Positions 1-64,000 of a stretch of DNA of 64,000 nt are shown in pieces. Source of the stretch: Microbacterium trichothecenolyticum (GTDB lineage Bacteria; Actinomycetota; Actinomycetes; Actinomycetales; Microbacteriaceae); the NCBI RefSeq assembly GCF_030818955.1, contig NZ_JAUTBF010000001.1:248001-312000 (forward strand), in the 5' to 3' direction. The notes beneath the pieces are model-generated. The model ran no database searches and was not told where the DNA came from. It worked only from the letters and a program-made list of their open reading frames with translations. A program made the translations under genes and the position numbers. How positions within the stretch are numbered: position 1 is the stretch's first letter; every line of letters starts with the position of its first letter.

Positions 1-108
1 GCGCGGCGCGCGGCATACGTCTCGGGACCGCCGCGACTGATCGCCGCCCTGGCACCGGCGTTGAAGGCAGCGAGATCGCTCACGACCGACGCTTTCGCGG
101 GGTATTGA
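1..108 (+). CDS. C-terminal end of a probable flavin/NAD(P)-linked oxidoreductase (5' end outside window)
   Basis: The reading frame open from base 1 ends at TGA 106-108 and encodes about 35 residues. It contains AYVSGPPRLI followed by a helix and SLTTDAFAGY. A YVSGPP segment just before the C terminus is typical of the NAD-binding domain of ferredoxin-reductase-like flavoenzymes, where it lies near the nicotinamide site. Nothing upstream is visible, so substrate and partner cannot be given. The family call is an inference from one short motif. Confidence 0.5.
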   Translation, partial: ARRAAYVSGPPRLIAALAPALKAARSLTTDAFAGY

Positions 109-153
109 GCGTCGGAGGTGGCGCCGACCCGTCGCTGGCGCGAGAGTAGACCC

Positions 154-324
154 GTGCACACCGTCTTCTTTCCCACGGCCCCCTGGCTCCGGCCGCTCCC
201 GCCCGAGGGGCCACTCGAACTCGTCGTGCAACGGCCCGCCTTCGGGATCGGCGAGTCGCGGATGATCCTCGACGGTCGGCGCCTGCGTGCGCTCGCCGCG
301 TCGGCCCGTACGTTGTGGGGGTGA
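154..324 (+). CDS. Small hypothetical protein (about 56 aa)
   Basis: A short frame ends at TGA 322-324, six bases before the Nudix gene, so the two are probably co-transcribed. The protein has a hydrophobic, proline-rich N-terminal half (VFFPTAPWLRPLPPEG) and ends LAASARTLWG. I do not recognise it. GTG 154 is chosen because GAGAGT lies six bases upstream, the spacing seen at other leaderless starts here. GTG 118 in the same frame is an alternative that would add 12 residues. It has no clear membrane segment or metal motif. Its reality rests on spacing and codon bias only. Confidence 0.4.
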   Translation: MHTVFFPTAPWLRPLPPEGPLELVVQRPAFGIGESRMILDGRRLRALAASARTLWG

Positions 325-330
325 CCGCGC

Positions 331-804
331 ATGCCCACCCCCGATTTCGTCCTCGAACTGCGCCGCCACGTCGGAACGCGTCCCCTGCCGCTCGTCGGCG
401 TCACCGCCGTCATCGTGCGCGGCGACGAGATTCTGCTGGGGCGCCGCAGCGACTCCGGCCGTCTGACCCCCATCACCCGCATCGTCGACCCGGGGGAGGA
501 ACCGGCGGATGCTGCGGCCCGCGAGGCCGAGGAGGAGGCGGGCGTGCGCATCGACGTCGACCGTTTGACGTGGGTGCATCAGATCCCGCGGGTCACGTAC
601 GAAAACGGAGACCAGAGCGACTATCTCGACCTCGTCTTCGCCTGCACGTGGGTGTCGGGGGAGCCCGAGCCCGTCGACGGTGAGATGACCGAGGTCGGGT
701 GGTTCCCGGTCGACGAGGTCGCCGCCCTGCTCGATGCCGAGATGGCGGAGCGCGTGCGCGCGGGGCTCACCGTCGGGCCGGCGCGGTTCGAGCGCGCCCG
801 CTGA
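331..804 (+). CDS. Nudix hydrolase
   Basis: A 157-residue single-domain Nudix protein, expected to hydrolyse a nucleoside diphosphate linked to another group with Mg2+. The Nudix helix is clear: GE at residues 55-56, then REAEEEAGV at 64-72, giving the RE..EE.G core that binds metal. The first glycine of the Nudix box (residue 50) is arginine, in PITRIVDPGE, whereas relatives usually have glycine. The C-terminal part (YLDLVFACTW, VGWFPVDEV) is the usual beta-grasp completion. The gene follows a small ORF by six bases and is convergent with the histidine kinase gene, nine bases away. Substrate cannot be deduced. Confidence 0.88.
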   Translation: MPTPDFVLELRRHVGTRPLPLVGVTAVIVRGDEILLGRRSDSGRLTPITRIVDPGEEPADAAAREAEEEAGVRIDVDRLTWVHQIPRVTYENGDQSDYLDLVFACTWVSGEPEPVDGEMTEVGWFPVDEVAALLDAEMAERVRAGLTVGPARFERAR

Positions 805-813
805 CCCCGCGGG

Positions 814-2355
814 TCATACGGGGTCAGCCGGCTTCGCGGGCAGCCGCACCTCGAACGTGGTGTCGCCCGGGATGCTGTGCACCGCGATCGTGCCGTTGTG
901 CGCGTCGACGATCGCCCGCGCAATGGAGAGCCCGAGCCCCGTTCCCCCGGTCTTTCGATCGCGGGAGCGGTCGGCGCGCGCGAAGCGCTCGAACAGCTGC
1001 GAGGCGACGGAGGGGTCGATGCCCGGCCCGTCGTCGTGCACGCGCAGCACCGCTTCCTGACCCTCCCGCGTCACCGAGACGGCGACGACGCTTCCGGCCG
1101 GCGTATGCGTGCGGGCGTTGGCGAGGAGGTTCGCGATCACTTGGTGCAGGCGTGACGCGTCGCCGGCCAGCTCGACGGGTTCGTCGGGCACGTCGATGGT
1201 CCACGAGTGGTCGGGGCCGGCCGGGCGGGCGTCGCCGACGGCCTCGACGGCCAGACGGGCCAGATCGACCGAGCCGTAGACGAGCTCCTGCCCCTCGTCG
1301 AGCCGCGCGAGCAGCAGCAGGTCTTCGACGAGAGTGGTCATGCGCACCGACTGAGCCTGGATGCGCTCGAGCGACTGCTCGGTGGTCTCGACCGCCATGG
1401 CGGTGCGCTGGCGGCTCTCATCGTCTTGCGCCTGGCGCATGGCGCGCAGGGACAGCTCCGAGAACCCGCGGATGGATGCCAGGGGCGTGCGCAGTTCGTG
1501 ACTGGCATCGGCCACGAACCGGCGCATGAGCTCCTCGTTGCGCTGACGAGCGGTGAGCGAGGCGTCGACGCGGTCGAGGAGGGTGTTCAGGGCGGCGCCG
1601 ACCTGACCGATCTCGGTGTGTTCGTCGACCTGCTCGGCGGGGACGCGCTCGGTGATCGACACGTCACCCTGGTCCATGCGCAGCGACGCGACGCGGGTGG
1701 CGGTCTCGGCGACCGCGCGGAGGGGTTTCAGCCCCAGGCGGATGACGATCGCGATGACCACGGCGAGCAGTAGCAGGCCACCCGCGGTGACGAGTGCGAC
1801 CGTGGTGAGGATCGCGCCGATGTAGCCCGTCACGTTCGACAGCGGCAGCCCCACCAGGAAGGCGCCGCTGCCGCCGGGTGCGCTGTAGGGCTTGACGAAG
1901 TACTCGCCGAGATTGGGCAGGTCGACGGTCAGCGTCTGGCCGCTCGAGCTCAGGGCGTCGGCGATCTGGGAGAGGTCGTCGGTCGTGAGGGCGCGCACGC
2001 TGTCGCCGGCGACGACGGCGCCCGAGGGGCCGCCGGAACGTGTGTTCACCACCAGCAGCGTGCCGTCCGGATTGCGGCCCGACTCGAGCACGTCGGCCGC
2101 ACTGGCCTGGAAGGAGACGCGGGGTTGGATCTCCGACGCCGTCTCTGTGACCGACGCATCGAGATTCACCAGCAACACTTGGCTGAGGATGGCGCTCGTC
2201 GAGATACCGATCATCACCAGGATGAACGCCACCATGCCGATCACGGCGGTCATGAGACGCGCCTGCAGCGTCCACGGGTGCCGCAGTCGTGAGACGAGGC
2301 TCTTGTGTCGTGTCGTCGGAGGAACCGGGGGAGCGGGTCGGGGCGGGGCGCTCAC
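814..2355 (-). CDS. Sensor histidine kinase (TcrY/TrcS-like)
   Basis: A 513-residue membrane sensor kinase, partner of the response regulator transcribed just before it. Start GTG at 2355 is chosen because GTGA overlaps the regulator stop by four bases, a normal coupled arrangement; longer upstream reading is antisense-like. Order of parts: proline-rich cytoplasmic tail, first membrane segment (MTAVIGMVAFILVMIGIS), extracytoplasmic domain of about 130 residues, second membrane segment (LTTVALVTAGGLLLLAVVIA), HAMP, H-box FVADASHELRTPLASIRGF with the phospho-accepting His, N-box VIANLLANARTH, G1 HDDGPGID, F-box LFERF and G2 GTGLGLSIA. The signal sensed is unknown. Architecture matches mycobacterial TcrY/TrcS. 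Confidence 0.9.
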   Translation of the reverse strand: MSAPPRPAPPVPPTTRHKSLVSRLRHPWTLQARLMTAVIGMVAFILVMIGISTSAILSQVLLVNLDASVTETASEIQPRVSFQASAADVLESGRNPDGTLLVVNTRSGGPSGAVVAGDSVRALTTDDLSQIADALSSSGQTLTVDLPNLGEYFVKPYSAPGGSGAFLVGLPLSNVTGYIGAILTTVALVTAGGLLLLAVVIAIVIRLGLKPLRAVAETATRVASLRMDQGDVSITERVPAEQVDEHTEIGQVGAALNTLLDRVDASLTARQRNEELMRRFVADASHELRTPLASIRGFSELSLRAMRQAQDDESRQRTAMAVETTEQSLERIQAQSVRMTTLVEDLLLLARLDEGQELVYGSVDLARLAVEAVGDARPAGPDHSWTIDVPDEPVELAGDASRLHQVIANLLANARTHTPAGSVVAVSVTREGQEAVLRVHDDGPGIDPSVASQLFERFARADRSRDRKTGGTGLGLSIARAIVDAHNGTIAVHSIPGDTTFEVRLPAKPADPV

Positions 2356-3086
2356 TGCGGGGCTTTGATCATGTAGCCGACGCCGCGCACGGTGTGGATG
2401 AGCGGTTCGTGTCCGGCGTCGATCTTCTTGCGCAGGTACGAGATGTACAGCTCCACCACGCTCGAACGACCGCCGAAGTCGTAGTTCCACACGCGGTCGA
2501 GGATCTGCGCCTTCGACACCACGCGCCGCTGGTTGCGCATGAGGAAGCGCAGCAGCTCGAACTCCGTCGCGGTCAGCTCGATCTCGTGGCCGCCGCGCAC
2601 GACCTCGTGGCTGTCTTCGTTGAGCGACAGGTCGCCGACACGCAGGATGGGCTCGGAGTCGCGGGTCAGCGCCGTGCCGGCCCGGCGCATGAGACCCCGA
2701 AGTCGCGCGACGACCTCTTCGAGGCTGAAGGGCTTGGTGACGTAGTCGTCGCCGCCGGCGGTGAGCCCGGCGACGCGATCGGCGACGGCGTCCTTCGCGG
2801 TGAGGAACAGCACCGGCACGTCATTGCCCGAGTGACGCAGCCGCTGCAGCACCGCCATGCCGTCGAGGTCGGGCATCATGATGTCGAGCACCATGGCATC
2901 CGGTTCGAAGTCGCGGGCGGCGGTGAGGGCGTCGAAGCCGGAGCCGGCGGTCTTCACTTCCCAGCCCTCCATGCGCAGCGCCATCGACAGCAGGTCGGTG
3001 AGCATCTGCTCGTCGTCGACGACGAGCACCCGCAGGGCGCTCCCGTCGGGGCGGGTGAAGGCGGGGGCGGCGGCGGTCGCGGTCAT
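2352..3086 (-). CDS. OmpR-family response regulator (TcrX/TrcR-like)
   Basis: A response regulator with an N-terminal receiver (LRVLVVDDE, phospho-acceptor Asp in VLDIMMPDLDG, conserved Lys in YVTKPFS) and a C-terminal winged-helix DNA-binding domain ending VRGVGYMIKAPQ. It is first in an operon with the histidine kinase, overlapping it by four bases. Three in-frame ATGs exist at 3104, 3095 and 3086. None has a good ribosome site. ATG 3086 lies seven bases after CACAAT, a leaderless-type spacing, and begins MTATAAAPAF, so it is preferred with modest confidence. A palindrome just upstream may be its own operator. TrcR in mycobacteria is known to autoregulate; doing so here is inference. Confidence 0.88.
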   Translation of the reverse strand: MTATAAAPAFTRPDGSALRVLVVDDEQMLTDLLSMALRMEGWEVKTAGSGFDALTAARDFEPDAMVLDIMMPDLDGMAVLQRLRHSGNDVPVLFLTAKDAVADRVAGLTAGGDDYVTKPFSLEEVVARLRGLMRRAGTALTRDSEPILRVGDLSLNEDSHEVVRGGHEIELTATEFELLRFLMRNQRRVVSKAQILDRVWNYDFGGRSSVVELYISYLRKKIDAGHEPLIHTVRGVGYMIKAPQ

Positions 3087-3098
3087 GAAACTCATTGT

Positions 3099-3116
3099 GC
3101 TCATATATCTATGAGC
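3099..3116. promoter_or_regulatory. Palindrome GCTCATA-N4-TATGAGC upstream of the response regulator gene
   Basis: A perfect 7-base inverted repeat with a TATC spacer sits in an AT-rich island just before the regulator start. Its position over the expected promoter suggests an operator, possibly for the regulator itself. OmpR-type regulators more often bind direct repeats, which weakens that assignment. Confidence 0.45.
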
Positions 3117-3220
3117 TTTCTATGGCGAGGGTTATGGGAATCCTGGGAGTGGGCGAGCAGCCGCCTGAGCGGGCGCACGCCGCCGATTCCCGCCGACCCG
3201 GGCGACACGGCCGAAGACGC

Positions 3221-3255
3221 CGAAGCGGCGACGAGCAGTGCTCGCCGCCGCTTCG
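3221..3255 (-). terminator. Hairpin after gnd
   Basis: CGAAGCGGCG and CGCCGCTTCG flank an inner CGAGC-AGT-GCTCG stem with one mismatch. It begins 13 bases beyond the gnd stop on the minus strand. No strong U-tract is seen, as is common in this lineage. Confidence 0.65.
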
Positions 3256-3267
3256 AGAGAGGTCGCC

Positions 3268-4863
3268 TCAGTGGGTGTCTTCGGCCTCGATCTCGGTGCG
3301 ATCGCCCGACCAGAGGGTGTGGAACGTGCCCTCCTTGTCGATACGGCGGTAGGTGTGCGCCCCGAAGAAGTCGCGCTGGCCCTGGATGAGGGCCGCCGGC
3401 AGACGCTCGGCGCGCAGGCCGTCGTAGTACGCCAGCGACGAGCTGAAGGCGGGGGCGGGGATGCCGCTGGCCGCCGACAGCGACACGATGTGACGCCACG
3501 CGTCCTGGGCGCGCCCGAGCGCCTCGACGAAGTACGGCGCGGTCAACAGCACGGGCAGGGTGGCCTCGGCGTCGTAGGCCTCGGCGATGCGGTTGAGGAA
3601 CTGTGCGCGAATGATGCAGCCGCCGCGCCAGATCTTCGACACCGCGCCGAGGTCGATCGCCCAGTCGTACTGCGCGGCTCCCGCGCGGATCTCATCGAAC
3701 CCCTGCGAGTACGCGACGATCTTCGAGGCGTACAGCGCCAGGCGCACCTGCTCGATGAAGGCGTCGGCGTCCTCGCCCGAGAGCAGGTCGGTGCCGGAGG
3801 GTCCGGGGAGCTCGCGCGAGACCTCGCGCTGCTCGGGGTGGCTCGACAGCGAGCGCGCGAATGTGGCCTCGGCGATGCCCGAGACGGGAACACCCAGATC
3901 GAGCGCGGTCTGCACGGTCCATGCGCCGGTGCCCTTGGCGCCGGCCTGGTCGAGGATGATGTCGACGAGGGGCTTACCGGTCTCGGCGTCGGTCTGACGC
4001 AGCACCTCGGCGGTGATCTCGATGAGGTAGGACTCCAGCTCGCCGCGGTTCCACTCGGCGAACACGTCGGCGATCTCGGCCGGGGTCTTGCCGGTCGCGC
4101 GGCGAATGAGGTCGTACGCCTCGGCGATGAGCTGCATGTCGGCGTACTCGATGCCGTTGTGCACCATCTTCACGAAGTGACCGGCGCCGTCGTGGCCGAC
4201 GTGCGTCACGCACGCCTCGCCCTCGGCGACCGCGGCGATGCCCTTCAGGATGGGTCCGAGCGTGATCCACGACTCGTCGGACCCGCCGGGCATGAGCGAG
4301 GGGCCCAGCAGCGCGCCCTCCTCGCCGCCCGAGACGCCCATGCCCACGTAGTTGATGCCCGTGTCGCGCACGGCCTTCTCGCGGCGGATGGTGTCGGTGA
4401 ACAGGGCGTTGCCGCCGTCGACGATGATGTCGCCCGGCTCGAACACCTTGACGAGCTCGTCGATGACGAAGTCGGTGGGGCGGCCCGCCTTGACCATGAT
4501 GATCGCCGTGCGCGGCACCGAGAGCGACGCCGCGAAGTCCTCGTACGAGAACGACGGCACGAACTCCGCCTCGGGGTGCGCCGCGAGCAGCTCGTCGGTC
4601 TTGGACCGCGACCGGTTGAACACCGCGACCGTGTTGCCCTCGCGGCTGGCGAGGTTGCGGGCCAGGTTGGAGCCCATGACGGCCAGGCCGACGACACCGA
4701 TGTTGGCGCGGGCCTCGCCCTGGCCCTCGGGGGCCGAGTCGGCCTCGGCGGTGGGGCGATCGACCTCTTCGATCCCGGGTGCACCCTCGTGCACCTGCGC
4801 GGCCTGGTGGGGCGCCTGGTCCTGGTCGGTCGAAGGTCCGGTCGGGGAGGGGGTGGACGTCAT
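3268..4863 (-). CDS. gnd: 6-phosphogluconate dehydrogenase, decarboxylating
   Basis: Converts 6-phosphogluconate to ribulose 5-phosphate and CO2 with NADP+ in the oxidative pentose phosphate pathway. The protein is 531 residues, longer than the usual 470-485. The Rossmann motif GLAVMGSNLARNL begins near residue 59; the substrate and catalytic region VSGGEEGALLGPS and HFVKMVHNGIEY are intact, as is the C-terminal region ending SGDRTEIEAEDTH. The extra 50 N-terminal residues are rich in Pro, Glu and Asp and look disordered. ATG 4863 is chosen for GGAG eight bases upstream; an internal GTG could give a shorter form. It lies downstream of gntP and gntK with a 102-base gap holding its own likely promoter. 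Confidence 0.95.
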   Translation of the reverse strand: MTSTPSPTGPSTDQDQAPHQAAQVHEGAPGIEEVDRPTAEADSAPEGQGEARANIGVVGLAVMGSNLARNLASREGNTVAVFNRSRSKTDELLAAHPEAEFVPSFSYEDFAASLSVPRTAIIMVKAGRPTDFVIDELVKVFEPGDIIVDGGNALFTDTIRREKAVRDTGINYVGMGVSGGEEGALLGPSLMPGGSDESWITLGPILKGIAAVAEGEACVTHVGHDGAGHFVKMVHNGIEYADMQLIAEAYDLIRRATGKTPAEIADVFAEWNRGELESYLIEITAEVLRQTDAETGKPLVDIILDQAGAKGTGAWTVQTALDLGVPVSGIAEATFARSLSSHPEQREVSRELPGPSGTDLLSGEDADAFIEQVRLALYASKIVAYSQGFDEIRAGAAQYDWAIDLGAVSKIWRGGCIIRAQFLNRIAEAYDAEATLPVLLTAPYFVEALGRAQDAWRHIVSLSAASGIPAPAFSSSLAYYDGLRAERLPAALIQGQRDFFGAHTYRRIDKEGTFHTLWSGDRTEIEAEDTH

Positions 4864-4903
4864 TCGTTGCTCCGTAATCGGGTACGAGGAAGGGGTGGGC
4901 GTG

Positions 4904-4949
4904 CACGCGCGGGCCGCCTCCGCCACTGTATCGGCTCGGCCCGCGCGTG
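4904..4949 (-). promoter_or_regulatory. 13-bp inverted repeat enclosing a -10 element, upstream of gnd
   Basis: CACGCGCGGGCCG (4904-4916) and CGGCCCGCGCGTG (4937-4949) are perfect arms. The 20-base loop holds TACAGT (minus strand, 4925-4930), a good -10 hexamer about 60 bases before the gnd start. It could be an operator around the gnd promoter, a hairpin ending gntPK transcription, or both. Confidence 0.5.
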
Positions 4950-4965
4950 TTTCAGGGAGCGTCCC

Positions 4966-5481
4966 TCAGGACGCTCGAGCGAGGTGCAGCAAGGCGATGA
5001 CCTCGTCGACCTGCTCCTGCGGCGGGAGGTCGAGGTCGATGCGGATCGCCTGCTCATCGGCATCCGGCATCTCGAGGGTCTCGAACTGCGACGTCAGCAG
5101 CGCGGGCGGCATGAAGTGCCCCTGGCGGCGCATGAGGCGCTGCAGCACCAGCGCCGGGTCTCCCATGAGCAGGACGAACGACACCGGGTCACGGCGGAGC
5201 ACGTCGCGATAGCTGCGCTTGAGCGCGGAGCACGTGATCACTCCCGGACGCCCGATGGCGATCTGCCCGTCGATCCACGCGGCGACGCGGTCGAGCCACG
5301 GCCAACGGTCGTCGTCGTTGAGCGCGTGACCGGCCGCCATCTTGGCGACGTTCTCGGCGGGGTGCAGGTCATCGCCCTCTTGGAAGTCCCAGCCGAGGCG
5401 CCCGGCGAGCATGCCTGCGACGGTGGATTTGCCGGTGCCGGCGGGGCCCATGAACACGAGGACGGGGGCGGTGGATGCCAT
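4966..5481 (-). CDS. gntK: Gluconokinase
   Basis: Phosphorylates D-gluconate to 6-phosphogluconate using ATP in the cytoplasm. The 171-residue length is typical of the small P-loop (GntK/IdnK) family. The Walker A motif is GPAGTGKST near residues 12-20, followed by the conserved QEGDDLHP and DDDRWPWL segments, CSALKRSYRD and the lid region RQGHFMPPALLTSQ. The gene lies 19 bases after gntP on the same strand and before gnd, giving an uptake-kinase-dehydrogenase order. The divergent GntR regulator at 7038 probably controls it through the gntP promoter. Confidence 0.95.
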   Translation of the reverse strand: MASTAPVLVFMGPAGTGKSTVAGMLAGRLGWDFQEGDDLHPAENVAKMAAGHALNDDDRWPWLDRVAAWIDGQIAIGRPGVITCSALKRSYRDVLRRDPVSFVLLMGDPALVLQRLMRRQGHFMPPALLTSQFETLEMPDADEQAIRIDLDLPPQEQVDEVIALLHLARAS

Positions 5482-5500
5482 GTCGATACCTTCCGTGCGC

Positions 5501-6904
5501 TCAGACGAACGCGCTGATGACGAGGACGCCGGCCAGACCCGTGACCGAGATCACGCACTCGAGCACGGTCCATGTTTTCAGGGTCATCGGGATGTCGAGA
5601 CCGAAGTATTCCTTGATGAGCCAGAAGCCGGCGTCGTTGACGTGGCTGAGGAACACCGAGCCGGCGCCGATCGCGAGCACGAGCAGCGCGGTCATGGGAG
5701 CGTCGAGGGTTTCGGTGAGCGGCTGCAGGATGCCGGCCGCGGTGATCGTCGCGACGGTCGCCGATCCCGTCGCGACGCGGATGACGACGGCGACGAGCCA
5801 CGCGAGGAACAGTACCGAGAAGCTGGAGCCGGCGACGAGATCGGCGATGACCTTGCCGATGCCGGTGTCGACGAGCACCTGCTTGAAGCCTCCGCCGGCG
5901 CCCACGATGAGCAGGATGCCGGCGATCGGGCCGAGCGAGGAGCCGACGACACCCGTCAGCCGCGCACGGTCGAAGCCGGCGCCGCGGCCGAGCACGACGA
6001 AGCCGACGAGCACCGCGAGCAGCAGGGCGATGATCGGCAGGCCGAGGAAGTCGACGACGACCTTCCAGATGTCGTTCGAGCCGGGCGCGACGATGTCGGC
6101 GACGGCCTTGAGCAGCATGAGGAAGACCGGCAGGAGGATGCTGCCGAGCGTCGCGGCGAACGAGGGGCGGCGCGCGGGCTCCTCACCCTTCTCTTCCGCC
6201 GAGACGAAGAGGTCGGGCACGGGGACCGGTGCCCAGCGGGCGGCGATGGGCGCGAACAGCGGGCCGGCGATGATGACGGCGGGGATCGCGACGAGCACGC
6301 CGAAGGCGAGGGTCAGTCCGAGGTTGGCATCCAGAGCGGCGATGGCGGCGAGCGGCCCCGGGTGCGGGGGCACGAGACCGTGCATCGCGGAGAGGCCGGC
6401 GAGGGTGGGGATGGCGATCTTCATCAGCGAGACGCCCGAGCGGCGGGCGACGAGGATGATGACCGGCACGAGCAGTACGAGACCGACCTCGAAGAACATC
6501 GGCAGGCCGATGATCGCGCCGATCAGACCCATGACCCAGGGGAGCGAGCGCGGGGTCGCCCGGGCGACGAGGGTGTCGACGATGCGGTCGGCGCCGCCGG
6601 AGTCGGCGAGGAGCTTGCCGTAGATCGCACCGAGGGCGATCAGGATGCCGACCCCGCCCATCGTCGAGCCGAAGCCGCCGGTGAAGCTGGTCACCGCGGT
6701 GGCGATGGGCATGCCGGCGATGACGCCCGTGGTGAATCCGCCGATGGTCAAGGCGAGGAAGGGGTGGAGCTTGCCCCACGTGATCAGCACCACGATGAGG
6801 GCGATGCCGATGAGGGCGGCGGTGATCAACTGCCCGGCGGGGGCGGTGGATACGGGCTCCGCAGCGGCGAACACCGTCGTAGCGGGGAGGGGGGAGAGGG
6901 CCAT
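5501..6904 (-). CDS. gntP: Gluconate:H+ symporter, GntP family
   Basis: An inner-membrane permease of 467 residues with 12 or more hydrophobic segments, expected to import gluconate with protons. Family landmarks are TWGKLHPFLALTIGGFTTG near the N terminus, GLPMFFEVGLVLLVPV, the GLVPPHPGPLAAI loop and SHVNDAGFWLIKEYFG near the C terminus. ATG 6904 is chosen because AAGGA lies upstream at good spacing; the reading frame extends 27 codons further without support. It heads the gntP-gntK unit and faces gntR across about 130 bases containing a TGTCGTACA motif. Confidence 0.95.
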   Translation of the reverse strand: MALSPLPATTVFAAAEPVSTAPAGQLITAALIGIALIVVLITWGKLHPFLALTIGGFTTGVIAGMPIATAVTSFTGGFGSTMGGVGILIALGAIYGKLLADSGGADRIVDTLVARATPRSLPWVMGLIGAIIGLPMFFEVGLVLLVPVIILVARRSGVSLMKIAIPTLAGLSAMHGLVPPHPGPLAAIAALDANLGLTLAFGVLVAIPAVIIAGPLFAPIAARWAPVPVPDLFVSAEEKGEEPARRPSFAATLGSILLPVFLMLLKAVADIVAPGSNDIWKVVVDFLGLPIIALLLAVLVGFVVLGRGAGFDRARLTGVVGSSLGPIAGILLIVGAGGGFKQVLVDTGIGKVIADLVAGSSFSVLFLAWLVAVVIRVATGSATVATITAAGILQPLTETLDAPMTALLVLAIGAGSVFLSHVNDAGFWLIKEYFGLDIPMTLKTWTVLECVISVTGLAGVLVISAFV

Positions 6905-6948
6905 GAGCGTCCTTGTTCCGGCGAGCGGCAGCGATGCCGTGAGGTATT

Positions 6949-6957
6949 TGTCGTACA
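6949..6957. promoter_or_regulatory. Candidate GntR/FadR-type operator TGTCGTACA
   Basis: TGT-N3-ACA lies between the divergent gntP and gntR genes, inside the AT-rich stretch TATTTGTCGTACATAAA. FadR-subfamily sites commonly have a GT-N(2-3)-AC core, so this is a likely site for the adjacent regulator. Assignment is by position and pattern only. Confidence 0.5.
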
Positions 6958-7037
6958 TAAAACCACAGGATGCGCGAACCTGCACGACGAATTTCGGAAA
7001 CGGGCCGCGTGGTGTCTGTCATCATCGAGGAATGACG

Positions 7038-7742
7038 ATGGACCGTCCGACCGTGGCGTCGCTGCACGACGCTCTCGTCGACCGTCTCGGATCCGCCATC
7101 GTCGACGGGCAGCTCGCCGCCGGGTCGCGCCTCGTGACGGCGGAGCTGTCGCCCGGATCCTCGCGGGGTGCGGGGCGGGAGGCGGTGCGGGTGCTGCAGT
7201 CCCTCGGCCTCGTGCGCGTGCGCCGGAAGACCGGCGTCGAGGTGCTCCCGGTGACGCAGTGGAACGTCTACGCGCCCGAGATCATCGCCTGGCGCCTGGC
7301 CGGGCCGGGCCGCACGGCGCAACTGCGCGAGCTCAGCGAGCTGCGCGGGGCGATCGAGCCGCTCGCGGCCCGATCGGCGGCCGTGCACGCCACCGACGCA
7401 CAGCGTCAGGAGCTGGTGGCCGCGGTGATGGAGATGGCGCGTACCGAACGCGATGCCGACGGCGCCGAGTACCTCGCGGCCGACGTCCGGTTCCACCGCA
7501 CCCTGCTCGCGGCATCCGGCAACACCATGTTCGGAGCCCTCGGCTCCGTCGTGGAGTCGGTGCTCGTGGGCAGGACGCTGCACGAGCTCATGCCGCACGA
7601 CGCCAACCCGCATGCGGTGCGCTGGCACCAGGACGTCGCCTTCGCCGTCGCCGCCGGCCGGGCTGAGGAGGCGGCGCAGGCGATGAGCCTCATCGTGCGT
7701 GAGGCCGGCCAGGCCATGGCCTCGGCGATCTCGGCGCAGTGA
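7038..7742 (+). CDS. GntR-family regulator, FadR subfamily (FCD domain)
   Basis: A 234-residue transcription factor expected to repress the divergent gluconate genes and release on binding a sugar acid. The N-terminal winged helix spans about residues 10-75 (LVDRLGSAIVDGQLAAGSRL then GREAVRVLQSLGLVRVRRKTG). The C-terminal FCD domain has the all-helical ELRGAIEPLAARSAAVHA start, the DVRFHRTLLAASGN motif and HDANPHAVRWHQDV, whose Asp and His residues normally bind a metal and ligand. ATG 7038 is preferred over ATG 7032 because GAGGA ends only one base before 7032 but six bases before 7038. It is convergent with the next gene, three bases apart. Confidence 0.9.
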   Translation: MDRPTVASLHDALVDRLGSAIVDGQLAAGSRLVTAELSPGSSRGAGREAVRVLQSLGLVRVRRKTGVEVLPVTQWNVYAPEIIAWRLAGPGRTAQLRELSELRGAIEPLAARSAAVHATDAQRQELVAAVMEMARTERDADGAEYLAADVRFHRTLLAASGNTMFGALGSVVESVLVGRTLHELMPHDANPHAVRWHQDVAFAVAAGRAEEAAQAMSLIVREAGQAMASAISAQ

Positions 7743-7745
7743 CGG

Positions 7746-8657
7746 TCAGGCGGAGTCTCGCGTCGCGCTGCGCTGCGCGGTGAAGCGGCGGGTGACGGCG
7801 ATGTCGCGACCGCCGAGCCCGCGCTCGACGATCTCGTCGAAGGCTTTCCGCAGCGCCGGCAGCAGCGCGGGACGGGTGTCGGTGGCCGCGGCGATGTCGG
7901 CGGCGAAGCGCAGGTCTTTGACCATGTACTCCGCGACGCCGCTGGGGGAGTCGTCACCCGAGACGAGTTTCTCGCGCCGGCTCTCGAGCAGACGCGACCC
8001 GGCGTAGCCGCCGCCGAGCAGCTCCCACAGGGCGGCGGGGTCGACGCCCGAGCGCGCGGCGAGCTCGGTCGCCTCGCCGAGCGCGAGGATCGTCGAGGCG
8101 ACGACGAGCTGATTGCAGGCCTTGGCGACCTCGCCGGCGCCGAGCGGTCCGAGACGCACGGGTGTTCCGCACGGGGCGAGCAGGCGGGCTGCGAGGTCGG
8201 TGTCGGCGGGGGAGCCGCCGAGCATGATCGACAGGCTCCCGGCCTTCGCGCCGTCCTCGCCGCCCGAGACCGGGCAGTCCACGACGCGGATGTTCTCGGG
8301 GAGGCGGTCGGCCAGCTCGCGCACACCGACGGGCGACGAGGTCGAGCCGATCATCAGCAGGAAGGGGCGCTCGGCGATCCCGGCGAGCAGGCCGTCGGGC
8401 CCGTCGAGGTGCTCCTCGAGCTGCGGCAGGTCGGGCAGCATCGCCAGCACCGCATCGGCTTGTGCGCCGAGTTCGCGCGCCGTCGCCGCCCAGCGAGCGC
8501 CGGCCTCGATGAGGGCGGGGCGTTCGCGTCGGGCGTGGACCACGAGGTCATCGCGGTCGGCGAGCAGGTGCTGAGCCATCGGTTCGCCCATGGCGCCCAA
8601 GCCCCAGACGCCGAGACGGACGGTCGAGGCGGTGGTCTCGTCATCGAGAGGAGTCAT
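7746..8657 (-). CDS. NAD(P)-dependent beta-hydroxyacid dehydrogenase (HIBADH / tartronate semialdehyde reductase family)
   Basis: A 303-residue member of the 3-hydroxyisobutyrate and 2-hydroxy-3-oxopropionate dehydrogenase family. Visible motifs: Rossmann GVWGLGAMGEPMAQHL, substrate motif DCPVSGGEDGAKAGSLSIML, catalytic Lys in GAGEVAKACNQLVVA, and the C-terminal DSPSGVAEYMVKDLRFA. Exact substrate is not fixed by sequence; tartronate semialdehyde or a related sugar-acid fragment would suit the locus. TACGCT (8665-8670) lies seven bases before ATG, so the message is probably leaderless. A GTTCA/TGAAC palindrome covers its likely -35 region, suggesting shared IclR control with the divergent dehydrogenase gene. 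Confidence 0.85.
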   Translation of the reverse strand: MTPLDDETTASTVRLGVWGLGAMGEPMAQHLLADRDDLVVHARRERPALIEAGARWAATARELGAQADAVLAMLPDLPQLEEHLDGPDGLLAGIAERPFLLMIGSTSSPVGVRELADRLPENIRVVDCPVSGGEDGAKAGSLSIMLGGSPADTDLAARLLAPCGTPVRLGPLGAGEVAKACNQLVVASTILALGEATELAARSGVDPAALWELLGGGYAGSRLLESRREKLVSGDDSPSGVAEYMVKDLRFAADIAAATDTRPALLPALRKAFDEIVERGLGGRDIAVTRRFTAQRSATRDSA

Positions 8658-8687
8658 GAGTCTCAGCGTACCGGCTGGACAACAGGT

Positions 8688-8711
8688 TGAACAGGGTTCA
8701 CTATTGTGAAC
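8688..8711. promoter_or_regulatory. Overlapping palindromes, candidate IclR operator
   Basis: TGAAC-AGG-GTTCA (8688-8700) overlaps GTTCAC-TATT-GTGAAC (8696-8711), giving three half-sites in alternating orientation. They lie between the divergent genes at 8657 and 8771. The same half-sites recur over the transporter promoter at 10.8 kb. The adjacent iclR-type gene is the obvious candidate binder. Confidence 0.65.
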
Positions 8712-8770
8712 ACACGCACGCTGATCGAGCGCGTCCGATGCGCCCGCTCGCGACGAAGGGATGGACGAAG

Positions 8771-9826
8771 ATGTCGACGCACAAGAGCCTACGCGCGGTG
8801 GTCGCGGTTCCCCTCCGCGAGGAGCACTGTCTTCTGATCGAGCGTCTCGAGCCGCGCCTCGAGCTCGTGCGCGACGTCTCTCTCACCCGCCCCATGCGCG
8901 GGCCGGCCGACTGGTCGGGGGATCCGGACCACGAACGTTCCGCGGCGCAGCAGCGGGCCTTCGACGAGATGGTCGACTCCGCCGACGCGCTGTTCGGCAT
9001 CCCGGACGTCGATCCCGCGGCGCTCGCCCGCACGGTCGCGGCGAACCCCGGGCTGCGCTGGGTCATGACCACCGCGGCCGGCGGCGGCGGACAGGTCAAG
9101 GCCGCGGGCCTGGATGACGCGGCCCTCGAGCGCATCGTCTTCACCACGAGCGCCGGCGTGCACGGCGGACCGCTCGCGGAGTTCGCGGTCTTCGGCGTCC
9201 TCGCCGGGGCCAAGGGCCTGCCGCGGCTGCGACAGGACCAGGACGCGGGAGTGTGGCCGGAGCGCTGGGAGATGCGGCAGATCGACGAGATGACCGTCCT
9301 CGTCGTGGGGCTCGGGGGTATCGGCGCGGAATGCGCGCGCCGGTTCCACGCGCTCGGCGCGGAGGTCTGGGGCACGACACGTTCGGGTGCGCCCGTCGAC
9401 GGGGTCGACCGACTGATCCCTCTCGACGAGCTGGTGTCGGCGGTGGCGGACGTGGATGCCATCGTCGTCACGCTCCCGGGCACGGAACAGACGCACCATC
9501 TGATCGGGGCCGACATCTTCGCCGCGGTGAAGCCGGGCGTGATCGTCGCGAACGTCGGACGCGGCACCGTGATCGACGAGGAAGCGCTGCTCGCCGCGCT
9601 CGACGACGGGCGGGTCGGCTTCGCCGCTCTCGACGTCTTCGAGGTCGAGCCGCTGCCGAGTGCGTCGCCGCTGTGGAGGCATCCGCACGTGCTCGTGAGC
9701 CCGCACACCGCGGCGCTCAGCAGCAAAGAGGAGGAGCGGATCGCGCGGCGTTTCGCCGAGAATGCCACGCGCCTGCTCGATGGCGAACCGTTGCGCGCGG
9801 TTGTCGATACGGTCGAGTTCTACTGA
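8771..9826 (+). CDS. D-isomer-specific 2-hydroxyacid dehydrogenase
   Basis: A 351-residue NAD(P)-dependent dehydrogenase of the D-2-hydroxyacid family, probably a keto-gluconate or glyoxylate/hydroxypyruvate reductase. The cofactor motif is VVGLGGIGAECARRFHALG. The catalytic Arg is in VANVGRGTVIDEEAL, the Glu in DVFEVEPLP and the His in VSPHTAAL, so the triad is complete. The N-terminal catalytic-domain half has a less common insertion with GDPDHERSAAQQRAFDEMV. ATG 8771 is chosen for AAGGGA at about nine bases; upstream frame is weakly supported. It precedes the IclR gene by 25 bases and is probably co-transcribed with it. Confidence 0.88.
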   Translation: MSTHKSLRAVVAVPLREEHCLLIERLEPRLELVRDVSLTRPMRGPADWSGDPDHERSAAQQRAFDEMVDSADALFGIPDVDPAALARTVAANPGLRWVMTTAAGGGGQVKAAGLDDAALERIVFTTSAGVHGGPLAEFAVFGVLAGAKGLPRLRQDQDAGVWPERWEMRQIDEMTVLVVGLGGIGAECARRFHALGAEVWGTTRSGAPVDGVDRLIPLDELVSAVADVDAIVVTLPGTEQTHHLIGADIFAAVKPGVIVANVGRGTVIDEEALLAALDDGRVGFAALDVFEVEPLPSASPLWRHPHVLVSPHTAALSSKEEERIARRFAENATRLLDGEPLRAVVDTVEFY

Positions 9827-9851
9827 TCGCATCCACCGAGGGAGGGTCCGC

Positions 9852-10646
9852 ATGGCCGAGGACGACGACGGTCGGCAGACGCGCGACCCCGCTCCCGCGG
9901 TCGGGCGCAGTATCCGTCTGCTCGGACTGCTGGCCGAGGCGGAGCGCAGTCTGACGCTGACGGAGCTGGCATCCGGTCTCGGGCTGGCGAAGTCGTCGAC
10001 GGCGAACCTCTGCCTGTCGCTGGAGGCGGAGCGGATGATCGAGCGCGTGCCATCGGGATATCGCCTCGGGATCCGCACCGCGGAGCTGGGTGGGGCGTTC
10101 GCGGCGCAGTTCAATCAGGTGCGGGAGTTCTACGCCGTCTGCGAGGCGTCGCGCGTGCTCGCGCGCGAGCTCGTGCAGGTCGCCGTGCTCGACGACGCCG
10201 ATTCGCTCTACCTCGCCCGGTACGAGGGCTCGCGCTCGGTGCGGCTGGGAACGCCGCTGGGCTCGCGGCTGCCGGCCGCCCTGTCGGCGACCGGGCGCGC
10301 TCTGCTGATGACGCGGGATGACGACGCCGTGCGTGAGCTGCTTCACCGTGGCGGTCCGCTGCCGGAGCTCACCTCGCACAGCACGGTCGACGTCGACGGC
10401 ATCCTCGCCAAACTCGCCGCCGCCCGCGAGCGGGGTTGGGCCGTCGACGAGGAGGAGTCGTTCCGCGGCATCGTCGGGGTCGCCGTGCCCCTCGAGGGGT
10501 GGGCGCCGGGGGATCCGCAGCTCGCCCTGGGTGTCGGCATCCCGGTCGCGGATGCCACGCCCGAACGCATCTCCCGCGTCGGCGCCGCGCTGCGCGAGGC
10601 CGCCGCCGCGCTGACCAACCCGTTCAGCGCCGCCCCCCGCGCCTGA
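9852..10646 (+). CDS. IclR-family transcriptional regulator
   Basis: A 264-residue regulator with an N-terminal winged helix (AVGRSIRLLGLLAEAERSLTLTELASGLGLAKSSTANLCLSL, residues 16-57) and a C-terminal ligand-binding domain (VCEASRVLARELVQVAVLDD, LGSRLPAALSATGRALL, SFRGIVGVAVPL). IclR proteins control sugar-acid and aromatic catabolism and bind short palindromes. GGAGGG six bases before ATG 9852 supports the start. It is placed between the hydroxyacid dehydrogenase and the transporter operon, both preceded by GTTCA/TGAAC repeats, so it is the likely controller of both. The effector is unknown. Confidence 0.92.
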   Translation: MAEDDDGRQTRDPAPAVGRSIRLLGLLAEAERSLTLTELASGLGLAKSSTANLCLSLEAERMIERVPSGYRLGIRTAELGGAFAAQFNQVREFYAVCEASRVLARELVQVAVLDDADSLYLARYEGSRSVRLGTPLGSRLPAALSATGRALLMTRDDDAVRELLHRGGPLPELTSHSTVDVDGILAKLAAARERGWAVDEEESFRGIVGVAVPLEGWAPGDPQLALGVGIPVADATPERISRVGAALREAAAALTNPFSAAPRA

Positions 10647-10688
10647 GCCGCGTTCGTCGCGTCGGCCCGCGTCGGCGGGTGACACGTC

Positions 10689-10757
10689 GTTTGGGGCGCC
10701 CCCTTCCGTTTGGGGCGCGGTTTTGCGCGCCCCAAACGCAAGGGCGCGCCCCAAAAC
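10689..10757. repeat. Palindromic repeat family B, copy 1 (GTTTGGGGCGC)
   Basis: Two tandem GTTTGGGGCGC modules (10689 and 10708) are followed, after a short TTTT loop, by two inverted modules ending at 10757. The arms are about 33 bases and nearly complementary. A second copy lies at 44141-44207. It sits between the iclR gene and the transporter promoter, so it may also end transcription of iclR. Confidence 0.8.
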
Positions 10758-10797
10758 GCCCCGGGAGCGGCTGTCGCGCGGACCGAAGAAAGAATCC

Positions 10798-10836
10798 GTT
10801 CAGCATATTGAACACCGTCCACTCCGTTGGTACAGT
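10798..10836 (+). promoter_or_regulatory. Promoter of the transporter operon overlapped by a candidate IclR site
   Basis: GTTCA-GCATAT-TGAAC (10798-10813) is a palindrome whose right half is part of TTGAAC, a good -35 hexamer (10808-10813). Seventeen bases later is TACAGT (10831-10836), a good -10. A protein bound at the palindrome would block this promoter. The start codon is about 42 bases downstream. Confidence 0.7.
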
Positions 10837-10877
10837 CGGCTTTGTCGGGAGACCCCAGCCGATCAAAGGAGATGGCC

Positions 10878-12287
10878 GTGACCACTGCACCCACCGCGAC
10901 GCCCGCGCCGCAGGACGACCCCGAGTACGCCGCCAATCTGCGGAGGGCGACACTCGCCTCCAGCATCGGCAGCGCCCTGGAGTACTTCGACTTCGCCCTG
11001 TACGGGCTGTCGACGGCGCTGATCTTCAACGTCCTGTTCTTCCCGCAGGAAGACCCGGCCCTCGCCACCGTGGCCGCCTTCGCGACCTACGGCGTGGGCT
11101 TCCTCGCCCGTCCGTTCGGCGGGCTGTTCTTCGGCGTGCTGGGCGACAAGCTCGGCCGCAAGTGGGTGCTCGTCATCACGATCCTGCTGATGGGTGGTGC
11201 GTCCACCGCGATCGGCCTGCTGCCCACCTACTCCGCGATCGGCGTCGCGGCCCCGATCCTCCTCGTCATCATGCGGCTGCTGCAGGGCTTCGGGGCCGGA
11301 GCCGAGCAGGCCGGGGCAACGGTCCTCATGGCCGAGTACGCCCCCGTCAAGCGGCGCGGCTTCTTCGCGGCCCTGCCGTTCATCGGCATCCAGGCCGGCA
11401 CGCTGCTGGCCGCGGTCGTGTTCAGCCTCATCTCGCTCCTGCCCGAGGACCAGCTGCTGAGCTGGGGCTGGCGGGTGCCGTTCCTGGCGTCGTTCCTGCT
11501 GATCCTCATCGCCCTGTTCATCCGCATGCGCCTGCGCGAGACGCCGACCTTCATCGAGCTCGAGAAGCACGAGCAGATCGCCGAGCGTCCCATCCGCGAC
11601 ATCTTCACGCGCGGCCTCCCGGGCATCATCGTCGGCGTCGGCCTGCGCATGGCCGAGAACGGCGGGTCGTACATGTTCAACACCCTCGCCCTGACGTTCT
11701 TCGTCGCCTCCGTCGGGGGACAGGCCGACCGGAGCCTGCTGACGTGGGGCGTGACGCTCGGATCGCTCATCGGCATCTTCTCGGTCCCGCTGACCGGAGC
11801 GCTCTCCGACCGCATGGGCCGACGCACCGTCTACCGGTTCGGAGCGCTGTTCATGCTCGTCTTCACGTTCCCCGCCTGGTGGCTGATCTCGCTGGGCAGC
11901 TACCCGATCACCATCGCGGTCATCGCGATCGGCATCGGCGTCGCGGTCAACTCGATGCTCGGACCCCAGTGCGCCATGCTCCCCGAGCTCTTCGGCAACC
12001 GCCACCGCTACCTCGGTGTCGCCATGGCGCGCGAGATCTCGGCGGTCCTGGCCGGCGGGCTCGCCGGTGTGCTGGGCGCGTACATCATCGCCGTTTCGGG
12101 GGCCAACTGGCTCCTGCTGGCGATCTACATGGCCACGCTCGCCCTCATCACCACCGCCTCCACCTTCCTCGTGCCCGAGACGCTCCGCCGTGACCTCACC
12201 CGCATCGACGACGCCATCAAGGTGTCGCGCGAGGAGGCCGGCGAGGGTGTGGATGCCACCACCGTGACCGTTCGGACGATCCGGTGA
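10878..12287 (+). CDS. MFS transporter, metabolite:H+ symporter (MHS) type
   Basis: A 12-helix permease of about 469 residues, probably importing the acid that the following three enzymes process. MHS features are the N-terminal ASSIGSALEYFDFALYG, the long loop after FFPQEDP, the GDKLGRKWVLVITILLMG cytoplasmic motif, LLQGFGAGAEQAGATVLMAEYAP and SDRMGRRTVYRFG in the second half. GTG 10878 is preferred to ATG 10872 because AAAGGAG ends directly before 10872 but six bases before 10878. The gene overlaps the SDR gene by GTGA, so it is the first gene of a transporter-SDR-FAH-ADH operon. Substrate is not determined by sequence. Confidence 0.88.
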   Translation: MTTAPTATPAPQDDPEYAANLRRATLASSIGSALEYFDFALYGLSTALIFNVLFFPQEDPALATVAAFATYGVGFLARPFGGLFFGVLGDKLGRKWVLVITILLMGGASTAIGLLPTYSAIGVAAPILLVIMRLLQGFGAGAEQAGATVLMAEYAPVKRRGFFAALPFIGIQAGTLLAAVVFSLISLLPEDQLLSWGWRVPFLASFLLILIALFIRMRLRETPTFIELEKHEQIAERPIRDIFTRGLPGIIVGVGLRMAENGGSYMFNTLALTFFVASVGGQADRSLLTWGVTLGSLIGIFSVPLTGALSDRMGRRTVYRFGALFMLVFTFPAWWLISLGSYPITIAVIAIGIGVAVNSMLGPQCAMLPELFGNRHRYLGVAMAREISAVLAGGLAGVLGAYIIAVSGANWLLLAIYMATLALITTASTFLVPETLRRDLTRIDDAIKVSREEAGEGVDATTVTVRTIR

Positions 12288-13048
12288 GCGCGTTCGATCT
12301 CACCGGCCGGCTCGCCCTGGTGACCGGCTCGAGCCGCGGCATCGGCCGGACCCTCGCGCAGGGCCTCGCCGAGGCCGGTGCGACGGTCATCGTGCATGGT
12401 CGGGATGCCGCGACGGCCGGCCGCGCGGCCGAGGAGATCTCGGCCTCCACCGGGGTGGACGCGCACGTCGCGACCTTCGATGTGGGTGGTTCCGCCGCTG
12501 TCGATGCGGGCCTCGATGCGATCGAGGAGCGCCACGGCGTACCCGACATCGTCGTCAACAACGCCGGCATCCAGCGTCGCGCCCCGCTCGCGGAGTTCCC
12601 GGATGCCGACTGGGACGACCTCGTGCGGACGAACCTCTCCAGCGCGTTCTACGTGTCGCGGCGGGTCTCTCGCGGGATGATCGCGCGCGGCTCGGGCAAG
12701 CTCATCCAGATCGGCAGCGTCCAGTCGCTGCTGGCCCGCCCCTCGATCGCGGCGTACGGCGCGACGAAGGGCGCCATCGCGATGCTGACGAAGGGCCTGT
12801 GCGCCGACCTCGCGCCGCACGGCATCCAGGCCAACGCCATCGCGCCGGGGTACTTCGCCACCGAGCTGACGCAGGCCCTCGTCGACGACGAGCAGTTCTC
12901 CGCGTGGGTGCGTTCGCGCACACCGGCGGGGCGGTGGGGGGACACCAGCGACCTGGTGGGGGCGCTGGTGTTCCTCTCGAGCGCGGCGAGCGATTTCGTC
13001 AACGGCCAGACGATCTACGTCGACGGCGGAATGACGGCGGTGGTGTGA
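12284..13048 (+). CDS. SDR-family oxidoreductase, gluconate 5-dehydrogenase-like
   Basis: A 254-residue classical short-chain dehydrogenase. The cofactor motif is TGSSRGIG, the structural NNAG follows at about residue 92, and the catalytic Ser (IGSVQSLL), Tyr and Lys (AAYGATKGA) are present. The opening FDLTGRLALVTGSSRGIGRTLA and the segment NNAGIQRR are typical of gluconate 5-dehydrogenase and 2-deoxygluconate dehydrogenase relatives, which reduce or oxidise keto-gluconates. The same fold also oxidises 2-keto-3-deoxy sugar acids, which would fit the neighbouring FAH hydrolase. GTG start overlaps the transporter stop by four bases and its stop overlaps the next ATG, so translation is coupled. 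Confidence 0.88.
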   Translation: MSAFDLTGRLALVTGSSRGIGRTLAQGLAEAGATVIVHGRDAATAGRAAEEISASTGVDAHVATFDVGGSAAVDAGLDAIEERHGVPDIVVNNAGIQRRAPLAEFPDADWDDLVRTNLSSAFYVSRRVSRGMIARGSGKLIQIGSVQSLLARPSIAAYGATKGAIAMLTKGLCADLAPHGIQANAIAPGYFATELTQALVDDEQFSAWVRSRTPAGRWGDTSDLVGALVFLSSAASDFVNGQTIYVDGGMTAVV

Positions 13049-13785
13049 TGCGTATCGCTCGCCTGGCGACGGCCGACGGCACCCGCACCGTTCGTGCCTG
13101 CGCCGACGGGACCTGGATCCCGATCGACGACCCCTTCGCCGCCTTCGCCGCCGGACAGCCGGTGACGGATGCCGGTGAGCCGGTGCAGGGGACCCTGGTC
13201 GCGCCGTGCGTGCCCACGGTCATCGTCGGCATCGCCCAGAACGGTCCCGATCACGCCGCGCCCGTGCAGGCGTGGCTGAAGAGCCCGCGCACCGTGACCG
13301 GCCCGGACGCGACGGTGACGCTTCGGCGGGATGCCGGAACGACCGTCGCCGAGGCGGAGGTCGCCGTGGTCATCGGCCGCGACACGACCGGGCTGACCGC
13401 CGAGACGGCCCACGAGTACGTGCTCGGGATCACCGCGGTCAACGATCTCTCGAGCCCCGACCGCTCGGTGGTGGACCCGCGCAACTTCGAGTCGAAGTCG
13501 GGGGAGGGGTACACCCCGCTCGGGCCGTGGATCGACACCGCGATCGGACTCGACGACGACGTGGCGCTGCGCCTGCTCGTCGACGGCGACCCCGTCGCCG
13601 AGACCTCGGCGGGCCGCTACCCCATGTCGCCCCGCGCGTGCCTGGCGTACGTGGCCGGCTGGACGACCCTGGGCCCCGGGGACGTCATCATGATGGGCGC
13701 CCCGTTCTCGGCCGCCCCGATCCGACCCGGTGTCGTGGTCGAGGTCGTCGTCGACGAGATGCGCCTGCGCACGGAGGTGATCTGA
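13048..13785 (+). CDS. Fumarylacetoacetate hydrolase (FAH) family protein
   Basis: A 245-residue FAH-fold enzyme. Members cleave or hydrate 2-oxo and 2,4-dioxo acids using a divalent metal. Visible family segments are VAEAEVAVVIG (metal Glu residues), LGITAVNDLSSPD and SKSGEGYTPLGPWIDT, followed by the C-terminal CLAYVAGWTTLGPGDVIMMGAP. The first ATG base is the last base of the SDR stop codon. Idonate catabolism has no step for such an enzyme, so its presence between an SDR and an ADH points to a dioxo-sugar-acid cleavage or side-product removal. That role is inference. Confidence 0.85.
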   Translation: MRIARLATADGTRTVRACADGTWIPIDDPFAAFAAGQPVTDAGEPVQGTLVAPCVPTVIVGIAQNGPDHAAPVQAWLKSPRTVTGPDATVTLRRDAGTTVAEAEVAVVIGRDTTGLTAETAHEYVLGITAVNDLSSPDRSVVDPRNFESKSGEGYTPLGPWIDTAIGLDDDVALRLLVDGDPVAETSAGRYPMSPRACLAYVAGWTTLGPGDVIMMGAPFSAAPIRPGVVVEVVVDEMRLRTEVI

Positions 13786-13788
13786 CCC

Positions 13789-14826
13789 ATGACCAATTCC
13801 GCCGTGGTGGCCCACGCCGCCGGTGACCTGCGGATCGACGACATCGGCGAGCCGACCCCGGATGCCGACGAGGCCGTCGTCGCGGTCGCGTTCGGGGGCG
13901 TCTGCGGCTCCGACCTGCACTACTGGCGTCACGGTGCCGCGGGGGCCTCCATCCTGCGTGAGCCCCTGGTGCTCGGGCACGAGCTGTCCGGCATCGTCGT
14001 CCGCGCCGCCGCCGACGGCTCGGGGCCCGCCGCAGGCACGCCCGTCGCGGTGCATCCCCTGACCCCGCACGGCGACGGCGTGACGCCCTGGCCCGCGGAT
14101 CGCCCGAACCTCGCTCCCGCGTCGACCTATCTCGGGTCGGCGATGCACCTGCCGCACACACAGGGCGGTTTCGCCGAGCGCGTCGCGCTACCCAGCCGCA
14201 TGCTGTTCCCGCTTCCGGCGGGCCTCGATCTGCGCACGGCGGTGCTCGCCGAGCCCGCGGCGGTCGCATGGCACGCCGTGGAGCGCGCGGGGTCGGTCGC
14301 CGGGCGGCGCGTCGCGGTGATCGGCTCGGGCCCGATCGGGCTGCTCGCCGTGGCCGTCGCCCGCCATCACGGCGCGGCGGAGGTCATCGCCACCGATCTG
14401 CACGAACTGCCGCGTTCGTTGGCCTCCGCGCGCGGCGCCCGTGTGCTCGACGCGCGGGACGAGGAGGCCATCGCGGGGCTGCACGCCGACGTGGTGATCG
14501 AGTCCAGCGGCACGGTTCCGGGCCTGGGCGCCGCGGTGTCGGCGGCGGCTCGCGGCGGCACGGTCGTGATGCTCGGCCTGCAGGCGGCGGGTACGGTCGC
14601 AGCACCGTTGGCGACGGCGATCACGCGCGAGCTCACCCTGACGGGATCCTTCCGCTTCGCCGCGGAGTTCGCCGCGGTGCTCGCGGCGCTCGCCGACGGA
14701 TCGCTCGAGGTCGACGGCATCCTCACGCACGTCGTCTCCGCAGTCCAAGCGGCGGAGGCGTTCGCCACGGCGGCGGACGCATCGGTGTCGTCGAAGGTCG
14801 CGCTCGCGTTCGGCGCGGGGGACTGA
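13789..14826 (+). CDS. Zinc-type alcohol dehydrogenase, L-idonate 5-dehydrogenase-like
   Basis: A 345-residue medium-chain dehydrogenase expected to oxidise a sugar acid or polyol with NAD(P)+. Catalytic zinc ligands are present: Cys39 (GGVCGSDLHYW), His64-Glu65 (VLGHELSG) and Glu155 (LAEPAAVAWHA). The cofactor site is VAVIGSGPIGLLAVAVA near residue 175. The lobe that normally carries four cysteines for the structural zinc (about residues 88-112) has none; Cys39 is the only cysteine I see in the protein. It is last in the operon, three bases after the FAH gene. L-idonate dehydrogenase is the nearest family, but sorbitol-type substrates are possible. Confidence 0.85.
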   Translation: MTNSAVVAHAAGDLRIDDIGEPTPDADEAVVAVAFGGVCGSDLHYWRHGAAGASILREPLVLGHELSGIVVRAAADGSGPAAGTPVAVHPLTPHGDGVTPWPADRPNLAPASTYLGSAMHLPHTQGGFAERVALPSRMLFPLPAGLDLRTAVLAEPAAVAWHAVERAGSVAGRRVAVIGSGPIGLLAVAVARHHGAAEVIATDLHELPRSLASARGARVLDARDEEAIAGLHADVVIESSGTVPGLGAAVSAAARGGTVVMLGLQAAGTVAAPLATAITRELTLTGSFRFAAEFAAVLAALADGSLEVDGILTHVVSAVQAAEAFATAADASVSSKVALAFGAGD

Positions 14827-14867
14827 CGCTTCGTCGACTCAGGCTCCCGGGACGGGGCCCTGCCGGG

Positions 14868-14993
14868 TCAGTGCTTCTTGTACCCGGCGTTGCGGCCCAT
14901 GGAGAACAGCGCGCCGACGGTGCCGATGAGGCCGATGGTGGCGATGCCGCCGATGACCCAGAGCACGACGTGGGAGAAGAAGCCGCTGTCCAT
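14868..14993 (-). CDS. Small single-span membrane protein (41 aa)
   Basis: A 41-residue ORF. It begins MDSGFFSHVVLW, has one membrane segment (VIGGIATIGLIGTVGALFSM) and ends in a basic tail, GRNAGYKKH. AAGGA lies at proper spacing before ATG 14993, which strengthens the call. It is convergent with the idonate-dehydrogenase-like gene and divergent from rplY. I do not recognise the family. The short basic tail after the span suggests an N-out, C-in orientation. Confidence 0.7.
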   Translation of the reverse strand: MDSGFFSHVVLWVIGGIATIGLIGTVGALFSMGRNAGYKKH

Positions 14994-15093
14994 GATGATC
15001 CTTCGGGTGAGTGGTTCCTCGATCCTACCGGTGCGTCCGGCGCGCCCGTGCCGGTCGGCAGAGAGCGGGTTCGTGCGTCGGTTCTCGCGCTGG

Positions 15094-15280
15094 TAGACTT
15101 CCGGGGAACTTCGGCGAGGGATTGTCGCGCACCGGCCGGTGCAGGTGGCATCCGTGATCGACGCGGTGATGCAGGCTCCCGGCTTTCCTCACGCGCTCGC
15201 GTTCGAGTCGAATCCAGACCACACCGTGCGGACACCGTCCGCTCACAAGCTGCGGGACACGAGCCCGCGAGGAGAACATC
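15094..15280 (+). promoter_or_regulatory. Likely promoter and long 5' leader of rplY
   Basis: TAGACT (15094-15099) is a good -10. The leader of about 175 bases contains a 14-base palindrome GCACCGGCCGGTGC (15129-15142), a GCGGAC-ACC-GTCCGC hairpin (15228-15242) and a GCGGG/CCCGC pair close to the ribosome site GAGGAG. This could be an autoregulatory leader for L25. No known riboswitch class was recognised. Confidence 0.45.
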
Positions 15281-15892
15281 ATGTCGGAAGACAACAAGGT
15301 CGTCGCGGAGCTCCGCGAGAACTTCGGCAAGGGCTTCGCCCGTCGCCTCCGCGCCGCGGGCAAGATCCCGGCCGTCATCTACGGCCACGGCACCGAGCCC
15401 CAGCACGTCGCGCTGCCCGGCCACCAGGTCGCGCTGCTCATCCGTCGCGCCAACGCGCTGCTCGACCTCGACATCGCGGGCAAGAGCCAGCTGGTGCTCG
15501 TGAAGGACGTGCAGAAGGACCCCGTGCGTCAGATCATCGAGCACATCGACCTCATCGTCGTGAAGAAGGGCGAGAAGGTCCAGGTCGACGTTCCCGTGAT
15601 CGTCGTGGGCGAGCCCTTCTCCGGCACCATCGCCAACCTCGACAACGCCACCGTGTCGCTCGAGGTCGAGGCCACCCACATCCCGCAGAACATCGAGGTC
15701 GACGTCGAGGGCGCCGAGGACGGCACGCAGATCACCGCTGCCGACCTGAAGCTCCCCGCCGGCGCCAGCCTGGTGACCGAGCCCGAGACTCTCATCGTGG
15801 GTGTGTCGGTTCCGCTGGACACCCTCGCCGCTGAGGAGGAGATCGCCGAGGCCGACGCCGAGGTCGCCGAGGAGCAGTCCGAAGAGGCGTGA
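15281..15892 (+). CDS. rplY: 50S ribosomal protein L25 / general stress protein Ctc
   Basis: Binds 5S rRNA in the large ribosomal subunit. At 203 residues it is the long TL5/Ctc form: an N-terminal 5S-binding domain (RENFGKGFARRLRAAGKIPAVIYG) of about 95 residues and a C-terminal beta domain (KKGEKVQVDVPVIVVGEPFS to LIVGVSVPLD), finished by an acidic tail of about 25 residues rich in Glu and Ala. GAGGAG upstream supports the start. In many bacteria the gene precedes pth, as here, and the strong hairpin between them suggests separate 3' ends. Confidence 0.96.
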   Translation: MSEDNKVVAELRENFGKGFARRLRAAGKIPAVIYGHGTEPQHVALPGHQVALLIRRANALLDLDIAGKSQLVLVKDVQKDPVRQIIEHIDLIVVKKGEKVQVDVPVIVVGEPFSGTIANLDNATVSLEVEATHIPQNIEVDVEGAEDGTQITAADLKLPAGASLVTEPETLIVGVSVPLDTLAAEEEIAEADAEVAEEQSEEA

Positions 15893-15919
15893 TTGCGCGC
15901 GGGGTTCGTCCCGCCGCTC

Positions 15920-15956
15920 ACGAGGGGGTGCGTTCGCGCGCCCCCTCGTTTCTTTT
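15920..15956 (+). terminator. Rho-independent terminator after rplY
   Basis: ACGAGGGGG and CCCCCTCGT form a 9-base stem around a 12-base loop, followed by TTTCTTTT. This is the clearest classical terminator in the window. Confidence 0.9.
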
Positions 15957-16018
15957 CCGGCGCGCCCGCCCCCGTCGACAGGTCGGGGCCGCCGCCCCGA
16001 TCCGGAAGGATGGATGCC

Positions 16019-16603
16019 ATGGCAGACACGTGGGTGATCGTCGGGCTCGGCAACCCGGGGCCGCGGTATGAGACGACCCGGCACAACATCGGCCAGATGG
16101 TCATGGACGAGCTCGCCGCGCGTCGCCGTGAGTCCTTCCGCGCGCACAAGGCGAACGCGCGCGTGGTCGAGACCTGGCTGAGGCCGGGCGCCGCCAAGCT
16201 CGTGCTGGCCAAGCCGAACAGCTTCATGAACGTCTCGGGCGGCCCGGTCGCCGGTCTCGCCCGCTTCTACGGCACGGATCCCGCGCACGTCGTCGTGGTG
16301 CACGACGAGCTCGACATTCCCTACGACACGATCAAGCTCAAGACCGGCGGTGGTCACGGCGGCCACAACGGCGTGCGCGATGTCGCCAAGGCGCTGGGCA
16401 CCCCCGAGTTCCCGCGCGTGCGCGTCGGCATCGGGCGTCCGGCGGGCCGGCAGGATCCGGCCGACTGGGTGCTGGATCCGTTCGGGGCGACCGAGCGTCA
16501 GACGCTGCCCATCCTCGTGTCCGATGCCGCCGACGCGGTCGAGATGCTCGTCGACGAGGGTCTCGTCGCTGCGCAGCAGAGGTTCCACGCTCCCCGGGCC
16601 TGA
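16019..16603 (+). CDS. pth: Peptidyl-tRNA hydrolase
   Basis: Recycles tRNA from peptidyl-tRNA released from ribosomes. The 194-residue length fits. Motifs: VGLGNPGPRYETTRHNIG with the catalytic His in TRHN, LAKPNSFMNVSG with the key Asn, and DELDIPYDTIKLKTGGGHGGHNGVRD with the conserved Asp and His. ATG 16019 is preferred to ATG 16010 because GGAAGGA overlaps 16010 but is eight bases from 16019. It lies between rplY and mfd, a common actinobacterial order. Confidence 0.96.
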   Translation: MADTWVIVGLGNPGPRYETTRHNIGQMVMDELAARRRESFRAHKANARVVETWLRPGAAKLVLAKPNSFMNVSGGPVAGLARFYGTDPAHVVVVHDELDIPYDTIKLKTGGGHGGHNGVRDVAKALGTPEFPRVRVGIGRPAGRQDPADWVLDPFGATERQTLPILVSDAADAVEMLVDEGLVAAQQRFHAPRA

Positions 16604-16622
16604 TGCCGCGGGTCGCGCGATG

Positions 16623-17105
16623 TCACGTGATGGACGCTCCGCCGGTCGACATCGCCGCCGCGGCGCCGGCGATCGCCACGATGACGAATGCGCCGAAGAC
16701 CAGCGGCCCCAGCGCCGAGACGACGATCGCCGCGATGCCGGCACCGCGCGCGGCGTTGCGCGCCGTCGCGACGATGCCGAGTACGAAGGCGGCGAGGCCG
16801 ATGACGGTCGCGGCCCAGAAGGTGATCTCGCCCGCGAGTACCAGGTCGCGCACGGGCGAGAACATCCGCGCCTCGATCGTTGCCGCCGTCTGCAGATCGG
16901 GTGCGACCCGGCTGACGATGCGGAAGGCGAGAAGACCGCCCACCGCGGATGCCAGCACGGTGGCGATGAGCGACAGGATGAGCGCCCACGTGCCCAGTCG
17001 ACGACCGCGTGGAACGGCGGGCGGGGGCGTGAGGAGCGTGCCGGCCGGCGGCGCGACGTGCGGAGCCGCGAAGGTCGGGCCGTTCGGGGCGCTGGCAGAG
17101 GACAT
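16623..17105 (-). CDS. Hypothetical membrane protein (160 aa)
   Basis: An unrecognised protein with a proline-rich N-terminal tail of about 35 residues and three hydrophobic segments: WALILSLIATVLASAVGGLL, ITFWAATVIGLAAFVLGIVA and GIAAIVVSALGPLVFGAFVI. A short extracytoplasmic loop follows the first. The layout resembles actinobacterial DUF4190-like or similar small membrane proteins, without a decisive motif. TAGAGT lies six bases before ATG 17105 with no ribosome site, so it is probably leaderless. It is convergent with pth and divergent from mfd. Confidence 0.75.
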   Translation of the reverse strand: MSSASAPNGPTFAAPHVAPPAGTLLTPPPAVPRGRRLGTWALILSLIATVLASAVGGLLAFRIVSRVAPDLQTAATIEARMFSPVRDLVLAGEITFWAATVIGLAAFVLGIVATARNAARGAGIAAIVVSALGPLVFGAFVIVAIAGAAAAMSTGGASIT

Positions 17106-17186
17106 GCCGCCACTCTAAGAGACGGCACGGCTGCCGTGATACCGACCGCGCGCCCGGCGTCCCGGCCCGATGTCGGTGCCCCCGCG

Positions 17187-17192
17187 TAGACT
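17187..17192 (+). promoter_or_regulatory. -10 element TAGACT of mfd (leaderless type)
   Basis: TAGACT ends seven bases before GTG 17200. Transcription starting at the normal distance would begin at or one base before the start codon. No ribosome site is present. Confidence 0.65.
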
Positions 17193-17199
17193 CTTTCGA

Positions 17200-20100
17200 G
17201 TGACAGTTCCCGGGATCGTGCGCGCCCTCGAGCAGGCTGAGTCGTACCGTGAGGCCGCGTCCGCGGCATCCGCCGACCTGTCTCTCTCCCTCGTCGACGG
17301 GCTCGATGCCCCCGTCATCGCGGGCCTCATCGAGCGTCGTCGTGCCGCCGGCGGTCCGGGGGCCGTGCTCGTCATCGCCCCGACCGGGCGTCGCGCCGAA
17401 TCCCTGGGACCGGCTCTGGATGCCGTGCTCCCGGGCGCCCAGGTGCTGCACTTCCCCGCGTGGGAGACGCTGCCGCACGAGCGCCTGAGCCCGAGCCCCG
17501 AGACGGTGGGCCGCCGCCTCGACGTGCTGCGCCGGATCGCCGCATGGGACGGCGAGACACCGCTCGTCGTCACCGCGTCGGTGCGCAGCGCGCTGCAGCC
17601 GCTCGCCCCCGGGCTCGGCGACGTCCGGCCCGTCGAGCTCGTGGTGGGCGGACGCGGACACGAGCTGGAGGCGGTCACGACCCGCCTCGTCGAGCTCGCC
17701 TACCACCGGGTCGACATGGTCTCGCGTCGCGGGGAGTTCGCCGTGCGCGGCGGCATCCTCGACGTGTTCCCGCCCGTGGCCGATCACCCCTACCGCGTCG
17801 AGTTCTTCGGCGACGAGGTCGATCAGATCCGCGCCTTCTCGGTCGCCGATCAGCGCTCGCTCCCGGGCGAGGTCACGACCGTCACTCTCGTGCCCAGCCG
17901 CGAGCTGCTGCTCACCGCCGAGGTGCGGGCACGTGCCGCCGAGCTGCGCGACGGCTACCCGGGCCTGCGGCAACTGCTCGAGAAGATGGCCGAGGGCATC
18001 CCCGCCGAGGGCATGGAATCCCTCATCCCGGTGCTCGTCGACGACCTCGTCACCCTCGTCGACTACCTCCCCGGCGGCAGCGCCGTGGCCCTCGTCGATC
18101 CCGAGCGCTCGCTCGCGCGCGCGACCACGCTCGGCGACACGAACCGCGAGTTCCTCGAGGCCGCGTGGTCGGCGGCCACCGCCGGGGCCGACACTCCGGT
18201 CGACCTCGACTCGGGTGATTTCGTCACGCTCGACGACCTGCACGAGAGGGCCAGCGGCCGCGGCGGTGTGTGGTGGCAGCTCAGCGCCTTCGATTCGGGT
18301 GCGGCGGACGCCGAAGACGAGGGTCTCGTCGTCGGTGACGACTCCGCCCACCGCATCAAGGCCGACGCCGTGCCGTCGTTCCAGGGCAATGTCGACGGCG
18401 CGACGGCCCATGTCGGCCAGCTGCTCGCCGACGGCTGGTCTGTCGTGGTCACGGCATCCGGACCCGGTATGGTCGACCGCGCGCGTGACGTGCTCGCCGA
18501 GCGGGGGATCGCCGCGCGCCGTGTCGACGACGTGCGCACCGTCCCCGAGCCGGGGGTGGCCCACGTCGTCTGCGCACCGCTGGAGCGCGGTTTCGAGCTG
18601 ATCGAGGCGCGGTTCGCCGTCATCACCGAGACCGAGTTCTACGGGCGGTCGGTCGGCGGCGACAATCGGGGCGTCAAGAAGCTCGCCTCGCGTCGACGCA
18701 ACGTCGTCGACCCGCTGCAGCTGAAGCCCGGCGACGTCGTGGTGCACGCCACGCACGGCATCGGCAAGTTCATCGAGCTGACGCAGCGCGAGGTCTCCAG
18801 CGGCGGGCGCAACGCGGTCAAGACGACGAAGGAGTACCTCGTCCTCGAGTACGCGCCGTCCAAGCGCGGCTACCCGGGCGACAAGCTCTTCGTGCCCACC
18901 GACCAGCTCGACCTGCTGTCGAAGTACGTCGGCGGCGAGGCGCCCACCCTGTCGAAGATGGGCGGCAGCGACTGGGCCGCGGCGAAGGGGCGTGCGCGCA
19001 AGGCCGTCCGCGACATCGCGGTCGAGCTGGTGAAGCTGTACTCGGCGCGCATGGCATCCAAGGGCTACGCCTTCGGACCCGACACCCCCTGGCAACGCGA
19101 GCTCGAAGAGGCGTTCCCGTTCGCCGAGACGCAGGATCAGCTGCAGACGATCGATGAGATCAAGGCCGACATGGAGAAGCCGATCCCGATGGACCGCCTG
19201 CTCTCGGGCGACGTGGGCTTCGGTAAGACCGAGGTCGCCGTCCGCGCCGCGTTCAAGGCCATTCAGGACGGCAAGCAGGTCGCGATGCTCGTGCCGACGA
19301 CCCTGCTGGTCAAGCAGCACCTCGAGACCTTCGCCGAGCGTTTCGCGGGGTTCCCGGTGACCGTGCGCCCGCTCTCGCGCTTCCAGAGCGACAAAGAGGC
19401 GAAGGCGACGCTCGCGGGCCTCACCGACGGCACCGTCGACATGGTCATCGGCACGCACCGCATCCTCACCGAGAAGGTCATCTTCAAAGACCTCGGGCTG
19501 ATGATCATCGACGAGGAGCAGCGGTTCGGCGTCGAGCACAAAGACGCGCTGAAGAAGCTCAAGACCAACGTCGACATCCTCGCCATGAGCGCGACGCCCA
19601 TCCCGCGCACGCTCGAGATGGCGGTCACCGGCATCCGCGAGATGTCGACGCTCGCGACCCCGCCCGAGGACCGGCATCCGATCCTGTCGTACGTCGGTCC
19701 CCGCAACGACAAGCAGATCGCCGCCGCCATCCGCCGCGAACTGCTGCGCGAGGGACAGGTGTTCTACGTGCACAACCGCGTGTCGTCGATCCAGCGGGTC
19801 GCCGCGCACCTCGCCGAGCTCGTGCCCGAGGCGCGAATCGTCGTCGCCCACGGTCAGATGGGCGAGCACGCGCTCGAGCAGGTCGTCGACGACTTCTGGG
19901 AGCGCCGCGCCGACGTGCTCGTGTCGACGACGATCATCGAGACCGGTCTCGACATCTCCAACGCCAACACGATCATCATCGACCGCGCCGACAAGTACGG
20001 TCTGTCGCAGCTGCACCAGCTCCGCGGGCGCGTCGGACGCGGGCGCGACCGCGCGTACGCGTACTTCCTGTACGACGAGATGAAGCCGCTGTCCGAGACC

Positions 20101-20775
20101 GCGGCCGACCGCCTCGAGACCATCGCCGTCAACAACGACCTCGGCTCCGGCATGCAGGTCGCGCTGAAAGACCTCGAGCTGCGCGGGGCGGGAAACCTTC
20201 TCGGCGCCGAGCAGGCCGGTCACATCGCGGGCGTCGGGTTCGATCTGTACCTGCGCATGATCGGCGAGGCCGTGTCGACGTTCCGCGGAGAGGACGTCGA
20301 CGGTCCCACCGAGCTGCGCCTCGAGCTGCCGGTCGACGCGCGGCTGCCGGAGTTCTACATCGACAGCGAGCGGCTGCGCCTCGAGGCGTACCAGAAGCTG
20401 TCGGCCGCGGCATCCGCCACCGCGAAGGACGACGCGATCGACCTCGTCGTCGAAGAACTCCGCGACCGCTACGGCGAGCCGCCCGCCGAGGTCGAGGGAC
20501 TCATCGCCGTCGCGCGCCTGCGGCGCCGCGCGGCGCAGGCGGGGCTCGCCGACGTCGTCGCGATGGGCTCGAACTTGCGCATCGCCCCCGCGAACCTCGC
20601 GGAGTCGATGCGGGTGCGCCTGCAGCGGCTGTACCCGAAGGCGAAGCTCGTCGCCGGAGGGGATGCCATGGTGGTGCCGCTCCCGCAAGACGCCGACGAC
20701 GCGAACCTCATCGCGTGGGTGCGCCAGCTGCTCGACGCGCTCTGGCCGCTGCCGGTCGAGACGGCGTCGGTCTGA
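17200..20775 (+). CDS. mfd: Transcription-repair coupling factor
   Basis: A DNA translocase of about 1191 residues that removes RNA polymerase stalled at lesions and recruits UvrA. Parts in order: UvrB-like N-terminal modules (HFPAWETLPHERLSPSPETVGRR), the polymerase-interacting domain from about residue 507 (LKPGDVVVHATHGIGKFIEL), helicase motor with Walker A DVGFGKTEVA near residue 670, IIDEEQRFGVEH near 768, SATPIPRTLEMA, and the translocation region ending at the C-terminal Mfd domain. GTG 17200 is chosen because a -10 hexamer lies seven bases upstream; ATG 17170 would place the promoter inside the gene. Length is in the usual range. Confidence 0.97.
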   Translation: MTVPGIVRALEQAESYREAASAASADLSLSLVDGLDAPVIAGLIERRRAAGGPGAVLVIAPTGRRAESLGPALDAVLPGAQVLHFPAWETLPHERLSPSPETVGRRLDVLRRIAAWDGETPLVVTASVRSALQPLAPGLGDVRPVELVVGGRGHELEAVTTRLVELAYHRVDMVSRRGEFAVRGGILDVFPPVADHPYRVEFFGDEVDQIRAFSVADQRSLPGEVTTVTLVPSRELLLTAEVRARAAELRDGYPGLRQLLEKMAEGIPAEGMESLIPVLVDDLVTLVDYLPGGSAVALVDPERSLARATTLGDTNREFLEAAWSAATAGADTPVDLDSGDFVTLDDLHERASGRGGVWWQLSAFDSGAADAEDEGLVVGDDSAHRIKADAVPSFQGNVDGATAHVGQLLADGWSVVVTASGPGMVDRARDVLAERGIAARRVDDVRTVPEPGVAHVVCAPLERGFELIEARFAVITETEFYGRSVGGDNRGVKKLASRRRNVVDPLQLKPGDVVVHATHGIGKFIELTQREVSSGGRNAVKTTKEYLVLEYAPSKRGYPGDKLFVPTDQLDLLSKYVGGEAPTLSKMGGSDWAAAKGRARKAVRDIAVELVKLYSARMASKGYAFGPDTPWQRELEEAFPFAETQDQLQTIDEIKADMEKPIPMDRLLSGDVGFGKTEVAVRAAFKAIQDGKQVAMLVPTTLLVKQHLETFAERFAGFPVTVRPLSRFQSDKEAKATLAGLTDGTVDMVIGTHRILTEKVIFKDLGLMIIDEEQRFGVEHKDALKKLKTNVDILAMSATPIPRTLEMAVTGIREMSTLATPPEDRHPILSYVGPRNDKQIAAAIRRELLREGQVFYVHNRVSSIQRVAAHLAELVPEARIVVAHGQMGEHALEQVVDDFWERRADVLVSTTIIETGLDISNANTIIIDRADKYGLSQLHQLRGRVGRGRDRAYAYFLYDEMKPLSETAADRLETIAVNNDLGSGMQVALKDLELRGAGNLLGAEQAGHIAGVGFDLYLRMIGEAVSTFRGEDVDGPTELRLELPVDARLPEFYIDSERLRLEAYQKLSAAASATAKDDAIDLVVEELRDRYGEPPAEVEGLIAVARLRRRAAQAGLADVVAMGSNLRIAPANLAESMRVRLQRLYPKAKLVAGGDAMVVPLPQDADDANLIAWVRQLLDALWPLPVETASV

Positions 20776-20867
20776 ACGGGCCGGTCGAGGCGGAGGTCCC
20801 GCCGCGGCGGGCGGGGCCGGTGGGTGTGGTGGGTCCGGTGGGTTCGGGGTGCCCGGCCGATGATGGT

Positions 20868-20947
20868 CCGTCCCGCGGAGTTCGGACTCGACGCGCGCTC
20901 CTGCGGCGACTCCGGGCGGCGTGTCGCGGGCGAACTCCGCGGGATGG
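20868..20947. repeat. Palindromic repeat family A, copy 1
   Basis: Left arm CCGTCCCGCGGAGTTCG with CGACGCGC pairs with GGCGTGTCG and CGAACTCCGCGGGATGG. Arms are about 29 bases around a 20-base loop. It lies between mfd and the first TRIC gene. Other copies are at 22.5-22.95 kb and 39.5 kb. Confidence 0.75.
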
Positions 20948-21003
20948 AGCACCGACACTGCGCGCGTGCACGGAGCATCGCCGGCCGCTGCCAGAATGAC
21001 CGT

Positions 21004-21660
21004 ATGACCGACGTCGTCCCCGAGCAGCGGGCCCCGTCTCGCCCCTCCCTGGGCGCGCGTGCGTTCGACGCCCTCGACATCGCGGCCACGGCCCTGTTCG
21101 GCCTCGAAGGGGCGGCGATCGCGGCCCATGCGGGGCTCGACCTTCTCGGTGTCGTCGTAGTCGGCTTCATCGTCGCCCTCGCCGGTGGTGTGCTGCGCGA
21201 CGTACTGCTCGGCGACCTGCCGCCCGCCGCGCTGCGCTCACCCAGCCGCATCGTGGCCGCGCTCGGTGCGGCGGTCGTGGCGTTCGTGTGCATCGAGGTC
21301 GTCGACGCGTTCCCGGTGCTTCCCCTCCAGGTCATGGATGCCATCGGCCTCGCCCTCTTCGCCGTCACGGGCGCGCAGAAGGCTTGGAGCACGGGCGCCA
21401 ACCTGTGGGTGGTGACGATCCTCGGCACCGTCGCCGCCACCGGTGGTGGTGTGATCCGCGATGTCCTGCTGCAGCGCACCCCCTTCGTGCTCTCGCAAAG
21501 CGTGTACGGCAGTGCCGCGGCCGCGGGCGCCGTGGTCACCGGCATCCTTCTCGCCACGACCCGCCGGCCACGTCTGGCGCTCGCCGCCGGCTTCGTCGTG
21601 GCGCTCGCCCTGCGCCTGGGCGCCGTGCTGTGGGGCTGGTCTCTTCCGAGGATCACGTGA
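21004..21660 (+). CDS. TRIC / UPF0126 family cation channel, first copy
   Basis: A 218-residue membrane protein of the trimeric intracellular cation channel family, expected to pass K+ in homotrimers. It has two internal repeats of three helices, each with the family core: GLDLLGVVVVGFIVALAGGV with LRDVLLGDLPP, and ANLWVVTILGTVAATGGGV with IRDVLLQRTP. The conserved glycine-rich ALAGG and ATGGG kinks are intact. CAGAAT six bases before ATG 21004 suggests a leaderless start. It overlaps the second copy by GTGA. Confidence 0.9.
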   Translation: MTDVVPEQRAPSRPSLGARAFDALDIAATALFGLEGAAIAAHAGLDLLGVVVVGFIVALAGGVLRDVLLGDLPPAALRSPSRIVAALGAAVVAFVCIEVVDAFPVLPLQVMDAIGLALFAVTGAQKAWSTGANLWVVTILGTVAATGGGVIRDVLLQRTPFVLSQSVYGSAAAAGAVVTGILLATTRRPRLALAAGFVVALALRLGAVLWGWSLPRIT

Positions 21661-22331
21661 GCGCTCTGCTCGTGGGGCGCGTCGTGACCGCGACCCGTCC
21701 CGTGCCGGGACGTCCGTCTCTCGGCGCCCGTGCATTCGCCGCGCTCGACATCACGGCCACCGCCGTGCGCGGCCTCGAAGGGGCGGCCTTGGCTGCCCAC
21801 GCCGGGTTCGATCTGCTCGGCGTGATCGTGGTCGGCTTCGTCGCCGCCGTCGCGGGGGGCATGTTGCGCGACGTGCTCCTGGGCGATCTGCCGCCGGCGG
21901 CGCTGCGTTCCGCGAGTCGCATCGTCGTGGCCCTGATGGCGGCGGTCGCGACGTTCGTGTTGCTGAACCTCGTGGATGCCGTACCCGAACCCCTCCTGCT
22001 GAGCCTCGACGGCATGGGGTTGGCGCTGTTCGCCGTGATCGGCGCCCAGAAGGCGTACGCGCACGGCGCGAGCCTGTGGGTCGTGGTGATCATCGGCGTC
22101 GTCGCGGCCACGGGAGGCGGCGTGCTGCGCGACGTCCTGCTCGGGCACACGCCGGTATTGCTGACGCAGAGCGTGTACGGCCTGGCCGCTGCGGCTGGGG
22201 CCCTGGTCACCGGCATCCTCCTGCTGACGACCCGTCGCCCCCACCTCGCCGTCGTGGTCGGCTTCGTCATCGCCTTCGGGCTGCGCGAGGCGGCAATCCT
22301 CTGGGGCTGGTCGCTGCCGCGTATCGGCTGA
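21657..22331 (+). CDS. TRIC / UPF0126 family cation channel, second copy
   Basis: A 224-residue paralogue of the preceding gene, starting at GTG inside the previous stop (GTGA overlap). It shares the start PSLGARAFAALDI, the cores FDLLGVIVVGFVAAVAGG and ASLWVVVIIGVVAATGGGV, and the identical end WGWSLPRI, so the pair is a tandem duplication. The differing N-terminal tail (SALLVGRVVTATRPVPG) and different central residues suggest some divergence. Translation coupling suggests equal amounts of both; hetero-oligomers are possible but unproven. Confidence 0.88.
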   Translation: MSALLVGRVVTATRPVPGRPSLGARAFAALDITATAVRGLEGAALAAHAGFDLLGVIVVGFVAAVAGGMLRDVLLGDLPPAALRSASRIVVALMAAVATFVLLNLVDAVPEPLLLSLDGMGLALFAVIGAQKAYAHGASLWVVVIIGVVAATGGGVLRDVLLGHTPVLLTQSVYGLAAAAGALVTGILLLTTRRPHLAVVVGFVIAFGLREAAILWGWSLPRIG

Positions 22332-22394
22332 CGGGGGTGTCGGCCTCACGCCGACGGCACCGACGGGAAGGCAGACGTTTCTCCCACCTCGGCC

Positions 22395-22538
22395 GTCGTG
22401 TTGTCGGGCTGTTGGGCTGTTGGGCTGTCGTGCCGTCGGCCAGTCGGCCAGTCGGCCAGTCGGCCAGTCGGACCGTCGGCCAGTCGGACCGTCGGCCAGT
22501 CGGACCGTCGGCCCGTCGGGTTGTCGTGCCGTCGGGCG
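22395..22538. repeat. Octamer tandem array (GTCGGNNN x 18)
   Basis: Eighteen consecutive 8-base units with no break in phase, nearly all GTCGGNNN; GTCGGCCA occurs six times and GTCGGACC three times, alternating in the centre. The last unit runs into the left arm of the next family A palindrome. This is VNTR-like, and no coding frame through it looks real. Confidence 0.85.
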
Positions 22539-22608
22539 GAGTTCTGGGCCGACGCGCCGGGTGGGGTGGCCTGGTGGCGGCGTGTCGAGGCTCGACTCCG
22601 CTGGACGG
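22529..22608. repeat. Palindromic repeat family A, copy 2
   Basis: CCGTCGGGCGGAGTTC and CGACGCGCCG pair with CGGCGTGTCG and GACTCCGCTGGACGG. It directly follows the octamer array, between the second TRIC gene and ppc, which are convergent. Confidence 0.7.
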
Positions 22609-22649
22609 TGCGGGCCTGCCTGCCGGGGCGCGGGGCGGGAGCCCTCGTA

Positions 22650-22734
22650 CCGTCGTGCGGAGTTTTCCGACGACACGCCGTACGCGACCCGGCGGGGGTG
22701 GCGCGTCGGGGTCGGCGTCCGCAGGGAGGTACGG
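22650..22734. repeat. Palindromic repeat family A, copy 3 (right arm decayed)
   Basis: The left arm CCGTCGTGCGGAGTTTTCCG plus ACGACACGCCG is well kept. The right arm GGCGCGTCGG...TCCGCAGGGAGG matches only in part. It looks like an older copy. Confidence 0.5.
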
Positions 22735-22810
22735 GAGATAGCCGGTGAGCGGGCGCCCCGGGAGCGGCGGGCGGCGTGGCGGCGGGCACCGGGCGGAGGT
22801 GCAGGACGGG

Positions 22811-22874
22811 CCGAGCCCTCTCGACCGCCGAGCCGTCTGGCCGCCGAGCCGTCTGGCCGCCGATCCGCCGATCG
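22811..22874. repeat. Second octamer-type array before family A copy 4
   Basis: Two exact 16-base units GCCGAGCCGTCTGGCC (22827 and 22843) lie in an 8-base rhythm with flanking degenerate units. Like the first array it abuts the left arm of a family A palindrome. Confidence 0.55.
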
Positions 22875-22945
22875 GAACTCCTCGGCGACACGCCGTGTAC
22901 GGCAGTGCTGAGCCGGCGTGTCGGGGCTGAACTCCGCAGGACGGC
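22867..22945. repeat. Palindromic repeat family A, copy 4
   Basis: CGACACGCCG pairs with CGGCGTGTCG, and the right arm continues CTGAACTCCGCAGGACGGC. The left outer arm is shortened. It lies about 80 bases from the ppc stop. Confidence 0.6.
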
Positions 22946-23022
22946 ACAGGCCAGGACGCCCCCGAACGACGGCGCGCCGGCCCCGCGAGGGAAGCCGGCG
23001 CGCCGAACGGAACGGATGCCGC

Positions 23023-25698
<2,676 letters not shown>

Positions 25699-25704
25699 AC
25701 GGCA

Positions 25705-25710
25705 AGGTTA
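25705..25710 (-). promoter_or_regulatory. -10 element TAACCT of ppc (leaderless type)
   Basis: On the minus strand TAACCT is followed by TGCCGT and then GTG. The six-base gap leaves no room for a ribosome site. Confidence 0.6.
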
Positions 25711-25916
25711 TCTGCGTCGTACGACACCCGAATGACACGGGCGCTCGACGGGGGGCAGTGCGCGCTTTCCCGGGCCTGTGCAGGAGCCGTGACGCACGCT
25801 CTCGCGTCGGATTTTCTTCGGAACGGATGCCAGAGCGCCGGACGTCTCACGGTTCCCGCCGCTTCGCGCGCCGATGTGTCCGGCCACCGGCGCGCTCGGG
25901 ATCGGCCCGACCTTCG

Positions 25917-26012
25917 GCGGGGAATCGTGCCGGGCTCCGGAAGATTCCCCGCGAGCGCGCGATCCGCCGCGCTCCGAGGCCGTGGCATTCGGCAGGATCC
26001 GGAGTCCGGCAC
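25917..26012. repeat. Two interlocking inverted repeats between ppc and mazG
   Basis: GCGGGGAATC (25917-25926) pairs with GATTCCCCGC (25943-25952). GTGCCGGGCTCCGGA (25927-25941) pairs with TCCGGAGTCCGGCAC (25998-26012), one mismatch. The two hairpins share bases and cannot both form fully. Function unknown. The rest of 25711-26226 holds repeat family C and no gene I can support. Confidence 0.6.
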
Positions 26013-26056
26013 CCGCGCCCCACCCACCAGCGCGCCGCGCGGGCCGCCGTCCGCCG

Positions 26057-26153
26057 GGGCCGAACTCCTGAAGTTCCACGCGGCCCGGCCCCGCCCGCCC
26101 CGGAAACACGGCACCTCGGCCCCGGGCGGCTCCGAATCTCAGGAGTTCGGCCC
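26057..26153. repeat. Palindromic repeat family C, copy 1
   Basis: GGGCCGAACTCCTGA (26057-26071) is an exact inverted match to TCAGGAGTTCGGCCC (26139-26153), enclosing about 67 very GC-rich bases. A related, less perfect copy is at 31858-31937. It lies 70 bases before mazG. Confidence 0.7.
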
Positions 26154-26226
26154 GGCCCCGCCCGCCACGTGCGGTCACGGGGGATACTCGGGGCGAGGCG
26201 CCGACGGCGCCGCGGGAGGAGACGCC

Positions 26227-26880
26227 GTGAGCGACGACGCACTGCGAGAGGCCGCCGAGACCATGCGCGCCGTGCGCGAGCGCTGCGTCTGGACACAGTC
26301 GATCGACCACCGCGACCTCGTGCCCTACCTCGTCGAGGAGAGCGCCGAGGTCATCGACGCCGTCGAAGCGGGCACACGCGCCGACCTCCGCGAGGAGCTC
26401 GGCGACCTGCTCTGGCAGGTGCTCTTCCACGCCGAGATCGCTTCGGCTGACCCCGTCGACCCGTTCGATATCGACGATGTCGCGCGTGGGCTCACCGAGA
26501 AGATGGTGCGGCGGCATCCGCACGTGTTCGCCGGCGCCGCGGCATCCACGCCCGAAGAGGTGCTCGTGCACTGGAACGCCGCGAAGGCGGCGGAGAAGAG
26601 CACACGCACGAGCGTGCTGGACGGAGTGAGCGAGCACATGCCCGCGCTCGCCCTCGCGCAGAAGGTGGGGGGAAAGGCCGCGCAAGTCGGTGTCGCCGCC
26701 CCGGCCCATCGCCTCGCCGATCCGACGACCGAGGCCGAGCTCGGCGACGCCCTGCTGGCGCTCGTGCAGCTCGGGCGCGAGCGCGGGTGGGATGCCGAGC
26801 GGGCGCTGCGCGAGCGGCTCCGCGCCCTGAGCGCCGAGGTGCGGGAGGCAGAGACGAGCGCTCAGACGGGCCGCGGCTGA
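26227..26880 (+). CDS. mazG: MazG nucleotide pyrophosphohydrolase
   Basis: Hydrolyses nucleoside triphosphates to monophosphate and PPi, limiting damaged nucleotides and possibly (p)ppGpp-linked signals. The 217-residue protein keeps the EEXXE metal motif (VEESAEVIDAVE) and the paired REELGDLLWQVLFHAEIA helix, then the second half with KMVRRHPHVF and VLVHWNAAKAAEK. It is shorter than E. coli MazG (263), with a reduced C-terminal domain, as in other actinobacteria. GGGAGGA six bases before GTG 26227 fixes the start. hisS follows 58 bases later with its own likely promoter. Confidence 0.92.
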   Translation: MSDDALREAAETMRAVRERCVWTQSIDHRDLVPYLVEESAEVIDAVEAGTRADLREELGDLLWQVLFHAEIASADPVDPFDIDDVARGLTEKMVRRHPHVFAGAAASTPEEVLVHWNAAKAAEKSTRTSVLDGVSEHMPALALAQKVGGKAAQVGVAAPAHRLADPTTEAELGDALLALVQLGRERGWDAERALRERLRALSAEVREAETSAQTGRG

Positions 26881-26938
26881 TGTCGGGGCCGGCCCCGACC
26901 GCGCACGGTGTCCCGCCCGAGGCTGGAACAATGGACAC

Positions 26939-28213
26939 GTGGCATCCGTGAACCCGCCGCGCGGCATGCGCGACTTCCTCCCCGCCGACAAGGCCCGCCG
27001 CGAGCGTGTGCTCGCCGTCATCCGGGCGCGTTACCGCGCGCACGGCTTCGACGAGATCGAGACCCCGGTCATGGAGGACTACGACCGCCTCCACGCGGGT
27101 CTGGGCGGCGACAACGAGAAGCTGTCGTTCAGCATCCTCAAGCGGGGGATGGATGCCGAGGCCATCCGCGCCGCGGCCGACGACACGGCCGCCCTGGCCG
27201 ACCTCGGGCTCCGCTACGACCTGACCGTCCCGCTCGCGCGCTTCTACGCGACCAACCGCGCACAGCTTCCAACGGTGTTCCGCTCGATCCAGATCGCCCC
27301 CGTGTGGCGGGCCGAGCGCCCGCAGAAGGGGCGCTACCGCCAGTTCGTGCAGTGCGATATCGACATCATCGGCGACGCCTCCGCCCGTGCCGAGGCCGAG
27401 CTGATGACCGCGAGCCTCGATGTCCTCGACGCTCTCGGTCTCGACGGCGGCTCGATCCGTGTGAACGACCGCCGCGTGCTCGACGCGATGCTCGACGTGT
27501 TCGGTTTCGCCGCCGAGGAGCGCCCCGGCGTGCTCATCACGATCGACAAGCTCGACAAGGTCGGTCCGTCCGGCGTCGTGGCCGAACTGCGCGACCGGGG
27601 TGCGGATGCCGCCGCCGTCGACGCCCTCGCGGCCTACCTCGATCGCCCCGCGGCGCCGCCCGCCTTCGATGACGCCGGCATCCGCGCGGCCCTGCCCGCC
27701 GGCATCCCGGACGAGGTCGTCGCGCACCTCGTCGCCCTCGGCGAGACCGTCGCCGCCGCGCGCGGAGCCGACGCGCCGCTGGTGTTCGACCCGTTCCTCG
27801 TGCGCGGCATGGGGTACTACACCGGCACGATCTTCGAGCTGGCCCACCCGAGCGTCGACTACTCCCTCGGCGGGGGCGGCCGTTACGACGGCATGATCGG
27901 CCGTTTCCTCGGGCAGGAGGTCCCGGCGGTCGGATTCTCCATCGGCTTCGAGCGCATCGTCGACCTGCTGCAGGATGCCGAGGGCACCGCCGAGCGCTCC
28001 ATCGTGCTGGTCCACGATCGTGACGTTCCCCTGGCGCAGCTCCTTCGGCTGAAGGCGGCCCTCGTATCCGACGGCGCACGGGTGCGCGTGGAGCAGCGGG
28101 TGAAGAACATGAAAGCGCTGCTCGAACGCTCCGCGGCCGACGGGTACACGTCGTTCGCGACGGTCGGCGCCGACACCACGGCGGAGTCGTTGGAGTTCAA
28201 GCCCCTCGGCTGA
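26939..28213 (+). CDS. hisS: Histidyl-tRNA synthetase
   Basis: Charges tRNA-His. It is a class II synthetase of 424 residues. Motif 1 lies near FDEIETPVMEDYDRL, motif 2 is FRSIQIAPVWRAERPQKGRYRQF, the histidine-binding motif is VRGMGYYTGTIFE, and motif 3 is AVGFSIGFERI. The C-terminal anticodon domain (IVLVHDRDVPLAQLLRLKAAL) completes it. GTG 26939 is preceded six bases upstream by AACAAT, a weak leaderless-type -10, and not by a ribosome site. Confidence 0.96.
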   Translation: MASVNPPRGMRDFLPADKARRERVLAVIRARYRAHGFDEIETPVMEDYDRLHAGLGGDNEKLSFSILKRGMDAEAIRAAADDTAALADLGLRYDLTVPLARFYATNRAQLPTVFRSIQIAPVWRAERPQKGRYRQFVQCDIDIIGDASARAEAELMTASLDVLDALGLDGGSIRVNDRRVLDAMLDVFGFAAEERPGVLITIDKLDKVGPSGVVAELRDRGADAAAVDALAAYLDRPAAPPAFDDAGIRAALPAGIPDEVVAHLVALGETVAAARGADAPLVFDPFLVRGMGYYTGTIFELAHPSVDYSLGGGGRYDGMIGRFLGQEVPAVGFSIGFERIVDLLQDAEGTAERSIVLVHDRDVPLAQLLRLKAALVSDGARVRVEQRVKNMKALLERSAADGYTSFATVGADTTAESLEFKPLG

Positions 28214-28430
28214 GAGGCGCGCGCGAAGCCCGGGTTCTGCGGACGCCGACGGCGGTGTGGTCGCCGCGCGGCGCGGCGCGACCCCTCGCCTCCCGGAGCC
28301 CGGAGCCGTAAGCGGCTCATGCGCCGGGACCGCGGCCCGGTCGCGGCCTTTCGGCGCGGTGTACCTCTCGCCGCGGGAAGCCCGTGCTCGTAGCGGTGAG
28401 TGGCCCATGCGCCGTACCGTCGGCCCGGCC
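28214..28430. other. Intergenic stretch between convergent hisS and regulator genes
   Basis: A 217-base GC-rich stretch without a supportable ORF. It contains imperfect repeats of CATGCGCCG with GTAGCGG/GTAAGCGG nearby and short GC hairpins that could end transcription from both sides. No definite terminator was seen. Confidence 0.4.
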
Positions 28431-29288
28431 TCACGCCACCGCGCTGATCAACGCCTCGCTCGGGCTCTCGGCGGCGAGGCGTTCCAGACGCGCCGCGGTC
28501 GCGGCATCCCGCGGCGAGAACCACACCACGCGCGAGCCGAGGCCCTCGTCGATCCACAGGCTCGACATCTCGAGATTCAGCTCGCCGACGCGCGCGTGCA
28601 CGAGGTGCTTGCTCGCGTTGCGCTCGCCGCCGACATCACCCAGCCGCCAGAGCTCGGAGAAGCGCGGCGACATCGCTTCGAGCTCGCCGATGAAGCGCTG
28701 CCACGACGGTTCCTCGTGGTGCCGGCCGTAGGCGGAGCGCAGGCGCGCGGCGATCCGGCGCTGCGCGTGGTCGAGGTCGACGTGCGCGCGTTGCCACGCC
28801 GTGTCGGTGAACAGCAGCACCGCGCAGTTGCGGCGTTCGGCGGGCAGGTCGTCGAGGTCGTCGAACAGGTAGCGGTACGCCCGGTTGTACGCGCGGATGT
28901 CGAAGCGCGACGTCTGCACCGCGGCGGGGTACGGCAGCAGTTTCTCGAGCAGGTCGAGGTGGTTCTGACCGACGCACATGCGCGCCTCGCGGTCGGGGAG
29001 CGGCAGGTCGGCGAGGGCGAACAGGTGGTCGCGCTCGTCGTCGCTCAGGCGCAGCGCGCGGGCGATCGCGGCGATCACCTGGGCCGAGGCGGCGATCGGT
29101 CGTCCCTGTTCGAGCCACGTGTACCAGGTGAGACCGACGCCGGCGAGCTGCGCGACCTCTTCGCGTCGCAGGCCCGCCACCCGCCGACGGGCACCGTCCG
29201 GCAGGCCGACGTCGGCCGGGCGCAGGCGCGCGCGGCGGCTGCGCAGGAAGCCCGCGAACTCGGCGCGGGCATCGTCGGATCGACCCAT
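28431..29288 (-). CDS. XRE-type helix-turn-helix regulator with MmyB-like ligand domain
   Basis: A 285-residue regulator. The N-terminal HTH (LRSRRARLRPADVG, then RREEVAQLAGVGLTWYTWLEQGR, near residues 12-65) is followed by the MmyB-like domain (LFALADLPLP, VQTSRFDIRAYNRAYRYLF, RNCAVLLFTDTAW), known from regulators of streptomycete secondary metabolism that bind fatty-acid-like ligands. AGGAGGG before ATG 29288 supports the start over an upstream ATG. It is divergent from an MFS exporter, and two similar palindromes lie between them, a classical repressor-exporter arrangement. Confidence 0.9.
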   Translation of the reverse strand: MGRSDDARAEFAGFLRSRRARLRPADVGLPDGARRRVAGLRREEVAQLAGVGLTWYTWLEQGRPIAASAQVIAAIARALRLSDDERDHLFALADLPLPDREARMCVGQNHLDLLEKLLPYPAAVQTSRFDIRAYNRAYRYLFDDLDDLPAERRNCAVLLFTDTAWQRAHVDLDHAQRRIAARLRSAYGRHHEEPSWQRFIGELEAMSPRFSELWRLGDVGGERNASKHLVHARVGELNLEMSSLWIDEGLGSRVVWFSPRDAATAARLERLAAESPSEALISAVA

Positions 29289-29353
29289 GGCATCCCTCCT
29301 CCCGGCGATCCTAGAACGCCCCTCCGACATCGATCCGGCGGCAGGGGAGTGCT

Positions 29354-29388
29354 CCCAGTACCAGGATCAATGCACTCCTGGTACCAGG
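29354..29388. promoter_or_regulatory. Pair of CC(TG)GTACCAGG palindromes in the regulator-exporter gap
   Basis: CCCAGTACCAGG (29354-29365) and the perfect palindrome CCTGGTACCAGG (29377-29388) are spaced 23 bases start to start, about two helical turns. The second covers the expected -35 of the exporter gene, whose -10 CATGCT (29402-29407) lies six bases before ATG. Likely operator of the adjacent MmyB-type regulator. Confidence 0.65.
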
Positions 29389-29413
29389 ATGCCGCGCTCT
29401 CCATGCTGGCACC

Positions 29414-30859
29414 ATGACCACTTCCGCACAGCCCGCGACCGGCAGCGCCCCCGTGCCGATCCGCCCCGATGCCATCGCCGACGTCCCCACCTGGCGCTAC
29501 CTCGGGTTCCTCCTCGGGCCGGGCGTCGGCACCTTCGCCTTCAACGCCGTGACGGTCATCCTGCCCACCCTGCACCAGCGTTTCGGCGCCGGCGATGTCG
29601 CCCTCGAACTCGTCATCGCCGGATACGGCATCCCGTTCGCCGTGCTGCTGATCCTGGGCGGGCGCCTCGGCGACCGGTTCGGGCGCCATCGCCTGTACAC
29701 GCTCGGCATGGGGCTGTTCCTCGTGTCCGCGATCGCGTGCGCCCTTGCGCCCTCGATCGAGACGCTCATCGCCGCACGCATCGTGCAGGGCGTGGGAGCA
29801 GCGCTGTGCACGCCGCAGGTGCTCGGGACGATTCAAGCGACGTCTCGAGGAGCGGCCCGCACCCGCGCGATCTCGGCCTTCGGCGCCAGCGGGGGAATCG
29901 GCGCGGCGGTCGGACAGGTCGTCGGCGGTGCGCTCGCGTCGGTGTCGTTCGGACCCGTCGACGGGTGGCGCTCGGTGTTCGTGGTGGTGGCACTCACGGC
30001 CGTCGCCGCGATCGCCCTCGCCCCGTTGGCCCCGCGCTCCCGGGCACACGAGGCGGTGGCGATCGACCTGGTCGGTACCTCGGCGCTGGGGGTCGGCATC
30101 CTCGCCGCGTCCGTCGCCCTCACCTTCGGACCGGCGTGGAACTGGTCGTGGCCGGTCGCCGTGATCCTCGTCGTCGCGGTGGTGTCCCTCGTGGCGATGT
30201 GGCGGCACCAGGATGCCGTCGAGCGCGCCGGTCGCGTCCCGCTGCTTCCCCCGAGCGTGCTGCGTCTGCGCCCGCTGCAGCTCGGCCTGCTCGCGGCGGC
30301 CCTGTTCTTCGCCGGGTACTCCGCGCTGTTGTACGTCTTTCCCCGCGCGGTCGAGACCGCCGGCCTGACATCGCTGCAGGCCGGTCTCGCGCTGCTGCCG
30401 TTCGCGGTGGTGTTCGCGGGCGTGTCCCTGGCCGTCGCGCGCATCCAGAGCCGGCTCGGCGACTCCACCTTGGTCGTCGGCGTGGCGACCCAGCTCGTCG
30501 CCCTCGTCGCCATGCTCACTACCCTGGGCTTCGCGTGGGGGAGTGACATCGGTCTCTGGCTGCAGCCCGCCCTCATCCTGCTCGGCGCGGGACAGGCGCT
30601 CATCTTCTCGCCGCTGACCCAGTTGGTCGTGCGCGAGGTGCCGGTCGAGGCGGCAGGTCTGTCGGGCGGCATGTTCAGCACCTCGCAGCAGCTCGCGCTG
30701 TCGTTCGGTGTGATCGTGGTCGGCGGTCTTCTGGGGGTGACCGATGTGACGGGGCGGGGCGAACTGCTCGCGGGCCTCGTGCTCGACATCGCCCTCGCCG
30801 TCGCGGTGCTCGCGCTGGCGCTCGTGCTGCGGGCGCGGGCACGTCGCTCGATCGCGTAG
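29414..30859 (+). CDS. MFS transporter (DHA2 / drug exporter type)
   Basis: A 481-residue membrane transporter with about 14 hydrophobic segments, typical of the DHA2 drug:H+ antiporter family. Landmarks: GTFAFNAVTVILPTLHQRF in helix 1, GGRLGDRFGRHRLYTLGMG (motif A), RIVQGVGAALCTPQVLG, and GASGGIGAAVGQVVGGALAS (antiporter motif C position). It faces the MmyB-type regulator and probably removes whatever that regulator senses. Substrate unknown. A leaderless start at ATG 29414 is likely. Confidence 0.9.
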   Translation: MTTSAQPATGSAPVPIRPDAIADVPTWRYLGFLLGPGVGTFAFNAVTVILPTLHQRFGAGDVALELVIAGYGIPFAVLLILGGRLGDRFGRHRLYTLGMGLFLVSAIACALAPSIETLIAARIVQGVGAALCTPQVLGTIQATSRGAARTRAISAFGASGGIGAAVGQVVGGALASVSFGPVDGWRSVFVVVALTAVAAIALAPLAPRSRAHEAVAIDLVGTSALGVGILAASVALTFGPAWNWSWPVAVILVVAVVSLVAMWRHQDAVERAGRVPLLPPSVLRLRPLQLGLLAAALFFAGYSALLYVFPRAVETAGLTSLQAGLALLPFAVVFAGVSLAVARIQSRLGDSTLVVGVATQLVALVAMLTTLGFAWGSDIGLWLQPALILLGAGQALIFSPLTQLVVREVPVEAAGLSGGMFSTSQQLALSFGVIVVGGLLGVTDVTGRGELLAGLVLDIALAVAVLALALVLRARARRSIA

Positions 30860-31021
30860 GGCGCGAGCGGATCCCCGCCCCCGTGGAGCATCCGCGGGCA
30901 CAGCCGTACGGAGTGCCGTCGACACCCGTCCGCGGGTTTCACGGGATGCCGGGAGCCCCCCGCCCGCTCACCGTCACCGTGCGTCCACTCGGCGTTCACC
31001 GGGGGCCGGTGTCATCGGGGG

Positions 31022-31864
31022 ATGCGTACGCGTCGTCCGGTGACCCTGGCCACCGCGTCGGCCGTCGCCCTGCTCGGAGCCGGCGCCGTGGGGATGCGCG
31101 CCCTCATCGTCCGCCAGGCCGCCATCGCGCGCCGGCGCATCGGCAAGCCGCTCGGAGAACAGGCACTGGACGCCGACCGCGTGTGGCGGCGGAAGAAGCA
31201 TCCGGGCGATCCGGTCGAGCTGCTCCTCCTCGGCGACTCGATCGCCGCGGGGCTGGGGGCGGGGCACCGGCGCGACACCCTGGGCGCGCGCTTGGCGAAG
31301 GGAGTCGCGCGCGGCGCGGGGCGCCCGGTGCGGCTGCGCACCGCGGCGGTCGTCGGGTCCGAAACCGCGGCTCTCGCCGCCCAGCTCGATGCCCTCCCGG
31401 CCGACTATCGCGCCGATGTCGCGGTGATCGTCGTCGGCGGCAACGATGTGACGCACCGGGTTCCGGCATCCCGGTCGGCGGAGCACCTCGAGAAGGTGGT
31501 GCTCACCCTGCGCGACAGGGGAGTACCGGTCGTGGTCGGCACCTGTCCCGACCTCGGGACCCTGCGCGCGATCCCACAGCCGCTGCGGGCGCTCGCCGCT
31601 CGATCGTCTCGCCAACTCGCCGCGGCGCAAGCGGCGGCCGTGCACCGGGCCAGGGGGCGCGTGGTCGCGCTCGCTCGCGCGGTGGGACCGGTCTTCGCCG
31701 AGCGCCCCGACGAGATGTTCAGCGTCGACCGGTTCCACCCGAGCGCCCTGGGCTACCGCCGTACCGCCGAGGCCCTGCTGCCCGCGGTGCTCGCCGCGCT
31801 GGAGGGCTCCCGGGTAGCCGTGGGGACGTGCGTCGAAGAACCGGCGGGCGGTCCACCCTCCTGA
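31022..31864 (+). CDS. SGNH/GDSL hydrolase, membrane-anchored
   Basis: A 280-residue predicted esterase or lipase of the SGNH fold. An N-terminal signal-anchor (VTLATASAVALLGAGAVGM) precedes the domain. Catalytic blocks: LLGDSIAAGLG (Ser), VVGGNDVTHR (Asn) and SVDRFHPSALGY (Asp and His). Such proteins deacylate cell-envelope lipids or glycans; the substrate is unknown here. The stop codon TGA lies inside the left arm of repeat family C copy 2. The start ATG 31022 has only a weak upstream G-rich site. Confidence 0.85.
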   Translation: MRTRRPVTLATASAVALLGAGAVGMRALIVRQAAIARRRIGKPLGEQALDADRVWRRKKHPGDPVELLLLGDSIAAGLGAGHRRDTLGARLAKGVARGAGRPVRLRTAAVVGSETAALAAQLDALPADYRADVAVIVVGGNDVTHRVPASRSAEHLEKVVLTLRDRGVPVVVGTCPDLGTLRAIPQPLRALAARSSRQLAAAQAAAVHRARGRVVALARAVGPVFAERPDEMFSVDRFHPSALGYRRTAEALLPAVLAALEGSRVAVGTCVEEPAGGPPS

Positions 31865-31937
31865 GTTTTCTCGTGCCACGGCCGTGGCGGGCGGTTTTCG
31901 GGAGTCGGCGCGACGCGCGCTGCGAGAACGTCAGGAG
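31858..31937. repeat. Palindromic repeat family C, copy 2
   Basis: CTCCTGAGTTTTCTCG pairs with CGAGAACGTCAGGAG (31923-31937), with small mismatches. It begins at the stop codon of the SGNH gene and could end its transcription. The right side continues TTCGGC, as in copy 1. The stretch on to 32060 shows nothing else. Confidence 0.6.
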
Positions 31938-32060
31938 TTCGGCACAGGCCGCCCCTCCCACGCCGGGCCCGCGTCGGGGAGGACAGCCCCGAGGTCGTCT
32001 GCAGCTGTGGTTCCGATCAGGGGACGGGCCCCGTCTCGGCCCTCACATAACTCCCGGCCG

Positions 32061-32066
32061 TACTGT
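32061..32066 (+). promoter_or_regulatory. -10 element TACTGT six bases before an ACG codon
   Basis: TACTGT is followed by GCTGCC and then ACG 32073, which opens the CtaG-like reading frame. This is the same geometry as the leaderless ATG/GTG starts elsewhere in the window. Confidence 0.55.
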
Positions 32067-32072
32067 GCTGCC

Positions 32073-32930
32073 ACGCCTGCTCTCGATGTCTTCCTCACCA
32101 CCTGGCGCGCCGATCCGCTCACGCTCGGCGCGCTGTTCGTGGCATCCGTCGCTTACCTGGGGGCCGTCGCGCGGGTACGGCGTCGCGGAGAGCCGTGGCC
32201 CCTCCGCCGCACGCTCGGCTTCTTCGCCCTCGGACTCCTGCCCTACGCCGTGATCGAGCTCGGCTTCCTCGGCGTGTACTCGTCGGAGTTGCGGTGGGCG
32301 TTCTCGACCCGCATCGCGCTGCTGATCTTCGCCGTTCCCGCGGGCATCGCCGCGGGACGCCCGCTCGATCTCATCCCGGCGGCCGTGCGACAGCGCGTCC
32401 TGGCTGCGCGTGTCACCCGCATCTTCGGCAACGCGATGGTGGCGACCGTGGTGATCGCGGCGGTGTTCTGCCTGTTTCTCACGCCGGTGGCCGGCATCCT
32501 GCGGGTGGACCCCGTGATCGAGGCGTCCCTCGGGCTGATCGTGCCGCTGGTGGGGCTCGCGATGGTGCTGCCGATGATGGCGCTCGGCATGGTGCACACG
32601 GGCACGTTCATCGCGATCGAATTTCTGCTGGCCTTCGTGGAGTTGCTGATCGACTCGGTTCCCGGCCTGCTGATGCGCCTGAACGACTCCGTGCTGGATC
32701 TCATCCCTGATGCCACCCGGGCGCTGTCCTGGTGGCCCTCGCCGCTGCACGACCAGCACCTCGCGGGCGACATGATCTGGTTCATCGCCGAATTCGCCGA
32801 CGTGCCGATCCTCGTCATCCTGATGGTCCGGTGGATGCGCAGCGACCGCGTCGAGGCGAGAGGGTACGACGAGCTCACCGACGAGGAGTACGAGCAGATG
32901 ACGCGCGCGCACCTGCGCGGGGAGCGCTGA
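32073..32930 (+). CDS. CtaG/caa3-type cytochrome oxidase assembly-like membrane protein (possible ACG start)
   Basis: A multi-pass protein of about 285 residues. It resembles the caa3_CtaG family by the opening FLTTWRADPLTLGALFVASVAYL, several short hydrophobic helices and the C-terminal SPLHDQHLAGDMIWFIAEFADVPILVILM. CtaG-type proteins help insert copper into cytochrome oxidase. No ATG, GTG or TTG stands near the conserved start. ACG 32073 would give (M)PALDVFLTTW and lies six bases after TACTGT. The alternative is GTG near 32008, which would add a 22-residue tail unlike a family member. The next gene is an O-methyltransferase 54 bases downstream. Confidence 0.72.
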   Translation, partial: TPALDVFLTTWRADPLTLGALFVASVAYLGAVARVRRRGEPWPLRRTLGFFALGLLPYAVIELGFLGVYSSELRWAFSTRIALLIFAVPAGIAAGRPLDLIPAAVRQRVLAARVTRIFGNAMVATVVIAAVFCLFLTPVAGILRVDPVIEASLGLIVPLVGLAMVLPMMALGMVHTGTFIAIEFLLAFVELLIDSVPGLLMRLNDSVLDLIPDATRALSWWPSPLHDQHLAGDMIWFIAEFADVPILVILMVRWMRSDRVEARGYDELTDEEYEQMTRAHLRGER

Positions 32931-32949
32931 TCCGGGCGTCGCAAGGGCA

Positions 32950-32978
32950 TTGACCCGAGCTCTCGGCCCCCACAGGCT
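32950..32978 (+). promoter_or_regulatory. Leaderless promoter TTGACC-17-CAGGCT of the O-methyltransferase
   Basis: TTGACC (32950-32955), a 17-base spacer and CAGGCT (32973-32978) form a standard sigma-A promoter. Its -10 ends six bases before GTG 32985. This is the best-formed leaderless promoter in the window. Confidence 0.75.
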
Positions 32979-32984
32979 GACCTC

Positions 32985-35067
<2,083 letters not shown>

Positions 35068-35078
35068 GCGTCTGACAC

Positions 35079-35112
35079 GAGGGAGGGAGAGCCGCGAGGC
35101 TCCCCCTCCCTC
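35079..35112 (+). terminator. Hairpin after eno
   Basis: GAGGGAGGGAGAGCC pairs with GGCTCCCCCTCCCTC around GCGA, one mismatch, 12 bases after the eno stop. No T-run follows. Confidence 0.75.
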
Positions 35113-35225
35113 TGCATGTCCGGGCGATTCGCAGCTCGGCGCGTCCCCGGGTTCGCGCAGGTCGGCGACGTAGACTCGGCTCCGCCCGTGGCCTCTTGCG
35201 CGCGGGCGGACCGAGAGGGGCTGCC

Positions 35226-35906
35226 GTGGATCGACCGACGTTGCCTCCCCGTCGTCCCGATGCCGAGCCCCCGAAGGGGCGAAAGGGCGCCACCCCGGCG
35301 AAGGCCGCGTCGTCGAAGGCCGCCTCGTCGAAGCGCGCGTCATCGAAGGTCGCACCCACGACGGCGACGCGACCGAGAGGGACCACGCCCGAGGCCGCCT
35401 CACGTGCAACCCGTCATACGCGTTCTCAGCGTCGAGTCGATGTGCGCGAGTGGCTGGGCAAGGTGCGCGTCTCGGGCTTCGTGGTGATCATGCTGGGACT
35501 CGTCGTGCTCGGGACGTTCGTCCTGGTTCCGACCGTGTCCACCTACATGGATCAGCGGCAGCAGATCCAGGCGCTGCAGAACGCCGTCGCGGTCAGCCAG
35601 AACGATGTCGCTGAGTTGCAGTCGCAGCGGGAGCGATGGTCCGACCCCGCGTACATCACGACGCAGGCGCGCGAGCGGCTCTACTACACGTTCCCGGGCG
35701 AGGTCGTATACCTCATCGACAACGACCTGCCGGCCTCGGCGACCCCGCAGGAGCAGCAGGACGTGAGCGAAGACGTCGGGCAGACCCGTACCGACTGGAT
35801 GGCGCAGCTCGTGCGATCGGTCGCTGCCTCGGGCGCCGCGCAGGTGGCCGTGCCGCCGACGATCGGCGTGCCCGACCCGACTCCTTCGGCGACCCCGGCT
35901 CCCTGA
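35226..35906 (+). CDS. FtsB/DivIC-type septum formation initiator
   Basis: A 226-residue single-span division protein. The cytoplasmic N-terminal part (about 90 residues) is rich in Lys, Ala, Ser and Pro with AASSK repeats. The membrane segment is VSGFVVIMLGLVVLGTFVLV, followed by a coiled coil (QQIQALQNAVAVSQNDVAELQ) and the conserved PAYITTQARERLYYTFPGEVVY. The C terminus is Pro/Thr/Ala-rich. FtsB joins FtsL and FtsQ to activate septal synthesis. GTG 35226 follows GAGAGGGG at good spacing; TAGACT at 35171 is a likely -10. Confidence 0.88.
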   Translation: MDRPTLPPRRPDAEPPKGRKGATPAKAASSKAASSKRASSKVAPTTATRPRGTTPEAASRATRHTRSQRRVDVREWLGKVRVSGFVVIMLGLVVLGTFVLVPTVSTYMDQRQQIQALQNAVAVSQNDVAELQSQRERWSDPAYITTQARERLYYTFPGEVVYLIDNDLPASATPQEQQDVSEDVGQTRTDWMAQLVRSVAASGAAQVAVPPTIGVPDPTPSATPAP

Positions 35907-36086
35907 GTCGCCGCACTTCTCGCGGCACCGCGGTCGCGGCATCCCCCGTCGCGCCCCCCGACGTCAGCGGCCCCGCCAATGCCGCCGTCATTCCACGCCC
36001 CGGGCCGACACGCGCCCTGCCGGCCCACGATGCCGGCGGGGCAACCCCTCGACGGACGCCGAGACGGGGCGGGTACCCTGGAAGCG

Positions 36087-36605
36087 ATGACTACCACGCA
36101 GCTGCCCCCCGCGTCCGACGCCGACCTCGCCGTCCTGCAGGCGCAGCTCGGGCGTGTGCCGCGCGGAGTCGTCGGCATCGCCGCGCGGTGCGTCTGCGGC
36201 AACCCGACCGTCGTGGCGACGGCGCCGCGGCTCGACGACGGCAGCCCGTTCCCGACGTTCTACTACCTCACGCATCCCGCGGCCACGGCGGCGATGTCGG
36301 TGCTCGAGGCCGGTCACGTCATGGTCGAGTTCACCGAGCGGCTCGCCGCCGACGACGACCTCCGCGCCGCGTACCTCGCCGCGCACGAGGCCTACCTGCG
36401 CGACCGCGCCGCATACGGCGAGCCCGAGGAGATCGCGGGGATCTCGGCGGGCGGCATGCCCACGCGCGTGAAGTGCCTGCACGCTCTCGCCGGTCATGCC
36501 CTCGCGGCCGGGCCGGGCGTGAACCCCATCGGAGACCTCGCGCTCGAGCGGGGTACCTTCTCGCCCGAGCGGTGCGAATGCGAGAGTCCCGGGACGAGCG
36601 GATGA
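36087..36605 (+). CDS. DUF501 family protein
   Basis: A 172-residue protein of the actinobacterial DUF501 family, which usually lies after eno and ftsB, as here. Conserved features are RVPRGVVGIAARCVCGNPTVV, FPTFYYLTHP, MPTRVKCLHALAGHALA and the C-terminal ERCEC. The cysteines in CVCG, VKC and CEC suggest metal binding, an inference only. TACCCT lies seven bases before ATG 36087, so the start is probably leaderless. The stop overlaps the next ATG. Confidence 0.9.
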   Translation: MTTTQLPPASDADLAVLQAQLGRVPRGVVGIAARCVCGNPTVVATAPRLDDGSPFPTFYYLTHPAATAAMSVLEAGHVMVEFTERLAADDDLRAAYLAAHEAYLRDRAAYGEPEEIAGISAGGMPTRVKCLHALAGHALAAGPGVNPIGDLALERGTFSPERCECESPGTSG

Positions 36606-37960
36606 AGCGCGTCGTCGCCGGTGTGGCATCCATCGTTCTCACGGTGGTGCTCACCGGTGCCGCGACCTCGCCGTCGGTGCTCACCGGCACCGCCCCCTCG
36701 GCCTCTGCGAGCGCGACGCCGGCCCCGCCGGTGCCCGAGGACCCCACCGACTCGGTTCGTGCGGCGGAGTACTGGCTCGACCAGTACGGCGTGCGCGAGG
36801 CGTGGAACACCACGCGCGGTGCCGGGCAGAGGATCGCCATCATCGACACCGGCATCGCTCGCGGGCCGGTCGAATTCAACGGTGCCGTCGTCGGCGGCAC
36901 CGATGTCTCGGGCGTCGGGTCGTCTGACGGGCGCACTCCGGTCGGCGCGGTGGATGCCAATCACGGCAGCTGGGTCGCATCGCTCGCCGCATCACGGGGA
37001 ACCGGAAACGGACGTGGCATGATCGGCGTCGCACCCGAGGCGGAGTTGCTGTCGATCTCGATCGGCTTCGGCAACTCGACCACCAAACCGTTCACGCAGC
37101 AGATCGCCGAGGCCATGCGTTGGGCGGTCGACAACGGTGCGACCATCATCAACCTGTCGCTCACGACGAACACTCTCGACTGGGACCGCAGTTGGGACGA
37201 GGCCTTCGAGTACGCCTTCGACCACGACGTCGTCGTCGTGGTCGCGGCCGGCAACAGGGGAAGTGGAACCGATCGTGTCGGCGCCCCCGCGACCATTCCC
37301 GGCGTGCTGGCGGTGGGTGGTGTCGACCCGAGCGGTGTCACCAGCAGCAACGCATCGACGCAGGGCATCACGATCGGTCTGTCGGCGCCGAGCGAGCGCT
37401 TGCGCGGTGTATCGGCCGACGGCACGCTGGTGCAGTGGAACGGCACGAGCGGCGCCGCACCGATCGTGGCCGGTATCGCCGCCCTCGTGCGTGCGGCGCA
37501 TCCCGATCTGGATGCCGATAACGTGCTGAATCGTCTGATCCGCACCGCGACTCCCGCGGCCGGAGCCACCAGCGTGCCCGACAAGCTGTACGGCTACGGT
37601 CTCGTCAACGCGGCGGCGGCGGTCTCCGCCCGCGTCGACGCGGTCTCGGAGAACCCGCTCGGCAGCCTGTCGGAGTGGATCCGCCTGTACCGCCGGGCCG
37701 ATGCCGAGCCCGCGCCCACGCCGACGGCCACCGCGGTGAGCATCCCCCCGCTTCCTCCCGCCGATTCGGCACCCGAGGCGAGTTCGCCTCTGCTGCCGTC
37801 GCGCGATAGCGTGCTCTACGGGTCGCTGCCGCTCGGCGCTGCCACGCTGGCCGCTATAATGATTGCGCTCGGCGTCAGTGCTGCTGCCCGGCGAATCCGA
37901 CAGGCGCGCACCTCCCGCGAGCCGAGCCGCACCACAAACGAGGAGTCCCTCCCATCGTGA
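36602..37960 (+). CDS. S8 subtilisin-like serine protease, membrane-anchored (mycosin-like)
   Basis: A 452-residue secreted protease with an N-terminal signal peptide (VVAGVASIVLTVVLTGAATS). The subtilisin triad is complete: Asp82 (IAIIDTGIA), His121 (DANHGSWVA), Ser283 (NGTSGAAPI), with oxyanion Asn218 (AAGNRG). A Pro/Thr-rich linker leads to a C-terminal membrane span (AATLAAIMIALGVSAAARRI) and a basic tail. This layout is that of mycosins, but no type VII secretion genes are nearby. ATG overlaps the DUF501 stop and its own stop overlaps the ndh start. Confidence 0.92.
   Translation: MKRVVAGVASIVLTVVLTGAATSPSVLTGTAPSASASATPAPPVPEDPTDSVRAAEYWLDQYGVREAWNTTRGAGQRIAIIDTGIARGPVEFNGAVVGGTDVSGVGSSDGRTPVGAVDANHGSWVASLAASRGTGNGRGMIGVAPEAELLSISIGFGNSTTKPFTQQIAEAMRWAVDNGATIINLSLTTNTLDWDRSWDEAFEYAFDHDVVVVVAAGNRGSGTDRVGAPATIPGVLAVGGVDPSGVTSSNASTQGITIGLSAPSERLRGVSADGTLVQWNGTSGAAPIVAGIAALVRAAHPDLDADNVLNRLIRTATPAAGATSVPDKLYGYGLVNAAAAVSARVDAVSENPLGSLSEWIRLYRRADAEPAPTPTATAVSIPPLPPADSAPEASSPLLPSRDSVLYGSLPLGAATLAAIMIALGVSAAARRIRQARTSREPSRTTNEESLPS
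37855..37860 (+). promoter_or_regulatory. Consensus -10 TATAAT inside the protease gene, upstream of ndh
   Basis: A perfect TATAAT occurs within the codons for the C-terminal membrane span, about 97 bases before the ndh start. No clear -35 was found. It may let ndh be expressed apart from the protease. Confidence 0.45.
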
Positions 37961-39357
37961 CCACTACCGTGCCCAAAATCCTCATCGTCGGCGGGGGCTA
38001 CGCGGGTTTCTACACCGCGTGGAAGCTCGAGAAGCTCCTCGGTCGTAACGAGGCCGAAGTCACGCTCGTCGACCCGCTGCCGTACATGACGTACCAGCCC
38101 TTCCTGCCCGAGGTCGCCGCCGGCGAGATCGAGCCCCGCCACGTCGTGGTCGGTCTTCGCCGTCACCTGAAGCGCACCACGGTCATCGCGGGCAAGGTGA
38201 CCGGCATCTCGCACGCCACCAAGACCGCCACGATCACCCCGATCGCGGGTGACGAGACCTTCGAGCAGGCGTACGACCAGATCGTCGTGACCGCCGGCGC
38301 CGTCTCGCGTACGTTCCCGATTCCCGGTATCGCCGACAACGCGATCGGCCTGAAGACCATCGAAGAGGCCGTGGCCATCCGCGACCGGCTCACGTCGAAC
38401 TTCGACAAGGCATCGGTCCTGCCCGCCGGCCCCGAGCGCGACCGTCTGCTGACCGTGGTCGTCGTCGGCGGCGGCTTCGCCGGCATCGAGGTCTTCGCCG
38501 AGCTGCGGGCGTACGCGTCGTCGCTGCTCAAGCAGTACCCCACGCTGACCTTCGACGACACGCACTTCCACCTCATCGAGGCCATGGGCCGCATCATGCC
38601 CGAGGTCTCGCAGAAGACGAGCGAGTGGGTTCTCGCCGACCTGGCGAAGAAGGGTGCTTTCGTGCACCTCGACACGCAGGTCAAGGGTGCCGTCGACGGT
38701 GTCGTCGAGCTCTCCACCGGTGAGCAGCTGCCCACCGACCTGATCATCTGGACCGCCGGCGTCATGGCCAACCCCACCGTCGTCCGCGGAAGCGACCTGC
38801 CCGTCGAGGAGCGCGGTCGCATCCGCACCCGCCCCGACCTGCGCGTCGGCACCGACGAGGAGATCGTCGAGGGTGCATGGGCCGCCGGTGACGTCTCCGC
38901 CGTTCCCGACCTGTCGGGCGGCGGCGTGGGCGGTTTCTGCGTCCCCAACGCCCAGCACGCGGTTCGCCAGGGCAAGCTCATGGCGAAGAACCTCGTGGCG
39001 GTGCTGCGCGGCGAGGAGCCGAAGCAGTACTTCCACAAGAACCTCGGTGCGGTCGCCGGTCTGGGCCTGTACAACGGTGCGTTCCAGTCGGGCAAGATCG
39101 CCCTGACCGGGTTCATCGCCTGGCTCGCCCACCGCGGCTACCACGGTCTGGCCATGCCGACGTTCGAGCGCAAGTTCCGCGTGATCGGCGACTGGATCCA
39201 GAACTTCGTCCACGGCCGCGAGGTCGTCTCGCTCGAGGCCGTGCAGAAGCCCCGTGCCGCGTTCGAGGAGTTCGCCGCGCGTCCGCGCCCGGCGGCGCCG
39301 GCGGCCGACGCTCCGGCTCCCGCCGAGAAGAAGGCCGAGCCCGTCGCCGCGAAGTAA
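37957..39357 (+). CDS. ndh: Type II NADH dehydrogenase (NDH-2)
   Basis: A 466-residue peripheral membrane flavoprotein that passes electrons from NADH to menaquinone without pumping protons. FAD site: KILIVGGGYAGFYTAWKLEK; NADH site: TVVVVGGGFAGIEVFAELR; conserved DPLPYMTYQPFLPEVAAG, WTAGVMANP, AAGDVSAVPD and CVPNAQHAVRQGK. The C terminus has the amphipathic anchor region FIAWLAHRGYHGL and an Ala/Pro/Lys tail. GTG overlaps the protease stop; GAGGAG is 11 bases upstream. A clear terminator follows. Confidence 0.95.
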   Translation: MTTTVPKILIVGGGYAGFYTAWKLEKLLGRNEAEVTLVDPLPYMTYQPFLPEVAAGEIEPRHVVVGLRRHLKRTTVIAGKVTGISHATKTATITPIAGDETFEQAYDQIVVTAGAVSRTFPIPGIADNAIGLKTIEEAVAIRDRLTSNFDKASVLPAGPERDRLLTVVVVGGGFAGIEVFAELRAYASSLLKQYPTLTFDDTHFHLIEAMGRIMPEVSQKTSEWVLADLAKKGAFVHLDTQVKGAVDGVVELSTGEQLPTDLIIWTAGVMANPTVVRGSDLPVEERGRIRTRPDLRVGTDEEIVEGAWAAGDVSAVPDLSGGGVGGFCVPNAQHAVRQGKLMAKNLVAVLRGEEPKQYFHKNLGAVAGLGLYNGAFQSGKIALTGFIAWLAHRGYHGLAMPTFERKFRVIGDWIQNFVHGREVVSLEAVQKPRAAFEEFAARPRPAAPAADAPAPAEKKAEPVAAK

Positions 39358-39368
39358 CGTTGCGCGTC

Positions 39369-39406
39369 GCGAGACCCCCACGCCCTCCCGGGTGTGGGGG
39401 TCTCGC
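39369..39406 (+). terminator. Terminator after ndh
   Basis: GCGAGACCCCCAC pairs exactly with GTGGGGGTCTCGC (13 bases) 11 bases after the stop, followed by CGTTTCC. Confidence 0.85.
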
Positions 39407-39454
39407 CGTTTCCGGATGCCGTTCGGCCACCGTGGCGGGACCCTCGCGCTCGCG

Positions 39455-39534
39455 CCGTCGGGCGGAGTTCGCGGCCGAAACGCCGAGACACGGCGCCGCG
39501 AGGCGGCGTGTCGCCCCCGTTCTCCGCAGGACGG
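39455..39534. repeat. Palindromic repeat family A, copy 5
   Basis: CCGTCGGGCGGAGTTC and CCGAAACGCCG pair with CGGCGTGTCG and GTTCTCCGCAGGACGG. It lies between the ndh terminator and the tRNA gene. Confidence 0.7.
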
Positions 39535-39588
39535 CGCGGGGATGGTCGGCGGCGGCCCGCAGCCGCCGGGCGGTACGGTGGATGACGG

Positions 39589-39661
39589 GCCCCCGTAGCC
39601 CAACGGCAGAGGCAGGCGACTTAAAATCGCTTCAGTGTGGGTTCGAGTCCCACCGGGGGTA
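39589..39661 (+). tRNA. tRNA with anticodon UAA but a short (class I) variable loop
   Basis: A 73-base cloverleaf: acceptor GCCCCCG/CGGGGGT, three-pair D stem GCC/GGC, anticodon stem GGCGA/TCGCT, T stem GTGGG/CCCAC with loop TTCGAGT, and discriminator A. The anticodon loop CTTAAAA gives UAA (39622-39624), which reads the Leu codon UUA. Leucine tRNAs normally have a long variable arm; this one has only TCAGT. The first acceptor pair would be G-U. CCA is not encoded. Being a tRNA gene is very likely; the amino acid it carries is unsure. Confidence 0.85.
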
Positions 39662-39766
39662 CGAACGCTGATCCGCATCCGCTGGGAGTCCCACCGCCCG
39701 CCCCGTCGCCACGACTGCCCGCCGTTACACTGAAGGGCAATCTCTCGAACGGAGCGTGGGGAACCT

Positions 39767-40336
39767 ATGTGGGAGTGGCTCGTACCGGTCATCGTGATCG
39801 TCGGCATCCTGGCGATCGCCGGGATCTACCTCTGGGCGACCTACAACGCCCTCGTCGCTCTCAACGTGCGCGTCGACGAGGCCTGGAGCGACATCACGGT
39901 GCAGCTCAAGCGGCGCGCCGACCTCTTGCCCAACCTCATCGAGACGGTCAAGGGCTACGCGGCGCACGAGAAGGCCGTCTTCGAGAACGTGACCCGCGCG
40001 CGCGCCGAGACGCTGTCGGCCCAGAGTCCCGCGGAAGCGGGCGTCGCCGAGGGGCACATGCAGCAGGCACTGAAGTCCCTGTTCGCCGTCGCCGAGGCCT
40101 ACCCGCAACTGCAGGCGAGTCAAAACTTCCTGCAGCTGCAGCACTCGATCGTCGACACCGAGGACAAGATCCAGGCCTCGCGCCGGTTCTACAACGGCGG
40201 CGTCCGCGAGCTGAACACCAAGATCAAGGTGTTCCCGAACAACGTCTTCGCGCGCCAGCTCGGTTTCAGCGAGCGGGAGTTCTTCGAGGTCGTCGACGGC
40301 GCGGCCATCTCGGAACCACCTCGCGTCCAGTTCTGA
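39767..40336 (+). CDS. LemA family protein
   Basis: A 189-residue LemA protein with an N-terminal membrane segment (LVPVIVIVGILAIAGIYLW) and a helical outer domain. Conserved pieces: YNALVALNVRVDEAWSDI, QLKRRADLLPNLIETVKGYA, VTRARAE, YPQLQASQNFLQLQ, TEDKIQASRRFYNGGVRELN and FPNNVFARQLGF. Function is not settled in any species; links to envelope maintenance and HtpX-like proteases are reported. TACACT (39726-39731) is a likely -10. An excellent palindromic terminator follows. Confidence 0.93.
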   Translation: MWEWLVPVIVIVGILAIAGIYLWATYNALVALNVRVDEAWSDITVQLKRRADLLPNLIETVKGYAAHEKAVFENVTRARAETLSAQSPAEAGVAEGHMQQALKSLFAVAEAYPQLQASQNFLQLQHSIVDTEDKIQASRRFYNGGVRELNTKIKVFPNNVFARQLGFSEREFFEVVDGAAISEPPRVQF

Positions 40337-40340
40337 CCAC

Positions 40341-40371
40341 ACGCGCCCCCTCCGCTGCGGAGGGGGCGCGT
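40341..40371. terminator. Bidirectional terminator between lemA and the YcaQ-like gene
   Basis: ACGCGCCCCCTCCGC-T-GCGGAGGGGGCGCGT is a perfect palindrome, followed by TTTC on the plus strand. It lies two bases beyond the stop of the convergent gene. Confidence 0.9.
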
Positions 40372-40372
40372 T

Positions 40373-41614
40373 TCAGTTCGTGCGGCCGTCGGGGTGGTCG
40401 TGCCTGTCCGCGATCAGCGCCCCGGCGAGGGCATCGGCCGCGTCGCCCCATCGCGCCACGGTGATGCGCTCCAGGCCCTGCCACCTCGCGGCCGTGCGGA
40501 GCTCCTCGGCGACGCGCTCGGCGGCATCCGGGGGTGCCCCGTGCTCCCACCACGCCGACTGCACCCGCAGGGCGCTCGCGGCGCGGTCGGCCTTCAGATC
40601 GATCCGTCCCACGACATCGTCGCCGACGACCACCGGCAGGGAGTAGTACCCGAACCTCCGCTGCGGCGCGGGCGTGTAGATCTCGATGCGGTAGTCGAAG
40701 TCGAAGAGCCGTTCCGCGCGGTCCCGGAACCACACCACGGGGTCGAAGGGCGACAGGATCGCCGTCGCATCCACGCGGCGGGGGCGGGCGGCATCCCGAT
40801 GCAGCCACGCCTTCGCGGGACGACCGCCCACCTCCCAGCCCTCGACCCGCACGGGGATGAGCTCGCCCGCATCGACGAGGTCGTGCACCGCCGCCATCAC
40901 CGCGGGCCGGTCGCGGATCCGCCAGTAGTCGGCCAGGTCGGCGGCCGTGGCCACGCCGTAGGCGATGGCGGCGCGTCGCACGAGCTCGGCGATCGCCTCC
41001 GCGCGCGGAACCGGCGTCTGCAGTGCCCTCGGCGGCAGGACATCGGATGCCAGGGCGTACCGCCGCTCGAAACCGCGACGCCCCGCGATGGCGACATCGC
41101 CGAAGAGCCAGAGGCGTTCGAGGCCGTTCTTGACGTCGTCCCAGCCCCACCACGATCCCCGTGATCCGCTGCGGGCGTCGTGATCGATCTCGGCGGGGCG
41201 CAGCGGCCCGCGGGCGGCGAGCTCGTCGCGCAACCACTGCAGCAGCGGCTGGTTGGCGCGCGCCCAGTCGTCGTCGCCGTACTTCTCGCGCAACGCGTCG
41301 CGACGGAACTGCAGCAGCGGCCAGTCATCGACCGAGACGAGGGATGCCACGTGCGCCCACGACTCCACCCACGTCGGACGGCGCGAGAACGCGAGCTTGT
41401 CGAGAAGGGCGGTGTCGTACGCGCCCAGGCGGGCGAACAACGGCATGTAATGCGAGCGCGAGAACACGTTGACCGAGTCGATCTGCAGGATGCGCATGCG
41501 CTGCAGGGCGCCCGTGATCTGGCGGGTGCCGACCGTCTCGGGGCGCGCACGGGCGAAGCCTTGAGCGGCCAGGGCGATGCGTCTGGCGTCGGCGCGGCGG
41601 AGCGACAGAGTCAT
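40373..41614 (-). CDS. YcaQ/AlkX-like winged-helix DNA glycosylase family protein
   Basis: A 413-residue protein of the HTH_42 family, which includes E. coli YcaQ (an interstrand-crosslink glycosylase) and Streptomyces AlkX/AlkZ. Visible signatures: start LRRADARRIALAAQGF, RILQIDSVNVFSRSHYMPLFARLG, WVESWAHVASLV, LFGDVAIAGRRGFERRYAL, and ATAADLADYWRI. The QxQ catalytic motif of confirmed enzymes is not obvious, so activity is uncertain. TACGGT lies six bases before ATG 41614 (leaderless). It is divergent from the AI-2E gene across 69 bases. Confidence 0.88.
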   Translation of the reverse strand: MTLSLRRADARRIALAAQGFARARPETVGTRQITGALQRMRILQIDSVNVFSRSHYMPLFARLGAYDTALLDKLAFSRRPTWVESWAHVASLVSVDDWPLLQFRRDALREKYGDDDWARANQPLLQWLRDELAARGPLRPAEIDHDARSGSRGSWWGWDDVKNGLERLWLFGDVAIAGRRGFERRYALASDVLPPRALQTPVPRAEAIAELVRRAAIAYGVATAADLADYWRIRDRPAVMAAVHDLVDAGELIPVRVEGWEVGGRPAKAWLHRDAARPRRVDATAILSPFDPVVWFRDRAERLFDFDYRIEIYTPAPQRRFGYYSLPVVVGDDVVGRIDLKADRAASALRVQSAWWEHGAPPDAAERVAEELRTAARWQGLERITVARWGDAADALAGALIADRHDHPDGRTN

Positions 41615-41620
41615 CCCGTC

Positions 41621-41677
41621 ACCGTATCCACAGCCTCCGACATCGCAACCGTCGCCCGGGGAAGGCGACGGTAGGCT
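41621..41677. promoter_or_regulatory. Compact divergent pair of leaderless promoters
   Basis: TACGGT (minus strand, 41621-41626) and TAGGCT (plus strand, 41672-41677) each lie six bases before an ATG (41614 and 41684). The back-to-back -10 elements are about 46 bases apart, so their -35 regions overlap. Confidence 0.65.
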
Positions 41678-41683
41678 GACAGG

Positions 41684-42874
41684 ATGACCGGAATCGATCC
41701 CGAGCCCCGCGGATCGTTCCTGGACGCCCTCCGACGTCGGACCGTTTCGAGCGACCTGGAGCCTCCGGTACCACCCGCGCTGCGGCAGGCCACGGCATAC
41801 GCCTGGCGCCTGCTCGTCATCGCCGCGGCGGCGGGCGTGGTCATCTGGGTCGTCATCCAGCTGAAGCTGCTGGTGATCCCGCTCCTCGTCGCGATCCTGG
41901 TGACGGCGTTGGTGTGGCCGGCCTTCTCTTTCCTCCTGCGACACCGGTGGCCGAAGTGGCTCGCCATCGTCGTCACGGTGCTGGGCACGCTCGCGATCAT
42001 CTCCGGGCTCGTGTGGCTCGCTGTGTGGCAGATCTCGCGGGAGTCCGGCTCCGTGAGAGAGCGCACGGTCACCGCGATCGAAGAGTTCCGTCAGTACCTG
42101 ATAGACGGTCCGCTGCACCTCAGCGCCCTGCAGATCAACGACGGACTCGATCAGGCGGCGAGCTTCCTGCGGCAGCAGTCCGAGGTGCTGTGGACCGGGG
42201 CACTCGCCATCGGCACGACCCTCGGGCACGTCGCCACCGGTGTGCTGCTGACTCTCTTCATCCTGCTGTGCCTGCTCGCCGACGGCGGCCGCATCTGGCG
42301 CTGGACCACGCGTCTCTTCCCGCGCGTCGCGCGACCCGCCGTCGACGGCGCCGGCCGCGCCGGGTGGCGCACGGTCAAGAGCTACGCACGCACCCAGCTC
42401 CTCGTGGCGACCATCGACGCGATCGGCATCGGCCTCGGCGCCTTCCTGCTCGGCGTGCCGCTGTCCATCCCGATCGGCGTGCTCGTCTTCCTCGGCGCGT
42501 TCATCCCCTTCGTGGGAGCCGTCGCGACCGGAGCCCTCGCCGTCTTCATCGCCCTCGTCTACAACGGTCCGCTCATCGCCCTGTTCATGCTCATCGTCGT
42601 CCTCGGCGTGCAGCAGATCGAGAGCCACATCCTGCAGCCGATCCTCATGGGCTCGGCGGTGAAGGTGCACCCGCTGGCCGTGGTGCTCGTCGTCGCCGGC
42701 GGCGCGATGATCGGCGGGATCGCCGGCGCGCTCTTCGCCGTCCCGCTCGCCGCCTTCGTCAACGTGGTGGCCGTCTCCCTCAGCTCGAAAGCCTGGGAGC
42801 ACGAGGGGCAGCCGCTGGAACACCAAGATCTCATCTGGCAGACCGTCCCGCATGAGCGCGGAAGGAGATCATGA
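41684..42874 (+). CDS. AI-2E family transporter (PerM/TqsA-like)
   Basis: A 396-residue membrane protein with about eight spans. Family features are LLVIAAAAGVVIWVVIQLKLLVIPLLVAIL at the start, a long amphipathic middle region (RERTVTAIEEFRQYLIDG), GVLLTLFILLCLLADGGRIW, the PIGVLVFLGAFIPFVGAVATG loop and LGVQQIESHILQPILMG. Members export small molecules or work as Na+/H+ antiporters; the substrate is unknown. The ATGA overlap with ilvA indicates one operon. Confidence 0.92.
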   Translation: MTGIDPEPRGSFLDALRRRTVSSDLEPPVPPALRQATAYAWRLLVIAAAAGVVIWVVIQLKLLVIPLLVAILVTALVWPAFSFLLRHRWPKWLAIVVTVLGTLAIISGLVWLAVWQISRESGSVRERTVTAIEEFRQYLIDGPLHLSALQINDGLDQAASFLRQQSEVLWTGALAIGTTLGHVATGVLLTLFILLCLLADGGRIWRWTTRLFPRVARPAVDGAGRAGWRTVKSYARTQLLVATIDAIGIGLGAFLLGVPLSIPIGVLVFLGAFIPFVGAVATGALAVFIALVYNGPLIALFMLIVVLGVQQIESHILQPILMGSAVKVHPLAVVLVVAGGAMIGGIAGALFAVPLAAFVNVVAVSLSSKAWEHEGQPLEHQDLIWQTVPHERGRRS

Positions 42875-44100
42875 ACGACACTCCCACCCTGGCCGAGTTC
42901 GAGGATGCCGCGCAGGCTCTGCGCGGCATCATCACGCGGACGCCGCTCGACGAGTCGCTGCACCTCAGCGACCTGCTCGGCGTGCCGGTCAACCTGAAAC
43001 TCGAGAACCTTCAGCGCACGGGGTCATTCAAGATCCGCGGGGCGACCTACCGCCTCTCGCGACTGACCGCCGAGGAACGCGCGCGCGGCGTTGTAGCGGC
43101 CTCGGCCGGCAATCACGCGCAGGGTGTGGCCCTCGCCGCGCAGCAGCTCGGCATCGCGGCGACGATCTTCATGCCACTCGGCGTTCCGGTGCCGAAGCTC
43201 CTCGCCACGCGCGGCTACGGCGCCGAGGTCATCCTCGAGGGTGCCACGGTCGAGACGCCGCTGCGTCTGGCGGCTGAGTTCGCCGAGCGCACGGGGGCTG
43301 TGCTGATCCACCCCTTCGATCACCGCGACATCGTCGTGGGTCAGGGGACGCTGGGCCTCGAGCTCGTCGAGGACTTGCCCGACCTCGAGACGGTCATCGT
43401 CGGAATCGGCGGGGGAGGGCTCGCGGCGGGCGTCGCCGCCGCGGTGAAGGCCCGAGCCGCCGCTGAGGGGCGCGAGGTGCGCATCATCGGTGTGCAGGCG
43501 CACAACTCCGCCGCCTACCCGTCGTCGCTGGCCGCGGGCTATCCGATGCAGGTCGAGACGACGCCCACGATCGCCGATGGCATCGCGGTGGCGCGTCCGG
43601 GCGATCTGCCCTTCGAGCTCATCCGGCAGTACGTCGACGAGGTCGTCACCGTCACCGAGGACGACATCGCGCGCGCGTTGCTGGTCCTCCTCGAGCGGGC
43701 GAAGCAGGTCGTCGAACCCGCGGGTGCTGTCGGTGTGGCCGCGATCCTCGCCGGCAAGATCACGGCCACCGGTCCCACCGTCACGATCCTGTCCGGCGGC
43801 AACATCGACCCGTTGCTGCTGCAGCGTGTCGTGGCGCACGGGCTGTCGGCATCCGGTCGGTACATGTCTCTGCGCATCCCGCTGCCCGACCGTCCGGGCC
43901 AGCTCGCCCGGGTGTCGGAGCTGCTCGCCGGAGTGGGCGCCAACGTCATCGAGGTGCTGCACACCCGCCACGGCCAGGGTCTGCAGATCAGCGAGGTCAT
44001 CCTGCAGCTCAGCGTGGAGACGCGCGGAGCCGAGCATCGGGCGCTGGTGATCCAGACGCTCGAAGACGCCGGGTTCATCGCCACCGTCGTCCCCGACTGA
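42871..44100 (+). CDS. ilvA: Threonine ammonia-lyase
   Basis: A PLP enzyme of 409 residues that converts threonine to 2-oxobutyrate and ammonia, feeding isoleucine synthesis. Lys54 in GSFKIRGA binds PLP; SAGNHAQGVAL and the glycine loop IVGIGGGGLAAG hold the cofactor phosphate. A single C-terminal ACT-like domain (MSLRIPLPDRPGQLARVSELL to LEDAGF) follows. The length and single ACT match the short (catabolic-type) enzyme that serves biosynthesis in many actinobacteria. The start overlaps the transporter stop by four bases. Confidence 0.93.
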   Translation: MNDTPTLAEFEDAAQALRGIITRTPLDESLHLSDLLGVPVNLKLENLQRTGSFKIRGATYRLSRLTAEERARGVVAASAGNHAQGVALAAQQLGIAATIFMPLGVPVPKLLATRGYGAEVILEGATVETPLRLAAEFAERTGAVLIHPFDHRDIVVGQGTLGLELVEDLPDLETVIVGIGGGGLAAGVAAAVKARAAAEGREVRIIGVQAHNSAAYPSSLAAGYPMQVETTPTIADGIAVARPGDLPFELIRQYVDEVVTVTEDDIARALLVLLERAKQVVEPAGAVGVAAILAGKITATGPTVTILSGGNIDPLLLQRVVAHGLSASGRYMSLRIPLPDRPGQLARVSELLAGVGANVIEVLHTRHGQGLQISEVILQLSVETRGAEHRALVIQTLEDAGFIATVVPD

Positions 44101-44140
44101 CGCGCGGCGCCCGCCGGGGCCGCGTCGTTCGGGACGCGTC

Positions 44141-44207
44141 GTTTGGGGCGCGATCCTCCGTTTGGGGCGGGTATTTCGCGCCCCAAACGGGAGATCGCGC
44201 CCCAAAC
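44141..44207. repeat. Palindromic repeat family B, copy 2 (GTTTGGGGCGC)
   Basis: GTTTGGGGCGCG at 44141 and CGTTTGGGGCGG at 44160 are followed after GTATT by two inverted modules ending CCCCAAAC at 44207. Arms of 31 bases have only a few mismatches. It lies between convergent ilvA and greA and may stop both. The remaining 125 bases to greA show no other feature. Confidence 0.82.
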
Positions 44208-44332
44208 TGAGGGTGTGTACGGACCCCAGACGACGCTTGGCGCGGGGGCAACGGGAACGCCGCGCACTCCCGCCCGGAAACGCCGCGAGCCGCCCACCCC
44301 GAGACGGGGGAGCGGCTCGCGGACGAGGCGTC

Positions 44333-44824
44333 TTACTGGCCCGAGTAGGTCTCGACCTTGACGATCTCGACCGAGATCTCCTTGCCGTTCGGGGCGGTGT
44401 ACGAGCTCTTCTCGCCCTCCTTGAGGCCGAGGATGGCGGCGCCGAGCGGTGAAGCCTCGCTGTACACGTCGAGCTCAGAGTCGACCGCGATCTCGCGGTT
44501 GCCGAGCAGGAAGACCTCTTCGCCGCCGGCGATGATCGCGGTCACGACGGTGCCCGACTCGACCACGCCGTGGCTCTCGGGGGCTTCGCCGACCTTCGCG
44601 TCCTTCAGCAGCTGCTTGAGCGTGCGGATACGCGCCTCCTGCTTGCCCTGCTCGTCTTTCGCGGCGTGGTAGCCGCCGTTCTCTTTGAGGTCGCCCTCTT
44701 CTCGCGCGACCTCGATACGCTTGGCGATCTCTTCGCGGCCCGTGGTCGAGAGGTACTCGAGCTCGTTCGCGAGGCGGTCGTAGGCGTCTTGCGTGAGGAA
44801 TGTCACCTGTGCGTCGTTCGCCAC
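44333..44824 (-). CDS. greA: Transcription elongation factor GreA
   Basis: Rescues backtracked RNA polymerase by stimulating transcript cleavage. The 163-residue protein has the N-terminal coiled coil with the acidic tip (REEGDLKENGGYHAAKDEQGKQEARI, Asp and Glu near residues 44-47) and the C-terminal FKBP-like domain (LGNREIAVDSELDVYSEASPLGAAILG). GTG start follows GAAGGAG. It lies after the DUF4307 gene, a conserved actinobacterial order. Confidence 0.96.
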   Translation of the reverse strand: MANDAQVTFLTQDAYDRLANELEYLSTTGREEIAKRIEVAREEGDLKENGGYHAAKDEQGKQEARIRTLKQLLKDAKVGEAPESHGVVESGTVVTAIIAGGEEVFLLGNREIAVDSELDVYSEASPLGAAILGLKEGEKSSYTAPNGKEISVEIVKVETYSGQ

Positions 44825-44886
44825 GGTTTCTCCTTCGTCGAGGGGGCGTGCGGCATCCGTCGAGGAACCGCCGGGGATATGTCGAA

Positions 44887-44909
44887 CGCCCCGGCATCGA
44901 GCCGGGGCG
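44887..44909 (-). terminator. GC hairpin between DUF4307 and greA
   Basis: CGCCCCGGC and GCCGGGGCG form a perfect 9-base stem with an ATCGA loop, 17 bases after the DUF4307 stop. It may end or attenuate transcription before greA. Confidence 0.6.
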
Positions 44910-44926
44910 CGTCGTGACTGGCGAGT

Positions 44927-45322
44927 TTACGGCACCCAGCAGGCGTTGACAAAACCCGTGGTCGCCAGCGACAGCGTCGGGATCTTCTCGGTGAACGCGC
45001 GGGAATGCTGGTCGGATGCCGGGTACTCCACGACCCGCCAGCCCACCGTTCCGTGCTCCTCGTCGCGGGCTTCGAGGGCGCACGCGACCGGCTCGCCGAC
45101 GGGCGCGGTGATCTGGAAGGTCGCGGACACCGAGCGGTCGTTCTCGACCGTGAAGCCGGTGTCGGTCGCGGTGACCGAGCCCAGGCTGTTCGCCACCGTC
45201 GTCCACCCCAAGAACCCGGTCGCGCCCAGTGCCAGCACGGCGACGATCGACCAGCCCACGATGCGGCGGCGCGGCGAACGGGTGCGTCCGTAGCGCTCGT
45301 CGAGCAGGTCCTGCGTCGTCAT
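44927..45322 (-). CDS. DUF4307 family membrane protein
   Basis: A 131-residue protein with a short cytoplasmic N terminus (LLDERYGRTRSPRRR), one membrane segment (IVGWSIVAVLALGATGFLGW) and an outer domain containing TDTGFTVENDRSVSATFQI, EPVACALEARDE and an end with Cys (VNACWVP). Two cysteines outside the membrane could form a disulfide. DUF4307 genes regularly neighbour greA and mca in actinobacteria; function is unknown. The GGGGAG ribosome site is only three bases before ATG. Confidence 0.85.
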   Translation of the reverse strand: MTTQDLLDERYGRTRSPRRRIVGWSIVAVLALGATGFLGWTTVANSLGSVTATDTGFTVENDRSVSATFQITAPVGEPVACALEARDEEHGTVGWRVVEYPASDQHSRAFTEKIPTLSLATTGFVNACWVP

Positions 45323-45385
45323 GGTCTCCCCGGGCTTTAGGCTGGACTTCCAGGCTACGCGCTTGCGCCCGGACCAAAGGACTCC

Positions 45386-45646
45386 ATGCTTCCCGTGATG
45401 ATCGCCCTCGCGACCACGCCCTCGCCGGCCGTCACTCCCAACGATGAGATCGTCACGCCCGGTCCGCTCGGCTTCGCCGCGGTCGCCTTCATCGGCATCG
45501 CGGTCTTCCTCCTGGTGTGGGACATGCTGCGCCGCATCCGCCGGGGACGATACCGCGAAGAGGTCAACGCGGAGTTGGATGCCGAAGAGGCGCGCGCCCG
45601 CGAGGCCCGCGGCGACGACGCCGACCCCACCGCGCCGCGCACCTGA
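45386..45646 (+). CDS. Small single-span membrane protein (86 aa)
   Basis: An 86-residue protein with a short outer segment, one membrane helix (LGFAAVAFIGIAVFLLVWDML), a basic RRIRRGRY stop-transfer and a highly charged helical tail (EEVNAELDAEEARAREARG). AAAGGA before ATG 45386 supports the start. It is divergent from the DUF4307 gene. Proteins like this are common beside the mca-greA region in actinobacteria, but no function is known. Confidence 0.75.
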   Translation: MLPVMIALATTPSPAVTPNDEIVTPGPLGFAAVAFIGIAVFLLVWDMLRRIRRGRYREEVNAELDAEEARAREARGDDADPTAPRT

Positions 45647-45699
45647 TCGCGGCTGGCCTCCGGCATCCTGGATCGCCGCGAGGTGCCGCGGGAGGGCGA

Positions 45700-46425
45700 T
45701 CAGCCGCCGTGATACGCCGGCGCGAGGGCGATCAGCAGGCAAGCCGTCCAGTGACACAGGAACGCCAGGACCGTGCACACGTGGAAGATCTCGTGGAATC
45801 CGAAGTGCCCGGGCCAGGGGTTGGGCTTCTTGATCGCGTAGACCACCGCTCCCACCGTGTAGAGCAGTCCGCCCACGACGACGAGCACCATCATCGCCAC
45901 GTTCGCGGCGAGCAGGTCGCCCAGGTACATCACCGCCGCCCAACCGAGTGCGAGGTACAGCGCGACGTAGAGCCAGCGCGGCGCGTTGAGCCAGAAGACG
46001 CGGAACAGGATCCCGAGGATCGCGCCGCCCCACACGATCGACAGCAGCAGCACGGTCTGCGGGGTGGGCAGCGCGAGCACCGCGAGCGGGGTGTAGGTGC
46101 CGGCGATCAGCAGCAGGATGTTCGCGTGGTCGATGCGCTTGAGCACCGCGAGGGTCTTCGGCTTCCAGTGGAAGCGGTGATACAGCGCGGAGTTGCCGAA
46201 CAGGAGCATCGACGTCGCCGTGAAGACGGCCGACGCCCACTTCGCCGGCGCTCCGTGCGCGAGCGCGATGAGCACGATTCCGGCCGCGATCGCCACGGGG
46301 AACGTGCCGGCGTGGATCCAGCCGCGCCAGGTCGGCTTGACGTCGGCCTGCGCGCCGACGGCGGCGGCTTCCAGAAGCGGGAGCTGGGGCATGTCGGGGC
46401 CGTCCGGGGGTGGTGTGCGCGTCAC
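45700..46425 (-). CDS. Hemolysin III family protein (TrhA-like)
   Basis: A 241-residue, seven-span membrane protein of the HlyIII/PAQR superfamily. Conserved pieces: GWIHAGTFPVAIAAGIVLI, SALYHRFHWKPKTLAVLKRIDHANI, LIAGTYTPLAVL, GALLYTVGAVVYAIKKPNPWP-type segment, and FGFHEIFHVCTVLAFLCHW. The Ser, Asp and three His residues that bind metal in the superfamily are present. Work on relatives points to membrane-fluidity control rather than haemolysis. GTG 46425 follows TAGTGT by seven bases (leaderless); ATG about 11 codons later is an alternative. Confidence 0.9.
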   Translation of the reverse strand: MTRTPPPDGPDMPQLPLLEAAAVGAQADVKPTWRGWIHAGTFPVAIAAGIVLIALAHGAPAKWASAVFTATSMLLFGNSALYHRFHWKPKTLAVLKRIDHANILLLIAGTYTPLAVLALPTPQTVLLLSIVWGGAILGILFRVFWLNAPRWLYVALYLALGWAAVMYLGDLLAANVAMMVLVVVGGLLYTVGAVVYAIKKPNPWPGHFGFHEIFHVCTVLAFLCHWTACLLIALAPAYHGG

Positions 46426-46548
46426 GTCTTCGACACTACGGGCGTGGCCATGCCGGGGTTCGTACATGCGGGCGGGGTTCACCCTTTCCCCAGCTAGCGG
46501 CGCCCGGGGGCACCGGTGGATGCGTCCGGGACGCGGTAGCGTAGGACG

Positions 46549-47331
46549 GTGGCGCGTGTGCGGAAGAACGAGGGACGGGGTCCCCTCTACCGTCTCTACA
46601 TCTCGCGGCTGCGCCGGCGCATGCCCACCACCGTGCCGCACCATGTCGCGATGATGATCGACGGCAACCGGCGCTGGGCCCGGCAGCTGGGGTACGACAG
46701 CGCCGCCCACGGGCACCGGGCCGGTGCGGCGAAGATGCACGAGTTCCTGCGCTGGTGCGACGACCTCGGCATCGAGGTGGTGTCGCTGTACCTGCTGTCC
46801 AACGACAACCTCGTCAAGCGCGACAGCAAAGAACTGCAGGATCTGCTCGAGATCATCGCCGAGCTCGCGGGGGAGCTCTCGCGCGAGCCCGACTGGCGCG
46901 TGAAGCACGTCGGTCGTGCCGATGCTCTGCCGGCGGAGCTCGCCGAGGTGCTGCACGAGGCCACAGAGCGCACGCGCGAACACGGGGGACTGCACGTCAA
47001 CCTCGCGGTCGGGTACGGCGGTCGCAGCGAGATCGTGGATGCCGTGCGCTCCATCATCGCCCAGCACGATGCCTCGGGCGGGTCGCTGGAAGAGCTCGCG
47101 GCCAGCCTCACCCCCGAGCAGATCGGCGAGCATCTCTACACGGGTGGGCAGGCCGACCCCGACCTCGTCATCCGCACGTCGGGCGAGCAGCGTCTGAGCG
47201 ACTTCCTGCTGTGGCAGTCGGCGCATTCGGAGTTCTACTTCGTCGAGGCGCTGGGGCCTGACCTGCGCGAAGTGGACTTCCTACGCGCGATCCGCGACTT
47301 CGCGGCGCGCGATCGTCGGTTCGGGCAGTAA
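46549..47331 (+). CDS. uppS: Isoprenyl (undecaprenyl-type) diphosphate synthase
   Basis: A cis-prenyltransferase that builds the lipid carrier for cell-wall precursors. The 260-residue protein has catalytic Asp38 in HVAMMIDGNRRWA, the SNDNLVKRDSKEL region, NLAVGYGGRSEI and the substrate motif IRTSGEQRLSDFLLWQSAHSE. TAGCGT lies six bases before GTG 46549 with no ribosome site. It is divergent from the hemolysin III gene. An imperfect hairpin TTTCGCGC/GCGCGAAA (47379-47401) follows the stop. Confidence 0.95.
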   Translation: MARVRKNEGRGPLYRLYISRLRRRMPTTVPHHVAMMIDGNRRWARQLGYDSAAHGHRAGAAKMHEFLRWCDDLGIEVVSLYLLSNDNLVKRDSKELQDLLEIIAELAGELSREPDWRVKHVGRADALPAELAEVLHEATERTREHGGLHVNLAVGYGGRSEIVDAVRSIIAQHDASGGSLEELAASLTPEQIGEHLYTGGQADPDLVIRTSGEQRLSDFLLWQSAHSEFYFVEALGPDLREVDFLRAIRDFAARDRRFGQ

Positions 47332-47479
47332 CGACCCGACGGACGACGTCGGAGGGATCGGCATCCCGCGGCGAACCATTTCGCGCGAAGGATGCGCGAA
47401 AACGTGCTGTTCACGAACTCGTCACATTCGGGGTGTGTTAACGACCCTCTGCGGTGTCGCGGCGTCGTACGGTGATCAC

Positions 47480-47566
47480 ATCGGACACGGAGTCCGATCG
47501 AGTCGGCCGTCGGATTGCGACTCGTGACCCACAGGTCGACTCGTGACAACCGGGTGATCCACCCGG
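47480..47566 (+). promoter_or_regulatory. Structured 5' leader before the PIN-PhoH gene
   Basis: Serial elements: ATCGGAC-N5-GTCCGAT (47480-47498), CGAGTCG-N12-CGACTCG (47499-47524), an 11-base direct repeat CGACTCGTGAC (47518 and 47537), and a hairpin CCGGGTG-ATC-CACCCGG (47550-47566) just before GGGAG and GTG 47581. The order suggests a folding leader or multiple binding sites. Confidence 0.5.
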
Positions 47567-47580
47567 GTCGGGAGTGGGTT

Positions 47581-48942
47581 GTGACTGCACGAGCACCGTA
47601 CGACCAGCGTCACGTCGTCGAGAGCACCGAATCCGCATCAGGCGCCGATCAGGCCCTGCGCACGTACGTCCTGGACACCTCTGTCCTCCTCAGCGATCCG
47701 CGGGCCTTCTTCCGCTTCGCCGAGCATTCCGTCGTGATCCCCGTCGTGGTGATCACGGAGTTGGAAGGCAAACGTCACGATCCGGAGATCGGCTATTTCG
47801 CCCGACAGGCTCTGCGTCACCTCGACGAGCTGCGCGTCGAGCACGGCCGGCTCGACTTCCCCGTGCCGGTCGGCAACGACGGCACCCTGCGGGTCGAGCT
47901 CAACAACACCGATCAGCAGGTGCTGCCCTCGGGGATGCGCACCGGCGGCAACGACAGTCGCATCCTCGCGGTGGCGATGAACATCGCCCACGACGGCGCC
48001 GAGGTCACCGTCGTGTCGAAAGACCTCCCGATGCGCGTCAAGGCGGCATCCCTGGGTCTGAACACCGAGGAGTACCTCGCGGAGCAGGCCATGGACTCGG
48101 GGTGGACCGGGATCACCTCGCTCGACCTGTCGGGCGACGAGATGGCCGACCTGTACGAGAGCGAGGTCGCCGTGAGCGACGCGGTGGTGGGGCTCCCGGT
48201 CAACACCGGGCTCATCATCCACTCCGAGCGCGGCTCTGCGCTCGGGCGCGTGACCGGACAGGGGGAGTTCCGGCTCGTCCGCGGCGACCGCGACGCCTTC
48301 GGCCTGCACGGTCGCTCAGCCGAGCAGCGTATCGCGCTCGACCTGCTGCTCGACCCCGAGGTGGGCATCGTCTCGCTCGGCGGTCGTGCCGGCACCGGCA
48401 AGTCCGCCCTGGCGCTGTGCGCGGCGCTGGAGGCGGTGCTGGAGCGGCAGCAGCAGAAGAAGATCATCGTCTTCCGACCGTTGTTCGCCGTCGGCGGGCA
48501 GGAGCTCGGCTACCTGCCGGGCGACCAGGCCGAGAAGATGGGTCCGTGGGGGCAGGCGGTGTTCGACACGCTCGGATCGGTCGTCTCGAGCAACGTCCTC
48601 GAAGAGGTTCTGGCTCGGGGCATGCTCGAGGTGCTGCCGCTCACGCACATTCGCGGTCGCTCGCTGCACGACGCGTTCGTCATCGTCGACGAGGCGCAGT
48701 CGCTCGAACGCAATGTGCTGCTGACGGTGCTCAGCCGTATCGGCCAGAACTCGCGCGTCGTGCTCACCCACGACGTCGGTCAGCGCGACAACCTGCGGGT
48801 GGGCCGGCACGACGGCGTCGCCTCGGTGATCGAGACGCTCAAGGGCCACGGGCTGTTCGGTCATGTCACGCTCACGCGTTCGGAGCGTTCGGCCATCGCC
48901 GCGCTGGTCACCGAACTGCTGGAGGCCGGCGAGCTGTCGTGA
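47581..48942 (+). CDS. PhoH family ATPase with N-terminal PIN domain (PhoH2-like)
   Basis: A 453-residue fusion. The PIN ribonuclease-like domain occupies about residues 28-170, with the first acidic residue Asp32 in YVLDTSVLL, Glu in [12 protein letters not shown] and Asp in GGNDSRILA. The PhoH ATPase follows, with Walker [13 protein letters not shown] near residue 266, [12 protein letters not shown] and Walker [12 protein letters not shown]. In mycobacteria PhoH2 is an RNA helicase/RNase paired with a small overlapping antitoxin-like gene phoAT; I see no convincing equivalent here. GTG 47581 follows GGGAG. Confidence 0.92.
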
Positions 48943-48948
48943 CCCTGA

Positions 48949-48990
48949 GACGAGAGGGCCGGGATGCCATGGGATCCCGGCCCTCTCGTC
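48949..48990 (+). terminator. Terminator after the PIN-PhoH gene
   Basis: GACGAGAGGGCCGGGAT pairs exactly with ATCCCGGCCCTCTCGTC (17 bases) around GCCATGGG, beginning seven bases after the stop. Confidence 0.88.
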
Positions 48991-49197
48991 TGCCGCCCGG
49001 CGTGCGCAGGGCCTCGTCGAAGATGAGAGCTTCCTCATGTCCAGTTCCCCCCATTCTCACCTGGAGAGGTCAGGATGGACACATCGGCGAGGAAGATCTC
49101 GTCACCGCCCCCGGCGGCTCCCCCGAGGAAAACCCGAGGTCCGCACTCCTCGTGGCCCTGCTTTTCGGGTAAGCAGCGGACGCGCAGCGTGACCTCC
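48991..49197. other. Unexplained 207-base stretch between two terminators
   Basis: It lies between the PhoH terminator and the next hairpin, with no annotated function. A frame from ATG 49023 to TAA 49172 (49 codons, ending ALLVALLFG) is possible but has no ribosome site. ATG 49075 follows GGAGAGG, yet its frame runs antisense through the next gene. A small RNA ending at the 49198 terminator is a possible reading. Confidence 0.35.
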
Positions 49198-49235
49198 CCG
49201 AAACCCCCGGTTCCCCACCGGGGGTTTCGGGTTTT
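49198..49235. terminator. Strong terminator at the response-regulator 3' end
   Basis: CCGAAACCCCCGGT pairs exactly with ACCGGGGGTTTCGG around TCCCC and is followed by GTTTT on the plus strand. It touches the stop codon of the minus-strand regulator gene. The T-run favours action on a plus-strand transcript. Confidence 0.85.
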
Positions 49236-49891
49236 CACTGCCAGCGGTACCCGGCGCCGCGCACGGTCACGATGTGCGTCGAACCGAGCTTCGCGCGAAG
49301 GTAACGCACGTACACGTCGACCACGTTCGAGGTGGGATCGAAGTCCATGTTCCACACTCGGCTCAGCAACTGCTCGCGGCTGAGCACCTGGCCGGCGTGA
49401 CGGATGAACTCCTCGGCGAGAGCGAACTCACGGGCACTCAGATCGACGGCGCGGCTGCCCACCGTCGCTCGGCGCGCGAGCACGTCGAGCGTGACGTCGC
49501 CGTGGGCGATCGTGATCGTGCCGGTGCTCACCGGTTCGCGCAGGCGTGAACGCACGCGCGCGAGCAGCTCATCGAACTTGAAGGGCTTCGCGACGTAGTC
49601 GTTCGCTCCGGCGTCGAGGCCGTCGACGGTGTCACGGGTGCTCGTGCGAGCGGTGAGCATGATGACGGGGATCGTCGATCCTTGCCCGCGCAGACTCCGC
49701 AACACGTCGAAGCCGTCGAGCGTCGGCAGTCCGACGTCGAGGAGCAGGAGATCGGCCGAGCCCGACAGCGCCGCCTCGAGGGCGTCGGCGCCGTCGCCGA
49801 CCACCGTCGTCTGATAGCCGGCCGATTCGAGTCCCTTGGCCACGAAAGCCGAGATCCGTTCTTCGTCCTCGGCGATGAGGATGCGCGTCAC
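49235..49891 (-). CDS. OmpR-family response regulator
   Basis: A 218-residue regulator: receiver domain (RILIAEDEERISAF, phospho-acceptor Asp in LLLLDVGLPTLDG, Lys in YVAKPFKFDEL) and winged-helix DNA-binding domain (DLSAREFALAEEFIRHAGQV to IVTVRGAGYRWQ). It is the second gene of a kinase-regulator operon; GTG 49891 overlaps the kinase stop by four bases. It is distinct from the regulator at 2.3 kb and has the shorter QseB/CutR-like layout. Targets are unknown. Confidence 0.92.
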   Translation of the reverse strand: MTRILIAEDEERISAFVAKGLESAGYQTTVVGDGADALEAALSGSADLLLLDVGLPTLDGFDVLRSLRGQGSTIPVIMLTARTSTRDTVDGLDAGANDYVAKPFKFDELLARVRSRLREPVSTGTITIAHGDVTLDVLARRATVGSRAVDLSAREFALAEEFIRHAGQVLSREQLLSRVWNMDFDPTSNVVDVYVRYLRAKLGSTHIVTVRGAGYRWQ

Positions 49892-51303
49892 CCGGTTGCC
49901 TCTCTCTGTAGGACCACGTCACCGGCGCGTACCGGGGTGGGAAGCTCTGCGGCGGAACGCCCGCGCACGAGGGGGAGGTTCAGGGTGATCGTCGCTCCGC
50001 CACCCGGCGTGTCCGTCACCCCGCAGTGACCGTCGTGGGCACGCACGATGGCGTCGACGATGGAGAGCCCGAGTCCCGAACCCTCGATGCCGCGCCCGGT
50101 CGCCACGCGATCGAACCGTCGGAAGACGCGATGGCGCGCGGCCGGGGGGATGCCGGGACCGTGGTCGCGCACCCACAGCCGCGCCGTGGAACCGTCGGCG
50201 CTGCTGCCGATCTCGATCGGTGTTCCGGCGGGGGTGTACTTCGCGGCGTTGTCGGCCAGCTGCAGCCAGGCTTGGACGAGACGGTCGGCGTCGCCGTGGA
50301 TCTTGCCCGAGGCACGCGCCTCGACCCTCCAGGTGTGGTCGGGGATCGCGCACACGAGCTCCGCGACCCGGTCGGTCAGGCCGCCCACGTCGATGAGAGC
50401 GGCCGAGAGCGTGGCCGTCTCGACGTCGGCGAGGGTGTCGATGTCGTCGACCAGGCGCGACAGGCGGTCGAGCTCGGCGATGCCGATGTCTCGAGTCTCG
50501 GCCGCGTCCTGCGCATCGGCGGGATTCATCATCTCGAGATGCCCGCGCACGATCGTGATGGGCGTCTTGAGTTCGTGTCTCACGTCGTCGAGCAGCTGGC
50601 GCTGCGCGTCGACCGACATGGCCAGGCGGTCGAGCATGCCGTTGACGGAGGTGGTGAGATCGGAGATCTCGTCGTAGCCGTGCGCGCGGAGGCGTTGGTC
50701 CATGTCGTCGATGGTGATCGCGTCGGTCGTATCTCGCAGCCGCTTCAACGGCGAGAGGAGCCGGCCGGTGATGAACCAGCCGACGACCCCCATGACCACG
50801 AGAACGATGATCCCCGTGAGGGCGTAGGCCGTGGTCGACAGGATCACGAGCTCCATGCGCTGGTCGACCGAGATGATCTGCACAACCGTGCCGTCGCGCG
50901 TCTCGACCGCGGCGTACACCACCGGACCGCGCGCACCGTCGACGCGTCCGGTGAGGTTCCCGGAGGCGAGGCGCGCCGTCAGAGCGGACAGGAGGGCCGC
51001 GTCGTCGGCGATCGCCAGACCCGGGGGAGAGGGGGTCGCGGACACCAGCCGAGAGTCGTCGACGGCGATCGTGGCGTCGGTGCGCCCCGGGATGGTGGAC
51101 GAGACGATGTCGATCGCGTCGTCGTCGGTTCTCGTGACGGTCGACGTGAAGCCGTCGAGCTGGCGCTGGGCATTGGCCAGCACGCGTTCGCTCTGCACCA
51201 CGTAGGCGACCCCGCCCGCGGCGGTCATACCGACGAGAACGACGCCGAGGATCGCGCCGAGGAGCCGCACGCGCGTCGAGACAGGTCTCGGCGTACGGAT
51301 CAT
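49888..51303 (-). CDS. Sensor histidine kinase
   Basis: A 471-residue membrane kinase. First span LLGAILGVVLVGMTAAGGVAY, an extracytoplasmic domain of about 130 residues, second span AYALTGIIVLVVMGVVGWFI, HAMP (LLSPLKRLRDTTDAI), H-box LLDDVRHELKTPITIVRGH, N-box LADNAAKYTP, G1 VRDHGPGIPP, F-box VFRRFDR and G2 GSGLGLSIVDAIVRAH. ATG 51303 is preceded six bases upstream by AATAAT, a leaderless-type -10. It lies 54 bases after fumC on the same strand and is the first gene of its pair. Confidence 0.92.
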   Translation of the reverse strand: MIRTPRPVSTRVRLLGAILGVVLVGMTAAGGVAYVVQSERVLANAQRQLDGFTSTVTRTDDDAIDIVSSTIPGRTDATIAVDDSRLVSATPSPPGLAIADDAALLSALTARLASGNLTGRVDGARGPVVYAAVETRDGTVVQIISVDQRMELVILSTTAYALTGIIVLVVMGVVGWFITGRLLSPLKRLRDTTDAITIDDMDQRLRAHGYDEISDLTTSVNGMLDRLAMSVDAQRQLLDDVRHELKTPITIVRGHLEMMNPADAQDAAETRDIGIAELDRLSRLVDDIDTLADVETATLSAALIDVGGLTDRVAELVCAIPDHTWRVEARASGKIHGDADRLVQAWLQLADNAAKYTPAGTPIEIGSSADGSTARLWVRDHGPGIPPAARHRVFRRFDRVATGRGIEGSGLGLSIVDAIVRAHDGHCGVTDTPGGGATITLNLPLVRGRSAAELPTPVRAGDVVLQREATG

Positions 51304-51356
51304 CCTTCGATTATTGCGCGCCCGGCGTCGTTCTCGTGCGGTGGTCGTGGTCCGGT

Positions 51357-52751
51357 TCAGCCGGGGTGGGTCATCGACAGCAGGTCGAGCTTGGCGTCGA
51401 GCACCTCTTCGGTGATCTCGCCGCGCTCGACGTAGCCGAGGTCGATGACGGCCTCGCGCACCGTGATGCCCTTGGCGACGGAGTGCTTGGCGATCTTGGC
51501 CGCCGCCTCGTAGCCGATGACCTTGTTCAACGGGGTCACGATCGAGGGCGACATGCCCGCGAACGCCTCGGCGCGGGCGACATTGGCCTCGAGCCCGTCG
51601 ACGGTCTTGTCGGCGAGCACGCGCGTGGCGTTGGAGAGCAGGCGGATCGACTCCAGCAGCGCCGTTCCCATGACGGGGATCGCGACGTTCAGCTCGAACG
51701 AGCCCGACGCGCCGGCCCACGCGACGGTGGCGTCGTTGCCGATGACGCGGGCGCACACCATGAGGGTCGCCTCGGGGACGACCGGGTTGACCTTGCCGGG
51801 CATGATCGAGGATCCGGGCTGCAGGTCGGGGATGTGCAGTTCGCCGAGACCGGTGTTCGGCCCCGAGCCCATCCAGCGGATGTCGTTGTTGATCTTCGTC
51901 AGCGAGACGGCGATCGTGCGCAGTGCGCCGGATGCCTCGACGAGGCCGTCGCGGTTGGCCTGCGCCTCGAAGTGGTCCTTCGCCTCGGTGATCGGCAGCC
52001 CGGTCTCGGCCGCGAGCAGCTCGATGACCTTCTGCGGGAACCCGAGGGGGGTGTTGATGCCGGTGCCCACGGCGGTGCCGCCGAGGGGGACCTCGCCGAC
52101 GCGGGGGAGCACGGCCTGCACGCGCTCGATGCCGAGACGCATCTGCCGGGCGTAGCCGCCGAACTCCTGCCCGAGGGTGACCGGGGTGGCATCCATCAGG
52201 TGCGTGCGACCCGACTTGACGATGCCCTTCCATGCCTCGGCCTTGGCCTCGAGGGCGAGGGAGAGGTGCTCGAGGGCCGGGATGAGGTCGGTGATGAGCG
52301 CCTGAGTCACGGCGATGTGCACCGAAGTGGGGAAGACGTCGTTCGACGACTGCGAGGCGTTGACGTGGTCGTTGGGGTGCACCGTCGAACCGAGGATGCC
52401 GGTCGCCAGCGTCGCGAGCACCTCGTTCATGTTCATGTTCGACGAGGTGCCGCTGCCGGTCTGGTAGGTGTCGACCGGGAAGTGCGCGTCGTGCGCTCCC
52501 GTGACGACTTCGTCGGCGGCCTGCGCGATGGCGTCGGCGATGCCGCCATCCAGTGTTCCGAGCTCTTTGTTGGCGAGGGCAGCCGCCTTCTTGATGCGCG
52601 CGAGCGCGGCGATCTGGGTCGACTCGAGACCGGATCCGGAGATGGGGAAGTTCTCGACCGCGCGCTGCGTCTGAGCGGCGTACAGGGCGTTCTTCGGCAC
52701 CCGCACCTCGCCCATGGTGTCGTGTTCGATGCGGTACTCGGTGTCGGTCAC
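51357..52751 (-). CDS. fumC: Class II fumarate hydratase
   Basis: Interconverts fumarate and malate in the TCA cycle without an iron-sulfur cluster. The 464-residue protein has all superfamily regions: [14 protein letters not shown], the [16 protein letters not shown] catalytic region, [30 protein letters not shown], and the signature [11 protein letters not shown] with the catalytic Ser loop. GGAGGAA seven bases before GTG 52751 fixes the start. It is preceded by the carbonic anhydrase gene (51 bases). Confidence 0.97.
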
Positions 52752-52802
52752 GTCGTCGTTCCTCCAGGTCTTTCGTTCGGTTCTCAGGGACGTTCGGGCG
52801 GG

Positions 52803-53471
52803 TCAGGCGTGTGCGGGCACGCGTGCGTCGTCGACGTCGCCCACGATGACGACGGGGAAGGCTTCTCCCTCGTCGAGTCGGTAGTTCGCGCCGACCACGG
52901 CGGTGCGGCCCTCGGCGACGGCCTCGCTGATCAGTTCGGAGGCGCGCAGGAGCTCGCCGACGGTGTGCCGCAGGTGCTCGCGGCCCACGAGCTCAGGGTC
53001 GACGTGGTCGGGAAGGTGTCCGTCGACGGCGTTCTCGCGCTGGACGCGGCGCACCGCCGGCACGATCGGCGCGATCTGGCGCCAGATGTACGCGGGCAGG
53101 GTGGGGGCGTCCGGGCCCGTGCTGTCGATCGCCGCTCCCACGGCTCCGCACGCGTCGTGCGCGAGCACGACGATCAGGGGCACCTCGAGCACACCGACCG
53201 CGTACTCGAGACTGCCGATGACGGAGTCGGAGATGACCTGGCCGGCGTTTCGCACGACGAAGAGGTCGCCGAGGCCCTCGTCGAAGATGATCTCGGCCGC
53301 GAGACGCGAATCGGAGCACCCGAACAGGGCGGCGGTCGGGTGCTGCGAGGCCGCGAGCTCCGCGCGGCGCTCCACGTCTTGCCGGGGGTGGGCGGGCGCA
53401 CCGGCGACGAACCGCTTGTTGCCTTCGACCATCTGCTGCCACACCTGACGGGGCGTCATGCGCTCGCTCAC
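52803..53471 (-). CDS. Beta-carbonic anhydrase
   Basis: Converts CO2 and bicarbonate, likely supplying PEP carboxylase and other carboxylases. The 222-residue protein has the zinc ligands Cys52 and Asp54 with Arg56 (GCSDSRLAAE) and His104 and Cys107 (AHDACGAVGAA). The remaining core VVRNAGQVISDSVIGSLEYAV is typical. GTG 53471 overlaps the DUF4245 stop by four bases; ATG four codons later is possible. It lies in a unit running xseA-xseB-DUF4245-carbonic anhydrase-fumC. Confidence 0.95.
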   Translation of the reverse strand: MSERMTPRQVWQQMVEGNKRFVAGAPAHPRQDVERRAELAASQHPTAALFGCSDSRLAAEIIFDEGLGDLFVVRNAGQVISDSVIGSLEYAVGVLEVPLIVVLAHDACGAVGAAIDSTGPDAPTLPAYIWRQIAPIVPAVRRVQRENAVDGHLPDHVDPELVGREHLRHTVGELLRASELISEAVAEGRTAVVGANYRLDEGEAFPVVIVGDVDDARVPAHA

Positions 53472-54100
53472 GGAACCTCTCTCAACTGCTCGATCTGCGA
53501 CGTGACGGACGCGGCGGCCAGGGCCGCGGTCTCGGGGGCGGCGTCGCCGTAGACGAGCACGTAGTCGGGGCCGGCGGGAGTCGCCAGCGCGTAGGAGATG
53601 TTCCCGGTGCCGGAGGGGTTCGCGGGGCGATAGACGTCCCACGTGATGCCGTCGATGTCGGTGGTCTCGGTGGCGCGCGTGCCGTCGAGCACCTGGCCGA
53701 CCCACGCTTCGTCGGTGTCGAATCCCTGCGCCACGCGCAGGAAGCCCGACTCGCCGGAGCGGACGTACACCATGGTCCACGCCTCGGTGCCGCCGGCTCC
53801 CTCGACCGTGGCCTGGTTGACGCGCCAGCCCTCGCCGAGCGAGGGCGAGAGCACCGGGCGACCGCGATCGCTCTGGAGCTCGGCGGCGAGGGCGGGGACG
53901 TCGGGTGCGGGGCGCGGCACGGGCTCGCCGCGCGGCACGGCGGCCACGACGACGAGCACGACGCCGACCGTCACGAGCAGTGCCGCGATGAGGTTGCGGA
54001 ACGTCTTGCTCGAACGGTAGCGGCGTGACGACTCGGCCTTGCGATCGGCCGTCTCCTGCGGCGTCTCGGGGCGACCGAGGTGCGCGACGACGCGCGCCAT
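53468..54100 (-). CDS. DUF4245 family membrane protein
   Basis: A 210-residue protein with a basic cytoplasmic N terminus (KAESSRRYRSSKTFRN), one span (LIAALLVTVGVVLVVVAAVP) and an outer domain containing GEGWRVNQATVEG, WTMVYVRSGESGFLRVAQG, TWDVYRP and YVLVYGDA. DUF4245 genes commonly follow xseB in actinobacteria, as here; no function is known. ATG 54100 shares a base with the xseB stop (TGATG), so translation is coupled. Confidence 0.88.
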   Translation of the reverse strand: MARVVAHLGRPETPQETADRKAESSRRYRSSKTFRNLIAALLVTVGVVLVVVAAVPRGEPVPRPAPDVPALAAELQSDRGRPVLSPSLGEGWRVNQATVEGAGGTEAWTMVYVRSGESGFLRVAQGFDTDEAWVGQVLDGTRATETTDIDGITWDVYRPANPSGTGNISYALATPAGPDYVLVYGDAAPETAALAAASVTSQIEQLREVP

Positions 54101-54330
54101 CAGTCGCCGCTCTCTTCGCCGCGCGCGGCGTCGAGACGGCGCTTGGCGCCCAGCAGCCATTCTTCGCAGCGGGCGTACAGTTTCTCTCCGCGTTCCCAGA
54201 GCGCCAGTGACTCCTCGAGCGTGGGGGCGCCCTGCTCGAGCTCGGCGACCACGCGCACGAGTTCGTCGCGGGCCTGCTCGAACGACAGGGTGGCGACGTC
54301 GGCGGCGGGGCCGGGGGTCGTCGCGGTCAT
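54100..54330 (-). CDS. xseB: Exodeoxyribonuclease VII small subunit
   Basis: The 76-residue small subunit of exonuclease VII, which degrades single-stranded DNA from both ends together with XseA. The family core [20 protein letters not shown], then [22 protein letters not shown], is complete. TAGGAT lies seven bases before ATG 54330, suggesting an extra leaderless start for this gene, 10 bases after the xseA stop. ATG 54339 in the same frame overlaps that hexamer. Confidence 0.93.
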
Positions 54331-54340
54331 GGCATCCATC

Positions 54341-55687
54341 CTAGGCGCGACCGGCGGGTGCCTCGGCGTCCGTCGCCGGGGCCTTGCGTGAGATGGCCGA
54401 CGTTCCGTGCGGCACCACGTCGGGGGTCGCGCCGTCGGATCGGGCCGCGAGCGTGCCCTCCTCGAGGGTGAGGCGCAGGGCGGTTCCGGCGGGGGCGTGC
54501 GCGGCGTCGCGAAGGACCGACCCGTCGGGGAGCTGGGCGATCGCGTACCCACGGGCGAGGGTGGCGAGGGGCGAGAGCGCGCGCAGGCCGGCACCGAGCT
54601 CGCGCGTGCGGCGGCTCTCGCTCTCGAGCCGGCGGTCGACGATGTCGCGGCCGCGATGAGACAGCATCCACAGCTCTTGTGCGCGCGAGGTGAGCATCGT
54701 GTGCGGCGTGCGCAGCGAGGGGCGGGAGCGGATCTGCTCGAGCTGGGCGATGTCGTGCAGCACGCGCTGGGTCAGGCGCCCGGTCAGACGCGCGCGCAAT
54801 TGGGCGACCATCGCCCGCTGCTCGGCGACGTCGGGCACCACGCGCTTCGCGGCGTCGGTGGGCGTCGAGGCGCGCACGTCGGCGACCTCGTCGAGCAGGG
54901 GGCGGTCGTTCTCGTGTCCGATCGCGCTGACGATCGGGGTGGATGCCGCGGCCACGGCCCGCACGAGACGTTCGTCGCTGAAGCCGAGCAGCGTCTGCGG
55001 GTCGCCACCGCCGCGGGCGATGATGATGACGTCCACTTCGGGGTCGGCATCCAATACCCTCAGCGCCGCGAGGGTCTCGGGGACGCAGCGGTCGCCCTGA
55101 ACGGCGGCGTAGGTCGTGCGGAAGTTCACCCGCGGCCACCGCAGCTCGGCGTTGCGGTGCACATCTTTCTCGGCATCCGAGTTCTCGCCCGTGATGAGAC
55201 CGATGCAGTGCGGGAGGAACGGCAGCTTCTTCTTGCGGACCGGGTCGAACAGTCCCTCCGACCGCAGTTGCATGCGCAGGCGCTCGAGGCGTTCGAGCTG
55301 CTCGCCGAGGCCGACATGGCGCATCGCCGAGACGGCGAACGAGAAGTCGCCGGTGCGGGGGAAATAGTCGGCCTTGACGCACGCGACGACGTGGTCGCCG
55401 ACCTTGAGGTCTCTCGGCAGCCGGTTGAGGGTGCTCGACCAGATGCGAAAGGCCACGGTCGATTCGGTGCCCAGATCTTTCAGGCGACCGAACACGTTCC
55501 CTCCGCGTCGGTTGAACGAGGTGATCTCGCCCTCGACCCACACCGAGCCCCACCGCTCGATGAAGCCGCGGATGGTGTCGTTCAGCCGTGACACCGACGT
55601 CGGAGCGTCGGTGCGCGAATCGCGGGGGTGTACGGAGTCGGCGGGGGGCGCCTCACCGGTCACCGTCTCGGGCTGGAACGAAGTCAT
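54341..55687 (-). CDS. xseA: Exodeoxyribonuclease VII large subunit
   Basis: The 448-residue catalytic subunit. An N-terminal OB-fold ([41 protein letters not shown]) is followed by the catalytic domain ([66 protein letters not shown]), a long coiled-coil region and the C-terminal segment [18 protein letters not shown] 55687 follows GAGGGAG. It is divergent from ispH across 58 bases. Confidence 0.96.
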
Positions 55688-55745
55688 GGGCTCCCTCGGG
55701 GCTGGGTTCGGCCGGTGTCCAGGGGCGCCCCGGTAGAATCGAGGG

Positions 55746-56807
55746 GTGAGCTCACCTGTCGTGCACCTGCCCGTTCCCCGTATCCCGGGTCGACGCGGGC
55801 GGCTCCAGGATATCCCCGTGCAGGGCAAGAAGAAGGTGCTGCTGGCGGCACCCCGCGGCTACTGCGCCGGCGTCGACCGTGCCGTCATCGCCGTCGAGAA
55901 GGCCCTCGAGCGCTACGGCGCGCCGGTCTACGTGCGCAAGCAGATCGTGCACAACATCCACGTGGTGACCGAGCTCGAGAAGAAGGGGGCGATCTTCGTC
56001 GACGAGGTCGACGAGGTCCCCACCGGGGCCCACGTCGTCTTCAGCGCGCACGGCGTGTCGCCGGCGGTCGTGTCCGCGGCATCCGACCGGGGCCTGCAGG
56101 CGATCGACGCGACCTGCCCCCTCGTCACGAAGGTGCACCGCGAAGCCGTGCGTTTCGCGCGCGACGACTTCGAGATCCTGCTGATCGGCCACGAGGGTCA
56201 CGAAGAGGTCGAGGGCACCGCCGGCGAGGCGCCGGAGCACGTGACCGTCGTCAACTCACCCGATCACGCCGACACGATCGAGGTGCGCGACCCGTCGAAG
56301 GTCGTGTGGCTGTCGCAGACCACCCTCTCGGTCGACGAGACGATGGAGACGGTGCGGCGCCTGCGCGAACGCTTCCCCCAGTTGCAGGACCCGCCCTCCG
56401 ACGACATCTGCTACGCCACCCAGAACCGCCAGGTCGCGATCAAGAAGGTCGCCGTCGGCGCCGATCTCGTGATCGTCGTGGGCTCTGCCAACTCCTCCAA
56501 CAGCGTGCGCCTGGTCGAGGTGGCCCTCGAGCACGGCGCGAAGGCCGCGTACCGCGTCGACTACGTCGACGAGGTGCAGCAGGAGTGGCTCGAGGGCGTC
56601 GAGACGGTCGGCGTCACCAGTGGTGCCTCGGTGCCGGAGGTGCTCGTCAGCGAGGTGCTCGAAGAGCTGGCCGGTGCCGGCTACCGCGACGTCGAAGAGG
56701 TGCGCACCGCCGAGGAAGATCTGATCTTCTCGCTTCCGAAGGAGCTGCGTCAGGATGCCAGCGGCAAGCGCGACAGCCGCGCTCTCGGCGGGCGGGGCCG
56801 CGCATGA
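55746..56807 (+). CDS. ispH: 4-hydroxy-3-methylbut-2-enyl diphosphate reductase
   Basis: Last enzyme of the MEP isoprenoid pathway, reducing HMBPP to IPP and DMAPP with a 4Fe-4S cluster. The 353-residue protein has the cluster cysteines Cys40 ([12 protein letters not shown]), Cys124 ([11 protein letters not shown]) and Cys222 ([11 protein letters not shown]), plus the catalytic Glu region [11 protein letters not shown] and [10 protein letters not shown]. Its product feeds UppS, also in this window. TAGAAT lies six bases before GTG 55746 (leaderless). The stop overlaps the next ATG. Confidence 0.97.
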
Positions 56808-57409
56808 GCGACGCCGAGCAGCGTGCTGCGGCGCCGGCGAGCGACACGGGCGACGTCGATGAGCGTCCCCGTCCGCAGTTCGGTGAGTACGCCACGCCCG
56901 AGGAGCAGCGCGCCCGCATCCAGCGCCCCGCGGTGACCGAAGCGCTCGATGCCGGCGTCGCCCCGCAGCCCGAGCCTGTCGTTCCCGCCGCGGCACCGGT
57001 TTCGGCCCCGACTTCAGGGCCGGGCGGGCTCCGTGGGCCGCTGTGGGACCGAGTCCTCGCGGGCGGTCTACTGGCCTACGGGCTCGTGTCGACCGTGTCG
57101 ACCATCGTGCAGTTGCTCGACTTCCCCGCCTATGCGGAGTCTGCGGCGAAGGTGCTCGGCGTCGACGCGAGCTTCACCAACCTGTCGGCCGGGTACCTCT
57201 GGGGAGCCGCGGCCGCGTTCGTGTACGGCATCGGGTGGCTGCTCACCGCGGTGCTCACGTGGCGGCGCCTGAAGCGCGGTCGTATCGCCTTCTGGATCCC
57301 TCTCGTCGGCTTCGTCGCCACGGTACTCGTGGCGGGCGCGTGCGTGACTGCCGCCCTGCTCGGCGATCAGCAGTTCATGAACGCGCTCGTCGGCAGCGTC
57401 CCGAACTGA
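56804..57409 (+). CDS. Hypothetical membrane protein, DUF6264-like
   Basis: A 201-residue protein. The first 75 residues are hydrophilic and Pro/Ala-rich with [17 protein letters not shown], a piece seen repeatedly beside ispH in Microbacteriaceae. Three or four hydrophobic segments follow: [41 protein letters not shown], and [23 protein letters not shown] overlaps the ispH stop by four bases. Function unknown; the family name is from memory of typical annotation and is less certain than the gene itself. Confidence 0.78.
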
Positions 57410-57417
57410 ACCGCGAG

Positions 57418-57465
57418 CCGCGGCATCCCGTGTTCCCCGCAGACGAGGAAGAAGGGATGCCGCGG
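57418..57465 (+). promoter_or_regulatory. 12-bp inverted repeat covering the sigma gene ribosome site and start
   Basis: CCGCGGCATCCC (57418-57429) pairs exactly with GGGATGCCGCGG (57454-57465). The right arm includes most of AAGGGA (57452-57457), the likely ribosome site, and the first base of GTG 57465. In RNA this hairpin would hide the start of the ECF sigma gene. No known thermosensor class was matched. Confidence 0.6.
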
Positions 57466-57968
57466 TGAGAGACGATCACGCGCAGCTGACGGCGCTGTAC
57501 GACGCGCACGCCGTCCCCGTCTGGCGGTACGTGGTCAGTCTCACGGGCGATCACGCCGGTGCTGACGACGTCGTGCAGGAGACCCTGCTGCGCGCGTGGC
57601 GGACACCGCGGGTGATGAGCGATGAGCCCGCATCGCTGCGGTCGTGGATGTACACCGTGGCCCGCAACATCGTCATCGACGAGGCGCGCAGCGCCCGCCG
57701 GCGGCACGAGCTCCCGGTCGACGAGCTGCCCGAACGGGTGCGCGACGACGACACGGATGCCAAGTTCGACGCGCTCCTCGTGGAAGAAGCGCTCGCGACC
57801 CTCACTCCCGACCATCGCGCCGTCATCGTCAGCGCCTACTACGGGGGGCGCAGCGTCGCGCAGGCCGCCGAAGAGCTCGGCATCCCGGCCGGCACGGTGA
57901 AGTCGCGTCTGCACTACGCGGTGCGAGCACTGCGGCTCGCGCTGCAGGAGAGAGGGGTGACCCGATGA
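57465..57968 (+). CDS. ECF-type RNA polymerase sigma factor
   Basis: A 167-residue group IV sigma factor. Region 2 is LYDAHAVPVWRYVVSLTGDHAGADDVVQETLLRAW and region 4 is LPDHRAVIVSAYYGGRSVAQAAEELGIPAGTVKSRLHYAVRAL (starting TLTPDHR). The pattern resembles SigK/SigL-type sigma factors that are held by RskA-like anti-sigma proteins, which fits the next gene. GTG 57465 is set by AAGGGA. The stop overlaps the anti-sigma ATG, so the pair is made together. Confidence 0.94.
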   Translation: MRDDHAQLTALYDAHAVPVWRYVVSLTGDHAGADDVVQETLLRAWRTPRVMSDEPASLRSWMYTVARNIVIDEARSARRRHELPVDELPERVRDDDTDAKFDALLVEEALATLTPDHRAVIVSAYYGGRSVAQAAEELGIPAGTVKSRLHYAVRALRLALQERGVTR

Positions 57969-58666
57969 TCAGCGACCACGAACGGCTGTCGGTGTTGGAC
58001 GGCGCCTACGTCCTCGGGGCGCTGGGCGCTGCCGACCGGGCAGAGTTCGAAGCCCATCTCGCCGTCTGCGCGCAGTGCCGTGCCGCCGTCGGCGAGCTCG
58101 CGCCGACCGCGGGGTTGTTGTCGCGCCTGTCGGCCGATCGGGCGCGGGCGGTGGGCACAGCGACCGGACCGGTGCCGCTCGCCGCGCCGGATGCCTCGTT
58201 GCGGGAACGCGTCGTCCGGGCGGCGCAGCGTCGCCGCGCGCGGCGGGCGACGATCTGGACGTTGGCGGCCTCGATCGCTCTCGTCGCGGTCGCCGTGCCC
58301 AGCGTGATCGTCGCCACGAACGCCACGTCGTCGTCGGGGTCCGTCTACGCGCTCGACGACGTCGCCGGAGCCCCGCTCGAGGCCTCGGTCAAGCTCACGT
58401 CGGTGCCGTGGGGGACACGCATCGACCTCGTGTGCGAGTACACCGGGCAGGTGCTCGATGCGCCCCCGGGGGGCTGGCCATACGCGCTGGCCATCACGGA
58501 CGACTCCGGTTCGACGAGCGTGCTGTCGACCTGGCGCGCGGGCCCCGGCGCCACGACCGAACTCAGCGCGGGCACCGACCTCTCGGCATCCCGTATCGGC
58601 GCGGTCGAGATCCGCACGCTCGACGGTGATCGGGTCGTCATGCGGCGAGACTTCGCCGGGCCCTGA
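57965..58666 (+). CDS. Anti-sigma factor, RskA-like zinc-binding type
   Basis: A 233-residue membrane anti-sigma factor that should hold the preceding sigma until a signal triggers its proteolysis. The N-terminal anti-sigma domain carries the HxxxCxxC zinc motif (His31, Cys35, Cys38 in AHLAVCAQCR). A membrane span (IWTLAASIALVAVAVPSVIV) near residues 98-118 is followed by an outer RskA domain with PWGTRIDLVCEYTG and STWRAGPG. Presence of CxxC suggests redox sensing, an inference. ATGA overlap with the sigma gene. Confidence 0.92.
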   Translation: MISDHERLSVLDGAYVLGALGAADRAEFEAHLAVCAQCRAAVGELAPTAGLLSRLSADRARAVGTATGPVPLAAPDASLRERVVRAAQRRRARRATIWTLAASIALVAVAVPSVIVATNATSSSGSVYALDDVAGAPLEASVKLTSVPWGTRIDLVCEYTGQVLDAPPGGWPYALAITDDSGSTSVLSTWRAGPGATTELSAGTDLSASRIGAVEIRTLDGDRVVMRRDFAGP

Positions 58667-58754
58667 TCGCGCGGTGCCGCGCGCATCGCCGATGACTGAA
58701 CCCGCACGGCGAAGGGGTGAACGTCGGGCGGCGGGCACGCTCTAGCATCGTGTC

Positions 58755-59300
58755 ATGCCTCGTCTCGTCGCCGTCTGCGCCGTCCATTCTCTGCACCCCG
58801 ATGCCGGCAGCGTCGGCGTGACCGCGATCGACAAGCGCGCGATCGACGGGGCGGTGCGCGTCGCCACGCTCGGTGTCCGCTCCGATGTCCAGGCCAGCCG
58901 CAAGCACCATGGCGGTCCCGACAAGGCCGTCTATGCGTACGCGGCGGAGGACGCCGCGTTCTGGGAGGGCGAGCTCGGCCGCGAGCTGCATGCGGGATGG
59001 TTCGGTGAGAACCTGCGCGTGGAGGGTCTCGACGTCAACGGCGCCCGCATCGGCGAGGTGTGGCGCATCGGCGAGACCGTCGAGCTCGAGGTCACGATGC
59101 CCCGCACGCCCTGCGCGACCTTCGCCCGGTGGGTGGGCGGCTCGGCCGCACGTGGCTGGGTGAAGAGGTTCTCCGACGAGGGTCGGCTCGGCGCCTACCT
59201 GCGCGTGCGGCGGGCGGGTGATGTGCGTGCCGGGGATGCCATCGAGGTGGTGTCGTCGCCCGAGGGCGCGCCGACGGTGCTCGAGGTGTACCGCGGCTGA
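58755..59300 (+). CDS. MOSC domain protein (YiiM-like)
   Basis: A 181-residue single MOSC domain, the fold that ends molybdenum-cofactor sulfurases and YiiM-type N-hydroxylated base reductases. Features are IDKRAIDGAVRVATLGVRSD, HHGGPDKAVYAYAAED, WFGENLRVEGLDVN and the conserved Cys in MPRTPCATFARW. It probably binds molybdenum cofactor and transfers sulfur or reduces a hydroxylated compound. TAGCAT six bases before ATG 58755 indicates a leaderless start. It is monocistronic and convergent with fba. Confidence 0.9.
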   Translation: MPRLVAVCAVHSLHPDAGSVGVTAIDKRAIDGAVRVATLGVRSDVQASRKHHGGPDKAVYAYAAEDAAFWEGELGRELHAGWFGENLRVEGLDVNGARIGEVWRIGETVELEVTMPRTPCATFARWVGGSAARGWVKRFSDEGRLGAYLRVRRAGDVRAGDAIEVVSSPEGAPTVLEVYRG

Positions 59301-59345
59301 GACCGTGTCGTGTCCTGGAGCGCCGGGGCATGGCATCCGGAAACG

Positions 59346-59377
59346 ACGAACGCCCCGGCCGTGACCGGGGCGTTCGT
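59346..59377. terminator. Bidirectional terminator between the MOSC gene and fba
   Basis: ACGAACGCCCCGG pairs exactly with CCGGGGCGTTCGT around CCGTGA, in the gap between two convergent genes. Confidence 0.85.
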
Positions 59378-59391
59378 GCGTGCGGGCTCGA

Positions 59392-60420
<1,029 letters not shown>

Positions 60421-60453
60421 GGAGGTGCTCCTTGGTGTTGTCGGGACACCGTC

Positions 60454-60459
60454 AGCCTA
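60454..60459 (-). promoter_or_regulatory. -10 element TAGGCT of fba
   Basis: TAGGCT on the minus strand lies 33 bases upstream of the fba ATG, allowing a short leader that carries AAGGAG. A TTAAGAATG-containing AT-rich patch lies further up, between this and the glpX promoter. Confidence 0.5.
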
Positions 60460-60598
60460 GCGAAGGCGCCGGATCGTGACGGTGCCCTCCGTGCAGGAAC
60501 ATGGCACTTCTGTCGATTCGTTAAGAATGCCGATTCCTTCACGCCGCGATCGGTGAAATCCGGCGGTTGTCACCGCGAGGCTGGATACAGTGGGCCTC

Positions 60599-61588
60599 AT
60601 GGTGAGCCTGACTGCCGACATGAGCCCTTTGCACCCCGACCGCAACCTGGCTCTGGAGTTGGTGAGGGCGACAGAGGCGGCGGCCATCCGCGCCGTCCCC
60701 TTCATCGGACGCGGCGCGAAGGAGGCCGCCGACGGCGCCGCGGTCGACGCGATGCGGGCATTCTTCAGCACGGTCGCCTTCGACGGCACGATCGTGATCG
60801 GCGAGGGCGAGAAGGACAACGCCCCCATGCTTTACAACGGCGAGCGTGTGGGCAGCGGACGCGGCCCCCGCTGCGACGTGGCGGTCGATCCGATCGACGG
60901 CACCTCGCTGACCGCCGCCGGACGCCAGAACGCGCTGTCGGTGATCGCGGTCTCCGACCACGGATCGATGCTCGACGCGTCGAGCGTGTTCTACATGGAC
61001 AAACTCGTCACCGGCCCCGCGGGTGTCGGTGTCGTCGACATCCGCCTGCCCATCGGCGAGAACATCCGTCTGTTGGCGAAGGCGCTCGGCAAGCCCGTCG
61101 ACGAGATCGTCGTGTCGGTGCTGAACCGCCCCCGCCACGAGCAGCTCATCGCCGACATCCGCGAGGCGGGCGCCGGGACCCGCCTGATGAGCGACGGCGA
61201 TGTCGCCGGCGGCATCAACGCCGCCCGCCACAACGCGCGTACCGACATGTGCGTCGGTATCGGCGGCAGCCCCGAGGGCATTGTCACCGCGTGCGCGATC
61301 AAGGCGCTCGGCGGCCACATCCAGGGCGTACTGGCGCCTCGCACCGACGACGAGAAGCAGAAGGGCCTGGATGCCGGGCTGAAAGTCGACGGCGAGGTGT
61401 ACGAGGCCGATGACCTGGTGAAGGGCAAGAACACGATCTTCGTGGCCACGGGCGTGACCGACGGTCAGCTCGTGCAGGGCGTTCGCCGCGAGGGGGATTT
61501 CCTCTACACCGAGAGCGTCGTGCTGCGCGGTGCGTCGGGCACGCTCCGCCGCATCTCGTCGGAGCACCTGACCTCGAAGTGGCTCTGA
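60599..61588 (+). CDS. glpX: Class II fructose-1,6-bisphosphatase
   Basis: Removes the 1-phosphate from fructose 1,6-bisphosphate in gluconeogenesis. The 329-residue protein has the Li-sensitive phosphatase motifs IVIGEGEKDNAPML and VAVDPIDGTSLTAAG, then DGDVAGGINAAR and CVGIGGSPEGIVTA. Actinobacteria use this class as their main FBPase. TACAGT lies seven bases before ATG 60599 (leaderless); the next codon is GTG, and either could start. It is divergent from fba across 178 bases. Confidence 0.96.
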   Translation: MVSLTADMSPLHPDRNLALELVRATEAAAIRAVPFIGRGAKEAADGAAVDAMRAFFSTVAFDGTIVIGEGEKDNAPMLYNGERVGSGRGPRCDVAVDPIDGTSLTAAGRQNALSVIAVSDHGSMLDASSVFYMDKLVTGPAGVGVVDIRLPIGENIRLLAKALGKPVDEIVVSVLNRPRHEQLIADIREAGAGTRLMSDGDVAGGINAARHNARTDMCVGIGGSPEGIVTACAIKALGGHIQGVLAPRTDDEKQKGLDAGLKVDGEVYEADDLVKGKNTIFVATGVTDGQLVQGVRREGDFLYTESVVLRGASGTLRRISSEHLTSKWL

Positions 61589-61877
61589 CGCGCTAGGCCT
61601 CGCCGGCGCCGCCCGTGCCGGCTTGTGTGGATGCACCCGGCGTTTCGGGCAACGGGTGCGGCGCGGCGCGGCCGCGTGGCCCCGGGGTCACGGTGCGCGC
61701 CCCAGGGGTCGCGGAACGCGCTCCGTGGCGCAGGAGCGCCGTGTCCGGCGAGACGCACACCTACAGCCGGGCGTGTCGTGACGCAAGCGTGACCGGTCGA
61801 AACGGGGCTGTCTGGCAAAATGATCAGCGGTGTCAACGGCGACCCTGTGTTCTTCCGAGACCCGAAGGGGATCGTAA
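61589..61877 (+). other. Intergenic stretch before a small membrane gene
   Basis: A 289-base GC-rich stretch. It has a weak hairpin GCACCCG/CGGGTGC (about 61632-61658), perhaps ending glpX, and CAAAAT (61816-61821), a possible -10 for the next gene. No ORF is supported. Confidence 0.4.
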
Positions 61878-62087
61878 ATGGCAGCTACGACCAATCAGAC
61901 CGCGCCCCAGACGGGAGCACATGCGGTGATTGCTGATGCCCTCGACCCGGCCCGACGCCCCGACGTCCTCCTGCGCGTGCGTCGCGCCGAGGGCCACGAG
62001 GTCAGCGCGTGGTGGATGGTCGGTGCCTTCGTCGGTGTCTCGGCGGCTGTGGTCAGCCTGCTCAGCTGGGTTCCCGGCGGCTCTTGA
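61878..62087 (+). CDS. Small membrane protein (69 aa)
   Basis: A 69-residue protein. The first 45 residues are hydrophilic (HAVIADALDPARRPDVLLRVRR) and the rest is one membrane helix (AWWMVGAFVGVSAAVVSLLSW) with a very short outer tail ending VPGGS. AAGGGG seven bases before ATG 61878 supports the start. It is convergent with rmuC, 15 bases away. I do not recognise it. Confidence 0.75.
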   Translation: MAATTNQTAPQTGAHAVIADALDPARRPDVLLRVRRAEGHEVSAWWMVGAFVGVSAAVVSLLSWVPGGS

Positions 62088-62102
62088 GCCGTCGCTCCCG
62101 CT

Positions 62103-63437
62103 TCACGGACTCCCTTCCTCGATCCCCGCGCGGACGCGTACCTCTCCCAGATCGGCGCTGACGGGGAGCTCTTCGATCCCTTCGACGGCGCTGTCGGGAG
62201 GTGTTGATCGTTCGAGGTCCGCGTCGAGGAACTCCGGCGCGGCCCACCGTCGGGGCGTCGCTTCCAATGCCGCCGGTGCGGACACGGCATCGAGCTTGGT
62301 CTCGTCGATCCCGGGGAACTTCCGCGCCGTGACGAGGACGCGCGATTCGAGCGAACCCGCGAACTTGTTGTAGCTGTCGACCGTGCGTTCGAGGGCGCGG
62401 CGCAGGTCACCAGCGTGGCCGGCCAGCACCCCAACGCGCTCGTAGAGCTCGGTGCCGAGGGCGAAAAGCGTCCGCGCTTCGTCGGAGACGTCTTGCTGGG
62501 TCCAGGTGAAGGCGACGGTCTTGAGCACCGCCCACAGGTTGACGGGCGAGGCGAGAGCGACACGACGGGTGAAGGCATGGTCGAGCAGCGTGGGGTCTTC
62601 GTCGAGCGCGGACGCCATCAACGACTCGCTGGGCAGGAAGCAGATGACGAACTCCGGGCTCGCGGACAGGCCGGCCCAGTACGTCTTCTTCGCCAGAGCG
62701 TCGACGTGCACCCTCACGGCCTTCGCGTGTCGTGCGAGCAGTGACGCGCGGCGGGCGCCCTCATCGCCGTGCGCCGTCACCGCGATCGCGCTGGCCTGCA
62801 GGTAGGCGTCGAGGGGCACCTTGGCATCCACCGCGAGCGCCTTGCCCCCGGGGAGGCGGACGACCATGTCGGGCCGACCCGCGCCGGCGTCGGTGGTGAT
62901 GGCTGATTGCAGGTCGAAGTCGACGTACCGCGTGAGACCCGCCGCCTCGACCACGCGGCGCAGCTGCGTCTCGCCCCAGACCCCGCGGGTGCTGCCGGAG
63001 CGCATGGCCGACGCCAGCGACTCGGTGGTGGCGCGCAGCGCCTCGTCGGCCTCGCGCGAAAGGCGCAGCTGCTCGCCGAGCGCCGAGTACTGTTCGACGC
63101 GGTCGCGCTCGAGGCCGTCGACCTTGCGCTGCATGGCGTCGAGCGTCTCGCGCACCGGGTCGAGCGCGCGCAGCACCGTCTGCTCCCGGCGCTCCCGCTC
63201 TTCGCGCGCGGCTTGGTCGGCTCGCGACTGGCCGACGAGCTCGCGGTAGAGGGTGACCTGGTGGTCGAGCTGTGCGCGCAGGGCCGCGCTGGTCGTCTCG
63301 GCGGCCGCCACCCGGGCTCCGATGTCGTTGCGCTCGACGGCGGCGCGCGCCGCCGCGCGCGACGAGCCGACGAACCAGCCGCCGGCGACGCCCAGCGCGA
63401 GGGCGAGCATCACGAGTACAAGAGCGATGGCATCCAT
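62103..63437 (-). CDS. rmuC: DNA recombination protein RmuC
   Basis: A 444-residue RmuC family protein, thought to limit rearrangements at inverted repeats, with a predicted nuclease-like fold. It has an N-terminal membrane anchor (AIALVLVMLALALGVAGGWFVG), a long coiled coil (residues about 35-145, Arg/Glu/Ala-rich), and the conserved domain: SGSTRGVWGETQLRRVVEAAGL, DMVVRLPGGKALAVDAKVPLDAY, YWAGLSASPEFVICFLPSE, and PVNLWAVLKTVAFTWTQ. ATG 63437 is taken over an in-frame ATG five codons upstream. Its presence is interesting given the many palindromes nearby, but no link is shown. Confidence 0.93.
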   Translation of the reverse strand: MDAIALVLVMLALALGVAGGWFVGSSRAAARAAVERNDIGARVAAAETTSAALRAQLDHQVTLYRELVGQSRADQAAREERERREQTVLRALDPVRETLDAMQRKVDGLERDRVEQYSALGEQLRLSREADEALRATTESLASAMRSGSTRGVWGETQLRRVVEAAGLTRYVDFDLQSAITTDAGAGRPDMVVRLPGGKALAVDAKVPLDAYLQASAIAVTAHGDEGARRASLLARHAKAVRVHVDALAKKTYWAGLSASPEFVICFLPSESLMASALDEDPTLLDHAFTRRVALASPVNLWAVLKTVAFTWTQQDVSDEARTLFALGTELYERVGVLAGHAGDLRRALERTVDSYNKFAGSLESRVLVTARKFPGIDETKLDAVSAPAALEATPRRWAAPEFLDADLERSTPPDSAVEGIEELPVSADLGEVRVRAGIEEGSP

Positions 63438-63491
63438 GGGGTCAGCATGCACCAGACCTCCGACATCGGCGGAACGCCGGGCCGCGCGGGG

Positions 63492-64000
63492 TCAGGCGAC
63501 GGCGCGCGCGGCGGGCTCGACGGCGATCTGCGACACCCGCACGCCCAGGTGAGCGGCCAGTGCGTGGACGTCGTCGGCTCCGGCGCGGCGGGCGCAGTCG
63601 ATCGTGATCTCCGCGCACGCGACCGCGTCGGCGAGGGCATCGTGGTGCGCGAACGGCGAACACCCCGCCTCGGCGGCGACGAGCGGCAGCCGGTACGAGT
63701 CGAGGGTGTACGTCTTGCGCGACATCTGCACGCTGCAGAGGTACCGGTAGGGCGGGCACTCGTCGCCCGTGGCGGCGCAGGCGCGGCGCAGCACCGACAT
63801 ATCGAAACCGGCGTTGTGGGCGACCAGGACGTCGGTGCCGGCGAACGCGGTGAGGCGGGAGAGTTGCGCGCTCCAGTCCGGCGCGTTCGCGACGTCGCCG
63901 GGCTGAATGCCGTGGATGCCGACGTTGATCGGCGCGAAGTGGTCGTGTCCGGTCGGCGGTTTGATGAGCCAGGCCGCCGTGGCGACGACCCGCCCGTCGC
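63492..64000 (-). CDS. DnaQ-like 3'-5' exonuclease (5' end outside window)
   Basis: About 169 residues of an exonuclease related to the DNA polymerase III epsilon proofreading domain. Visible: ATAAWLIKPPT, FAPINVGIHGIQPGDVANAPDW, VLVAHNAGFDMSVLRRAC (ExoII with Asp), CSVQMSRKTYTLDSYRLPLV and HHDALADAVACAEITI (ExoIII, His and Asp). The ExoI DxE motif must lie beyond the window edge. It could act alone in repair or be the polymerase subunit; the C-terminal tail LAAHLGVRVSQIAVEPA is not enough to tell. It is followed by rmuC 54 bases downstream on the same strand. Confidence 0.88.
   Translation of the reverse strand, partial: DGRVVATAAWLIKPPTGHDHFAPINVGIHGIQPGDVANAPDWSAQLSRLTAFAGTDVLVAHNAGFDMSVLRRACAATGDECPPYRYLCSVQMSRKTYTLDSYRLPLVAAEAGCSPFAHHDALADAVACAEITIDCARRAGADDVHALAAHLGVRVSQIAVEPAARAVA

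What the first reader, a model, noticed from the sequence alone, without database searches (positions are those of the whole stretch)
7746..14826. Sugar-acid cluster with an FAH-fold hydrolase that the idonate/gluconate route does not explain
The gene set (transporter, gluconate-5-dehydrogenase-like SDR, FAH hydrolase, idonate-dehydrogenase-like ADH, D-2-hydroxyacid dehydrogenase, beta-hydroxyacid dehydrogenase) is tightly overlapped. Known oxidative pathways for 6-deoxy sugars use an SDR to form a 2,4-dioxo acid that an FAH enzyme cleaves. Here no dehydratase or lactonase is present. This could be a new route for an uncommon aldonic or keto acid, feeding GntK and Gnd next door.
Basis: inference. 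Interest (0 to 1): 0.72.

Follow-up and report, generated by a model that had tools for sequence, protein, structure and literature searches.

The report
Keto-acid operon with altered FAH enzyme
A Microbacterium-type bacterium carries a co-regulated set of genes that probably imports and uses an oxidised sugar acid, and one enzyme in it comes from a family known for splitting molecules but lacks a residue used for that, so its real job is open and testable.

Summary
The genes are real; transporter-SDR-FAH-IdnD is one overlapping operon. (1) Of 80 related loci, 72 hold the transporter but 57 an SDR and 55 an IdnD; 29 have FAH directly behind the transporter. (2) In 119 Microbacterium genomes FAH (33) co-occurs with the transporter in 32 and the beta-hydroxyacid dehydrogenase (HIBD) in 31, with this IdnD in 16. 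(3) A predicted operator, GTTCA-N6-TGAAC, precedes the transporter (67 of 68 loci, at least 8 of 10 bases), D2HDH (50 of 66), and 5 of 8 FAH genes whose loci lack the transporter. FAH thus fits an IclR regulon {HIBD, D2HDH, IclR, transporter, FAH}. (4) This FAH subfamily keeps metal ligands and lysines but lacks the Glu of the water-activating His-Glu dyad of acylpyruvate and 2,4-dioxo-acid hydrolases; two of three other FAH proteins of the genome have it. Best reading: a 2-keto-aldonate uptake and reduction regulon feeding idonate/gluconate metabolism, FAH being a metal-dependent tautomerase/isomerase or decarboxylase. Substrate and reaction are unproven.

The parts
7746..8657 (-). HIBD: beta-hydroxyacid dehydrogenase (GarR / 3-hydroxyisobutyrate dehydrogenase type)
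   Evidence: PF03446 and PF14833; best NCBIfam 2-hydroxy-3-oxopropionate reductase, 168 bits, under the 397 cut-off; in 32 of 119 Microbacterium genomes, 31 of them with FAH
8696..8711 (.). Predicted operator GTTCACTATTGTGAAC between HIBD and D2HDH
   Evidence: exact match; conserved before D2HDH in 50 of 66 loci at 8 or more of 10 bases
8771..9826 (+). D2HDH: D-2-hydroxyacid dehydrogenase, candidate 2-keto-aldonate reductase
   Evidence: PF02826; NCBIfam NF041369 191 bits, under the cut-off 400. Start read; the queries began at 8774, without the first Met
9852..10646 (+). IclR-family regulator, candidate binder of the operator
   Evidence: PF01614 and PF09339 (query began at 9810)
10798..10813 (.). 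Predicted operator GTTCAGCATATTGAAC upstream of the transporter
   Evidence: exact match; conserved before the transporter in 67 of 68 loci at 8 or more of 10 bases
10872..12287 (+). MHS-type MFS transporter (metabolite:H+ symporter)
   Evidence: TIGR00883 370 bits, under the cut-off 443; co-occurs with FAH in 32 of 33 FAH genomes
12284..13048 (+). SDR, gluconate 5-dehydrogenase-like
   Evidence: best NCBIfam PRK07523 350 bits and PRK08085 311 bits, both under cut-off; PDB 5u9p gluconate 5-dehydrogenase E=4.5e-88
13048..13785 (+). FAH-fold protein, 245 aa, without the Glu of the hydrolase dyad
13789..14826 (+). L-idonate 5-dehydrogenase-like zinc ADH
   Evidence: NF007375 L-idonate 5-dehydrogenase 222 bits, best hit but under the cut-off 469; PDB 6dkh E=4.9e-47 beside sorbitol dehydrogenase 1.9e-47
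7032..7742 (+). GntR/FCD regulator of the adjoining gluconate genes (role inferred from position)
   Evidence: PF07729 (query began at 7023)
5501..6985 (-). GntP gluconate:H+ symporter
   Evidence: TIGR00791 440.7 bits, over the cut-off 292.75
4966..5481 (-). GntK gluconokinase
   Evidence: TIGR01313 185.6 bits, over the cut-off 113.75; no Pfam match at 1e-5
3268..4926 (-). Gnd, NADP 6-phosphogluconate dehydrogenase
   Evidence: NF006765 702.9 bits, over the cut-off 413

Best explanation
This is an IclR-controlled regulon for uptake and reduction of an oxidised aldonic acid (a 2-keto-aldonate such as 2-keto-D-gluconate, 2-keto-L-gulonate or 2,5-diketo-D-gluconate). The MHS transporter imports it. 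D2HDH reduces the 2-oxo group. The FAH-fold protein is a divalent-metal enzyme that binds the 1-carboxylate/2-oxo pair and moves protons on C3 (keto-enol tautomerase, 2-keto/3-keto isomerase or C3 epimerase, or a decarboxylase) but does not hydrolyse a C-C bond. HIBD handles the 3-oxo or semialdehyde by-form. IdnD and the SDR are a replaceable tail (L-idonate to 5-ketogluconate to D-gluconate) leading to GntK and Gnd. Shown here: gene content, operon, shared predicted operator, co-occurrence, absence of the hydrolase Glu. Inferred: substrate, reactions of FAH, HIBD and D2HDH, and that IclR is the binder.
For: Operator GTTCA-N6-TGAAC before the transporter (67 of 68 loci) and D2HDH (50 of 66) at 8 or more of 10 bases, against 8 of 340 and 13 of 330 single-base shuffles; SDR (4 of 56), IdnD (2 of 55), Gnd (0 of 33), GntK (1 of 25) and L25 (0 of 49) are at or near chance. 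Of the 8 FAH loci among L001-L080 with no transporter, 5, all Arthrobacter (L070, L072, L073, L078, L079), have the site within 200 bases before FAH at 9 or 10 of 10; in shuffles of 160 bases 1 of 395 reached 9. In L070's and L072's genomes the transporter, IclR and a D2HDH sit on another contig with an exact site before IclR. FAH co-occurs with the transporter in 32 and HIBD in 31 of 33 genomes. D2HDH without FAH sits beside GntK and Gnd (L082, L085), Gnd (L081, L084, L086) or in SDR-IdnD sets (L087-L089). E102, E104, D133, K78 and K150 are invariant in 36 aligned sequences, H69 is not, and the dyad Glu is Pro72 or lies in a deletion. Literature: the His-Glu dyad activates water for hydrolysis (PMC6336799, PMC7115867, passages); D-2-hydroxyacid dehydrogenases include 2-ketoaldonate reductases, one from Brevibacterium ketosoreductum (PMC6827314, passages).
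Against: No substrate was tested. D2HDH does not reach the GhrB model's cut-off (95 of 492 bits); that model covers the E. coli 2-ketoaldonate reductase (recalled). HIBD was not found in L059/L060 nor in the fetched stretches of L070's and L072's genomes, so it is not universal. L098 holds FAH with SDR and IdnD but no transporter at the locus, its FAH scoring 7 of 10 for the operator; L054, L055, L068 and L104 have FAH with neither transporter nor operator (7, 7, 7, 6 of 10). In L078's genome the four operator places I read of eight showed no core gene. G250 holds transporter, HIBD and D2HDH without a FAH hit. L087 has D2HDH-IclR-SDR-IdnD and a 9-of-10 operator without FAH, so the IclR ligand may be an idonate-side compound. 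One other FAH protein of the same genome also lacks the dyad, so its absence is not unique to this subfamily, and loss of a Glu does not prove loss of hydrolase activity.
Confidence: 0.42

Rival explanations
1. One reading: the SDR oxidises a 2-keto-3-deoxy acid at C4 and FAH hydrolyses the 2,4-dioxo acid to pyruvate plus a hydroxy acid (Route III type).
Against: No dehydratase recognised beside it. SDR not seen in 23 of 80 FAH loci. Hydrolase dyad Glu missing while PMC6336799 names His83/Glu86 for these hydrolases (passages). NF053535 hydrolase model 57.6 bits against a cut-off of 500. The SDR resembles gluconate 5-dehydrogenase.
Confidence: 0.1
2. The transporter/D2HDH/FAH/HIBD regulon serves a non-sugar 2-oxo or 2-hydroxy acid (for example a dicarboxylate), and the idonate genes are only neighbours.
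For: The MHS family also carries dicarboxylates, shikimate and betaine (recalled; TIGR00883 and shikimate and ProP models hit). L059-L061, L063 and L037 show no SDR or IdnD within about 18.7 kb. The core in L070's and L072's genomes shows no idonate genes in the fetched stretches.
Against: In Microbacterium D2HDH sits with GntK/Gnd or with SDR-IdnD even without FAH; GntK follows IdnD in 24 of 39 loci; SDR and IdnD flank FAH behind the transporter in 36 loci.
Confidence: 0.22
3. FAH is a metabolite-repair enzyme (oxaloacetate-type tautomerase or decarboxylase) induced with the pathway but dispensable for growth.
For: Nearest structural relatives include proteins named isomerase and Cg1458; keto-enol isomerase ability is proposed for FAHD1 (PMC7115867, PMC8398924, passages).
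Against: Almost strict co-occurrence with one transporter and HIBD in Microbacterium, and an operator of its own in Arthrobacter loci away from the transporter, point to a pathway-specific substrate. Cg1458 itself keeps NYADHVAE.
Confidence: 0.14
4. FAH is a dehydratase of a 2-keto-3-deoxy acid, as in 2-keto-3-deoxy-D-arabinonate dehydratase.
Against: No aldonate dehydratase or 2,5-dioxopentanoate dehydrogenase recognised beside it; 18% identity; no dehydratase model at E 1e-5.
Confidence: 0.06

Closest known systems
L-idonate/ketogluconate catabolism (IdnD, IdnO, GntK, 2-ketoaldonate reductase)
   Same: IdnD-like ADH, gluconate-5-dehydrogenase-like SDR, GntK, Gnd and a D-2-hydroxyacid dehydrogenase are present
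   Different: Adds an MHS transporter, FAH-fold protein and beta-hydroxyacid dehydrogenase under one predicted operator; SDR and IdnD are optional; several proteins fall under the NCBIfam equivalog cut-offs
Route III non-phosphorylative pathways (L-fucose, L-rhamnose, pentoses; PMC6336799, passages)
   Same: An SDR next to an FAH-fold protein
   Different: No dehydratase recognised, no hydrolase His-Glu dyad, SDR not strictly conserved with FAH
HpaG/HpcE decarboxylase-isomerase and mycobacterial isomerase-annotated proteins (1gtt, 4pfz, 3qdf)
   Different: 28-30% identity; 4pfz itself keeps NYxxHxxE; no aromatic-degradation genes recognised around; 80 bits against a 229 cut-off for HpaG-N
Cg1458 oxaloacetate decarboxylase and human FAHD1
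   Same: Metal-binding E-x-E, Asp and active-site Lys
   Different: Both keep His and Glu in the lid (PMC7115867 passages); here the lid is shortened and Glu is replaced by Pro or deleted

Membership tests
FAH superfamily (PF01557) | Match to the FAA_hydrolase domain over its cut-off | tested here: met
FAH superfamily (PF01557) | Metal ligands E-x-E and Asp, active-site Lys | tested here: met
   E102, E104, D133, K78, K150 invariant in 36 sequences; assignment to FAHD1 residues by alignment and recall
2,4-diketo-3-deoxy-acid hydrolase (Route III) | Water-activating His-Glu dyad (NYxxHxxE) | tested here: not met
   Motif reads NGPDHxxP; H69 not invariant, Glu absent. Control: motif found in 2 of 3 other FAH proteins of the genome
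2,4-diketo-3-deoxy-acid hydrolase (Route III) | Curated model NF053535 | tested here: not met
   57.6 bits against cut-off 500
2,4-diketo-3-deoxy-acid hydrolase (Route III) | Partner SDR with FAH, dehydratase in the cluster | tested here: not met
   SDR in 57 of 80 FAH loci; no dehydratase among the 11 genes Gnd to IdnD
L-idonate pathway | IdnD, 5-ketogluconate reductase, gluconokinase | tested here: inconclusive
   IdnD best hit but 222 of 469 bits, SDR 311 of 408 bits, both under equivalog cut-offs; GntK subfamily cut-off met
2-ketoaldonate reductase (GhrB/YiaE) | GhrB equivalog model NF011938 | tested here: not met
   95.3 bits against 492; the superfamily PF02826 itself is met
2-ketoaldonate reductase (GhrB/YiaE) | Reduction of 2-keto-gluconate/-gulonate | not testable with these tools
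   needs an enzyme assay
HpaG isomerase/decarboxylase | Curated model TIGR02305 | tested here: not met
   80.3 bits against 228.65
2-keto-3-deoxy acid dehydratase (FAH-type) | Fold match plus specific Glu residues | tested here: inconclusive
IclR regulon | Common operator before member operons | tested here: met
   exceptions L054, L055, L068, L098, L104
IclR regulon | IclR protein binds that operator | not testable with these tools
   needs a gel-shift or footprint

The most novel reading that the evidence does not exclude
The FAH-fold protein is a 2-keto/3-keto (enediol) aldonate isomerase, a reaction not assigned to this superfamily as far as I recall. Together with HIBD (C3-keto reductase) and D2HDH (C2-keto reductase) it would let actinobacteria use enediol or 3-keto sugar acids, such as those released from ascorbate breakdown, through L-idonate into the pentose phosphate pathway.
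Probability: 0.12. Interest if true: 0.75.

Novelty: new variant of a known kind. Interest (0 to 1): 0.47.

Why it matters
It gives a defined regulon with a predicted operator, a transporter and a candidate enzyme reaction to test, in place of a loose 'FAH in a sugar-acid cluster'. It also cautions against a tempting annotation: sources name this protein a 2-keto-4-pentenoate hydratase or a fumarylacetoacetate hydrolase family protein, yet it lacks the Glu of the hydrolytic dyad. If it is an isomerase or tautomerase of keto-aldonates it adds a reaction to the FAH superfamily and a feeder into gluconate metabolism.

Tried and rejected
The SDR + FAH hydrolase route was tested by synteny, co-occurrence and active-site motif and set aside. 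A literature link between FAH proteins and idonate, ketogluconate, diketogluconate or ascorbate routes was sought. Searches found no paper. One search found two: I read passages of PMC11066805 (plant ascorbate review, FAH named once) and nothing of PMC3918161. Of I saw listings (one search listed 10 of 42) and read passages of PMC6827314 and PMC6303947. No paper on this gene set turned up in these searches. The mechanism papers PMC8398924, PMC7115867 and PMC6336799 were seen as passages.

Regulon members elsewhere in the own genome: 9 exact operator places, 2 here, 6 inside called ORFs, 1 between two ORFs without Pfam match; nothing added to the pathway. In three Arthrobacter genomes 25 exact places were listed (5, 12, 8). 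Two of the five in the first are within L070; I read 12 further regions: 2 lie before IclR, 9 inside called ORFs, 1 between ORFs without a core gene; 7 places in the second genome and 4 in the third were not read. A CGTTTNGGGGCGC repeat upstream of the transporter looked regulatory but belongs to a dispersed element.

Spread: one search scanned bacterial and archaeal genomes; its 80 kept loci (of 110) are all actinobacterial by title, the other 30 were not seen. Whether Microbacterium ketosireducens (in NCBI taxonomy now M. terrae; its identity with Brevibacterium ketosoreductum is recalled, and one search found no such name) holds this D2HDH could not be tested.

Limits of the counts: the 80 loci are the best 80 of 110 and are related species, not independent; some are cut by contig ends. 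In one search some loci are the same place twice (L064/L096, L065/L094, L036/L095), so its 69 of 77 sites is partly redundant, and one site between HIBD and D2HDH counts for both. One search used L001-L080 and only genes with at least 85% query coverage and 150 bases upstream, hence 68 and 66 loci; its shuffles keep base composition only; starts are alignment starts. G171 (transporter without FAH) ends inside the SDR on a 4.1-kb contig, so absence of FAH there is not shown; in G250 another gene follows the transporter, a possible true exception. G184 (FAH without transporter hit) is the place of L065, where transporter and FAH are partial.
Full report
WHAT IS THERE. The window lies in a 3.74 Mb genome (G000:C1:248001-312000) whose closest named relatives are Microbacterium. 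Transporter, SDR, FAH and IdnD overlap or nearly touch (12284/12287, 13048/13048, 13785/13789). HIBD is divergent from D2HDH. GntR, GntP, GntK and Gnd adjoin on the other side.

THE FAH'S REAL PARTNERS. I fetched 80 loci encoding relatives of the FAH (best 80 of 110) and searched them with the window's proteins. Found in the locus, of 80: transporter 72, IclR 67, D2HDH 66, HIBD 63, SDR 57, IdnD 55, GntK 45, Gnd 38. Of 71 loci with transporter and FAH on the same strand, 36 have the window's order transporter-SDR-FAH-IdnD, 29 have FAH directly behind the transporter (3 of these with IdnD next), and 6 have other spacing (5 Arthrobacter or Pseudarthrobacter loci with D2HDH-FAH-IclR-transporter, and L013). 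In the M. testaceum group (L001 and others) a different SDR and IdnD (about 59% and 45% identical) sit behind a GntP, with a divergent GntR, next door. So SDR and IdnD are a separable, replaceable module.

CO-OCCURRENCE. In the same 119 Microbacterium genomes, FAH is found in 33, transporter in 34, HIBD in 32, D2HDH in 43. Joint with FAH: transporter 32, HIBD 31, D2HDH 31; IdnD at 70% identity or more in 16. D2HDH occurs in 12 genomes without a FAH hit. Two of these are G171 (sequence ends before FAH could be seen) and G250 (possible true exception). I read the other ten (11 loci, L081-L091). D2HDH stands next to Gnd (L081, L084, L086), to GntK and Gnd (L082, L085), at a contig end (L083), in D2HDH-IclR-SDR-IdnD (L087) or in aminotransferase-D2HDH-SDR-IdnD sets (L088, L089), with neither FAH nor HIBD called; L090 and L091 (55% and 54% identical) lie among other genes with ABC-type transporters. 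This makes a 2-keto-aldonate/gluconate role for D2HDH likely and suggests that reductase plus idonate enzymes can run without FAH. At family level FAH is patchy: 12 of 150 Microbacteriaceae genomes at E 1e-30. With a profile, 10 of 248 genomes of the order and 9 of 296 of the phylum at E 1e-45.

THE OPERATOR. Two exact copies of GTTCA-N6-TGAAC lie at 8696-8711 and 10798-10813 (with one mismatch allowed, 3 matches in the window against 0.54 expected; 2 of 100 shuffles reached 3). Across L001-L080, the best site in the 160 bases upstream reaches 8 or more of the 10 fixed bases in 67 of 68 transporter genes and 50 of 66 D2HDH genes, against 8 of 340 and 13 of 330 shuffled segments. For other genes: IclR 5 of 67 (all 10 of 10), FAH 7 of 79, SDR 4 of 56, IdnD 2 of 55, Gnd 0 of 33, GntK 1 of 25, L25 0 of 49. 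Eight of the 80 loci have no transporter. Five of these, all Arthrobacter (L070, L072, L073, L078, L079), carry the site within 200 bases before FAH itself at 9 or 10 of 10; L054, L055 and L068 reach only 7, as does L098, and L104 reaches 6. In the genomes of L070 and L072 the transporter, IclR and D2HDH are on another contig, with an exact site 132 and 185 bases before IclR, and no SDR, IdnD or HIBD hit in those stretches. In L078's genome the four places read of eight showed no core gene. Thus in these Arthrobacter genomes FAH lies apart and has its own copy of the site. Of the eleven D2HDH loci without FAH, ten, with no IclR recognised by sequence beside D2HDH, score 5 to 7 of 10; L087, which has an IclR, scores 9. 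That the IclR protein is the binder is inferred. Promoter elements were not analysed.

HOW IT MOST LIKELY WORKS. Import by the MHS protein; proton shuffling on the 2-oxo acid by FAH; reduction by D2HDH and HIBD; then IdnD, SDR, GntK, Gnd. Passages of PMC6827314 state that 2-ketoaldonate reductases of the D-2-hydroxyacid dehydrogenase superfamily, reported among others from Brevibacterium ketosoreductum, reduce 2,5-diketogluconate, 2-ketogluconate and 2-keto-L-gulonate; that this organism is a Microbacterium is recalled. The D2HDH here does not reach the GhrB model (95 of 492 bits), which weakens the link. Passages of PMC11066805 describe the unsolved tautomerisation of open-chain ascorbate to 2-keto-L-gulonate and an Arabidopsis FAH mutant with altered ascorbate; they inspire, but do not support, the novel case.

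VERDICT. Observation confirmed. Interpretation partly supported. A new variant of keto-aldonate/idonate catabolism with one enzyme of unassigned reaction, and a predicted operator that makes the regulon testable.

Noticed in passing
L088 6943-17705 and L089 1-12661 (unnamed Microbacterium genomes G204, G262): Relatives of D2HDH, SDR and IdnD (with GntK and Gnd in L089) form one array with an aminotransferase, an RraA-like aldolase, a second SDR and LamB/YcsF plus carboxyltransferase-domain (5-oxoprolinase-type, recalled) genes and another MHS-like transporter (35% identical): possibly an amino-sugar-acid or lactam route into gluconate (Pfam for six L089 proteins; coordinates).
   Followed up: partly
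10689-10737 and 44141-44188: Dispersed hairpin repeat (GTTTGGGGCGC...GCGCCCCAAAC), at 5 places in the 3.7 Mb genome, one of them between IclR and the transporter.
   Followed up: partly
20860-22331: Two adjacent paralogous Gly_transporter (PF03458) membrane proteins.
   Followed up: no
22391-22537 and 22810-22867: GC-rich tandem repeats of a 16-base unit (about 8 and 3.6 copies).
   Followed up: no
L065 / L094 (Microbacterium lacticum): The transporter, FAH and SDR match only in part, as if decaying together.
   Followed up: partly
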